A model generated the notes under the pieces. That model worked only from the letters and a program-made list of their open reading frames with translations, ran no database searches and was not told where the DNA came from. 37,829 nt of DNA, taken from NCBI GenBank assembly GCA_903925685.1, contig CAIYGI010000084.1, forward strand, positions 1-37,829. Direction: 5' to 3'. This DNA comes from an uncultured bacterium. GTDB lineage: Bacteria; Verrucomicrobiota; Kiritimatiellia; CAIKKV01; CAIYGI01. Shown here piece by piece: positions 1 to 37,829 of this stretch. Position 1 is the first letter of the stretch. Each line of letters opens with the position of its first letter. The translations under genes were made by a program, and so were the position numbers.

Positions 1-148
1 CATGGATTACAGATTACGGCATCCCGCCGTCCGAGTCCAGCAAAAAATAATTTTATTTTTAGCCTTGCAGCCCTCGCGGGAAGGGCGTAAACCATCCGTC
101 ATGCAGGCGGCATTGAGTGATGCCTACCTGAGCAGTTACCGTTTTTAA
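1..148. other. Upstream region of rpe with an A/T-only dyad
   Basis: No recognisable gene lies here. Positions 43-60 form a perfect A/T-only inverted repeat (AAAAATAA at 43-50, TT, TTATTTTT at 53-60). It could be the tail of a terminator of a gene to the left or an AT-rich promoter upstream element. A + strand reading frame is open from base 2 to the stop at 146-148, but its translation runs through the A/T tract and matches nothing I know, so I do not call it a gene. No good Shine-Dalgarno is visible in front of rpe. Confidence 0.4.
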
Positions 149-838
149 ATGAAACAAACGAAGATACAAATATTGCCGTCGTTGCTGGCGGCCGATGTGG
201 GACGGCTGGCCGACGAAGTCCGCCGCGCCGGGACCGCCGGGGCGGATGCACTGCACGTGGACATCATGGATGCCCATTTCGTGCCCAACCTGAGCTTCGG
301 CCCGACGGTGGTCAGCATGGCCCATGCCGAAGTCACGCTGCCGATGAATGTGCATTTGATGATGGATAATCCCGAAAACTATGCCGAACGCTTCATCAAG
401 GCCGGCGCCCATACGCTGTTGATTCATGCCGAGATTGCGGGCGACCGCCGGGCGCTCCTGCGGCGCATCCGGGGGTGGGGGGCCAGGGCAGGCATCACGC
501 TCAACCCGGAAACCCCGCTGACTGCGATGGACGGGCTGCTGGAAGAGGTCGACGAAGTTCTTTGCATGACCGTGCATCCAGGATACGGGGGACAGTCTTT
601 TATCGCCGAGGTACTGCCGAAAATTGCCGCCGCGCGGGCGGCCATCAGCGCCTCCGACCGGGCGGTTGACCTTTCGGTGGACGGCGGCATTACCATCGAA
701 ACGGCGGCCGCGGCCGCCCGCGCCGGCGCCAACCTGCTGATTGCTGGAACTTCTCTTTTCGGAAAATCCGACATGGCCGCGGCCGTGCGGGCCATGCGGC
801 ACGTCTGCGAAGCGGCCTGGCAAACTTCGAACGTGTGA
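149..838 (+). CDS. rpe: Ribulose-phosphate 3-epimerase
   Basis: Cytosolic enzyme that interconverts D-ribulose 5-phosphate and D-xylulose 5-phosphate in the pentose phosphate/Calvin pathways, using a bound divalent metal. The 229-residue length is normal for this TIM-barrel family. Hallmarks in order are ILPSLLAAD near the N-terminus (catalytic Ser, barrel strand 1), HVDIMDAHFVPNLSFGP (metal-binding His and catalytic Asp, about residues 33-50), VHLMM (second metal His), the MTVHPGYGGQSF loop, VDGGI (metal/catalytic Asp) and AGTSLF (phosphate-binding). The ATG at 149 comes right after an in-frame TAA and has no strong ribosome-binding site. lepA begins 17 bases after its stop, so the two are probably co-transcribed. 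Identification is secure; the exact start is the only doubt. Confidence 0.96.
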   Translation: MKQTKIQILPSLLAADVGRLADEVRRAGTAGADALHVDIMDAHFVPNLSFGPTVVSMAHAEVTLPMNVHLMMDNPENYAERFIKAGAHTLLIHAEIAGDRRALLRRIRGWGARAGITLNPETPLTAMDGLLEEVDEVLCMTVHPGYGGQSFIAEVLPKIAAARAAISASDRAVDLSVDGGITIETAAAAARAGANLLIAGTSLFGKSDMAAAVRAMRHVCEAAWQTSNV

Positions 839-854
839 CGGGACCAACCTGCCA

Positions 855-2657
855 ATGCGCGACATCTCGAACATCCGCAATTTCTGCATCATCGCCCATA
901 TCGATCACGGCAAATCCACGCTGGCCGATCGCATGCTGCTGCTCACGCATACGATCGAAACGCGGGGCTTCAGGGATCAGGTGCTCGACGACATGGACCT
1001 GGAGCGCGAGCGCGGGATCACCATCCGATCCCATCCCGTGGCCATGCTTTACCGCGCCAAGGACGGGCGCGAGTACACGCTCAATCTGATCGACACACCG
1101 GGCCATGTGGACTTCACCTACGAGGTCTCGCGCAGCATGGCGGCCTGCGAAGGGGCGGTGCTCGTGGTGGACGCGGCGCAGGGCGTCGAGGCGCAGACGG
1201 TGGCCAACACCTATCTCGCCATGGAACACAACCTCGAAATTATTCCAGTCATCAACAAGGTGGATCTGCCCAGCGCCGATATTCCCACTGTCCGTCAGCA
1301 GATCGAGGAAATCCTGACTATTGACGCCAGCGGCGCGATGCCGATCAGCGCCAAGACGGGGCTGGGAGTGCCGGAATTACTGGAGGCAATCGTCACACGA
1401 CTTCCGCCGCCAAAAACCGACGAAACGGGCACCCTGCGCGCATTGGTGTTCAATTCGGTGTTCGATGCCTTTCGCGGAGTAATCACGTACATCCGCGTCG
1501 TGGACGGCAGCCTCAAGGTCGGCGATCGCGTGCGTTTTCTAGGCACGGACATCGAGACCGAGGTCAAGGAAGTGGGCATCTTCAAGCCCAAGCAAACCCC
1601 CTGTGCGACCCTCACGCCGGGCGAAGTCGGTTACTTTATCGGCACCATCAAAACACCGAAGGATATACGGATCGGCGATACCTTGACCCATGCCCAGCAT
1701 CCCGCAACCGAGATGCTGCCCGGGTTTCGCGAAGTGCATCCGATGGTTTTCAGCGGGATTTACCCGCTCAGCACCGACGACTACGAAAAGCTCAAGGCCA
1801 GTCTCGACAAATTGAGCCTCAACGACAGCGCCTTCACCTATCAGCCAGAATCTTCGGTGGCGCTGGGCTTTGGGTTTCGCTGCGGATTTCTCGGCCTGCT
1901 GCACCTTGAAATCGTCCAGGAGCGTCTGCGCCGCGAATTCGACGTTGACATCATCAGCACCTATCCGGCGGTTGTTTACAAGATCCATCTCAAGGACGGC
2001 ACTTCCACCACGGTGGATAATCCGGTCCACCTGCCGGACCTGTCGCGGATCGACCGCATCGAAGAGCCGATCATCCGCGCCTTCGTGATCTGCCTCAACA
2101 CGCAGATCGGCGACTGCATGAAACTCGTCATGGACCGGCGCGGCACGGTGGATAAGACCGACTCGCTCGATGCCCGGCGCGTGATGCTGACCTGCACGAT
2201 GCCGCTCAACGAAATCCTGATCGATTTTCACGATTCGTTGAAGAGCGTGACCCGCGGCTACGGCTCGATGGATTATGAGTATACCGCGTATGCGCCCGCG
2301 GACCTGGTCAAGATGGACATCCTGCTCAACGGCGAAATTGTGGACGCCTTCTCCTGCATCATCCACCGTACGAAGGCGGTGGAGAAGGGGCGGCAACTCT
2401 GCAAGGCGCTGAGCGAGGTGATCCCGGCGCACATGTTCTCCATTCCTGTCCAGGCCGCGATCAACAAGACCATCATCGCCCGCGAAACGATACGCGCGAT
2501 GCGCAAGGACGTGACCGCCAAGTGTTACGGCGGCGACATTTCTCGCAAGCACAAACTGCTCGACAAGCAAAAAGAAGGCAAAAAACGCATGAAGCAGATC
2601 GGCACCGTGAATGTGCCGCAGGAAGCCTTCGTCACGGTCTTGAAATCCACGGGGTGA
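855..2657 (+). CDS. lepA: Elongation factor 4 (LepA), translational GTPase
   Basis: Ribosome-associated GTPase (EF4) that acts on stalled or pre-translocated ribosomes. The frame is open further upstream, but the ATG at 855 gives MRDISNIRNF, the usual LepA N-terminus, and a 600-residue protein of normal family length. GTPase motifs are AHIDHGKS (P-loop, residues 14-21), RGIT (switch I), DTPGHVDF (G3) and NKVD (G4). These are followed by EF-G-like domains II, III and V and by the LepA-specific C-terminal domain with CYGGDISRKHKLLDKQKEGK near the end. The order lepA-lepB is common in bacteria and fits a role at the translation/secretion interface. The stop overlaps a GTG of lepB (GTGA at 2654-2657). 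Confidence 0.97.
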   Translation: MRDISNIRNFCIIAHIDHGKSTLADRMLLLTHTIETRGFRDQVLDDMDLERERGITIRSHPVAMLYRAKDGREYTLNLIDTPGHVDFTYEVSRSMAACEGAVLVVDAAQGVEAQTVANTYLAMEHNLEIIPVINKVDLPSADIPTVRQQIEEILTIDASGAMPISAKTGLGVPELLEAIVTRLPPPKTDETGTLRALVFNSVFDAFRGVITYIRVVDGSLKVGDRVRFLGTDIETEVKEVGIFKPKQTPCATLTPGEVGYFIGTIKTPKDIRIGDTLTHAQHPATEMLPGFREVHPMVFSGIYPLSTDDYEKLKASLDKLSLNDSAFTYQPESSVALGFGFRCGFLGLLHLEIVQERLRREFDVDIISTYPAVVYKIHLKDGTSTTVDNPVHLPDLSRIDRIEEPIIRAFVICLNTQIGDCMKLVMDRRGTVDKTDSLDARRVMLTCTMPLNEILIDFHDSLKSVTRGYGSMDYEYTAYAPADLVKMDILLNGEIVDAFSCIIHRTKAVEKGRQLCKALSEVIPAHMFSIPVQAAINKTIIARETIRAMRKDVTAKCYGGDISRKHKLLDKQKEGKKRMKQIGTVNVPQEAFVTVLKSTG

Positions 2658-2662
2658 TCGCC

Positions 2663-3745
2663 ATGGGATTTTTTAAACGCCGCAAACTTCGCAAAAACGC
2701 CATCGGGATGCTGCATCACACCCGCGGACTGCGCCGCCTGCGCGAGGATCTTCTGCCGCCTGCGGAGGTCGCCCGCTTGCGCGACATCGAAGGTTCGCTG
2801 ACCGACGCCATTCGCAACGGCGACGAAGAGGCGCTTAACGATGCCTGCGAAAAGGCCAACACGGAGCTGGTTGCGTTGACCCCGGTCAAACCCAACGGCT
2901 GGTTGCGTGAAAATGCCGAGGTTCTGCTTGTGGCCATGGGTATCGCCATGGCCTTTCGCGCCTATGTGGCCCAGCCGTTCAAAATTCCGACCGGCTCCAT
3001 GCAGCCTACGCTTTACGGCATTCATTTTTCGCCGCGGCCTTACCAGGCCTGGCGCGACGCTTATCCGATGCGGCTGGCCAACTGGCTGGTGACCGGCGAA
3101 TGGTACACGCGGTTCGTTTCGCAGGCGTACGGGAAATTGCGCGGGCCGCTGGTCACCGATGGCACATCCTACGTGTACGAGATCGGCGGCGTCAGGCATG
3201 ATGTGCCGCGCAACCTGGCGCTGTTGGTGCGACCTGGCGACAACCTCAGCCCAGGGCAGACACTGGCCGAAGGGGTCAAGATTAACGGCGATCATATTTT
3301 CGTCAACCGTTTGATCTGGAACTTCCGGGCGCCACGGCGCGGCGAGATCATGGTCTTCAGCACGGACGATATCCCGACGCTGGCTGACAAGAAAACGCAC
3401 TATATTAAGCGCATGGTTGGGCTGCCGGGCGAATCGATCTCCATCCAACCCCCGAATTTGGTGGTTAACGGGCATGTTCCTGAAGGGCCGGCTGGGATTC
3501 TGTTCAACCAGCATCGTGAGCCAGGGTACACCGGTTATGGGCTGCCGGCGACACCCGGCGACTATTATCTATCGACGACGAATTCCGTGGCGCGTCTCGG
3601 CCCGGGAGAATACCTGGCCTTTGGCGACAACACGCTGAATAGCGCCGACAGCCGTTACTGGGGCCCGGTCCCGCAGCAAAATCTGGTAGGGCCAGCCATG
3701 CTGATCTACTGGCCGTTCTCCGACCGCTACGGAATCACGCGTTAA
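2663..3745 (+). CDS. lepB: Signal peptidase I with enlarged catalytic domain
   Basis: Membrane serine protease that removes signal peptides from exported proteins. A basic, predicted cytoplasmic N-terminal region of about 85 residues (MGFFKRRKLRKN) precedes one membrane segment (about 86-103). Box B PTGSMQPTL follows, with the nucleophile at Ser112. The general-base Lys is in YIKRMVGLPGES (Lys249), and box E is FGDNTLNSADSRYWGPV. About 130 residues separate Ser and Lys, compared with roughly 55 in E. coli. The extra segment includes a Tyr/Trp-rich stretch (PRPYQAWRDAYPMRL) and a part that reads like a duplicated box C/D element. Total length is 360 residues. The start could be ATG 2663 or GTG 2654, which overlaps the lepA stop; I chose the ATG. 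CACGCG/CGCGTG inverted repeats flank the stop but lack a T tract. Confidence 0.93.
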   Translation: MGFFKRRKLRKNAIGMLHHTRGLRRLREDLLPPAEVARLRDIEGSLTDAIRNGDEEALNDACEKANTELVALTPVKPNGWLRENAEVLLVAMGIAMAFRAYVAQPFKIPTGSMQPTLYGIHFSPRPYQAWRDAYPMRLANWLVTGEWYTRFVSQAYGKLRGPLVTDGTSYVYEIGGVRHDVPRNLALLVRPGDNLSPGQTLAEGVKINGDHIFVNRLIWNFRAPRRGEIMVFSTDDIPTLADKKTHYIKRMVGLPGESISIQPPNLVVNGHVPEGPAGILFNQHREPGYTGYGLPATPGDYYLSTTNSVARLGPGEYLAFGDNTLNSADSRYWGPVPQQNLVGPAMLIYWPFSDRYGITR

Positions 3746-3987
3746 CAATTGCGCGTGTCATTGCGACTGACGTTGAACCACGAGTGCAACTATTCGTCGT
3801 TCGCGCCGGGCGATCGATCCTCGAAATGGCCTTGAATCCATTGGGATATTCATTATCGGCAGTTGTTGCCGACCTATTAACAATGTCGCATAATATATGT
3901 TATGTCTAATACTGAGGTGCAAATAATCAAGCCAGGCTTGCCTGTGGACGAAAAAGGCGAAAAGCATGAGGGGCTTGATGAAGGCCG

Positions 3988-4395
3988 TTAAAGCCAGCCC
4001 TTGCGAATCAATTCATCGGCAAGCGCTGTGGCTGGAACAATCCGCGTGCCTTGAACGATCTTCCCATACAGATGACCGAAATGGCGCTTGTCACCTGTCC
4101 AAAGATGCGAACAACCGGACGCAACGGCGCCGTTCAAAACAGGTTGATCCTTGTCAGGCAGTTGCGAATCCTCGACTATCGTCTGCGCGGTAATGAATTG
4201 AAAGCCGGGTTTCAGTGCCTCAAAGTGTTTGGCCAGGCTTGGCCGCTTGAGTTCGATGTTGCGCCGAGCCTCTTCCCAGACATGCTCGTTGATCACAACC
4301 GTTGCATGGCTGAAAAGCGCCTCCAGCAGAATCCGCGTGGCGCTCGCCGGATCGGCCGCGGAAAAAAGCACGTTGGCGTCGGCAAACACCCTCAT
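3988..4395 (-). CDS. PIN-domain ribonuclease toxin (VapC-type)
   Basis: A 135-residue PIN-domain protein, the usual VapC-family size. Acidic residues expected in the metal-dependent RNase centre are visible: Asp6 in FADANVLFSA, Glu41/42 in VWEEARRN, Asp83 in PDKDQPVL and Asp102 in WTGDKRHFG. Its ATG overlaps the stop of the upstream AbrB-like gene in an ATGA (4392-4395), the typical coupling of antitoxin and toxin. By family knowledge the toxin cleaves tRNA or rRNA and is held inactive by its partner; the specific target cannot be read from sequence. All the acidic positions look intact, so it is probably active. Confidence 0.88.
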   Translation of the reverse strand: MRVFADANVLFSAADPASATRILLEALFSHATVVINEHVWEEARRNIELKRPSLAKHFEALKPGFQFITAQTIVEDSQLPDKDQPVLNGAVASGCSHLWTGDKRHFGHLYGKIVQGTRIVPATALADELIRKGWL

Positions 4396-4625
4396 TTTGC
4401 CCGGCGTTTCAGGTGCTTCCCAAGTTCCGCCTCGGCAGCGTCAAAATCGGCCACCCGGGCATCGGTGTAGATCTCAATCGGAAATGCCACCCCGGGACGC
4501 AACAATATCCCCTGCTCCGAGGTTTCAGCAATGATCCGTCCGCCGTGATCGACGCCAAGCAAACGCCGCATGCTTTTCGGAATCGTCAATGTGCCCCGTG
4601 AATTGAGTTCGAGTATTGCATTCAT
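4392..4625 (-). CDS. AbrB/MazE-fold antitoxin
   Basis: A 77-residue protein whose N-terminal half is a swapped-hairpin AbrB/SpoVT DNA-binding domain: LNSRGTLTIPKSMRRLLGV, then a strand (GGRIIAE) and ILLRP. The C-terminal half (YTDARVADFDAAEAELGKHL) is the likely toxin-wrapping tail. It is the first gene of the pair and overlaps the PIN toxin by four bases. A perfect palindrome sits 18 bases upstream of its start, as expected for autorepression by the antitoxin or the antitoxin-toxin complex. The fold and partner are clear; the name (VapB, MazE or other) is not. Confidence 0.88.
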   Translation of the reverse strand: MNAILELNSRGTLTIPKSMRRLLGVDHGGRIIAETSEQGILLRPGVAFPIEIYTDARVADFDAAEAELGKHLKRRAK

Positions 4626-4642
4626 AAATAAAAGAATACATA

Positions 4643-4669
4643 TTTACTGATATTCAGTAAAGCAGTAAA
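4643..4669 (-). promoter_or_regulatory. Palindromic operator of the toxin-antitoxin pair
   Basis: TTTACTGA (4643-4650), TAT, TCAGTAAA (4654-4661) is a perfect 8-base-arm palindrome directly upstream of the antitoxin gene. A third copy of the half-site (CAGTAAA, 4663-4669) follows eight bases after the second (4655-4661). The region is A/T-rich, unlike its neighbours. AbrB-fold antitoxins usually bind such repeats to repress their own promoter. The binding role is inferred from position and symmetry. Confidence 0.6.
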
Positions 4670-4987
4670 TTACAGCAAATGCTTCCACTCCGCGTCACCT
4701 CCGCAGACCCACACCTGCATCGTCCGTTCGAACTTGAGGCCGACGAGCATCAATTTCGCTGGTGGATACGCCAACCCGATTCGATTGAAGCGCGCGGCCA
4801 GTCGCGCATGCACCAGATCGCCAAACTGGACAACACGGTCCGCGATTGTCTTTTTGCCCTTTGCGGTCTGGATGACCGCCACAACATACCTGCGCAATTG
4901 CGTGCGAAATGGGATTGCGCAGATGCACATGGCCAACAGGATAAGAAGCACCCGGAATCTATAGAGCTTCAATCCTCCACCCTCCAC
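4670..4987 (-). pseudogene. Truncated YafK-like L,D-transpeptidase (N-terminal part only)
   Basis: A 105-codon frame with an N-terminal membrane/signal segment (YRFRVLLILLAMCICAIPF), then TIADRVVQFGDLVHARLAARF, IGLAYPPAKLMLVGLKFERT and MQVWV. This matches the region I know just in front of the YkuD catalytic domain in YafK-type L,D-transpeptidases, which cross-link peptidoglycan or attach proteins to it. The family continues with a YPVLAASG-like segment and an SHGC active site. Here the frame stops after WKHLL, exactly at the edge of the toxin-antitoxin control region, and no YkuD domain follows. The gene is therefore probably broken. The start is unclear: GTG 4987 or TTG 4972, just after a GGTGGAGG tract. 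It lies downstream of the PDZ gene. An alternative is a small intact membrane protein. Confidence 0.65.
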
Positions 4988-5010
4988 CTTCAGCCCCCCA
5001 CCCTCAACCC
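4973..5010 (-). repeat. Purine-rich GGTGGAGGGTGG tract, copy 1
   Basis: On the - strand this reads as tandem GGTGGAGGGTGGAGG-type purine runs between the PDZ gene and the transpeptidase remnant. A similar tract (GGTGGAAGGTGGAGGGTGAA) lies at 27722-27757 between ribE and cls. Both sit just upstream of membrane-protein genes on the - strand and could serve as extended Shine-Dalgarno-like sequence or be a dispersed intergenic repeat. Confidence 0.45.
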
Positions 5011-5013
5011 CTA

Positions 5014-5952
5014 TCAGGGCGCTGCCGGCGCGCCATTGCCGGGGCGGACTTCGTAGATCAGTTTGGCCGGCTGGCCGTTGCGTTGAATGTCGAGGACGAC
5101 GGCGCTCAGTTTGTCGTTGGCGAATTCGCGGATCAGGTAATCGGCGCGCCGGCGATTGTTCATGTTCATGGAGTTGGCTTTTTTAACCACGTCGCCGGCC
5201 TTCAAGCCGATGGCGTCGAAAAAGCCCTTTTCGCCCTCGATCCCGACCGAGTAGCCGGTGATGCGTTTCTCATCGTTGTAGATCGGCTTGAGGGAATCGT
5301 AAACCTTTTGCAGACGCTGCGGCTGGTCCAGAAGTTCCTGGTAGTAATCCATCAACGGCTTGCGCAGCATGACCCAGCGATTGTCCGCGACCATGACGCC
5401 GAAGCGATTCGTCGAAATGCCGACAAGCGTTATGGCGGCGGTTGAATTGGTTTCGCCGACCGAAGCCTCGGCGGACGACGCCAAGCCGCTGAATTCCAGG
5501 CGGATTTCCACGCTGCGATCGGCGATGCGGACTACGACCATATCCGCCCGGATTTCATCGACGCGCACATCTTCCCCGATGACGCTGCCCACCGAAACGA
5601 CATGTTGCAGTTTTTGTGCCAGATCGTCGAGCACGGCCCGGCGTTGGATCACGCCATTGCTGTCCTCCAGCGAAAATGTGCCGGCCAGCCGGAAACGTCC
5701 ATCCCCCGCCAGCCCCCCCACTCCACCGATTACCCGCATCACGCCCCAAACGTCGCCCGTGACGGTTTCCACCGCGAGTTCGGCAGCCAGATCGGCCGCG
5801 CGGTTGGTCTGATTGGCATGAGCGTACGATAGCGGTAATTTCGGAAAATTCCGCCATTGCTGCCAGGCCAGCGCGGCGATCAGCGCGCTCGCCGCCACCA
5901 AGCCCGCGGCGGCAATGGTGGCCAGTTGATTATGTCGGAAGCCGGAAGCCAT
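5014..5952 (-). CDS. Membrane-anchored PDZ protein, GspC-like
   Basis: A protein of about 312 residues with one N-terminal membrane segment (LATIAAAGLVAASALIAALAW), an extended periplasmic region and a C-terminal PDZ-like domain (about 230-303: YSVGIEGEKGFFDAIGLKAGDVV, then a strand/helix pattern ending in LIYEVRPG). This single anchor, mid domain and terminal PDZ is the layout of GspC, the inner-membrane clamp of type II secretion. Pseudopilin genes of such a system lie at 33966-34797. The ATG at 5952 lies inside the 3' end of rnpB and has no visible ribosome-binding site. The frame is open to 5988, but that extension lies wholly in the RNA gene. TTG 5901 is a poorer alternative because it would clip the membrane segment. 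GspC assignment is moderate; a generic PDZ protein is possible. Confidence 0.72.
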   Translation of the reverse strand: MASGFRHNQLATIAAAGLVAASALIAALAWQQWRNFPKLPLSYAHANQTNRAADLAAELAVETVTGDVWGVMRVIGGVGGLAGDGRFRLAGTFSLEDSNGVIQRRAVLDDLAQKLQHVVSVGSVIGEDVRVDEIRADMVVVRIADRSVEIRLEFSGLASSAEASVGETNSTAAITLVGISTNRFGVMVADNRWVMLRKPLMDYYQELLDQPQRLQKVYDSLKPIYNDEKRITGYSVGIEGEKGFFDAIGLKAGDVVKKANSMNMNNRRRADYLIREFANDKLSAVVLDIQRNGQPAKLIYEVRPGNGAPAAP

Positions 5953-6311
5953 AAGCCGGATTTTGTTCCCCTTGCGGGGTGCGGTCATTTATCTCTGCGA
6001 TCTACCCGGAACGGCACGACCCGAAAGCCGTATGAGGCGAGCCGCCTCCCGTTCCCTATTCGATCTTGCTCCGAACGGGGTTTACCATGCGGCGTCCATT
6101 GCTGGCGCGCCCGGTGGTCTCTTGCACCACCTTTTCACCCTTACCCCGGCGGTTGCCCGCCGTGGCGGTATGTTCTCTGTGGCACTTTCCGTCCCGTCCG
6201 CTTTACCGGACGAGCCCGGGCTTATTGGGCCCGGCGTTCCGCCCTGTGGAGTCCGGACTTTCCTCACCGCCACAATGCGGCGCGACCACGGATCTCCCGG
6301 CTCCCGACATC
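5930..6311 (-). ncRNA. rnpB: RNase P RNA, bacterial type A
   Basis: Catalytic RNA that matures tRNA 5' ends. On the - strand the conserved GAGGAAAGTCCGGACT block (about 6246-6261) and the 3' block GCAGAGATAAATGACCGC followed by GGAACAAAATCCGGCTTA are both present, in the right order and distance. The ends are fixed by a perfect 14-bp P1 helix: ATGTCGGGAGCCGG (6310-6297) with CCGGCTTCCGACAT (5945-5932), one G-U pair. Total length is about 380 nt. It has its own promoter, and its 3' strand of P1 overlaps the first codons of the PDZ gene. The zinc-ribbon gene lies upstream on the same strand. Confidence 0.96.
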
Positions 6312-6315
6312 GGCC

Positions 6316-6344
6316 AGTATACCCGTCCGCCTTTTGAAAACCAA
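6316..6344 (-). promoter_or_regulatory. sigma70-type promoter of rnpB
   Basis: On the - strand TTGGTT (6344-6339), a 17-base spacer and TATACT (6321-6316). The predicted start about six bases downstream coincides with the first base of the rnpB P1 helix near 6310, which independently supports the call. Confidence 0.75.
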
Positions 6345-6360
6345 GCGTGTTTGCAATGGA

Positions 6361-7068
6361 TCAGTTTTCGGCTTGCGGCGCCATGTAAACAAACCGTCCG
6401 CAATAACTGCATGCTACAAGTTCCTGACTGCGCCGTGCGGCATGCACCAGGTATGGCGGAAGACGCATGTGGCAGCCGCTGCAGGCGCCGTTCACGATCT
6501 TGACGAGCGCGGCGTCCTTGCGATTATTCATGATGCGGTCATACTTGCGCAGGGTATTGGCGTCGATACCGGCCGTCATGCCATGCCGTTCGGTCTGCAC
6601 GCGCTCCAATTCGGCGGCCACGGCCCTGGCGCGTTCATCGATCCCCTGTACTTCGGCCCGAATCGAATCTTCCTCCGCCTGCAGGGATGCCTCGAGGCGC
6701 TTCACATCTTCGTTGGCTTTTTCGATGGCCTGCATCATTTCGAGCGACGCGTCGTCGGACTTGCGGATGCTGGACTCCAGCAAGGCGATTTCATCGTCCA
6801 CAACCCGGAATTCACGGTTGCTCTTGATGCTTACCTGTTGATCGCGGTGTTTCTTGATCTTCTCGCGTTGGGCGATAACTTCAGCCTCGGCATGCTTGAC
6901 TTCGCTCTGCCGCAGTCGCACTGCTTCACGGGCTTTGGCCAGCGCCTGGCGGTTATCTTCTAAACGCGCTTCGATTTCCTGCTTGCGCGTGGGGAGGTCT
7001 TTTAATTCCCGTTCGAACTTTAGAATCCGGCAGTCTCGTTCCTGAATGGCCGCCAGTTTCTCGATCAT
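6361..7068 (-). CDS. Coiled-coil protein with C4 zinc ribbon (CdsZ/CT398 type)
   Basis: A 235-residue protein with almost continuous heptad-rich coiled coil over residues 1-165 (e.g. QVSIKSNREFRVVDDEIALL, well conserved in the family). It ends in a four-cysteine zinc ribbon: CSGCH (Cys196, Cys199) and CSYCGR (Cys220, Cys223). This is the fold of Helicobacter HP0958 and Chlamydia CT398/CdsZ, proteins linked to flagellar or type III secretion and sigma54/RNA contacts. I chose ATG 7068; the frame also allows GTG 7083. rnpB follows 50 bases downstream with its own promoter. No flagellar or type III genes are in the window, so its role here is open. Family assignment is firm, function is not. Confidence 0.88.
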   Translation of the reverse strand: MIEKLAAIQERDCRILKFERELKDLPTRKQEIEARLEDNRQALAKAREAVRLRQSEVKHAEAEVIAQREKIKKHRDQQVSIKSNREFRVVDDEIALLESSIRKSDDASLEMMQAIEKANEDVKRLEASLQAEEDSIRAEVQGIDERARAVAAELERVQTERHGMTAGIDANTLRKYDRIMNNRKDAALVKIVNGACSGCHMRLPPYLVHAARRSQELVACSYCGRFVYMAPQAEN

Positions 7069-7166
7069 CGCTTTCACCAGCACCTCATTCCACCCCGCAC
7101 AGGGGAAAAGCTAAAAATATCATCCGCCAATCCCGCTGTCAATGCAAAGATTCGAAGAAAAATACC

Positions 7167-7194
7167 TTTACTCCAGCCGCCAATGGCGTAAACT
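7167..7194 (+). promoter_or_regulatory. Possible promoter of tRNA-Pro
   Basis: TTTACT (7167-7172), a 16-base spacer and TAAACT (7189-7194), ending 17 bases before the tRNA 5' end. Matches to the sigma70 consensus are only partial, but the position is right and the flanks are A/T-rich. Confidence 0.35.
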
Positions 7195-7211
7195 CGCCGT
7201 TCTTCCTTATC

Positions 7212-7287
7212 GGGGCGTAGCGCAGTCTGGTAGCGCGTTTGGTTCGGGACCAAAAGGTCGAGGGTTCAAATCCCTCCGCCCCGACCA
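7212..7287 (+). tRNA. tRNA-Pro (anticodon CGG)
   Basis: A complete cloverleaf. The acceptor is CGGGGCG (7212-7218) paired with CGCCCCG (7278-7284). The D arm contains GCGCAGTCTGGTAGCGC. The anticodon stem TTTGG/CCAAA encloses loop TTCGGGA (7244-7250), so the anticodon is CGG (7246-7248), decoding proline CCG. The T arm is GAGGGTTCAAATCCCTC, then discriminator A-CCA. The CCA end is genome-encoded (7285-7287). The dus gene begins within 20 bases. Confidence 0.98.
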
Positions 7288-7304
7288 TTATGTATTTTTC
7301 CGAC

Positions 7305-8318
7305 ATGACACCCTCAACACTCCCACCACCACTCACGCTGCGCGGTAAGTGTTTCGATCCGCCGCTGTTCTGCGCGCCGATGGCGGGAATCACACACAGC
7401 GCCTTCCGGCGCATTCTGGCGGAACACGGCGGTTACGGAGCGCTTTTCACCGAGATGCTTTGCGCCAAGACGATTCTCAAGGAGAATCTGCGCCATTCGC
7501 CATGGCTCAAGCGCAGGCCGGCAGACGGTAAATTGATTTATCAATTGCTGGTCACCGCGACAGCCGGCCTGCCGGAGATGCTCGACCACCTCGCGGAACT
7601 CGCCCCCGACGGAATCGATCTCAACTGCGCCTGCGCGGCCTGGAACGTACGCCAGCAGGGCGGTGGAGCCGCGCTATTCGAGGACGCGCCGCGATTGCGT
7701 GCCGTGCTGCAAACACTGCGCGCCCATTTCTCCGGTCCGCTGCTGGTCAAGATGCGGCTTGGACACAACTCCCCTCTCTGGCGCGAGCGTTTGTACGACC
7801 GGGTGCGTCTGATGGCGGACGAGGGCGTGGACGCGCTGACGCTGCATCCGCGTTTTGCGGAGGACAAGTTCAAGCGCAGCGCGCGCCACGAGATGTATGC
7901 CGAACTGGCGGCGGTCACGGATCTGCCAATCATCGCCAACGGCGACATTTCCGGCCCGGACTATTGCGCGGCGCGGGCGGCGAATTTCGCGCCCGCCGCG
8001 GGTCTGATGCTTGGCCGCATGGCGGCCGGCTGTCCGTGGATTTTCGCGCAATGGCGGGAACCGGCATTGACCGGCAATCCCGCCGAGGTCTGGCCGCGTT
8101 TCGTTGCGGCGATCGAGGAAGATTTTACCCGGCCCGGCCAGGCGCTGGCGCGGGTCAAGATCCTGACCGCCTACCTGGCTCGCAACTACCTGTTCGGCCA
8201 CTTGCTCTTTGCGTCCGTACAGAGCGCTCCTGACATGGCCGCAGCCCGCGACCGCGCTGAACGCTTTTTCGCCAGCCAGCCTGAACGCCACGCCAGGCCG
8301 AGTTTCGAAGGCCTCTAA
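7305..8318 (+). CDS. tRNA-dihydrouridine synthase
   Basis: FMN-dependent enzyme that reduces uridine to dihydrouridine in tRNA D-loops. It is 337 residues, a TIM barrel followed by a helical tail. APMAGITHSAFRR marks the first FMN-binding loop, and YQLL is strand 3. IDLNCACAAWNVRQQGGGAAL carries the catalytic cysteine (Cys110) in a variant of the usual N-x-G-C-P motif (here N-C-A-C-A). VKMRLG, LTLHPR, IANGDI and LMLGRMAAGCPW complete the FMN and phosphate sites. The start is either ATG 7305 or ATG 7290; the latter is three bases after the tRNA CCA end and would give an almost leaderless message after tRNA processing. The family is clear; DusA/B/C subclass is not. It converges on the OmpA gene. 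Confidence 0.93.
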   Translation: MTPSTLPPPLTLRGKCFDPPLFCAPMAGITHSAFRRILAEHGGYGALFTEMLCAKTILKENLRHSPWLKRRPADGKLIYQLLVTATAGLPEMLDHLAELAPDGIDLNCACAAWNVRQQGGGAALFEDAPRLRAVLQTLRAHFSGPLLVKMRLGHNSPLWRERLYDRVRLMADEGVDALTLHPRFAEDKFKRSARHEMYAELAAVTDLPIIANGDISGPDYCAARAANFAPAAGLMLGRMAAGCPWIFAQWREPALTGNPAEVWPRFVAAIEEDFTRPGQALARVKILTAYLARNYLFGHLLFASVQSAPDMAAARDRAERFFASQPERHARPSFEGL

Positions 8319-8340
8319 TCGTCCCGCGAAAGGCGGATTG

Positions 8341-9432
8341 TCACGGGGCCTTCTGCGGAGGACGGATGTGGATCTCTATGCGCCGGTTCTCCGGATTGCC
8401 ATTTACCGGATCGTTTGGCGCCTTCGGACGGGAAAAACCATAGCCGACGGCCGTGAGCCGTTTCCTGGCGATGGCGTGGTTCTTCACGAAGTAATCGCGG
8501 ACCGTCTCCGCCTGTTTTTCGGTCAGTTTCCGTGCCTCGCGATCGGATAGAGCGGGCGTACGATCAATGTGCCCCTCGATCCAGACGTCGGAAGCGGGAT
8601 GCGACTGAATGGCCTTGGCAATGGCGTCGAGTTCCGAAAGGTATTCGGGATGCCAGTGCCCTTCCTCAGCGACAATCAGGTCGAGTTTGAACGACTGCAA
8701 ATCGTCCGACGGCGGCAATACCGGCTTAACCGCGGCCACGGCCGGCGAAGCGACGACGGGCGCCACGGGGGCAGGAACGGCGGCATGCACGCTACTGAGC
8801 TTGGTCGGCGTGTGCGCGCCCCAGGTCCAGACCAAGCCGGCTTCGAACTCGGAATTGGCTTTAAAGGTGTTTTGGTTGCCGACCGGGTAGCCGCGGTAAT
8901 CCAACCGGATGGCCCACTCGTCGTTCAAGTGGTACATCATGCCTCCTCCAAAACGCAACTCCACCAGGGCCGCCGCATTATAAAAGGAGTGTTGATACCA
9001 GTTGTATCCGACGCCCGCGGCCAGGTACGGATCCAGCCGTTCCCAGCGGGTCAAGTGATAGAGCGCATCCACCGCCACGCCGTAGCCCCAGGTGTCATTA
9101 ACGCCACCGTCGTTTCCGCCGGTCTGTTCCCAAAGCTTGTTGATCTTCCGTCCGTCCTCGTACCGGTATTGTCCACGCAGGTTGGGAAGGACGCGGAATT
9201 GGGCGTCGAGCGAAATCCTGTCGGTAAAGTCGTAGCCCACATGCAGGGCGGGGAAACAACCGTCCCGCAGCGGTTGGCCGCCGTCAAAATCGAGGTAGCC
9301 AACGCCGAGACCGAAATAGAGCGGATGCTCGTCGCCTGTTTCAACCGTCTGACTGTGCGCCGTAAAAATCCAAAAGCCCAACAGCGCAGCCACACCCACC
9401 GCCATCATCCGATGCATGTTCGAATGCTTCAT
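8341..9432 (-). CDS. OmpA-like outer-membrane porin with peptidoglycan-binding domain
   Basis: A 363-residue secreted protein. It has a signal peptide (MHRMMAVGVAALLGFWIFTAHSQ), then an eight-strand-type beta barrel of about 190 residues with alternating aromatic strands (YFGLGVGYLDFDGG, YDFTDRISLDAQFRV, PYLAAGVGYNWY, WAIRLDYRGY). An Ala/Pro/Val-rich hinge follows, then an OmpA C-terminal domain (IEGHIDRTPALSDREARKLTEKQ, YFVKNHA, LTAVGYGFSRP, NPENRRIEIHI). The domain binds peptidoglycan by family knowledge. The ATG at 9432 was chosen for the AGGAGG eight bases upstream. It is transcribed away from the TPR-ExbBD-toroid operon and could serve as its Pal/OmpA partner. This last point is inference. 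Confidence 0.9.
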   Translation of the reverse strand: MKHSNMHRMMAVGVAALLGFWIFTAHSQTVETGDEHPLYFGLGVGYLDFDGGQPLRDGCFPALHVGYDFTDRISLDAQFRVLPNLRGQYRYEDGRKINKLWEQTGGNDGGVNDTWGYGVAVDALYHLTRWERLDPYLAAGVGYNWYQHSFYNAAALVELRFGGGMMYHLNDEWAIRLDYRGYPVGNQNTFKANSEFEAGLVWTWGAHTPTKLSSVHAAVPAPVAPVVASPAVAAVKPVLPPSDDLQSFKLDLIVAEEGHWHPEYLSELDAIAKAIQSHPASDVWIEGHIDRTPALSDREARKLTEKQAETVRDYFVKNHAIARKRLTAVGYGFSRPKAPNDPVNGNPENRRIEIHIRPPQKAP

Positions 9433-9761
9433 GAGATCCCTCCTGTTTTTTTTAACCATGAGCCACGCCTGACATTTGCGCCAAGGCGGCGCCCTGCGGA
9501 AAACCGGGAACGATTGTTGCGTTCATCGGCTGGCGCAATCCTATTGAATATGCACGCCACTTGCACGCCGGAAATCGCACACAATAAAACCGCGAATCCG
9601 AACGTCAATATCCCTGGGTGCGGCCATTAATTCTTGCATCACCGGCTCATTGGGACTATAGAAGAAGCTTCCAAGTAATGGCCGGAATGATGACCTTGAT
9701 GTCGCATCGCGCTGTTTCCTGCAAGCCAATTCGATGGATGGATAACCGGAGGAAAGATTCT
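9433..9761. other. Divergent intergenic region between OmpA-like gene and TPR operon
   Basis: I see no gene in these 329 bases. They hold the control regions of two divergent transcription units: the AGGAGG of the OmpA-like gene on the - strand near 9438-9445, a candidate + promoter at 9634-9662, and the GGAGGAAAG ribosome-binding site at 9748-9756. No convincing RNA structure was found. Confidence 0.5.
9634..9662 (+). promoter_or_regulatory. Candidate promoter of the TPR-ExbBD-toroid operon
   Basis: TTGCAT (9634-9639), 17-base spacer, TATAGA (9657-9662), about 100 bases before the TPR start codon. The fit to consensus is partial, so this is tentative. Confidence 0.3.
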
Positions 9762-12700
9762 ATGAAATTCAAGCGCTGGGCCGGGATTTCTTTGGTCGCG
9801 GGCCTTTTCGTTTCGTCGATCCTTCCGGCACGGCTTGGCGCCGGGGAGGACACCAAGGCCGTTGACGACTATAACTTTGCGGCCTGGCTCTACAACAGCG
9901 GCAAATATGCCATGGCCGCGGAGTCGTACCAGGGTTTCCTGAAGAACCATGCCGGCCATGCGAAAGCGCCCGACGCGCGCTTCGGGCTGGGGCAGTCGCT
10001 TTTCCGCCAGGACGCCTTCAAGGAAGCGCTGGAACAATACGAAGCCGTCCGCGCCGAAAATCCCAAATTCGAGCAACTTCCGGAGCTGCTGTTCCAACTT
10101 GGTCAGGCGCGCATCGCGCTGAACCAGTACGCCGAGGCACAGAAGCTTTTTGCGGAGCTGCGCACCCGCTTTCCGGAACATTATCTGGCGGACTGGGCCC
10201 TGGCCCGCGAAGGCGCCTGTTACATCAGTCTGGGCAAACCCAAGGATTCGACGCCTTTGCTGCATAGCTTTCTGGATAAATACGCGCCGCCGGGCGGACC
10301 TGCGGCGAAGGCGCCGGCCACTGTGGAAATGCTGGCCCGCATGGACAAGGCCGGCATCAAGGCCGGCGGCGCTTTTTTGGATCTGGTGGAGCGCAGCGCG
10401 TTCTATGCGGCATTGGCGCAGTTCAATCAGGAGCAGTTCGCGGACGCCAGGAAATCGTTCCAGACCTTTCTGGACCGCTACCCGGACAGCAAACTGAAGC
10501 AGGAATCGAGATTCCGGCAGGCCCAGGCCCTTTACCGGCAGGACGCATTCCTCGAAGCGGCCGCGTCCTACGAGTCCGTGATCGAAGCTAAGTGCGAGTT
10601 TTCCGAGGCGGCCGCATTCGAACGGGCGCTGGCGCTGCACAAGGCTGGCAAGCTTAAGGACGCCGCGGCGGCCTTTGCGGAAATGGCCGGGCGTTATCCG
10701 GATAGCGCGAAAGGACCCAAAGCCCGTTTGTATTCCGGAACGCTGCTGTTCGACGCGGGCGACTATGCCGGCGCGATGGACCGGCTCAAACCGATGGCGG
10801 ACGCGAAAAAAGAGCTCGCGGACGAAGCCGCGTATTGGGTCTGCATGAGTCTCTTGAAGTCCGGCCGGAACGCCGATGCGGAACAGCGCTTTGTCGATGC
10901 CATGCAGACCTTTCCAAAGTCCGCGCTGCTTGGCGACATGCAACTGGGGCTGGCGGATGCGCGGCTGGCCCTCAACAAGCACGAGGCCGCGGCCCAAGCC
11001 TTCCTTGACTATGCAAAAAACGGCGGCCAGGCAGCTCAGGTTCCGCGCGCCATGTATTCCGCCGCCGTGGCGCTGCACCGGGCCGAAAAATACGCGCCGT
11101 CGGACGAGGTCTGCGCCGAGTTCATGAAGACCCAGTCACGCAGCGATCTGGCTCCGCAGGTCCTCTTTCTGAGCGCCGAAAACCGTTTTCTCCAGAAGGA
11201 CTACGAACGCGCGGCGGCGCAGTACAAGGAATTTCTGGACCTCAAAGACGCCCCGGCAGACCTCGCGGCGCGTACGCATTTCCGGCTCGGCTGGATTCAC
11301 CGGTACGCCAAGCGCTACGAGCGCGCGCTGGAAGAATTGACCCTGGTGGACGACTCGGCCGCGGGAAAGACGGTTGCGGGCGAGGTCGGTTACCTAAAGG
11401 GTGTCTGTTATTTCGAACTGAAGAAATATCCCGAGGCAGCCCTGGCTTTCAATGCCTATTTGCAGGGCGGCGATACCGCGCGATTTGGCGACGATGCGCT
11501 GCTCAAGCTGGCCGTCGCCAAATCGAAACAAAATCGACCCAAAGAGGCGATGGAGTCGTTTGAACGTCTGCTTCGCGACTACCCGAAGAGCGATTTGCTG
11601 CCGCAGGCCCGGTACCAGCTGGCGGAATGCTGCTACGATCTGAAGCAGTACGGCAAGGCCATCGAAAACTACCGGAAGGTGGCGGACCGGCAACCGCCGG
11701 ACGAACTCGCCCCCTATGCCCTCTTCGGCATCGCCTTGTGCCGCTTTGAAGCCGGCGAATGGAAGGCGGCGGCGGAAAGTTTCGGACAGGTCGCCGACGA
11801 CGGCAAAAACCCCGAACTTATCCCGCAGGCTTTTTACCGCAAGGGCTCCAGCCTGATGAAGCTATCGAAGTGGGAGGAAGCGGAGTCGGCATACCGCACG
11901 CTGTTGAAATTGTTCCCGAAGCATGAGTTGGCGCGGGCGTCCATGATGCTGATCGGCACCTGCCTGCAGGAACGGAAGCAATGGGCCGAGGCCGCCGCGG
12001 TTTTCCAGTCGGTGATCTCCGATTATGCGCCTGACAAAGACCAGGCACGGATGTTCTACGAATTGGGCTGGTCCTGGCGCGAGGCTGGCAAGGATTCGGA
12101 ATCGCTGGAGGCCTTTCGTAAACTGGCCGACTCATTCCCCAACGATCCGCTGGCGGGCGATGCGCTGTTCTATATGGCCGAGGCGAAGTACAAAGAACCA
12201 GCCTCGCCCGTAACGGCGGAGGCGGCCGCGAAACGGCTGGACGCCGCCCGCGAGATGTACGGAAAGGTCCTAGCCCGCTCCAAGGACAAGCGTCTGGCCG
12301 ACAAATCCATCTACCGCATCGGCTGGTGCTGCTGGCAGACCGGCAAGTACAAGGAGGCGGCGGAAGCATTCGACAGGCTCTGTCATGAATATGGCGACAG
12401 CGAACTGGTTCCCGACGCGCTGTTCCAGGCCGGCCTGTCATTTGCCAAGGCCGCTGACCAGCAACACGCCATGGAGCGCTACGAAACGCTGCTGGGGAAT
12501 TCGAAATACGCGGGCTTCAAGTACCTGCCTGAAGCCGCCCTCGGACTGGGCGAGGCCAAGCTGGCGGCCGGCCAGCCGGCGGCTGCCGCGAAGATATTCA
12601 GCGCCTGGCTTGCGAAGAACGAGAAGCATCCCGCCGCGGCACAGGCGCAGTTCCTCGCCGGCCGGGCACATTACGACCTCAAGGAATACGATGCGGCGCT

Positions 12701-12998
12701 GGAAAGTTTTGGCCGCGTGCCGGGGCTTACGCGCTCCGACCTGGCCGCGCAGGCGCAGTTCTACGTCGGACAGGTACTACAGGCGCGCGGGAATTTCAAA
12801 GACGCGGCGCTCGCCTATCTTCGCGTCCAGGCGCTGTACCCGGATGCACGGGAGTGGGTCGCCGCGGCGATCTTCGAGAGCGGCACCTGCAGCGAAGCGC
12901 TCGGTAACAAGGAAGAAGCGTTCAAGGCTTACCGGGAAGTTACGGAAAAGTACAAGGGTACAAAGTGGGCGGAGTTGGCGGCGGGAAGGCTTAAATAG
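9762..12998 (+). CDS. Giant secreted TPR-repeat protein
   Basis: A 1078-residue protein with a signal peptide (MKFKRWAGISLVAGLFVSSILPARLGA). The rest is a tandem array of TPR-like helical hairpins, roughly 25 by eye, with recurring A-x-x-x-Y and F-x-x-Y/F-P positions (AAESYQGFLKNHAGH, ARKSFQTFLDRYPDS, AMESFERLLRDYPKS, AIENYRKV, AYRTLLKLFPKH). It belongs to the periplasmic TPR/CpoB (YbgF)-like class that scaffolds envelope complexes. ATG 9762 was chosen for the GGAGGAAAG just upstream. It is first in an operon with ExbB (14 bases downstream), ExbD and the toroid protein, so it probably acts as a periplasmic scaffold for the channel. No enzymatic motif was seen. Confidence 0.88.
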   Translation: MKFKRWAGISLVAGLFVSSILPARLGAGEDTKAVDDYNFAAWLYNSGKYAMAAESYQGFLKNHAGHAKAPDARFGLGQSLFRQDAFKEALEQYEAVRAENPKFEQLPELLFQLGQARIALNQYAEAQKLFAELRTRFPEHYLADWALAREGACYISLGKPKDSTPLLHSFLDKYAPPGGPAAKAPATVEMLARMDKAGIKAGGAFLDLVERSAFYAALAQFNQEQFADARKSFQTFLDRYPDSKLKQESRFRQAQALYRQDAFLEAAASYESVIEAKCEFSEAAAFERALALHKAGKLKDAAAAFAEMAGRYPDSAKGPKARLYSGTLLFDAGDYAGAMDRLKPMADAKKELADEAAYWVCMSLLKSGRNADAEQRFVDAMQTFPKSALLGDMQLGLADARLALNKHEAAAQAFLDYAKNGGQAAQVPRAMYSAAVALHRAEKYAPSDEVCAEFMKTQSRSDLAPQVLFLSAENRFLQKDYERAAAQYKEFLDLKDAPADLAARTHFRLGWIHRYAKRYERALEELTLVDDSAAGKTVAGEVGYLKGVCYFELKKYPEAALAFNAYLQGGDTARFGDDALLKLAVAKSKQNRPKEAMESFERLLRDYPKSDLLPQARYQLAECCYDLKQYGKAIENYRKVADRQPPDELAPYALFGIALCRFEAGEWKAAAESFGQVADDGKNPELIPQAFYRKGSSLMKLSKWEEAESAYRTLLKLFPKHELARASMMLIGTCLQERKQWAEAAAVFQSVISDYAPDKDQARMFYELGWSWREAGKDSESLEAFRKLADSFPNDPLAGDALFYMAEAKYKEPASPVTAEAAAKRLDAAREMYGKVLARSKDKRLADKSIYRIGWCCWQTGKYKEAAEAFDRLCHEYGDSELVPDALFQAGLSFAKAADQQHAMERYETLLGNSKYAGFKYLPEAALGLGEAKLAAGQPAAAAKIFSAWLAKNEKHPAAAQAQFLAGRAHYDLKEYDAALESFGRVPGLTRSDLAAQAQFYVGQVLQARGNFKDAALAYLRVQALYPDAREWVAAAIFESGTCSEALGNKEEAFKAYREVTEKYKGTKWAELAAGRLK

Positions 12999-13012
12999 GA
13001 AGGAACGGATTC

Positions 13013-13801
13013 ATGATCAAGCGCTGGTTGGTGTGGTGCGGTGTGGCGGCAGTTGGTCTCGCTTTGTGCATGCTTGTTGAGGCGCAGAGTCTGGCGGCCA
13101 TTTCGCCGCCGGCAAACCTGCCCGCGGCCCAGCCGCCGGCCGATGCCAGGGGCGGCCATACCCTTTTGGAACTTCTTGAAAGGGGCGGCGTCGTGATGTA
13201 CCCCCTGTATGTCTGCAGTATTCTGATGGTGGCTTTCGGGATCGAGCGGGCCATCACGCTGCGGCGCCGCAAGGTGATTCCCACGGCGATCATGCGACGG
13301 ATCAAGGCGGCATCCGCTTCCGGCGATCCCGAGATCCGGCGGCGCCTGATGGACGAGATTCAGTCCGACGACAGTCCCATGGGCAGAATTTTCAAGGCTG
13401 GGCTTCGGCGGCTGGACCGACCGGTTCTGGAACTGGAAAAGGCCATCGAAGACGCGGGCGCGCGTGAGGCGGCGCGGCTGCAGCGGAACAACAAGGTGCT
13501 TTCCAGCGTGGCGAGCATCGCACCGTTGCTGGGCCTGCTGGGCACGGTGACTGGACTGATGCGCTCGTTCATGACGGTGGCGTCGAGCTCGGACGCGCTG
13601 GGACGGACGGAACTGCTGGCCGCCGGAATCTATGAGGCGCTGGTGGCGACGGCCGTGGGACTGTCGATCGCCATTCCCTCGATGGCTCTGTATTTCTATT
13701 TTCAGGAGCGGGTGGACAAACTCGTGGGCGATATTGACGACGTGGCGGTGGATCTCATGGAAAACTTGTTCGCCGAGGCCAAGCCCGGAGAGGCGCGATG
13801 A
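13013..13801 (+). CDS. MotA/TolQ/ExbB-family proton channel subunit
   Basis: A 262-residue inner-membrane protein. A signal-like N-terminus (MIKRWLVWCGVAAVGLALCMLVEAQ) is followed by a periplasmic stretch and then the three family membrane helices: VMYPLYVCSILMVAFGIER, SVASIAPLLGLLGTVTGLM and ALVATAVGLSIAIPSMALYF. The large cytoplasmic loop between helices 1 and 2 (RRLDRPVLELEKAIEDAGA) is typical. APLLGLLGTVTGLM and the helix-3 Thr (ATAVGLSIAIP) line the proton path in ExbB/TolQ. The extra N-terminal signal segment is seen in several planctomycete/verrucomicrobial ExbB proteins. It overlaps exbD by four bases (ATGA at 13798-13801), supporting stoichiometric expression. The symbol exbB would be reasonable, but the paralogue type is unclear. 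Confidence 0.93.
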   Translation: MIKRWLVWCGVAAVGLALCMLVEAQSLAAISPPANLPAAQPPADARGGHTLLELLERGGVVMYPLYVCSILMVAFGIERAITLRRRKVIPTAIMRRIKAASASGDPEIRRRLMDEIQSDDSPMGRIFKAGLRRLDRPVLELEKAIEDAGAREAARLQRNNKVLSSVASIAPLLGLLGTVTGLMRSFMTVASSSDALGRTELLAAGIYEALVATAVGLSIAIPSMALYFYFQERVDKLVGDIDDVAVDLMENLFAEAKPGEAR

Positions 13802-14211
13802 ACATCAAGCGTCCGACGCAGGAGTTCTTCGGGGTCAACGTGATTCCGATGATCGACACAATGATGTTCCTGCTCATTTTCTTCATGATGGCGACCAAGT
13901 TCGCCGACGTCGAGCGCGACGTTCGCGTCCATCCCCCATCGAGCCGTGACGCACGGCCGATCACGGAGGCCCCGCGGGAAATCGTGGTCAACGTTACCAG
14001 CGGCGGCGCCTTCATGATCGCTGGCAATCAGCGCAGCCTGGAGGAAATTGACAGCCTGCTGGCCTCGGCCGTCAAGGAAGACCCGCATCAGACCGTTGTG
14101 ATCAGGGGCGACCGCGAGACCATCCTGCAGTTTGCGGTCAACATCCTGGATCTCTGTGAAAAACACGGTGTCGAGCACACCTATCTTACGACTCGCAAGC
14201 TCGACACGTAA
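13798..14211 (+). CDS. ExbD/TolR-family proton channel subunit
   Basis: A 137-residue protein with one membrane helix starting at VNVIPMIDTMMFLLIFFMMAT. Asp20 is the family's essential proton-carrying aspartate. The periplasmic part (IVVNVTSGGAFMIAGNQRS, VVIRGDRETILQFAVNILDLC) has the ExbD/TolR fold, with the usual DxxxxxxxV-DxC pattern. Its start overlaps the ExbB stop, and the toroid gene follows 14 bases after its stop. With ExbB it should form a proton-driven rotary or pumping motor in the inner membrane. The load is expected to be the protein encoded next, since no TonB or TolA gene is in the operon. Confidence 0.93.
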   Translation: MNIKRPTQEFFGVNVIPMIDTMMFLLIFFMMATKFADVERDVRVHPPSSRDARPITEAPREIVVNVTSGGAFMIAGNQRSLEEIDSLLASAVKEDPHQTVVIRGDRETILQFAVNILDLCEKHGVEHTYLTTRKLDT

Positions 14212-14225
14212 GGAAACGCCATCCA

Positions 14226-17200
14226 GTGCTCACGATTTTTCTTGCCCTTGCCATCGCCGCGCTCTTGATGGCCGCCTTGCTGAATCGCCGCCACAGGCCC
14301 CAGCTTCTGACCACCTGCCTGGCTCTCAGCATCGTCCTGCATTTGCTTTCCCTGTCCATTTTCAGCATCGTGCACATGCAGGCGGGCAAGGCGGACGAGA
14401 AAGCCCCTGTAATGCCTGGCGCGCGCAAGTTCGAAGTTGGCTCTTACGCGGTGCGGGAATCCCGGATGAGCCGCAGCATCCGCACCGAGGCGCTGAAAAC
14501 CGAGACGGTGGACGCGCATTCCAGTCTGGATACGGTCCGGACCGCCAAACGCGAACCGATCAAGAATGCACCTGCCAGGGCGCAGGCGGAGTTGCGGGAA
14601 GGCGACGTGCGAACCGCGGGGCGCGTGGCACTCAAAACTCCGGATATTGTCCCGCCGAAGCAATCCCTGGCCGAACCTCTGGATGCAGTGCCGGATCGTC
14701 CAATAGAGGCATCGCCGCTGCCGATTGTGGCCGCACTACAGTCCCGTTCTGCCACGAAGGCTGAACAGACGGACACCGGCGAGCGAAGCAAGACCTTCGA
14801 TGTTGCGCAAGCCGCGCAGGCCACCCCGACGCAACCAAATGAAAAACCGAACGCACCGCTGAAGCTTGGCTCGCAAGCGCCGGCGCGCGCATCGATAACG
14901 CTGGCCGCCGCCCCGGCGGCGCGCCAACAGGAAGTCGGCGAAGCGCTTCAGCCCGTGCATACCGGGGAAACACTGGACCGCCTGGCAGACCGCGCCGTGC
15001 AAATCGATAAACCACGCGTTCCGGCAAGCGATGAGCGCACTGCCGGAATCGGAGCTGGCGGCTCAGGCGTGAAGCTTGGAAAGCGCGCCGGCGCTACTCC
15101 GCAACCCGGCGGAAGGCGCATGGCGGCGGTGCAACCAGTCGGCCGTGCTAGGCTGGTTCCTGAGAGTCTCGCTGCGGAAAGTCCAGGCAGTATCGAAAGA
15201 CGGAAGAACGAGGTCGGGGGATATTCCCCCGACGCCGTGGGAGTTGCGAGCCGTTTGGCGCCGATCCGGTTGAACGATGCGCACCCGCTGGTTGCGGGTG
15301 CGCACGCAGGTACGCCTGGCCCGTTTGCAACCCGAAGCGATAATCTTGAATGGGCGTCCTTAAAGGAAAACTCCATTGTGCCAGACGGCCTTGAGTCGGC
15401 CGACGGTAAACCACGGGCGCTGGTCTTGGATATCGCACCATCTAAAGAATCTAAAGATCCATCGCGCATCGGGCTGGGCGGCGGAGCGCTTGCCGGGCTG
15501 TCGTCCCAAGCACCCTCTGTCCGTGACAGTGTTTCAGTTCTGCCCGGGGAAAGTTCCGGTTTGGGCGCATTAAAGGATCGCGGTCCAGCCATATCGATGG
15601 CCATGGTCCCAAATGATCGGAAGGAGCCCGGGCCTGCCGCAAACCAACCTGGCCCGTCCGAGTTGACTGCTGCAAAACGGGGCGGCGGTTTGGGAGACGG
15701 CCAGTCGGCTGCGGTACGCGTCAGTCCTGCGAGGGACTTTTTCGCCGGCAGCAAGACGGCGGGTGCAGGTTCAGGGACCCTGGTTCAAGGTTCTGGCATA
15801 GGGTTTCAGCCAAGAGCGCAGGCCGGCGGCGGATCGGACGAAAAACTGGCGGGGGTGCAGGCTGGCGTGGTTAACCAGGCCGGCCTTGGCTTGACGGACA
15901 TCGGTTCGCCTGTAAAGTCCGTAAGCTCCGCGTCGCAAGGGGCTTCGAATGGCGGGGGGCAGGGAATTCAACCTGTTGCGCTGGCCATCGGAAAGAAGAG
16001 ACGGTCGGGTGCGTCGGCCGTGGCCGCGGGTGGTGACGGCGTCACCGGCGTGGCGCGTCCGTCGCCAACAGGGCGTTCCGCTCCGCGGGCGGGCTACGGT
16101 TCTTTCGTTGGGAGTAATGCAGGTGGCGCCGGATCACCTTCTGAAAGCACGGCCATCCGGGAATTTGAGCAAGTTGGGGCCGCTGGGGCGCTGACGATCG
16201 CGGATGGTGGGGCCAAGGATTTGGCCGGGCGGATGAATGTTGAGCGATATCCCGGGACGCCGGCGCCGCATGGCGCAGGCGGATATGGCGGGGGCGCGGG
16301 AGGACAGTCTGAACTATTTCCCGGGAAGGCTGGCGGCGGAGTCGCCGCCGATACAGACGGCGCGCTCCAACGTTTTCAAGCGCCGGGTGGCTCTGCAGGC
16401 GGCGCGCCGGCCGCATCGGTGGGAAAGATGTTGATTTCAGCCGGACTTCAACCGGAAGGTCCTGCAACGGCATCAGGAAAAGCTGGAAAGGAGTTGCTGG
16501 CGGCGATGAACACATCCGCCAGCAGCGCGGATTCGATCGGGCTCGCGATCATGGCGTCAACGGCGTCAACGCTGGCTCAGCCATCGTCTGGAGTAGAAAC
16601 CGGGCTCGCCCCTGCGCAAAGCCTACAGGTCGGCAAGGCCAATGGAGGCGACCCGACAGCGACAAGCCGCATGGGCGGCGGCGGTCTCGGCGACATGGCC
16701 AAGATGGTTGGCGCCGGCGCCGGCGAACGTAATCCCAGCCGGATGGAGGTGCATCTGAATGCGGTGCAGTCCAAGGCGCGGGAGACAGCCGACATTTCCA
16801 TGGCGGGGCCGGGCAAGGAGGCTCTTCGTACATTCCTGACGGTGGGCAATGCGCCAAACCCCGCCTTCGTACCGCAAAAAGCCATTTACCAGATGCGCAA
16901 GCCCGAGAAGCGCAGGCAATTCATCAAGGAGTTGGGCGGTACGAAGCAGACCGAGGAAGCTGTCGAGAAGGCCTTGGCATGGCTTGGCAGCGCGCAAAGC
17001 GATGATGGGCGCTGGGACGTTGACGGCTTCAAGACTCTCAAGGAATGCGGCGGGGCCGGCGATCTGGTCAACGAAGATATGGTTGTGACCGGCATGTCGC
17101 TGCTGACCTATCTGGGCGCCGGTTACACGCATATTGAAGGCGAGCACAAGGAGACGGTCCGTAAAGGTCTCGATTGGCTGCTGAACTGCGAGAAGGAGAA

Positions 17201-17930
17201 CGGCGACTTCCGCGGCGCCGGCCAGATGTACGGCCAGGCAATCGCGACCGCGGTGCTTTGCGAGTCATATTCACTGACAGGCGACAAGCGCCTGCTGGCG
17301 CCGGCCCGGCGCGCGGTTCAGTTCATTGTTAAATCCCAAACGGCGGAATCCGGCTGGCGCTATGCGCCGCGCGATGAAAATGACACCTCCGTCACCGGAT
17401 GGCAGATCCTCGCGCTGAAAAGCGCGCAAATTGCCGGGATCGAGGTGCCGGAACAAACCTTCAAGTGGACAAAATTGTGGTTGGACAAGGTGCGGCAAGG
17501 GCATGCAGGCGGGCTTTATTCCTACAAGGTCGGGCATGTCGTAACTCCGGTTATGACAGCAGAGGGCGCGTTCTGCCAACTGTTCACCGGGGCGCGGACG
17601 AAGACTCCAGAAACCGTCGAATCCATCGCCTTTCTCATGAACAATCAGCCGGCCTGGGACCCGCGCAACCGCTCGGTCAACATGTATTACTGGTACTATG
17701 CCACCCTGGCGATATACCTCTCCGGTGCGCAGGAATTCGAGGCCTGGAACGCGGCGCTGACCAAGGCCCTGCTGAAGGGACGCAACACGTCCGGTCCGGC
17801 GGCGGGAAGTTGGGACCCGGTTGACCAGCTTGGTCCCCGCGGCGGGCGCATTTACTCGACCGCGATCGGCGCGTTGTGTCTGGAAGTCTACTACCGCTTC
17901 CTGCCGCTCTATAAACAGAAATCCTTGTGA
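14226..17930 (+). CDS. Membrane-anchored protein with long disordered linker and C-terminal alpha/alpha toroid (prenyltransferase/squalene-oxidase repeat)
   Basis: A 1234-residue protein with a GTG start and AAGGAAAC upstream. Two N-terminal membrane helices (MLTIFLALAIAALLMAALLN and TCLALSIVLHLLSLSIFSIV) flank a basic loop (RRHRPQ), which places the rest in the periplasm. Residues about 55-850 are low-complexity, rich in Ala, Gly, Pro and Ser, and probably unfolded. Residues about 905-1234 form a helical-repeat domain (TEEAVEKALAWLGSAQSDDGRWD, VRKGLDWLLNCEKENGDF, AVQFIVKSQTAESGWRYAP, VTGWQILALKSAQ, MYYWYYATLAIYL) of the squalene-cyclase/prenyltransferase alpha/alpha-barrel type. No DXDD cyclase motif was seen, so it may bind rather than catalyse. 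It is last in the ExbBD operon and occupies the TonB/TolA position. Function unknown. Confidence 0.88.
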   Translation: MLTIFLALAIAALLMAALLNRRHRPQLLTTCLALSIVLHLLSLSIFSIVHMQAGKADEKAPVMPGARKFEVGSYAVRESRMSRSIRTEALKTETVDAHSSLDTVRTAKREPIKNAPARAQAELREGDVRTAGRVALKTPDIVPPKQSLAEPLDAVPDRPIEASPLPIVAALQSRSATKAEQTDTGERSKTFDVAQAAQATPTQPNEKPNAPLKLGSQAPARASITLAAAPAARQQEVGEALQPVHTGETLDRLADRAVQIDKPRVPASDERTAGIGAGGSGVKLGKRAGATPQPGGRRMAAVQPVGRARLVPESLAAESPGSIERRKNEVGGYSPDAVGVASRLAPIRLNDAHPLVAGAHAGTPGPFATRSDNLEWASLKENSIVPDGLESADGKPRALVLDIAPSKESKDPSRIGLGGGALAGLSSQAPSVRDSVSVLPGESSGLGALKDRGPAISMAMVPNDRKEPGPAANQPGPSELTAAKRGGGLGDGQSAAVRVSPARDFFAGSKTAGAGSGTLVQGSGIGFQPRAQAGGGSDEKLAGVQAGVVNQAGLGLTDIGSPVKSVSSASQGASNGGGQGIQPVALAIGKKRRSGASAVAAGGDGVTGVARPSPTGRSAPRAGYGSFVGSNAGGAGSPSESTAIREFEQVGAAGALTIADGGAKDLAGRMNVERYPGTPAPHGAGGYGGGAGGQSELFPGKAGGGVAADTDGALQRFQAPGGSAGGAPAASVGKMLISAGLQPEGPATASGKAGKELLAAMNTSASSADSIGLAIMASTASTLAQPSSGVETGLAPAQSLQVGKANGGDPTATSRMGGGGLGDMAKMVGAGAGERNPSRMEVHLNAVQSKARETADISMAGPGKEALRTFLTVGNAPNPAFVPQKAIYQMRKPEKRRQFIKELGGTKQTEEAVEKALAWLGSAQSDDGRWDVDGFKTLKECGGAGDLVNEDMVVTGMSLLTYLGAGYTHIEGEHKETVRKGLDWLLNCEKENGDFRGAGQMYGQAIATAVLCESYSLTGDKRLLAPARRAVQFIVKSQTAESGWRYAPRDENDTSVTGWQILALKSAQIAGIEVPEQTFKWTKLWLDKVRQGHAGGLYSYKVGHVVTPVMTAEGAFCQLFTGARTKTPETVESIAFLMNNQPAWDPRNRSVNMYYWYYATLAIYLSGAQEFEAWNAALTKALLKGRNTSGPAAGSWDPVDQLGPRGGRIYSTAIGALCLEVYYRFLPLYKQKSL

Positions 17931-17937
17931 AAACCCG

Positions 17938-19194
17938 CTATGATTGCTTTATCTCCCCGCCGAGATAGTGCAAGTCGCGGCCATAGGCTGCGAAATAGAT
18001 TGTTCCCAACAGACCCAGCATCGTCGCCGTGGCGAAGTTTGCCAGAGGGCCGAGATTCCATAAAAACCCGGCGGCCAGCGCCACCACGGAGACGATCCCG
18101 TCGCGAATCAGATAGTAGGTGCCGAACGTGGCGGCTTTGGCATGCTCCGGCGCGAGGTCGAGAATCAGCGATTTGCGCGTCGGTTCTCCAAATTCCTTCA
18201 AACCGCGGATAATGAAGGCCGCCACCAGCAAGGGAAACATCAAACCGGGATGATTCAGTTGCTGTGGCAGCCAACCCGCCAGCCACAATGTCATGGGAAA
18301 AAGCGTGAAAAACGCGAAAGTGATGACCACATAGGGCTTCTTGGCGCCCCGGTCCGCCAGCCACGCCACCGGCAGGTAAACCAGCATGGCGGTGACCATT
18401 TCGATGAAGGTCAGCCAGCCGAACTTTAGCTCGGAAACGGCCAGGTTCCGGCAGACCCAGACGGCCAGAAACGCATAAGGCAATTGCTCGGAGAAGCGCA
18501 CGAACATGTCGGCAACCAGCAAGACCCGCAGCTCGGGGGAAAAATAGCGCATGGATTCCCGCAACGGCGCGGGTCGCTTCAAACCTTCGCTATCGTCGTT
18601 CGCAAAGCGCCACATCAACCCGGCCGCAATCAAAGCCAAAACCATGGCGATGGCAAAGGCTACGCGAATGGCCATCACCGTCCCGGAAATTTCCCCATGA
18701 CGGTGGATGAAGAAGACAATCAGCCCTCCGCCTAGAACCGGGCCCAGCGCCATTGGAATCCGCTTGGTCAGCGCATGGATGCTGACCCCCAGCGCGCGCC
18801 GATTCTTGGGCACGGTCTTGGCAATCAGACTCATGACGGCCGGCAGCGATATCGCGGTCCAGGCTCCGAAAAGCAACGCGCCGGCGAAAACCGCCCACCA
18901 CCGCGGGATGGCGATGACCAGGGCGTAGCCGAGCGCCGACATGATTGTAAAAATTACCAGTGCGCGCCGGTATCCGTAGCGGTCGCTCAACCAGCCGCCG
19001 AGATAGGAATACAACGCACCCAGCAGATTGATCAGGGCATTCAAGGCGCCAAAGGCCACCGCCCCAGCCCCGAGCGCCCCCAGATATAACGGCAAAAAGC
19101 GGTCAGCCAACTTCTCGCCGACGCCGACAAACACCACCATGACCAGCATCATGACTACAGTGGCGTTGAAGATTCTTTTTGGTTGCGATTGCAA
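17938..19194 (-). CDS. Major facilitator superfamily transporter
   Basis: A 418-residue inner-membrane protein with about 12 predicted helices in two halves. The MFS motif A lies in the loop after helix 2 (GGWLSDRYGYRRAL). A weaker copy lies in the second half (WLADRGAKKPYVV), showing the family's internal duplication. The central loop carries FANDDSEGLKRPAP. No substrate-specific signature is recognisable; the family covers sugar-phosphate, drug and peptide carriers. It starts 27 bases after the stop of the transglutaminase-like gene, so the two are probably co-transcribed. It converges on the toroid gene with only seven bases between the stops, and no clear terminator is visible there. Confidence 0.9.
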   Translation of the reverse strand: MQSQPKRIFNATVVMMLVMVVFVGVGEKLADRFLPLYLGALGAGAVAFGALNALINLLGALYSYLGGWLSDRYGYRRALVIFTIMSALGYALVIAIPRWWAVFAGALLFGAWTAISLPAVMSLIAKTVPKNRRALGVSIHALTKRIPMALGPVLGGGLIVFFIHRHGEISGTVMAIRVAFAIAMVLALIAAGLMWRFANDDSEGLKRPAPLRESMRYFSPELRVLLVADMFVRFSEQLPYAFLAVWVCRNLAVSELKFGWLTFIEMVTAMLVYLPVAWLADRGAKKPYVVITFAFFTLFPMTLWLAGWLPQQLNHPGLMFPLLVAAFIIRGLKEFGEPTRKSLILDLAPEHAKAATFGTYYLIRDGIVSVVALAAGFLWNLGPLANFATATMLGLLGTIYFAAYGRDLHYLGGEIKQS

Positions 19195-19221
19195 TTCTGT
19201 TTTCCGGTCGTGTTGGAACGC

Positions 19222-20949
19222 CTATATCCGATGTGTCGGCAGTATCCACGATTGCGGGCGCAAGCCCTTGATTGTTTCGAAACCATAGGTCTGGCCGCCA
19301 AAATACAGGACCGCCCGTCCTTGTTCGATATCGAGTCGGCCGTCGGCAGCGGCAGGATCGCGGGCCAGGAGCAGGTTGGCCAGCAGCAGGGCTTTTTCCA
19401 CGCCATCGCCGCGGCCGAAGTTCCAGACTTCGTCGGGCTGCGCCAGACGGCCTGGCTCGTCGTAGATCGAGACGCCTTCCAAAGCCCGCACGCGCGCCTC
19501 GCACTCGCTCGCGGAGAGGTTTGCCGTGCCTGCCCGCGATACGGGCGAACGCTCAAGTGCCGCCGCGACGAAGGGCGCCGGATCGGTACGGTTGAGATCG
19601 CGGTAAACGTAGAACGCCAGATCCACCATGGAATTGGAACCGCGCAAAGCTTCCAGGCGGGCGATCAGCGTTTCACGCGACATGTCAGCAGCGAGTTCCA
19701 GCGGCGCTCCGTCGGCTGCGAAATGCCGCGTGGACGGATCGGGCAGATGCGGGTCGGTTTTGCAAAAGAGAATCAAGTGGGTGATGGCATCTTCGGCATT
19801 CATGCAGCCGCAGACAAAAAGCTCGCGCAGCGCGTTCGTGTCAGCGGACTTCCGCAAGTCCGGATGCCGGGTCTCGACGAAGGCTTCGAGATCGTTCAAC
19901 ACGATTCTCCCGGGCAGACGGGAGTCGAGAAACTCCTCCACTTCAACCTCTCCCAGCAGCTTGGCGCGCGTCTTATCCGTGACGCGGAAGGCGCAGCCGT
20001 TTTCATAGGCAAAGGCCTTCTCCAGCGGCAGATAATGATCGGCGCCGTGCAGTATCCAGCGGAGCTGGAAGCACTTTTGAAGCGACTGTTGATGGCGCAG
20101 GAAATTGCCCAGGATTTCCACCGTGAGCTTGGATGTCAGGAAAGCGCGCAGCCGCGCGTCAAAGCGCGCATAGGCGTCGGGGGCGATCGTGGCATCGGTG
20201 TAGAGTGTGTGAATCCAGCCGGATTCGTGGGCGACCACGGTCACCTGTTCGTGGTCCAGAGCCCGGCGGGCCTGCGCCGAAAGCGCCGTGCCGTTAAACC
20301 ACATGTTTTTCGTCACCAGGCGCCGGTTATTGGTCAGCATTCCGTTATCCACATCTATGAAATTCTGCGAATGCAGCGGCGTGGCCATCAGGAAGATATC
20401 GCGCAAGGGGATGCCGGCCACCAGGAAAAGCCCAGCGGCGTAGAGCGTGGAAAGCGACACGCATTCCCCCGCGCCGGTCGTGTAACCCGGCTTGAACCGG
20501 AAGGCGTCCATTGCTTCCACGGTCTCGGTTTTCCAGTAAGGGATCGTATCGGAGGTGTACTTATCCAGGCCGAAGTGCGTGCGGATATCCAAGTCGAAGT
20601 AGTAGCGGTCACCCTCATATCCGAAAAGCGCATTGGATGCGCGCAAGGCGGCATCGTCAATCAGCCCGCGAAAACGCGCCCGTTCCCTTTCCTTGGTCGT
20701 CAACCCCCAGGTGTCGAGATCCAGGTTGAACGCGTAATGATCCATCACGAATTGCTTGAGCCGCGCTATGCGCCTGGCGGGCTTCTGGCCGGACATGTCG
20801 CCGAACCAGGGATCGTCCTGCCAGCGCCACAGGCGCGGCGACATGAGATTAGCCAGCACGAGCGCGTAGAGCAGTTCCGGAAAGACGAAAATCTCCATGT
20901 CGGAAAGTGTGGAGGCGGCGGATTTGCGCTCGAAGTCGCGTCGGTTCAT
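19222..20949 (-). CDS. Transglutaminase-like (papain-fold) protein of unknown function
   Basis: A 575-residue protein without a clear signal peptide. ATG 20949 gives MNRRDFERKSAASTLSDMEIF; the frame is open a little further upstream. The centre has TGAGECVSLSTLYAAGLFLVAGIP (Cys163), then 30 residues later HSQNFIDVDNG (His193, Asp199/201). This Cys-His-Asp spacing, with a buried hydrophobic helix after Cys, is typical of transglutaminase-like cysteine enzymes. The N-terminal third (residues 35-150) holds conserved-looking W/Y-rich helices (WRWQDDPWFGDMSGQ), and the C-terminal half is largely helical. It is first in a likely two-gene unit with the MFS transporter. A cysteine protease, amidase or degenerate binding fold are all possible. 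I recognise the fold, not the family. Confidence 0.7.
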   Translation of the reverse strand: MNRRDFERKSAASTLSDMEIFVFPELLYALVLANLMSPRLWRWQDDPWFGDMSGQKPARRIARLKQFVMDHYAFNLDLDTWGLTTKERERARFRGLIDDAALRASNALFGYEGDRYYFDLDIRTHFGLDKYTSDTIPYWKTETVEAMDAFRFKPGYTTGAGECVSLSTLYAAGLFLVAGIPLRDIFLMATPLHSQNFIDVDNGMLTNNRRLVTKNMWFNGTALSAQARRALDHEQVTVVAHESGWIHTLYTDATIAPDAYARFDARLRAFLTSKLTVEILGNFLRHQQSLQKCFQLRWILHGADHYLPLEKAFAYENGCAFRVTDKTRAKLLGEVEVEEFLDSRLPGRIVLNDLEAFVETRHPDLRKSADTNALRELFVCGCMNAEDAITHLILFCKTDPHLPDPSTRHFAADGAPLELAADMSRETLIARLEALRGSNSMVDLAFYVYRDLNRTDPAPFVAAALERSPVSRAGTANLSASECEARVRALEGVSIYDEPGRLAQPDEVWNFGRGDGVEKALLLANLLLARDPAAADGRLDIEQGRAVLYFGGQTYGFETIKGLRPQSWILPTHRI

Positions 20950-21177
20950 TGTGCTGTCTTTCGATGTCCATGCAAAATTACGGCAGGCGCCAGATTCCTG
21001 CATTCAGGGAAAAAATGCCCTCCATTTTGACGCATTCAGCGGAATTGTCCGCATCGGAAATAAAGCGGGATTACAAAATCCGCATCGAACATGACTAGCA
21101 TATACGCCCGGCAATACACCGGACCCCATGCATTCATGATCGCCTCGGATCGAATTGCGGCGCCACCGCCGGCAGAA

Positions 21178-21657
21178 CTAGAGCGTCGAGGTCTTGTGAG
21201 TCAAACCGGCAGCGGTATGTGTGGCCGGCTTGTGGGTGACCTTCTTGGTCTTGGCTCCAGCCTTGGCCTTGATGCCGGACTTTGCTTTGTCACCGGGCTT
21301 GGCCTTGCCATCCGCCTTGACCACCGTCGCCGTCTTCTTCTCGGAGAGCAGCTTTTCCTGGTGCTTGCGGTATTCAGCCAGCGCCATCTGCCGGCCGCGC
21401 TCGGCTTCCTGAAACTTGACCTCGGCATCGGCCACGGCCTTTTCCATTTCGCTGTTGCGACGCTGCAGATCGGCCAGTCTCTGCTCGCTGTCCTGTCGGT
21501 ACGCCGCCGCCGTTTTCTCGGTCTCCGCCAGCGTCCTTGAACGCTTGGCCGCCATCACTGTCCCGGCGATAGCCCAAACGACCGCGACGGCCAGAAGCAA
21601 CGCCAATAAAACCACGCTAGAATTCCTGGTATCCCGCACCGATTCGTTGTCCATCAT
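21178..21657 (-). CDS. Membrane-anchored coiled-coil protein with Lys/Ala-rich tail
   Basis: A 159-residue protein. The start at ATG 21657 is set by AAGGAGAGG upstream; a second ATG follows directly. A short N-terminus precedes one membrane helix (SSVVLLALLLAVAVVWAIAGTVMAA). A coiled coil of about 75 residues follows (TLAETEKTAAAYRQDSEQRL to YRKHQEKLLSEKK). The last 45 residues are a basic tail of Lys, Ala, Gly and Thr (KADGKAKPGDKAKSGIKAKA) that resembles histone-H1-like tails. No catalytic motif is visible. The tail could contact nucleic acid or, if periplasmic, the cell wall. With the N-terminus short and acidic and the post-helix segment basic (KRSR), the positive-inside rule puts the coiled coil in the cytoplasm. 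Confidence 0.7.
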   Translation of the reverse strand: MMDNESVRDTRNSSVVLLALLLAVAVVWAIAGTVMAAKRSRTLAETEKTAAAYRQDSEQRLADLQRRNSEMEKAVADAEVKFQEAERGRQMALAEYRKHQEKLLSEKKTATVVKADGKAKPGDKAKSGIKAKAGAKTKKVTHKPATHTAAGLTHKTSTL

Positions 21658-21766
21658 GAAACCCTCTCCTTGAAGTTTACGTTCAGCTTGTCTAAATGTC
21701 GAAAGCAGCAAACAAAAAACGATTATGAATAGTAGCCTCACGGAATACAAGCACAATATAAACCTT

Positions 21767-23320
21767 TCAAGGTGCGTGCTTGCGGCGGTCGAAGCGCCTC
21801 CACAAATGCGCGAATTGTTTACGCAGCATGCGCCGCCGCTCCGCCTGCCTGCGAATACGTTCGATCAGCGACGCGCGTTGAGAAGCGGCGAGACGCTTAG
21901 AGTCATGCAGAAACTCTTGCATCCAGCGCCCGGCGATCGCCGCGTCCTGTTGCGCCCCCAGACAATTCTGCAGCGCCGTTGCGCGGGCCGCGAGCCTGAC
22001 GGAAGATGGAACTCCGCTGCCGGCGCCCAAAAACTCGCAAAGATAGCGCAGCCGTTTGCAGCTTATACGAACCTTGTGCAGGGCGTCATCGTCGCAGGCT
22101 TGCGGTTGCGCCTTCCGTCCGCGTCGTATTACCTTGCGCCAGGCGGCCCGGATCAGGCGCGGTCCAACCTGCGCCACGTCCTGCGCGCCCCAGGCCGCGC
22201 CAGCGGCGCCGGTCGCGGCAGACTCCGCCAGACGTTGCATGCGTTCAAGCAAGCGCGCGTACCTCCGCGCGACCAGCGCCCGTCGCACGGCGCGGTGCGC
22301 CTTTGCGCGTTCCTGCGCCACCCATTCACGATAAATTTCCATGGCGTCCGTCGCCCCCCCACCCCAGGCGGCGGATTCGCGATCCAGCAAGTCGGTCTGG
22401 ACATCGCCATCGCGCGCGCGGCTCAGCACCCCGCCCAGCCAGCGCAAGTCGGCGTTCAATGCCTTCACCGCGCGTGCCGGCAGGCACGGACCGAAGACCA
22501 GAAGAGCCGTCCGCAACCGCCGCACCGTTGTATGCATACGATGCAACGCCTCGGGATTCACCCCCAACCGGGCTCCGGGAGCAAACCAACGCAAGCGGTG
22601 CAGGTGCAGACGAAAGACCCGTTCACCGACAATTCCGAAGGGGTCGGCGGCGGCAACCAGCGGCGCCGTGTCCAACGGCGGACGCGGCAGAGTCCGGCGG
22701 GTCTGTTGCAGCGCGGATTCAAACTTCGACGCCGTGGCCGCCGTCAAACGCAGCGCTTGCTGCAAATGCCGGGCCACGCCGCGCGCCCTGCGCACCGGAC
22801 CATGGATGAGCTCCGCTTCCACCAGCCAGCGAGCTTTGATAACGGCTCCCGGCGCCGTCACATAATCCACGCTCACCTGAACCAGCCCGCCCTTGGGGCA
22901 TTCCAGATCGAAGACATGGCGTTTCTGCGCCAGCACAAGAATCTCGCGTAGCGCGCGGCCATCGAGAATGCAAGCCACCTGCCGGCCCAGAACCGTCGCG
23001 GCGATGCGACGCCCGTCAGCCCCGGTCCGTCCGGCGTCTTGACTGATTTCCAACCTTCGGTTCATGCCGTCAGCGTCGGCACGCGCGGCAATGGTTTTGA
23101 GCGTCAACTCGGAATTAGCCTGTTTTTCCCGCAGCCGCAGCGCAACCCCCGCCTGGTAAAGCGTCAGATCCGATGTGTCGAAATAATGGTCGCGGATACT
23201 CCTCAAACCGCGGTCGCGCATCGGCCAGCCCAACTTCTGCAACGCGGATGGCACCTGCCGTGCGGATGCCGCGCAGGACTCGAATGCATATTCATGTTCC
23301 TGCTGACGGCTTGCGTTCAT
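21767..23320 (-). CDS. CYTH-CHAD domain protein (polyphosphate/triphosphate associated)
   Basis: A 517-residue protein. The N-terminal CYTH (triphosphate tunnel) domain is seen in EHEYAFE, HYFDTSDLTLYQAGVALRLRE and ELTLKTIAA. It is a little divergent: the usual ExExK opening reads EHEYAF. A CHAD domain fills the second half, with its two histidine/basic helices (LHRMHTTVRRLRTALLVFG and LHKVRISCKRLRYLCEFLG), which bind inorganic polyphosphate in the family. ATG 23320 was chosen because it begins the CYTH domain and lies 19 bases after the stop of the upstream OB-fold gene. The upstream in-frame extension overlaps that gene. Probable role is polyphosphate handling or binding. The organism's ppk is not in this window. 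Confidence 0.88.
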   Translation of the reverse strand: MNASRQQEHEYAFESCAASARQVPSALQKLGWPMRDRGLRSIRDHYFDTSDLTLYQAGVALRLREKQANSELTLKTIAARADADGMNRRLEISQDAGRTGADGRRIAATVLGRQVACILDGRALREILVLAQKRHVFDLECPKGGLVQVSVDYVTAPGAVIKARWLVEAELIHGPVRRARGVARHLQQALRLTAATASKFESALQQTRRTLPRPPLDTAPLVAAADPFGIVGERVFRLHLHRLRWFAPGARLGVNPEALHRMHTTVRRLRTALLVFGPCLPARAVKALNADLRWLGGVLSRARDGDVQTDLLDRESAAWGGGATDAMEIYREWVAQERAKAHRAVRRALVARRYARLLERMQRLAESAATGAAGAAWGAQDVAQVGPRLIRAAWRKVIRRGRKAQPQACDDDALHKVRISCKRLRYLCEFLGAGSGVPSSVRLAARATALQNCLGAQQDAAIAGRWMQEFLHDSKRLAASQRASLIERIRRQAERRRMLRKQFAHLWRRFDRRKHAP

Positions 23321-23339
23321 ATCCGCCCCACGCAATTTC

Positions 23340-23825
23340 TCAGCGGCCCCAAAGCGTGACCGGGGAGGTGGAATTGAACTGTTCCGTCTGAAACGCCTGG
23401 TCAAGGGTCACTCGGCTCATTTCCTTCTTGCAGACGCCCCGCATGGCCACCTTGTCGCCCGGCATGAACATTATGTGTTTGTTCCAGTAGGCCACCACCC
23501 GTCCACCGACCTCCGTGCTCAAGCGCAGGTTGCGGCGCGCCAGCGCCACGTCGGGCCAGATCATCCGGCAGTAAATCTCATCTTTCAAGACAAGCAAGAA
23601 GGTGGTTGAGGAAATGCCGTCCCGCTCGATACGCGACACCGTACCGGTCACGGTCACGGTTTGCCCCAGCGGCAGATTTGTGGCGGAGGCCAGCGACGCC
23701 GGCGTCCAGACGACTTCCGCAGTTCCCCCTGCAATCGCCGAGGGGCCTGCGCAAAAAGTCATCAAGAGCCCCAAGCCCGCGGCCAGTCTACACAGCTTCC
23801 CTCGCGTGAAAGGGCACGTTTGCAT
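23340..23825 (-). CDS. Secreted OB-fold protein
   Basis: A 161-residue protein with a signal peptide (about residues 8-33, ending GPSAIAGG) and one OB-fold-like beta domain. GQTVTVTGTVSRIERD opens it, TFLLVLKDEIYCRMIWPDVAL follows, and GDKVAMRGVCKKEM is the closing strand. It resembles small periplasmic OB proteins in the tRNA_anti-like or BOF class. The binding partner is not evident. It is upstream of, and probably co-transcribed with, the CYTH-CHAD gene (19 bases apart), and divergent from rlmN. Confidence 0.7.
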   Translation of the reverse strand: MQTCPFTRGKLCRLAAGLGLLMTFCAGPSAIAGGTAEVVWTPASLASATNLPLGQTVTVTGTVSRIERDGISSTTFLLVLKDEIYCRMIWPDVALARRNLRLSTEVGGRVVAYWNKHIMFMPGDKVAMRGVCKKEMSRVTLDQAFQTEQFNSTSPVTLWGR

Positions 23826-23968
23826 ATTGCGCCTCGATTTCCCTGGTTCTGAAAAACTTCCGCCGCTCTTTCCAAAAGCGGTTTACCGGGGAGATATTAG
23901 CACAGTAACTTCCGCTTGTTACAAGGCCCGCCATTTGTCACGCTTGAGGGGGGGAACGTCCAAACGCC

Positions 23969-24994
23969 ATGCTGCCATTAATCCACGATCTTTCGCGCAC
24001 CGACCTGACCGCAGCCTGTATCGCGGCGGGCGGCCCGGCCTGGCGGGCGGACCAGATCTGGCGCTGGCTTTACACGCAACACGTCGATTCATGGGAGGCC
24101 ATGCGAAACGTTCCATCCGCCCTGCGCGCCGCGCTCGCGGAGCGTTTCGATCTCGCGTCATTCAGCGTGGCCGATGATCAGGGCGATCCCGCCGCCGCGC
24201 GTAAATTGCTGCTGCGTTTGCGCGATGGCGAGTGCGTGGAAATCGTTTTGCTGGCGGATCGCGACCGCCACACGCTCTGCGTTTCGAGCCAGGTCGGTTG
24301 CCGTTTTGCCTGTGCTTTCTGCGCCAGCGGACAGGCCGGTTTCCGCCGGAATCTGGCGGCCGGCGAAATCGTCGGCGAAACGCTTGCCGCCGCTCGCTCG
24401 CTGGGCGGCCGGCCCGATAACATCGTCTTCATGGGCATTGGGGAGCCGATGGACAACTACGATGCCGTACTCGCCGCCATCCGCATCCTGAACGATCCCG
24501 ACGGACTCAACATCGGCGCCCGCCATATCACGATCAGCACCAACGGCATCATCCCGGGAATCGAACGCCTCGCGGGCGAGGGCTTGCAGGTCGAACTGGC
24601 GGTTTCACTGCACGCGCCGAACGACGCCGTGCGCAACCGCCTGATGCCTGTCAACCGCCGCTATCCGATGCCTGAGTTGCTGACCGCCTGCGCCCGCTAC
24701 ACGCAGCGCACGAAACGCATCGTGACCTTCGAGTACACGCTGGTTCGCGGCATAAACGATAGCGCCGAGCAGGCGCGGGAACTGGCGAACCGGCTGAAGG
24801 TCTTTCCCTCGCGCGTGAACCTGATTCCGCTGAGTCCGGTCACCGGCTTCGACGGCCAACCGTCCGCGCCTGGCGTATCCGAACGTTTTCTGGCCACGCT
24901 GGACCAGGCGGGTATCAATGCCACCTTGCGCAACTCGCAGGGCCAGCGGATTCAGGCAGCCTGCGGGCAACTGCGGTTGCGGCACCTGGCGTAA
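23969..24994 (+). CDS. rlmN: Dual-specificity RNA methyltransferase RlmN (radical SAM)
   Basis: A 341-residue radical-SAM enzyme that methylates C2 of A2503 in 23S rRNA and A37 in some tRNAs. The FeS motif CRFACAFC supplies Cys111, Cys115 and Cys118. The SAM-binding GIGEPMDNYD and the ISTNGIIPGI, LAVSLHAPND and FEYTLVRGINDS blocks are present. The second catalytic cysteine, which carries the methyl intermediate, is Cys332 in IQAACGQLR. N-terminal helices (WRADQIWRWLY) match the family's RNA-contact domain. It converges on the Rrf2 gene, with five bases between the stops. Confidence 0.96.
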   Translation: MLPLIHDLSRTDLTAACIAAGGPAWRADQIWRWLYTQHVDSWEAMRNVPSALRAALAERFDLASFSVADDQGDPAAARKLLLRLRDGECVEIVLLADRDRHTLCVSSQVGCRFACAFCASGQAGFRRNLAAGEIVGETLAAARSLGGRPDNIVFMGIGEPMDNYDAVLAAIRILNDPDGLNIGARHITISTNGIIPGIERLAGEGLQVELAVSLHAPNDAVRNRLMPVNRRYPMPELLTACARYTQRTKRIVTFEYTLVRGINDSAEQARELANRLKVFPSRVNLIPLSPVTGFDGQPSAPGVSERFLATLDQAGINATLRNSQGQRIQAACGQLRLRHLA

Positions 24995-24999
24995 CGGGA

Positions 25000-25422
25000 T
25001 CAAATGCTGTATTCAAGCGATCTGCCAAGCCGCAGTTTTATGGCTCTCGTGCATATATCCTGCAGCGTGGTGGTGGCCAGTTTCTTTCGCGCGTAGTTCC
25101 CAATATCTTCCCAGATCTCGCCAAATGGATCTGCCGGGTTATGAGTCCGATGCGAAACCGCGAAGGAGTGTTCGGTCAAGCGCACGATATCGCCAATCTG
25201 GATGACCGCAGGGTCTTTTGCCAATACGTACCCGCCCCGCGCCCCCCGCCGGCTCGAAACCAGTTCTCCCGCTTTCAGCACAAGCAAAATCTGCTCCAAA
25301 AACTTGATGGGAATAGACTGGCGTTGCGCGATGTCGGCGACACGCACGACTCCCTCGTTACGGTGCAGCGCGAGATCCAGCATTGTTTTCAAGGCATATT
25401 CGGTTTTTGAAGAAGGTTTCAC
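25000..25422 (-). CDS. Rrf2-family transcriptional regulator lacking the FeS cysteines
   Basis: A 140-residue winged-helix regulator. The N-terminal helix-turn-helix is TEYALKTMLDLALHRNEGVVRVADIAQRQSIPIKFLEQIL; the wing LVSSRRGARGGYVLAKDP is classic Rrf2. In IscR, NsrR and RsrR three cysteines near residues 90-105 bind an Fe-S cluster. Here that loop (FAVSHRTHNPADPFGE) has none, and the only cysteine is near the end (DICTRA). It therefore resembles the cluster-free CymR-type branch, which is controlled by protein partners. Its start overlaps the EIIA gene by four bases, so its level is coupled to that protein. Target genes cannot be read from the sequence. Confidence 0.88.
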   Translation of the reverse strand: MKPSSKTEYALKTMLDLALHRNEGVVRVADIAQRQSIPIKFLEQILLVLKAGELVSSRRGARGGYVLAKDPAVIQIGDIVRLTEHSFAVSHRTHNPADPFGEIWEDIGNYARKKLATTTLQDICTRAIKLRLGRSLEYSI

Positions 25423-26189
25423 TGTCTGCTTGCTCCGTATCTACCGGTTACTCCAGCGCCCTGTTGCATGTGGCTGACAACTTCATCCTCGCAGGCGCAG
25501 GCTGCATCGCGCATCGCCTGCGCATCCCCGGCCGCCCGCAGACGCGCCAGCAGGTCGGTTGTCTGGCAGACCGTGCAAATCCGCGCCAGCGCGTGCAAAT
25601 GCAGCCTATCGTCCAGACAACAAAGCAGGAAAAAGAGATCCGTCGCCTTGCCGTCGGGCGCGCCGAAGGGCAATGGATGCAGCGCCCGGCCGATAATCAG
25701 AAACGAATCGCCAGCCAGATAGGCATCATGATAGCGCGGATGCAGAAGCGCCAGGCCGCCGGGCAGACCCGTCGAGCAAAGCGCCTCGCGCTCTTCGAGA
25801 CTATTCAACAAGTCCTTCGGATCAAAGAGCAGATTTGCGACCTCCGCCACCGCCACCAGGTCGCGCAACACAGAGGCCTTGGTGTGCGACCGCAGGGACG
25901 GCGCAACGCGTCCGGCGCCCAGCAACCCGCAAACCAGCGGCGCCTGACCGTTCAAATACTGTTGGGTTTGCGCGGAGGCCTGTGCGTGATACTCCGCCAG
26001 CCGTTTGCCCTGCATGCTCAGAATGCGCTGCGAAGCCCAGGCGTCCAACTCGCCGCGATGAAAGACCGTGCGCTTCCCGCCCTGGCTTTCAAAGGGAATT
26101 TCATGCCTTTTGACCCACTTTTCCAAGCGGGCCGCATCGACGTGCAAATAGCGCGCCGCCTCATCCAGTAATAACAAGCGTTGCGGCAT
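25419..26189 (-). CDS. HTH (excisionase-type) - PTS EIIA fusion regulator
   Basis: A 256-residue two-domain protein. Residues 1-55 are a MerR/excisionase-like helix-turn-helix (LLLDEAARYLHVDAARLEKWVKRHEIP, then GKRTVFHRGELDAWAS). Residues about 100-250 are a fructose/nitrogen-type EIIA domain with the phosphorylatable His150 in GLPGGLALLHPR (compare G-I-A-x-P-H). ATG 26189 has GGAGACGG upstream. In the nitrogen PTS, EIIA phosphorylation reports on nutrient status and modulates protein partners. Fusion to a DNA-binding domain suggests direct transcriptional control. The Rrf2 gene overlaps it (ATGA). No PTS permease is nearby. The domain calls are firm; the regulon is unknown. Confidence 0.85.
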   Translation of the reverse strand: MPQRLLLLDEAARYLHVDAARLEKWVKRHEIPFESQGGKRTVFHRGELDAWASQRILSMQGKRLAEYHAQASAQTQQYLNGQAPLVCGLLGAGRVAPSLRSHTKASVLRDLVAVAEVANLLFDPKDLLNSLEEREALCSTGLPGGLALLHPRYHDAYLAGDSFLIIGRALHPLPFGAPDGKATDLFFLLCCLDDRLHLHALARICTVCQTTDLLARLRAAGDAQAMRDAACACEDEVVSHMQQGAGVTGRYGASRQ

Positions 26190-26249
26190 AACCGTCTCCT
26201 GTAACAGCCCGCGAATTATGCGCCGCCCGCTGCCGCACGCCAAGCGCAA

Positions 26250-27707
26250 TCATAAAAACGGCGTCAGCAGACGCGCGGCGCCGTCGCGCAATCTCACCGG
26301 CAGACTCCTGGCGTCGACCTCCTCCAAAGTCACGCGGCGGCTTTGCCTGAGTTTGGCGGCGAAAATTTCATCGAGCCTGCACGCCAACCCCTGGTCGTAA
26401 CTTTCAAGATTAAATTCGAAATTCAATCGCAGGCTGCGCGGGTCCCAGTTGGCCGAGCCGACCAGCGACCAGCCGCCGTCCACTATCAATAGTTTGGAAT
26501 GATCGAAGGGGGGCGGCGCGAGCCAGATGCGGCATCCATGTTCCAGCACCTGCCACCAGTGCGCGGTGGATGCCCATTGCACGAACGGGAGATTGCCCTT
26601 GGATGGCAGCACTATATCCACCTGTACGCCGCGCATGGCCGCCAGGCTCAGCGCGGATATGATGCTGGGCTCCGGCAGGAAATAGGGGGTGACAATGCAA
26701 ATCGAGCGCCGCGCAGTCGTCAGCGCACCCAGGATGACCCAGCGCAGGATCTCGAAATCCTCATCCGGACCGTCGGAAATGCCGCGGGCCAGCATCGGAC
26801 CGGCGGATGTCAAAGGGGGGAACCACAGTTCGCCGCGTAAAGCCTGCTGCGTCGTGAAAAACCAGTCGTCGGCGAATACTTCCTGCAACTGCGCGACCAC
26901 CGGACCGTTGACGCGGAACTGGATGTCCTGCACCGGGTGCGCCGGACCTTTCGCCAGACAATTACCCGCGCGTATGTTCATGCCGCCGGTGAATCCGACT
27001 ATTCCATCCACTACCATGCTTTTGCGATGATTGCGGAGGTTCAGCGAAAGCAGACGCCAGAGCGGAAAGGCCGGCAGAAAACGCGCATGGCAAACGCCCT
27101 CGCGCCGGAGCTCACCCAGAATCGGCGGCCAGGAATAACGTGTGCCCGTGGCATCTATCAGCACCCGCACTTCCACGCCCCGGCGCACGGCGGCGCCCAG
27201 GGCGGCGGCAAAAGCCAGTCCCGTCTCGTCGCGGTCGAAGATGTAGGTGGACAGCGTTATTGAATGCCGGGCGCTCGCAATCGCATCCAGCATGGCGGGA
27301 AACGCCGCGTCGCCATTGATCAGCGGTTCGATGCTGTTTCCCGGCAGCAACGGGCGGGACACCACCTTGGCGGTGGCGAAAGCGAGCGAGATCAGGTGAC
27401 TGCTCGCGGCCGGCAATAGCGCGGCCAGTCGCTCGACGGAACAAAATTCCACCACATGCTGCGCGTTATACCGCTCCAGATTGCCGCGCAGCAGAATGGC
27501 TCGACGCTTGATGCGATTGACGCCCCAGATGAAATACATCAACGCGCCAAGCACCGGCACGAACCAGACAAAAGCCACCCACAGCACGGCGGCGCGACTG
27601 TCGCGCTTGTTGAGCACGGCGTGTCCGGAGGCAAACAGGGACAACAGCAGCGTCAACGCCGCCACCACATATTGCCAGAGGTGATCCTGCTGAACGAACA
27701 AGTTCAT
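26250..27707 (-). CDS. cls: Cardiolipin synthase (phospholipase D family)
   Basis: A 485-residue membrane enzyme that condenses phosphatidylglycerol into cardiolipin. Two N-terminal membrane helices (about residues 9-30 and 40-60, the second LWVAFVWFVPVLGALMYFIWG) are followed by two HKD motifs: NHRKSMVVD with FTGGMNI, and DHSKLLIVD with LVGSANWDPRSLRLNFE. The first HKD reads N-H-R-K with its Lys and Asp intact. Length and domain order match bacterial ClsA/ClsB. The start is ATG 27707 (MNLFVQQDHLW); a GTG at 27734 is also in frame. It follows ribE by 56 bases that contain a GGTGGA tract, so it may be an add-on to the rib operon or separately transcribed. Confidence 0.93.
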   Translation of the reverse strand: MNLFVQQDHLWQYVVAALTLLLSLFASGHAVLNKRDSRAAVLWVAFVWFVPVLGALMYFIWGVNRIKRRAILLRGNLERYNAQHVVEFCSVERLAALLPAASSHLISLAFATAKVVSRPLLPGNSIEPLINGDAAFPAMLDAIASARHSITLSTYIFDRDETGLAFAAALGAAVRRGVEVRVLIDATGTRYSWPPILGELRREGVCHARFLPAFPLWRLLSLNLRNHRKSMVVDGIVGFTGGMNIRAGNCLAKGPAHPVQDIQFRVNGPVVAQLQEVFADDWFFTTQQALRGELWFPPLTSAGPMLARGISDGPDEDFEILRWVILGALTTARRSICIVTPYFLPEPSIISALSLAAMRGVQVDIVLPSKGNLPFVQWASTAHWWQVLEHGCRIWLAPPPFDHSKLLIVDGGWSLVGSANWDPRSLRLNFEFNLESYDQGLACRLDEIFAAKLRQSRRVTLEEVDARSLPVRLRDGAARLLTPFL

Positions 27708-27721
27708 TTCGCGGCCATATT

Positions 27722-27757
27722 CCCCCTCTTCCACCTTTCACCCTCCACCTTCCACCC
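27722..27757 (-). repeat. Purine-rich GGTGGAAGGTGGAGGG tract, copy 2
   Basis: The - strand reads as consecutive GGTGGAAGGTGGAGGGTGAA-like runs between ribE and cls. It resembles the tract at 4973-5010. The two lie in otherwise unrelated places, both just before a membrane-protein gene. Confidence 0.4.
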
Positions 27758-27763
27758 GTTCAT

Positions 27764-28414
27764 CTACCGTCCGCCAAATCCGGCGCGGTGGAGATGCTCC
27801 ATGGTCAGGCCGCGGACAGGGGCGGAAGGATTCTCCAGACAGCGGCGTACATGCTTGGCGAGCAGGTCGGTTTCGAGATTTACCAGACCGCCCGCGGCAA
27901 GTTTACACAGGGAGGTATGCGTCCAAGTATGTGGAATAACATGCACCACGAAACCCGACGCCGTAAGTGACGCAATCGTCAGGCTCACGCCGCTTACGGC
28001 GATGGATCCCTTGAGGGCCATGTCGCCCAGCAGTCCGGCGTCACAGGCAATCGTAAGCGCCCAGTCCTCCCCCACCCGCTCGCGCGCCGCAATCCGGCCA
28101 GTGCCGTCAATGTGGCCGGTCACAAAATGTCCGCCGAAACGGTCGCTGCCACGCAGGGCGCGCTCCAGGTTTAGCGCCGCGCCGGGATGCAGCGATTCCA
28201 AATCCGTGCGCGCCACCGACTCGGCCAGCACGTCGAACGCCAACTCTTCCGCGGCGCAGGCGCTTACAGTAAGGCATGCGCCTTGCACGGCGATGCTCTC
28301 GCCCACCGCCACGGGTTCGTCCCACGGCGCATAGCCCACCCGCAAGCGCAGTCCCGGACCGCGCCGCGCCGCGCCGCGCAAGTTGCCGACTTGTTGCACT
28401 AGTCCCGTAAACAT
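27764..28414 (-). CDS. ribE: Riboflavin synthase alpha subunit
   Basis: A 216-residue enzyme that dismutates two 6,7-dimethyl-8-ribityllumazine molecules to riboflavin plus a pyrimidinedione. It has the family's internal duplication, with two lumazine-binding halves. MFTGLVQQVG opens the first and GGHFVTGHIDGTG the second; ACLTVS and VSGVSLTIASL are the matching core strands. It starts four bases after ribD, so the two are translationally linked. It is the last riboflavin gene of the unit controlled by the FMN riboswitch. The usual acidic/aromatic active-site positions appear intact. Confidence 0.95.
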   Translation of the reverse strand: MFTGLVQQVGNLRGAARRGPGLRLRVGYAPWDEPVAVGESIAVQGACLTVSACAAEELAFDVLAESVARTDLESLHPGAALNLERALRGSDRFGGHFVTGHIDGTGRIAARERVGEDWALTIACDAGLLGDMALKGSIAVSGVSLTIASLTASGFVVHVIPHTWTHTSLCKLAAGGLVNLETDLLAKHVRRCLENPSAPVRGLTMEHLHRAGFGGR

Positions 28415-28418
28415 AAGG

Positions 28419-29525
28419 TCACCGCTTTCCTTCCGGGCGCACGCGCACCAGCAAGTCTTTGCCGCATAACCGCTGTTCGATAACGCGCCAGCGCGGCAGC
28501 CCAGTCAGCCGCCAACCAGCGCCCGCCACCGCCGCCACCCCGTCGCCCCCGAGGAAGAGCGGCGCAAGAAATATCCAGGCCTCGTCCACCAGTCGTTCCG
28601 CCAGCAGCGACGATGCCAGTTCACCGCCGCCTTCGCAAAGCACATGCAAGGCACCAAGCGTTTGTAATCGCTCCATCAGGCTGGTCAGGCTTACGCGGCC
28701 ATGGGCATCCGCGGGCAGCATCCAGACAGCCGCGCCAGCGCGCGCATAGGCACGGCGGCGCGCGGTTGGACACGCCGCCGTGGTGGCAAGAACAGTTTGC
28801 GCCGCCGCGCCGTCTGAAAATACGCGCGCGCCTGGCCGGACTCTCCCGCGCGCGTCCACAATCACCCGCCAGGGATGGCGGCCCAAGGGCGGGCGCGGCA
28901 AGAGCGATGGATCGTCGGCAAGCACCGTGCCCGCCCCCACCAGCACGACATCGCAGCGCCGTCGCAGCGCCTGCACCTCGCGCCGCGCCTGGACGCCGGT
29001 GACCCATTTTGAACAGCCTGCGGCATCGGCAATGCGTCCGTCAAGAGTCTGCCCCAGTTTGAGCGTCAGATAAGGCCGTCCATGAATCATCCGCCGCGCA
29101 AAGGGATCCAGCAACGCCTGCGCCTCTTCGCGCCGCACGCCGGTCTTGACGGCGATGCCGGCCCGGCGCAGCAGTGCAAGTCCGCGACCGCGGTGGCGCG
29201 GATTGGGATCGGTAACGGCGGCCACCACGCGCCGCACGCCGGCCGCGATCAGCGCTGCAGTGCAAGGCGGTGTGCGGCCGCTGGTTGAACATGGTTCCAG
29301 CGTCACATAAAGCGTAGCCCCGCGCGCCCGGGCGCCCGCCTGGCGCAAGGCGTAAATTTCGGCGTGTGGACCGCCGGCGCGACGATGCCATCCCTGCCCG
29401 ACCACCCGGCCCGCGCGCGTTAGGACGGCGCCGACCGGCGGATTGGGTCGGGTACAGCCCTCGCCGCGGCGGGCAAGGCGCAGCGCCAAAGCCATCGCAA
29501 GATCATCCTTATGTTTGTCCGTCAT
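28419..29525 (-). CDS. ribD: Bifunctional riboflavin biosynthesis deaminase/reductase
   Basis: A 368-residue protein. The N-terminal cytidine-deaminase-like domain has the zinc site HAEIYAL (His, catalytic Glu) and LEPCSTSGRTPPC (two Cys). It deaminates the pyrimidine product of RibA. The C-terminal reductase domain begins at RPYLTLKLGQTLDGRIA and includes SKWVTG, RCDVVLVGAGTVLADDPSL and HVLCEGGGELASSLL, the NADPH/substrate contacts. The start ATG 29525 (MTDKHKDDLAM) lies inside the last codons of ftsY; ATG 29531 is a close alternative. Overlap with ftsY is 17 bases. Length and domain order are normal. Confidence 0.95.
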   Translation of the reverse strand: MTDKHKDDLAMALALRLARRGEGCTRPNPPVGAVLTRAGRVVGQGWHRRAGGPHAEIYALRQAGARARGATLYVTLEPCSTSGRTPPCTAALIAAGVRRVVAAVTDPNPRHRGRGLALLRRAGIAVKTGVRREEAQALLDPFARRMIHGRPYLTLKLGQTLDGRIADAAGCSKWVTGVQARREVQALRRRCDVVLVGAGTVLADDPSLLPRPPLGRHPWRVIVDARGRVRPGARVFSDGAAAQTVLATTAACPTARRRAYARAGAAVWMLPADAHGRVSLTSLMERLQTLGALHVLCEGGGELASSLLAERLVDEAWIFLAPLFLGGDGVAAVAGAGWRLTGLPRWRVIEQRLCGKDLLVRVRPEGKR

Positions 29526-30411
29526 CACCATGTACCAAGGCCTTGGTGAAGGCGGCGGAGTCAAATGGGGCGAGATCGTCCGCCCCCTCGCCCAGTCCGC
29601 AGAAGCGCACAGGAATACCGAGTTCTTTTTCCACCGCCACAACGAAACCGCCTTTGGATGAACCGTCCAGTTTGGCGATCACCGCGCCGCTCAGCGAGAC
29701 CATCTTTTGAAATGCGCGCGCCTGATTGACGGCATTGTGGCCAAGCGTGGCATCGAGCACGATCCAAGTCTCGTGCGGAGCCCCGGGCAGCGCCTTGTCG
29801 ATCGAGCGGCGCACCTTTTGCAGTTCCTCCATCAGGTTGGTCTTGGTATGCATGCGCCCGGCCGTATCCACGATAACCACGTCGACGCCGCGCGCACGCG
29901 CGGCCGTGATGGCGTCGAAGGCCAACGAGGCGGCGTCGGCCCCTTGCAGTCCCGTCACCACATCCACGCCCAGCCGGTCGGCCCAGATCCTGAGTTGTTG
30001 CGAACCGGCGGCGCGAAAAGTATCCGCCGCCGCGAGCAGCGGCTTGAGGCCCTGTTGGCGCGCCATGGCGGCAAGTTTGGCGGCCGTGGTTGTTTTGCCG
30101 GAGCCGTTCACACCGACGATCAGCAGCACGGCGGGCTTGGCGGCGAACGACCAGACAAACGGTGCGCGCGGAGGCATCGCCGTTATCAGCGCGCGTTCGA
30201 TCTGGTCTGCCGCCGAACCATGTTCGCCGCCGGATTTCAGCGCGGCGATCCATTCCACGACCAGGCGCGGCGGCAGGTCGGCCTCAATCAGCGCCTTTTC
30301 CCATTCCGCCCTGGTGGCGGCTTCGAATTTTTGCGCCCCCGGCAGTATGCTTGCGACAGCGTTGCGAATCCGCTCCCGCGTACGCGCCAGCGCTTGCAGC
30401 CAATTGCTCAC
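29509..30411 (-). CDS. ftsY: Signal recognition particle receptor FtsY
   Basis: A 300-residue SRP GTPase that docks ribosome-nascent chain-SRP complexes at the membrane. It begins at GTG 30411, overlapping the nusB stop (GTGA). The NG core is present: GVNGSGKTTTAAKLAAMA (P-loop), AADTFRAAGSQQL (SRP insertion box), VIVDTAGRMHTKTNLMEEL (G3), AKLDGSSKGGFV (G4, commonly TKLDGTAKGG) and CGLGEGADDLAPFD at the C-terminus. It lacks the long acidic A domain of E. coli and has a short N-terminal helix bundle, as in many FtsY proteins outside Proteobacteria. It sits in the riboflavin unit between nusB and ribD. Confidence 0.96.
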   Translation of the reverse strand: MSNWLQALARTRERIRNAVASILPGAQKFEAATRAEWEKALIEADLPPRLVVEWIAALKSGGEHGSAADQIERALITAMPPRAPFVWSFAAKPAVLLIVGVNGSGKTTTAAKLAAMARQQGLKPLLAAADTFRAAGSQQLRIWADRLGVDVVTGLQGADAASLAFDAITAARARGVDVVIVDTAGRMHTKTNLMEELQKVRRSIDKALPGAPHETWIVLDATLGHNAVNQARAFQKMVSLSGAVIAKLDGSSKGGFVVAVEKELGIPVRFCGLGEGADDLAPFDSAAFTKALVHGDDGQT

Positions 30412-30898
30412 GCGTGAACTCCTGAAGAGTCGGACTTGTCAGACATTTCGGACTTGTCTGACGGTTTTCGCGTTTGCGTTTCCAGATCGCGTCGCACGCG
30501 ATCGAGCACGCCGTTGATGAAACGCGGCGAGGCGTCGTCGCTCAGCATCTTGGCGACTTCGAGCGCCTCGTTGATCGTGACGGCCGGCGGAATGTCGGGA
30601 TAGGCCAGCATCTCGCAAATCGCCGCGCGCATGATATTGCGGTCCACGCCTGACATGCGATGTATGGTCCAGTTTACAGCCGCCCGGCCAAGCAGCGTGT
30701 CAATTTCAACCCGGCGCGCAATGACGCCGTTCACCAAAGACTCTGCGAAGGCTTGCGCACGCTCGTCCTCGCCAGGTTGTGGTTCGTCCGGATCGCGTTC
30801 CTCCGTCAGCGCATCCCAGACACGCTCGGCGCCATCAGGATTGAAATCGCGCTGAAAAAGCTGCTGGACCGCCCAGATGCGGGCGCGCCGGCGGCTGG

Positions 30899-30902
<4 letters not shown>
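30408..30902 (-). CDS. nusB: Transcription antitermination factor NusB
   Basis: A 164-residue, mostly helical RNA-binding protein that acts with NusE in rRNA antitermination. The N-terminal RRARIWAVQQLFQRDF is typical, as is the C-terminal block MRAAICEMLAYPDIPPAVTI plus NEALEVAKMLSDDASPRFIN and GVLDRVRRDL. ATG 30902 overlaps the ribH stop (ATGA). The tail (SDKSEMSDKSDSSG) is a short low-complexity extension, and its final bases overlap the ftsY start. ribH-nusB adjacency is a known arrangement in many bacteria and fits the co-expression seen here. Confidence 0.94.
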
Positions 30903-31387
<485 letters not shown>

Positions 31388-31415
31388 AGTATGCGCCTCC
31401 TTGCTTGTTTTCATC

Positions 31416-32630
31416 CTACAGCATGTGCCCCATTTTGCTTTTTTTTGTGTCCAGATAACGCTGCCTGTGTTCCGATGCCGGCATGATCAGCGGCACCTGT
31501 TCGACGATCGTCAAGCCGTGCGCCTCGAGTCCGACTATTTTGCAGGGGTTATTGGTGAGCAGTCTTATGTTTTTCAGTCCGAGATCGCGCAGAATCTGGG
31601 CGCCGACGCCATAATCGCGCAAATCGGCCTTGAATCCCAGCCTTTCGTTGGCTTGAACGGTATCCAGTCCCTGTTCCTGCAGTTCGTAGGCATGCAACTT
31701 GTTGGCCAGCCCTATGCCCCGTCCTTCCTGCCGCATATACAAGACAACGCCAACGCCCGCCTGCTGCACCATGGCCATCGCGCGATCGAGCTGCTCGCCG
31801 CAGTCGCAGCGCAGCGAGCCGAAGACATCTCCGGTCAAACATTCGCTATGCACCCGCACCAGCGGCGCGGCGGCCGAGGCCAGATCCCCAATCACGAGCG
31901 CCAGGTGTTGCTGATCGTCCACGCGCGAGCGGTAGAGGAACAACTTGAAGGGGCCGTGGCGCGTTGGCATATCCACCGTTCGCACCCGTTCGACCAGCTG
32001 CTCCCGCGCGTTGCGGTAGACGATCAGGTCGGCCACGGTCGTCATGCGCAGCCCATGTTCCCGCGCAAAGGCGGTTAATTCAGGCATGCGCGCCATCTGA
32101 CCGTCGGGGCGCAGAATCTCGCAGATCACCCCGGCGGGTTTGAGTCCGGCCAGACGTGCCAGATCCACCGCGGCTTCGGTGTGTCCGGCGCGCCGCAAGA
32201 CCCCGCCATCCTTGGCCTGCAGGGGAAACATGTGCCCGGGACTGACGAGGTCCTGCCGCGTCGTCGCATCGTCCAGCAGCAATTGCACCGTGCGGGCGCG
32301 GTCGAAGGCGCTGATGCCCGTCGTTACATCGCGACGGGCGTCAACCGATTCCAAGAAAGCTGTTCCAAAGGAGTCGCCGCCGCCTCTGGCTGGCATGGGC
32401 AGCAAACTCAGACGTTCGACACGCTCGCGCGGCAGGGCGATGCAGATCAATCCGCGTCCGTGGGTGGCCATGAAATTGATGGCAGCGGGCGTGACCTTTT
32501 CCGCGGCCATAACGAGGTCGCCCTCGTTCTCCCGATGTTCATCGTCGGCAATGACGATCATTTCACCGCGACCGATGGCATCGATCGCCGCCGACACAGA
32601 ACCGGCGCCTTTTTTTTCCGTTTCGCGCAT
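31416..32630 (-). CDS. ribBA: Bifunctional 3,4-dihydroxy-2-butanone-4-phosphate synthase / GTP cyclohydrolase II
   Basis: A 404-residue fusion that makes both starting materials of riboflavin. The N-terminal half (about residues 1-205) is DHBP synthase: IVIADDEHRENEGDLVMAAE, MATHGRGLICIAL and HTEAAVDLARLAGL. The C-terminal half is GTP cyclohydrolase II, with the zinc ligands in ECLTGDVFGSLRCDCGEQLDRA (three Cys), then LYMRQEGRGIGLANK and LTNNPCKIVGLE. Both active sites appear complete. It is the first gene after the FMN riboswitch and its terminator, so its transcription should fall when FMN is plentiful. Confidence 0.96.
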   Translation of the reverse strand: MRETEKKGAGSVSAAIDAIGRGEMIVIADDEHRENEGDLVMAAEKVTPAAINFMATHGRGLICIALPRERVERLSLLPMPARGGGDSFGTAFLESVDARRDVTTGISAFDRARTVQLLLDDATTRQDLVSPGHMFPLQAKDGGVLRRAGHTEAAVDLARLAGLKPAGVICEILRPDGQMARMPELTAFAREHGLRMTTVADLIVYRNAREQLVERVRTVDMPTRHGPFKLFLYRSRVDDQQHLALVIGDLASAAAPLVRVHSECLTGDVFGSLRCDCGEQLDRAMAMVQQAGVGVVLYMRQEGRGIGLANKLHAYELQEQGLDTVQANERLGFKADLRDYGVGAQILRDLGLKNIRLLTNNPCKIVGLEAHGLTIVEQVPLIMPASEHRQRYLDTKKSKMGHML

Positions 32631-32650
32631 AGTGAACCCCGCAAACGACA

Positions 32651-32674
32651 GAAAAGCGCCCTAAAGCAGGGCGC
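32651..32674 (-). terminator. Riboswitch-controlled intrinsic terminator before ribBA
   Basis: On the - strand GCGCCCT (32674-32668), loop GCTTT, AGGGCGC (32662-32656) and TTTT (32655-32652): a strong hairpin with a U tract. It lies between the riboswitch aptamer and the ribBA start. The stem can be extended by GAAGA pairing with TTTTC across a bulged T. Confidence 0.85.
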
Positions 32675-32714
32675 ATCTTCGGGGGGACCGGATCACGGCG
32701 CAAAGGAGCGTCGT

Positions 32715-32873
32715 TCCGTCTTCTATCATCCAGGCTGAGGCGCGAACCGGCGCGCCATCACTGTCGGCCCCGGAGTTTCACCGGATCTGTCCCGCGCAGT
32801 GCGCGGGACTCGCGGGCTTTACCGCCGGCCGGGAATAACCTCATCGTGAGGCGCACCCCGTCCCGAAGACGTA
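32715..32873 (-). promoter_or_regulatory. FMN riboswitch (RFN element)
   Basis: All conserved RFN blocks are present in order on the - strand: CGTCTTCGGGACGGGGTG (5' P1 and following junction), TTCCCGGCCGGCGGTA, AAGCCCGCGA, the variable helix GTCCCGCGCACTGCGCGGGAC, CCGGTGAAACTCCGG, GGCCGACAGTGA and CAGCCTGGATGATAGAAGACG (closing P1). FMN binding should stabilise P1. The 5' P1 strand (32869-32862) is also perfectly complementary over eight bases to 32683-32676 beside the terminator, so the two foldings exclude each other. It controls the rib operon starting at ribBA. Confidence 0.97.
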
Positions 32874-32877
32874 CTTT

Positions 32878-32896
32878 ACCCCGTGCTAAGCGGGGT
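32878..32896 (-). other. Leader hairpin upstream of the FMN riboswitch
   Basis: ACCCCG and CGGGGT flank a 7-base loop, immediately 5' of the riboswitch. There is no U tract on either side, so it is more likely a leader stem than a terminator of the exchanger gene. The remaining bases to 32959 hold no clear promoter; a TAATAC at about 32908 is a possible -10 without a good -35. Confidence 0.4.
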
Positions 32897-32959
32897 GAGA
32901 TGTATTAAGTCACAAAAACGTATGTAGCGCAAGCCAAAAACGAGATCAATCAAAAAAGA

Positions 32960-33964
32960 TCAGCGGCCGCCATAAGCAACGTAAGCAATGAAGACCGCAT
33001 AGAAAGCGCCGCCGGCGAGCAGAGTCCAGGGACTCATCGAGCGGCGCAAGCGCAGCCACAGCAACATCCAGAGACCTGACATCAACGCCAGCGCGCCGGC
33101 CAGCAAAGTTGCGCCCCGCAGTTCCCAGGTGGTGAATAGCATGCCGAAGACGACAGGGAAACTGCTTTGAAACACCAGGGCGCCCGTGATATTTCCCAGG
33201 GCCAGCACATCCTTACCCTTGCCCACCCAAATAATGGAGTTTAGTTTTTCAGGCAATTCGGTGGCTATCGGGGTGATCAGCACGGATAAGATCATCGCCG
33301 GCATGCCCAAGGCCGCCGACACGCTGGTAACCGCCCCCACAAAATAGTGGGCGCCGCCGACAATGATCCCCAGCGACAGAACGACCTGTAAAATGCTCCA
33401 GCGGCCCTTGGGTGTCACACGCAGGATACGCGCCAGCATCAGCGGCTCAAGATCTTCCATGCCGTGGTGCTCCATTTTAAGGATGTGCCTGACGTACATT
33501 CCGTACGAGAGCATCAGGGTGATGGCGACCGAATAACGCAGCCATACGATTTCCCGAACGAACGTGCATGCCAGGGCCACGGCGTACATTGTCAGGAAGC
33601 AGACCATGTCGTACTGCAAGCCCTCGGCATGGATCCGGAACTTGAGCGTCCGGCGCTTCAAGGCCGCATAGACAAACACCGCTGCGCCGGTCATAAACAT
33701 GGCCAGCGTGCTCAACATGAACGGCGCACCCACGATTGCGCCCATACCTACATCGTGGGATGCCTTCGATCTGTAGCAAAGGATGGCGATGATCGGAATC
33801 ACCGTCTCGGGCATGCCTGTGCCCACCGCCGCCAGTATGCTTCCCACCGCGCCCTGATGCAGGCGGAAACGATGCCCCACGAATTCCACGCCATTTGTAA
33901 AGACAATGCAGGCGCCCAGGATCACGCCCAGGCTGGCCACCAGAATAATAACATCAAGAATCAT
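32960..33964 (-). CDS. Cation/calcium exchanger (CaCA superfamily)
   Basis: A 334-residue integral membrane protein with about 10-11 helices and the two inverted alpha repeats of Na+/Ca2+ exchangers. Repeat 1 is AAVGTGMPETVIPIIAIL (the usual form is GTSLPE) and repeat 2 is TPIATELPEKLNSIIWVGKG, followed by LALGNITGALVFQSSFPV. The acidic ion-binding residues (Glu in GMPE and ELPE) are kept. ATG 33964 follows the pseudopilin stop by one base; the ATG at 34000 lies inside the pseudopilin gene. The ion specificity (Na+/H+ coupling; Ca2+ or K+) is not readable. It is probably the last gene of the lptD-gspG unit. Confidence 0.9.
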   Translation of the reverse strand: MILDVIILVASLGVILGACIVFTNGVEFVGHRFRLHQGAVGSILAAVGTGMPETVIPIIAILCYRSKASHDVGMGAIVGAPFMLSTLAMFMTGAAVFVYAALKRRTLKFRIHAEGLQYDMVCFLTMYAVALACTFVREIVWLRYSVAITLMLSYGMYVRHILKMEHHGMEDLEPLMLARILRVTPKGRWSILQVVLSLGIIVGGAHYFVGAVTSVSAALGMPAMILSVLITPIATELPEKLNSIIWVGKGKDVLALGNITGALVFQSSFPVVFGMLFTTWELRGATLLAGALALMSGLWMLLWLRLRRSMSPWTLLAGGAFYAVFIAYVAYGGR

Positions 33965-33965
33965 T

Positions 33966-34394
33966 TTACCGGTTTCCCCCTGCGAGCCTCCGTCCGCCAA
34001 TGGACGCGCGCGGCCATTCCAACACCACCACCGCCGACGATGCCGTCAGCGACGACACCGCCCACTGATCCCATGCCTGGCCCTGTCCATCGCGCTGCAC
34101 CTGTCGCGCCGTCTGCCATAGATCGTTCGATCCGGCCGCGACAGCCGGGCTGGCGCCCAGACGCGCCTCGGCCTGTATGCGTTCAGCCTCGCAGGCAACG
34201 GCCGCCAGTTCCCGGCTGAGCCGCATGGCGCGTGCGGTCTGCTGTAGACTGGTAAGCAAGGCCATTCCCAGCGCCGCGATCACGGCGACCGCCACCAGGA
34301 CTTCGAGCAGCGTAAACCCCCCGCCGCGCTCAGGGCCGCAGGCCAGCCGCTCCGGCCGCCGGGCCGCCGGAACTCGATATGTCGGCGGCTTCAT
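33966..34394 (-). CDS. Type II secretion pseudopilin, GspI-like
   Basis: A protein of about 142 residues. A prepilin leader ends in GGG before the methylated Phe: ERGGGFTLLEVLVAVAVIAALGMALLTS, with the essential Glu5 of the mature helix. The rest is a short globular domain with no further family signature; the size and place beside gspG suggest a minor pseudopilin such as GspI, but GspH/J are possible. The frame is open to 34424 and the first plausible ATG (34394) already lies inside gspG, so the genes overlap by about 65 bases. The leader before GGG is long (about 27 residues) for a pseudopilin. Confidence 0.78.
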   Translation of the reverse strand: MKPPTYRVPAARRPERLACGPERGGGFTLLEVLVAVAVIAALGMALLTSLQQTARAMRLSRELAAVACEAERIQAEARLGASPAVAAGSNDLWQTARQVQRDGQGQAWDQWAVSSLTASSAVVVLEWPRASIGGRRLAGGNR

Positions 34395-34797
34395 TTTCGC
34401 CGCCAGGTTCTCCATCGCTGCCATAGCTCAACACCTCGTACGCTTCTCCATTCCGGCCGGGACACAAGTAGATGTAATTGTTGCCCCATGGATCCAGCGG
34501 AATCGTCTGAGTATCCAGAAAGCCTTCTTCAGGATAGGTCGTCGGCACCGGATCGGTTGCGGGTTTCACGCACAAGGCCGCCAGCCCCTGCTCCTGCGTC
34601 GGCAGACGCCCAACCTCCGTGCGGTATATTTGGAGCGCCGTTTGGAATGTCTTGATCTGCGTGCGTGCCGCCTCCACCCTGGCCTTGCGCACATATTGGT
34701 AAAGCGACAATCCGACCACCCCAGAGAGGATGCTGACAATCAGCAGCGACACCAGGACTTCGAGAAACGTAAAACCGCCGCGTGTCTGTGTACGCAT
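34330..34797 (-). CDS. gspG: Major pseudopilin GspG
   Basis: A protein of about 155 residues. The prepilin cleavage motif GGFTFLEVLVSLLIVSILSGVVGL has Glu5 of the mature part. The globular domain carries the GspG hallmarks: KARVEAARTQIKTFQTALQIY, PTQEQGLAALCVKP, IPLDPWGNNYIYLCPGRNG and LSYGSDGEPGGENEAADI (calcium-site loop). ATG 34797 has GAGGTG upstream and leaves a seven-residue leader (MRTQTRG). It forms the periplasmic pseudopilus of a type II secretion system. No GspD/E/F genes are in the window; the GspC-like protein at 5014-5952 may belong to the same machine. Confidence 0.93.
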   Translation of the reverse strand: MRTQTRGGFTFLEVLVSLLIVSILSGVVGLSLYQYVRKARVEAARTQIKTFQTALQIYRTEVGRLPTQEQGLAALCVKPATDPVPTTYPEEGFLDTQTIPLDPWGNNYIYLCPGRNGEAYEVLSYGSDGEPGGENEAADISSSGGPAAGAAGLRP

Positions 34798-34830
34798 ACC
34801 GCACCTCGCTCGCTTTTGCATTGCTCCCGC

Positions 34831-37164
34831 CTAATTCCGCCCCGTACCGACCTTGAACGACGGGAACGCCGTGAACGAGAACTGCAACGCCACGCGGTAG
34901 TCTGCGCTTTGCTCCGCTCCATTCACCGCCGTGTAGGAAGGAATATAGCTCATTCCCAACCGCCAGACCATGCAGTCGAATTGCCGTGTCACCGCAAAAC
35001 CCTCCTCCTGGAAGGTGGAGTTTTCGAACTCGTAACGGCCGTACACATTGTAGCTCCATGTCTTCACCGGCGTGAACGTCAGGTCTGCGCTGAACAGGCT
35101 GCTGGTGTCTTTCACGAGCCGATGATCCAACGAAAGGCTCCAAGCCGGATCGAACGCAATTTTCATCCGCGTATCGGTTGTGTCAAAGGTGCCGGTGTAT
35201 TCGTTGAAGGCCAGATCGCTGCGCAGGCTCACCCCTTCGATGGGCAGGAACTCCGCGCTGACGTAAAAATCACCCAGCGGCCGCGCGCCGCCATCCCGCC
35301 ACAAATTAAGGTAGGTATAAGTATCCAGGTCGAGAATCGTCGCCACTTCCCCGTTGCGCCTGGTCTGCCAGCGGTTCACGGCTCCGAGTTTGACCTGTTG
35401 CTGACGTCCAATTGCGTCCACATCGTCAAACTGGTACAAATCCGCGGCTTCCAGGTTCGGCAGCGGGACCAGCGTGTAATTGGCGTAGGGCTCGACGACA
35501 TGGCGCAGGCCGCGACCGAACATATTGTCGTCTTCGCTCCACACACGGTAGGCCTTGAACGAGTTTTCCACACCCAGTTCGAAAACGTTGCGCACGTTCG
35601 CGCCGCCATTGATGAGACTTTGCAGAGCATTGGTCGTCGTCACAAGCTGCACAACCTGCTGGGTGACGCCGCCGTTCACCACAAAATTGGTCGCGGTCTG
35701 CGTAAAAACGCTATTGCCGGAGCTAATGCCGGGGGTTTCAGAGTAGAACGTGCCGCGGTAACCGGCGCGCGGAACGACGCTTAAGAAATCGAAGCGCGTC
35801 GGATAGCGCAGCATGTTGGCGGAGTCCACCCGCAGCGCCTGGTAATTGGCCTGGTTGGTCTGGCCCACGGCATCCTGGGACCAGACCTTCTCGATCCATC
35901 CGGCCCGGTTGCGACTCTCGATCGTGAAAGGCGTGTTCGCAATCGTTTGCGGCGAGAACTGCAGGCTGGCCTCCGGCAGGCGGTCAACGTCGGTAAAAAA
36001 AGTGTTGATGCGCTTGTCCACCGTCACGTCGGCCACGTACTGGTCGCCGCGATGGGTGATGGTGGCGAAATTGATCGGCTGGCTCTGTCTGCGGTAAAGG
36101 GAATCGAAAAAGTCCTCCTCCATGTAGGGATCGCTCAAATATGTGGCCTGCATCAGGAAGGAGTCGCGATCGCTTAAGAGGCTGGCCTCCTTGGCGAAGA
36201 TGCGGTAGCGGGAGCTGCCAATGGGATACGGATCGCCATCGCCATGTTCCGACGGGCCCTTGTCGTCATTCATGTAATAACCGCCGATTTGCCCCATGCC
36301 GAGAGGTCCGTCCTGATTCCAAAGCATGGTTTCGCCAATGGCTGGTCCGCGTTGCGTGCGTTCGTCCAACGCCGTCAGGAAATCCAGTCCTGGTTGTGCC
36401 CGGTAGCGCGTCGTCGTCAGCGCAAACGCGCCCATCTCGCTGCGATACCCGGCCTGCGCATTGAACCCCAGGTCCCGATCCTTCATCGATCTGGTCCAGT
36501 AGGGCAGATAGAAGACCGGGATTCCGCCCAATTCAAAGAACGCACTTTTGCAGGTCAGGCTATCTTTGGGTGTAATTCGCAGTTCCCTCACATGCACCAC
36601 GTAATGCTCGTCAGGATGCGGCACATTACAGGTGGTGATCGCGGCATTGTGGAGCAGATAGGTCACGCCGTTGGTCGTGTTCGCCCGTTCGGCGCGCACG
36701 AAAAACGGATCGAAATATGCCGCAAACGTGCCGGTACGCCAGGTATGGGTCTTGAAGTTGTAAACAAACTCGTCGCCATGCCAGTCCAGACCATCGCCCT
36801 TGAACACGACATTGCCGACCGCATGCACATCGTGACTGTTCACGTCCACGGTGGCCGCATCGCAGGTCAACCGGGCGACGCCGCGCGTCACCACCACATT
36901 GTCGCGGGCCGTTATCACCCCGGCGGCGCGGTCGTATTCCAGATAGCGTGCCTTCACATCCACCGGCAGGTTCGTGGCGCTGGTCATGCCCGCCAGCGGA
37001 TCGCGTCCTCCCTGCCAGCTGCGGCGCGCGGTTGGCCGATTGGTCGCTGCCGTCACGGCGACGGCATTCGTCGTCGCTGCGGCTTTCGAAACGCCGACCG
37101 CACCCATTCCCGCCGCGACGGTGAGGCAGGCGATCGCCAACTTGCGAAATTGTAGGCTGCACAT
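34831..37164 (-). CDS. lptD: LPS-assembly protein LptD
   Basis: A 777-residue outer-membrane protein that inserts lipopolysaccharide into the outer leaflet. It has a signal peptide (about residues 1-29), a Thr/Asn/Ala-rich stretch, then an OstA/LptA-like jellyroll (about residues 65-150; VKARYLEYDRAAGVITARDN, VHAVGNVVFKGDGLDW). A large barrel domain follows with FFELGGIPVFYLPYW (typical LptD), NRAGWIEKV, EPYANYTLVPLPN and many aromatic strands. The last residues (FPSFKVGTGRN) do not end in an aromatic residue as many barrels do. Barrel disulfide cysteines typical of E. coli LptD are not obvious. gspG follows 33 bases downstream. The identification is firm from the order of domains. Confidence 0.92.
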   Translation of the reverse strand: MCSLQFRKLAIACLTVAAGMGAVGVSKAAATTNAVAVTAATNRPTARRSWQGGRDPLAGMTSATNLPVDVKARYLEYDRAAGVITARDNVVVTRGVARLTCDAATVDVNSHDVHAVGNVVFKGDGLDWHGDEFVYNFKTHTWRTGTFAAYFDPFFVRAERANTTNGVTYLLHNAAITTCNVPHPDEHYVVHVRELRITPKDSLTCKSAFFELGGIPVFYLPYWTRSMKDRDLGFNAQAGYRSEMGAFALTTTRYRAQPGLDFLTALDERTQRGPAIGETMLWNQDGPLGMGQIGGYYMNDDKGPSEHGDGDPYPIGSSRYRIFAKEASLLSDRDSFLMQATYLSDPYMEEDFFDSLYRRQSQPINFATITHRGDQYVADVTVDKRINTFFTDVDRLPEASLQFSPQTIANTPFTIESRNRAGWIEKVWSQDAVGQTNQANYQALRVDSANMLRYPTRFDFLSVVPRAGYRGTFYSETPGISSGNSVFTQTATNFVVNGGVTQQVVQLVTTTNALQSLINGGANVRNVFELGVENSFKAYRVWSEDDNMFGRGLRHVVEPYANYTLVPLPNLEAADLYQFDDVDAIGRQQQVKLGAVNRWQTRRNGEVATILDLDTYTYLNLWRDGGARPLGDFYVSAEFLPIEGVSLRSDLAFNEYTGTFDTTDTRMKIAFDPAWSLSLDHRLVKDTSSLFSADLTFTPVKTWSYNVYGRYEFENSTFQEEGFAVTRQFDCMVWRLGMSYIPSYTAVNGAEQSADYRVALQFSFTAFPSFKVGTGRN

Positions 37165-37244
37165 AAGAGCTGGTTATACATGATTCCGGCCCGCCCCGCC
37201 AGCGGGAAGAATCATGCGGATGTAAGTCCTCGCCCACAGTCGAT

Positions 37245-37829
37245 CTACGGCAAAATCAAGGGGCGGTAGAAGACGGGGACGCCATCCGGCGGGGCGCCGT
37301 CGTTCCAGACGTTCGTCCCGGAAGCGCTGCGCGCCAGGTTGGAGACAGCGACATCCCAGGCCCCGATGAAATTCGTCCCGCGGCGCACGGCAAAGTCGGT
37401 CGTTACGCCGCCGTTGGTCGTGCCGTACCAGACGACCTGATTGGTGCCTGGAACGCGTTTGACGGCGATGATCTTGAATACGGATGCCGCGTCCAGAGGA
37501 TCCGTCCCGGCGATGCGTTCCGCCCAGTTGGCGCTTCCGTCGCGATCCGAATCCTCAAGATTCAGGGCCTCGTAGTCGTTCGCGATGCCAAGGTTGTCCA
37601 TCAGCCAGCGGATGGGCGTCCCGTGGGCGGTCAGGCCATCGGGATCGATGTCGGTCGCCAGCAGGTCATCGAGCAGGCCGGCGCCCATCACGTTCAGTCC
37701 CGACAGGTATGGGCGCGACGCATCCGCCAGGGCGAACCACGGGCCGCCGGTGGCCCCCAGCCCGTTGTTGGTCGTGTAGGCGGCGGCGCTGGTAAGCAGG
37801 GTCCCGTTGATCCAGATTTTTGCGTAGCG
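37245..37829 (-). CDS. C-terminal part of a secreted LamG-like protein with Asp-rich repeat (5' end outside window)
   Basis: An open frame runs from the window edge to the stop at 37245. It is therefore the last 194 residues of a longer protein. The edge portion (KIWINGTLLTS, GLGATGGPWFALADASR) is the closing part of a concanavalin/LamG-like beta-sandwich. It leads into DIDPDG and DSDRDGSANWAERIAGTDP, which resemble thrombospondin-3/dockerin-like calcium motifs. The end, VWNDGAPPDGVPVFYRPLILP, is a beta-strand tail common in large secreted proteins of Kiritimatiellota-like genomes. An internal GTG at 37691 is not the true start. Likely an extracellular or surface protein; function unknown. 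Confidence 0.65.
   Translation of the reverse strand, partial: RYAKIWINGTLLTSAAAYTTNNGLGATGGPWFALADASRPYLSGLNVMGAGLLDDLLATDIDPDGLTAHGTPIRWLMDNLGIANDYEALNLEDSDRDGSANWAERIAGTDPLDAASVFKIIAVKRVPGTNQVVWYGTTNGGVTTDFAVRRGTNFIGAWDVAVSNLARSASGTNVWNDGAPPDGVPVFYRPLILP

Follow-up and report, generated by a model that had tools for sequence, protein, structure and literature searches.

The operon and its motor subunits

The window (the whole stretch of 37,829 nucleotides that was analysed, from an uncultured bacterium of the Kiritimatiellia) contains four consecutive genes on the plus strand, separated by 14, -4 and 14 bases. The first (9762-12998) encodes a secreted TPR protein of 1078 residues (TPR_6, 2.8e-67), the second (13013-13801) an ExbB/TolQ-type motor subunit of 262 residues (MotA_ExbB, 2.4e-31), the third (13798-14211) an ExbD/TolR-type motor subunit of 137 residues (ExbD, 2.7e-23) and the fourth (14226-17930, GTG start) a protein of 1234 residues whose C-terminal domain, a toroid, matches SQHop_cyclase_C in Pfam (1.1e-6 with the domain alone as query). 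Divergently encoded at 8341-9459 on the minus strand is a beta-barrel with a C-terminal OmpA (peptidoglycan-binding) domain, which matches OmpA and OMP_b-brl. These gene calls and Pfam families agree with those proposed in an earlier note made from the letters of the sequence, both for the four co-oriented genes and for the barrel. Purine-rich sequences resembling ribosome-binding sites were read by eye upstream of the TPR, ExbB and toroid starts, and scans for sigma-70 promoters and terminators gave signals near background. The barrel gene is flanked by a tRNA-Pro and a dihydrouridine synthase gene (7211-8318, plus strand). Elsewhere in the window, an LptD-type protein (34834-37164, minus strand; PF04453, 9.4e-9) is consistent with an outer membrane bearing LPS.

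The TPR protein has a Sec-type signal peptide and no lipobox, and is classed as a secreted protein and not as a lipoprotein. The tol_pal_ybgF model matches it at 1e-108 over 12 stretches, a value that mostly reflects its TPR content. The earlier note had compared this giant protein with CpoB, and its repeats are CpoB/YbgF-like.

The window ExbB aligns with solved TolQ and ExbB, and the window ExbD with solved ExbD and TolR. The pore residues Thr178 and Thr213 of ExbB are invariant in all 67 homologues from related loci, the kink residue Pro222 is kept in 65 of them and Ser69 of TM1, which would face the TonB/TolA helix, in 61. The proton-binding Asp20 of ExbD (codon 13855-13857) is aligned to the transmembrane aspartate of ExbD/TolR. 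The retention of channel residues claimed before, namely this aspartate and the GLLGTVTG helix of ExbB, is confirmed. The tryptophan of TolQ/ExbB that contacts the histidine of TonB/TolA, four residues past Ser69, is not conserved, and Val73 stands there in the window ExbB; the roles of these contact residues are taken from PMC12215075. Judged from family homology, the pore threonines and the transmembrane aspartate, the pair is an ExbB/TolQ and ExbD/TolR proton motor.

Membrane anchor, linker and toroid tip of the fourth protein

The fourth protein starts with a first transmembrane helix (residues 1-19, 14226-14282), followed by the positive loop NRRHRPQ and by a second helix, TM2 (about residues 28-50, 14307-14375), which reads LALSIVLHLLSLSIF and holds Ser35-X3-His39 (codons 14328-14330 and 14340-14342). 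TonB and TolA have the same Ser-X3-His spacing (Ser16/His20 and Ser18/His22, respectively), and cryo-EM structures show these residues touching ExbB/TolQ (PMC12215075). Since the RRHR loop between both helices is positive, the positive-inside rule places the linker and the toroid in the periplasm. By this topology and by its length, the linker is predicted to lie in the periplasm together with the toroid and to be long enough to cross it. By its Ser-X3-His, TM2 would be a docking helix of the TonB/TolA type.

The docking motif was scanned in 97 family members, each with at least 60 residues ahead of the toroid. Ser/Thr-X3-His lies inside a transmembrane helix in 71 of the 97, with 1-13 for other spacings in the same scan, and the motif is present in 67 of the 74 proteins of at least 600 residues; these counts come from related sequences and hence are not independent. 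A stronger point than the raw counts is the specificity for a single spacing across members that are only ~40% identical. Motif-positive proteins vary in length, linker and accessory domains. The long proteins without the motif mostly begin at a contig end; L104 (Ala-X3-His), L119/L121 and L048-L050, a clade of three members, are among the true exceptions. Of the short-form relatives, many have the motif (GPTGSVILH) and several have lost it. Toroid clades with adjacent ExbBD that lack Ser-X3-His (L048-L050, L058) indicate that the toroid can persist without the motif. L119 and L121 (6611-11056) encode proteins of 1481 residues that have PD40 repeats and two separate stretches matching toroid-type models; they sit in a TPR-ExbB-ExbD operon but lack a transmembrane helix with Ser-X3-His, and look like a differently built version of the same machine. 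A strand-like motif is also enriched past the transmembrane helix, at the place of the TolA motor box (35 of 64 de-duplicated members fit the strict pattern there, versus 4-5 elsewhere in the linker), although the copy in the window departs from that pattern.

The linker (residues 51-880, 14376-16865) is of low complexity. Its ~825 residues from 56 to 880 are rich in Gly, Ala and Pro, with 17 aromatics and no Cys, and a simple charge-hydropathy index gives by itself no call of disorder. Over these residues the identity to the congener G001 is 77%, compared with 97% for the toroid; such divergence beside a well-kept toroid fits what is expected of a tether. The longest linker observed, of ~1220 residues, belongs to a Kiritimatiellae transducer (L064, 5840-11053), and the shortest forms have ~90.

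The C-terminal domain (residues 881-1234, 16866-17927) was modelled with 87 aligned relatives as an all-helical domain of 354 residues with about twelve main helices (pLDDT 90.1, pTM 0.92). The layout anticipated in the earlier note (membrane anchors, a long disordered span and a folded C-terminal toroid) is therefore seen here as two transmembrane helices, a low-complexity span and a well-modelled toroid. The Foldseek neighbours of the model are type II terpene cyclases, GH76 mannanases, sugar epimerases and complement C3/C4, with TM-scores of ~0.5-0.6 and identities of 11-17%, so that the toroid appears as a distinct branch of the superfold. PF13243 is matched weakly but consistently, by 85 of the 87 family members. 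A PDB search with the single toroid sequence gave only E > 0.1, and profile and fold searches were needed instead. From profile matches and model together, the domain is confidently predicted to be an alpha/alpha toroid that belongs to the terpene-cyclase superfold and differs from the tips of TonB and TolA. Profile searches gave no TonB_C, TonB_2 or VWA match on the protein, and its membership of the TonB/TolA family by descent was discarded on the absence of a TonB_C/TolA C-terminal domain and on the toroid nature of its tip. Membership of the squalene-hopene cyclase family was also rejected, as the toroid scores 20-31 bits with NCBIfam cyclase models whose cut-offs are 323-851.

In the model, the N-termini of the inner helices (taken as alternate helices) are better conserved than the outer ones (p 0.002), a pattern that points to a pocket kept for a ligand or a partner. 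Glu133, Asp173, Tyr122, Tyr166 and Tyr274/277/278 are invariant. These features, and the predominance of enzymes (terpene cyclases, GH76 mannanases, sugar epimerases) among the fold neighbours, would also suit an enzyme tethered to the motor, acting on a periplasmic glycan or lipid and repositioned or activated by ExbBD. This explanation seems unlikely, however: no known catalytic family scores above its NCBIfam cut-off, non-catalytic toroids (complement C3d, C4) are fold neighbours as well, and a binding pocket would show the same conservation.

Distribution of the module and its neighbours

Toroid relatives are present in 52 of the 58 nearest genomes. Most of them are of a short form (~500 residues), often accompanied by two ExbDs, and the distribution of the long form seen in the window is patchier; a tight search (E <= 1e-50) detected the window-type toroid in only 3 of 115 genomes from across the window's phylum. 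Among 77 toroid genes with enough upstream sequence, ExbD lies just upstream in 69 and ExbB in 61. The TPR gene was detected in 22 of the 37 loci with still longer upstream sequence, a lower bound given the divergence of this repeat protein. The loci compared were picked by similarity of the toroid, not of ExbBD. The order TPR-ExbB-ExbD-toroid recurs in Kiritimatiellota, in bins labelled Verrucomicrobia/Lentisphaerae, in Planctomycetota (Phycisphaerae, Pirellulales, Thermoguttaceae, a Gimesia and a bin labelled Kuenenia) and in Sumerlaeota. The earlier note had regarded a gene order found in no relative as fatal to its proposal; the order is kept in many relatives and in other phyla. The toroid tree joins the window to a Kiritimatiellae bin and related bins in one supported clade. 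Transducers of Phycisphaerae and of some Kiritimatiellia carry PD40 propeller repeats, the repeat type found in TolB, ahead of the pair of transmembrane helices. In L042, L052, L057 and L058, from genomes of the Kiritimatiellota class, a gene that is by its sequence a putative MutL follows the short toroid gene.

Most genomes of the class have one OmpA-domain barrel of the kind encoded beside the operon. A second copy occurs in 6 of the 7 genomes with a window-type toroid, near the operon in five of them, and in 1 of the 51 others (Fisher p ~1e-6, relatedness of genomes ignored). The barrel may be divergent upstream or convergent downstream of the operon. In the congener G001, the barrel and the TPR gene are on separate contigs and other genes lie upstream (L157, 5467-7882), so the junction is unstable within the genus. 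No OmpA barrel was found beside the operon in the Planctomycetota loci, which rules it out as a universal partner and leaves it as a candidate outer-membrane partner for the window's branch, not as a general one.

Neighbourhood clustering revealed no fifth gene conserved family-wide. The remaining large clusters, none of which has a family label, resemble antisense or compositional artefacts and were set aside. The TPR gene is thus the sole other gene kept beside ExbBD and the toroid, and its product is secreted and not a lipoprotein. Both points would agree with a toroid that acts with the TPR protein only, inside the periplasm and with no outer-membrane contact, for instance by timing peptidoglycan or envelope remodelling like CpoB. 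Such a restricted role is nevertheless considered quite improbable, because linkers of up to ~1200 residues look built to span or search a distance and because the OmpA barrel accompanies one branch.

Known systems and the proposed machine

The same genome encodes other motors and transducers. TonB (contig 100) adjoins a TonB-dependent receptor, and TolA (contig 103) adjoins TolB, Pal and a TatA-like gene; neither has ExbBD directly beside it or is linked to the window ExbBD. The statement that no TonB or TolA is present consequently holds for the window but not for the genome. A TonB or TolA clearly paired with the window ExbBD had been named as evidence against the proposal; both lie away from it, one beside the receptor and the other beside TolB-Pal, and there is therefore no pairing by position, though some functional cross-talk may occur. 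The genome has six ExbB genes including that of the window; one belongs to a TolQ/TolR-like pair that stands alone on contig 301, and another adjoins a TPR gene on contig 153. The idea that the main role of the window ExbBD is to energise the TonB or TolA encoded elsewhere, with the toroid protein merely co-transcribed, draws on the lack of adjacent ExbBD at both genes and on the partial interchangeability of Ton and Tol motors (PMC12215075), but it is very improbable, since in several phyla ExbD is followed by the toroid gene, which has its own docking motif, and five other ExbB genes, including the unlinked TolQ/TolR-like pair, are available.

Further loci of related design were observed in this genome. 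On contig 180 (L143, 1-1600, minus strand), ExbB-ExbD-ExbD is accompanied by the first part of a short-form toroid protein, truncated where the contig stops, whose transmembrane helix has Phe in place of the docking His (SSVLF). Contig 114 (L144, ~1529-7069) holds ExbB-ExbD-TPR and a VWA_3 protein with Ser-X3-His, and contig 230 (L142, ~3438-10565) holds TPR-ExbB-ExbD-ExbD and a protein, likely of vWA type, that contains the MIDAS-like motif DVSKS and of which a single-sequence fold reached only pLDDT 41. Contig 114 is a locus of the vWA-transducer type and contig 230 probably another.

This type was described by Williams-Jones et al. (2025; PMC12204202) as vWA-tipped force transducers of unknown function with an SHLS motif, encoded behind TPR-tolQ-tolR-tolR in the PVC group. 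The gene order that characterises it, TPR-tolQ-tolR(-tolR)-transducer, is also that of the toroid operon, and both families share a TPR protein, TolQ-like and TolR-like subunits and a transducer made of an SHLS-type transmembrane helix, a disordered linker and a globular C-terminal domain. They differ in the tip (a vWA fold versus an alpha/alpha toroid), in the linker (~100 residues versus ~830 in the window), in the number of transmembrane helices (one versus two) and in the copies of ExbD/TolR (tolR-tolR versus one in the window form). Compared with SHLS, the window TM2 has Phe46 instead of Leu and His50 instead of the last Ser.

With TonB-ExbB-ExbD and TolA-TolQ-TolR, the toroid operon shares homologous motor subunits with the pore Thr and Asp, Ser-X3-His in the transducer helix, the succession of membrane helix, linker and globular tip, a CpoB-like TPR protein and, in relatives, a PD40 domain as in TolB; it differs in its toroid tip, which has no TonB_C/TolA similarity. 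The operon does not constitute a Tol-Pal system: the tolQ-tolR-tolA-tolB-pal set is lacking, no TolB or Pal gene occurs in it, and the genome has a separate TolA-TolB-Pal cluster on contig 103 as well as TonB. With the squalene-hopene cyclase/prenyltransferase toroid superfamily (PF13243, PF00432) it shares the fold (TM-scores ~0.6) and a weak, consistent similarity, whereas the window form is a single toroid of 354 residues that is anchored in the membrane and encoded with a motor.

The main text of PMC12204202 contains none of the words toroid, squalene, prenyl- and terpen-. No toroid transducer was described in the openly accessible literature searched on ExbB/ExbD with prenyltransferase, squalene, TPR or Planctomycetes, where TonB, TolA and the 2025 vWA family are the only tips described as pulled by ExbBD-type motors. 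The novelty attributed to this effector accordingly stands for the toroid tip, which appears to be new within the searchable literature, and falls for the chassis, since vWA transducers on TPR-ExbB-ExbD had already been published.

Gene order, motor residues, docking motif, charge-based topology and predicted fold argue for the Tol/TonB-like machine first proposed, and the family-wide Ser-X3-His of TM2, absent from that proposal, strengthens it. The divergence of the linker beside a kept toroid, the PD40 propeller fused to many members, the enriched strand-like motif and the published vWA transducers speak for it as well. Against it count the missing contact tryptophan of ExbB, the departures of TM2 from SHLS, the imperfect motor-box copy of the window, the toroid clades with no Ser-X3-His and the lack of a family-wide partner other than the TPR protein. 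The operon would thus probably encode a proton-driven trans-envelope machine of the Ton/Tol type, composed of a motor, a docked toroid transducer, a TPR co-factor and a partner on the outer-membrane side. We infer complex formation, force transmission and such a partner as follows. ExbB and ExbD would form the inner-membrane motor, and the toroid protein, like TonB and TolA, would use the Ser-His face of TM2 to dock against the exterior of ExbB. The long flexible linker would span the periplasm, the C-terminal toroid would bind a partner located at the outer membrane or close to it, and motor cycles would pull or release this partner. The secreted TPR protein is a probable periplasmic co-factor in the manner of CpoB, and in the window's subgroup the OmpA-domain barrel would be the best candidate for the outer-membrane end.

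The toroid protein is best named a variant of the ExbBD-driven transducer, outside TonB/TolA by descent of its tip. More tentatively, and with somewhat less than even confidence, Planctomycetota, Kiritimatiellota and their neighbours may possess a further class of energised trans-envelope machine parallel to Tol-Pal. Its parts would be a TolQR-like motor, a toroid-tipped TolA-like transducer (often fused to a PD40 propeller of the TolB type), a TPR protein that resembles a giant CpoB and, for one branch, a tether formed by the OmpA barrel; the machine would coexist with true Tol and Ton systems and serve a separate target. A toroid tip on a shared chassis, spread over the Planctomycetota and their relatives, would show that the motor helix and the linker are a general adaptor for interchangeable tips. 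The little-understood envelope of the PVC group would gain a concrete, testable machine, in which the docking motif already names two residues to mutate.
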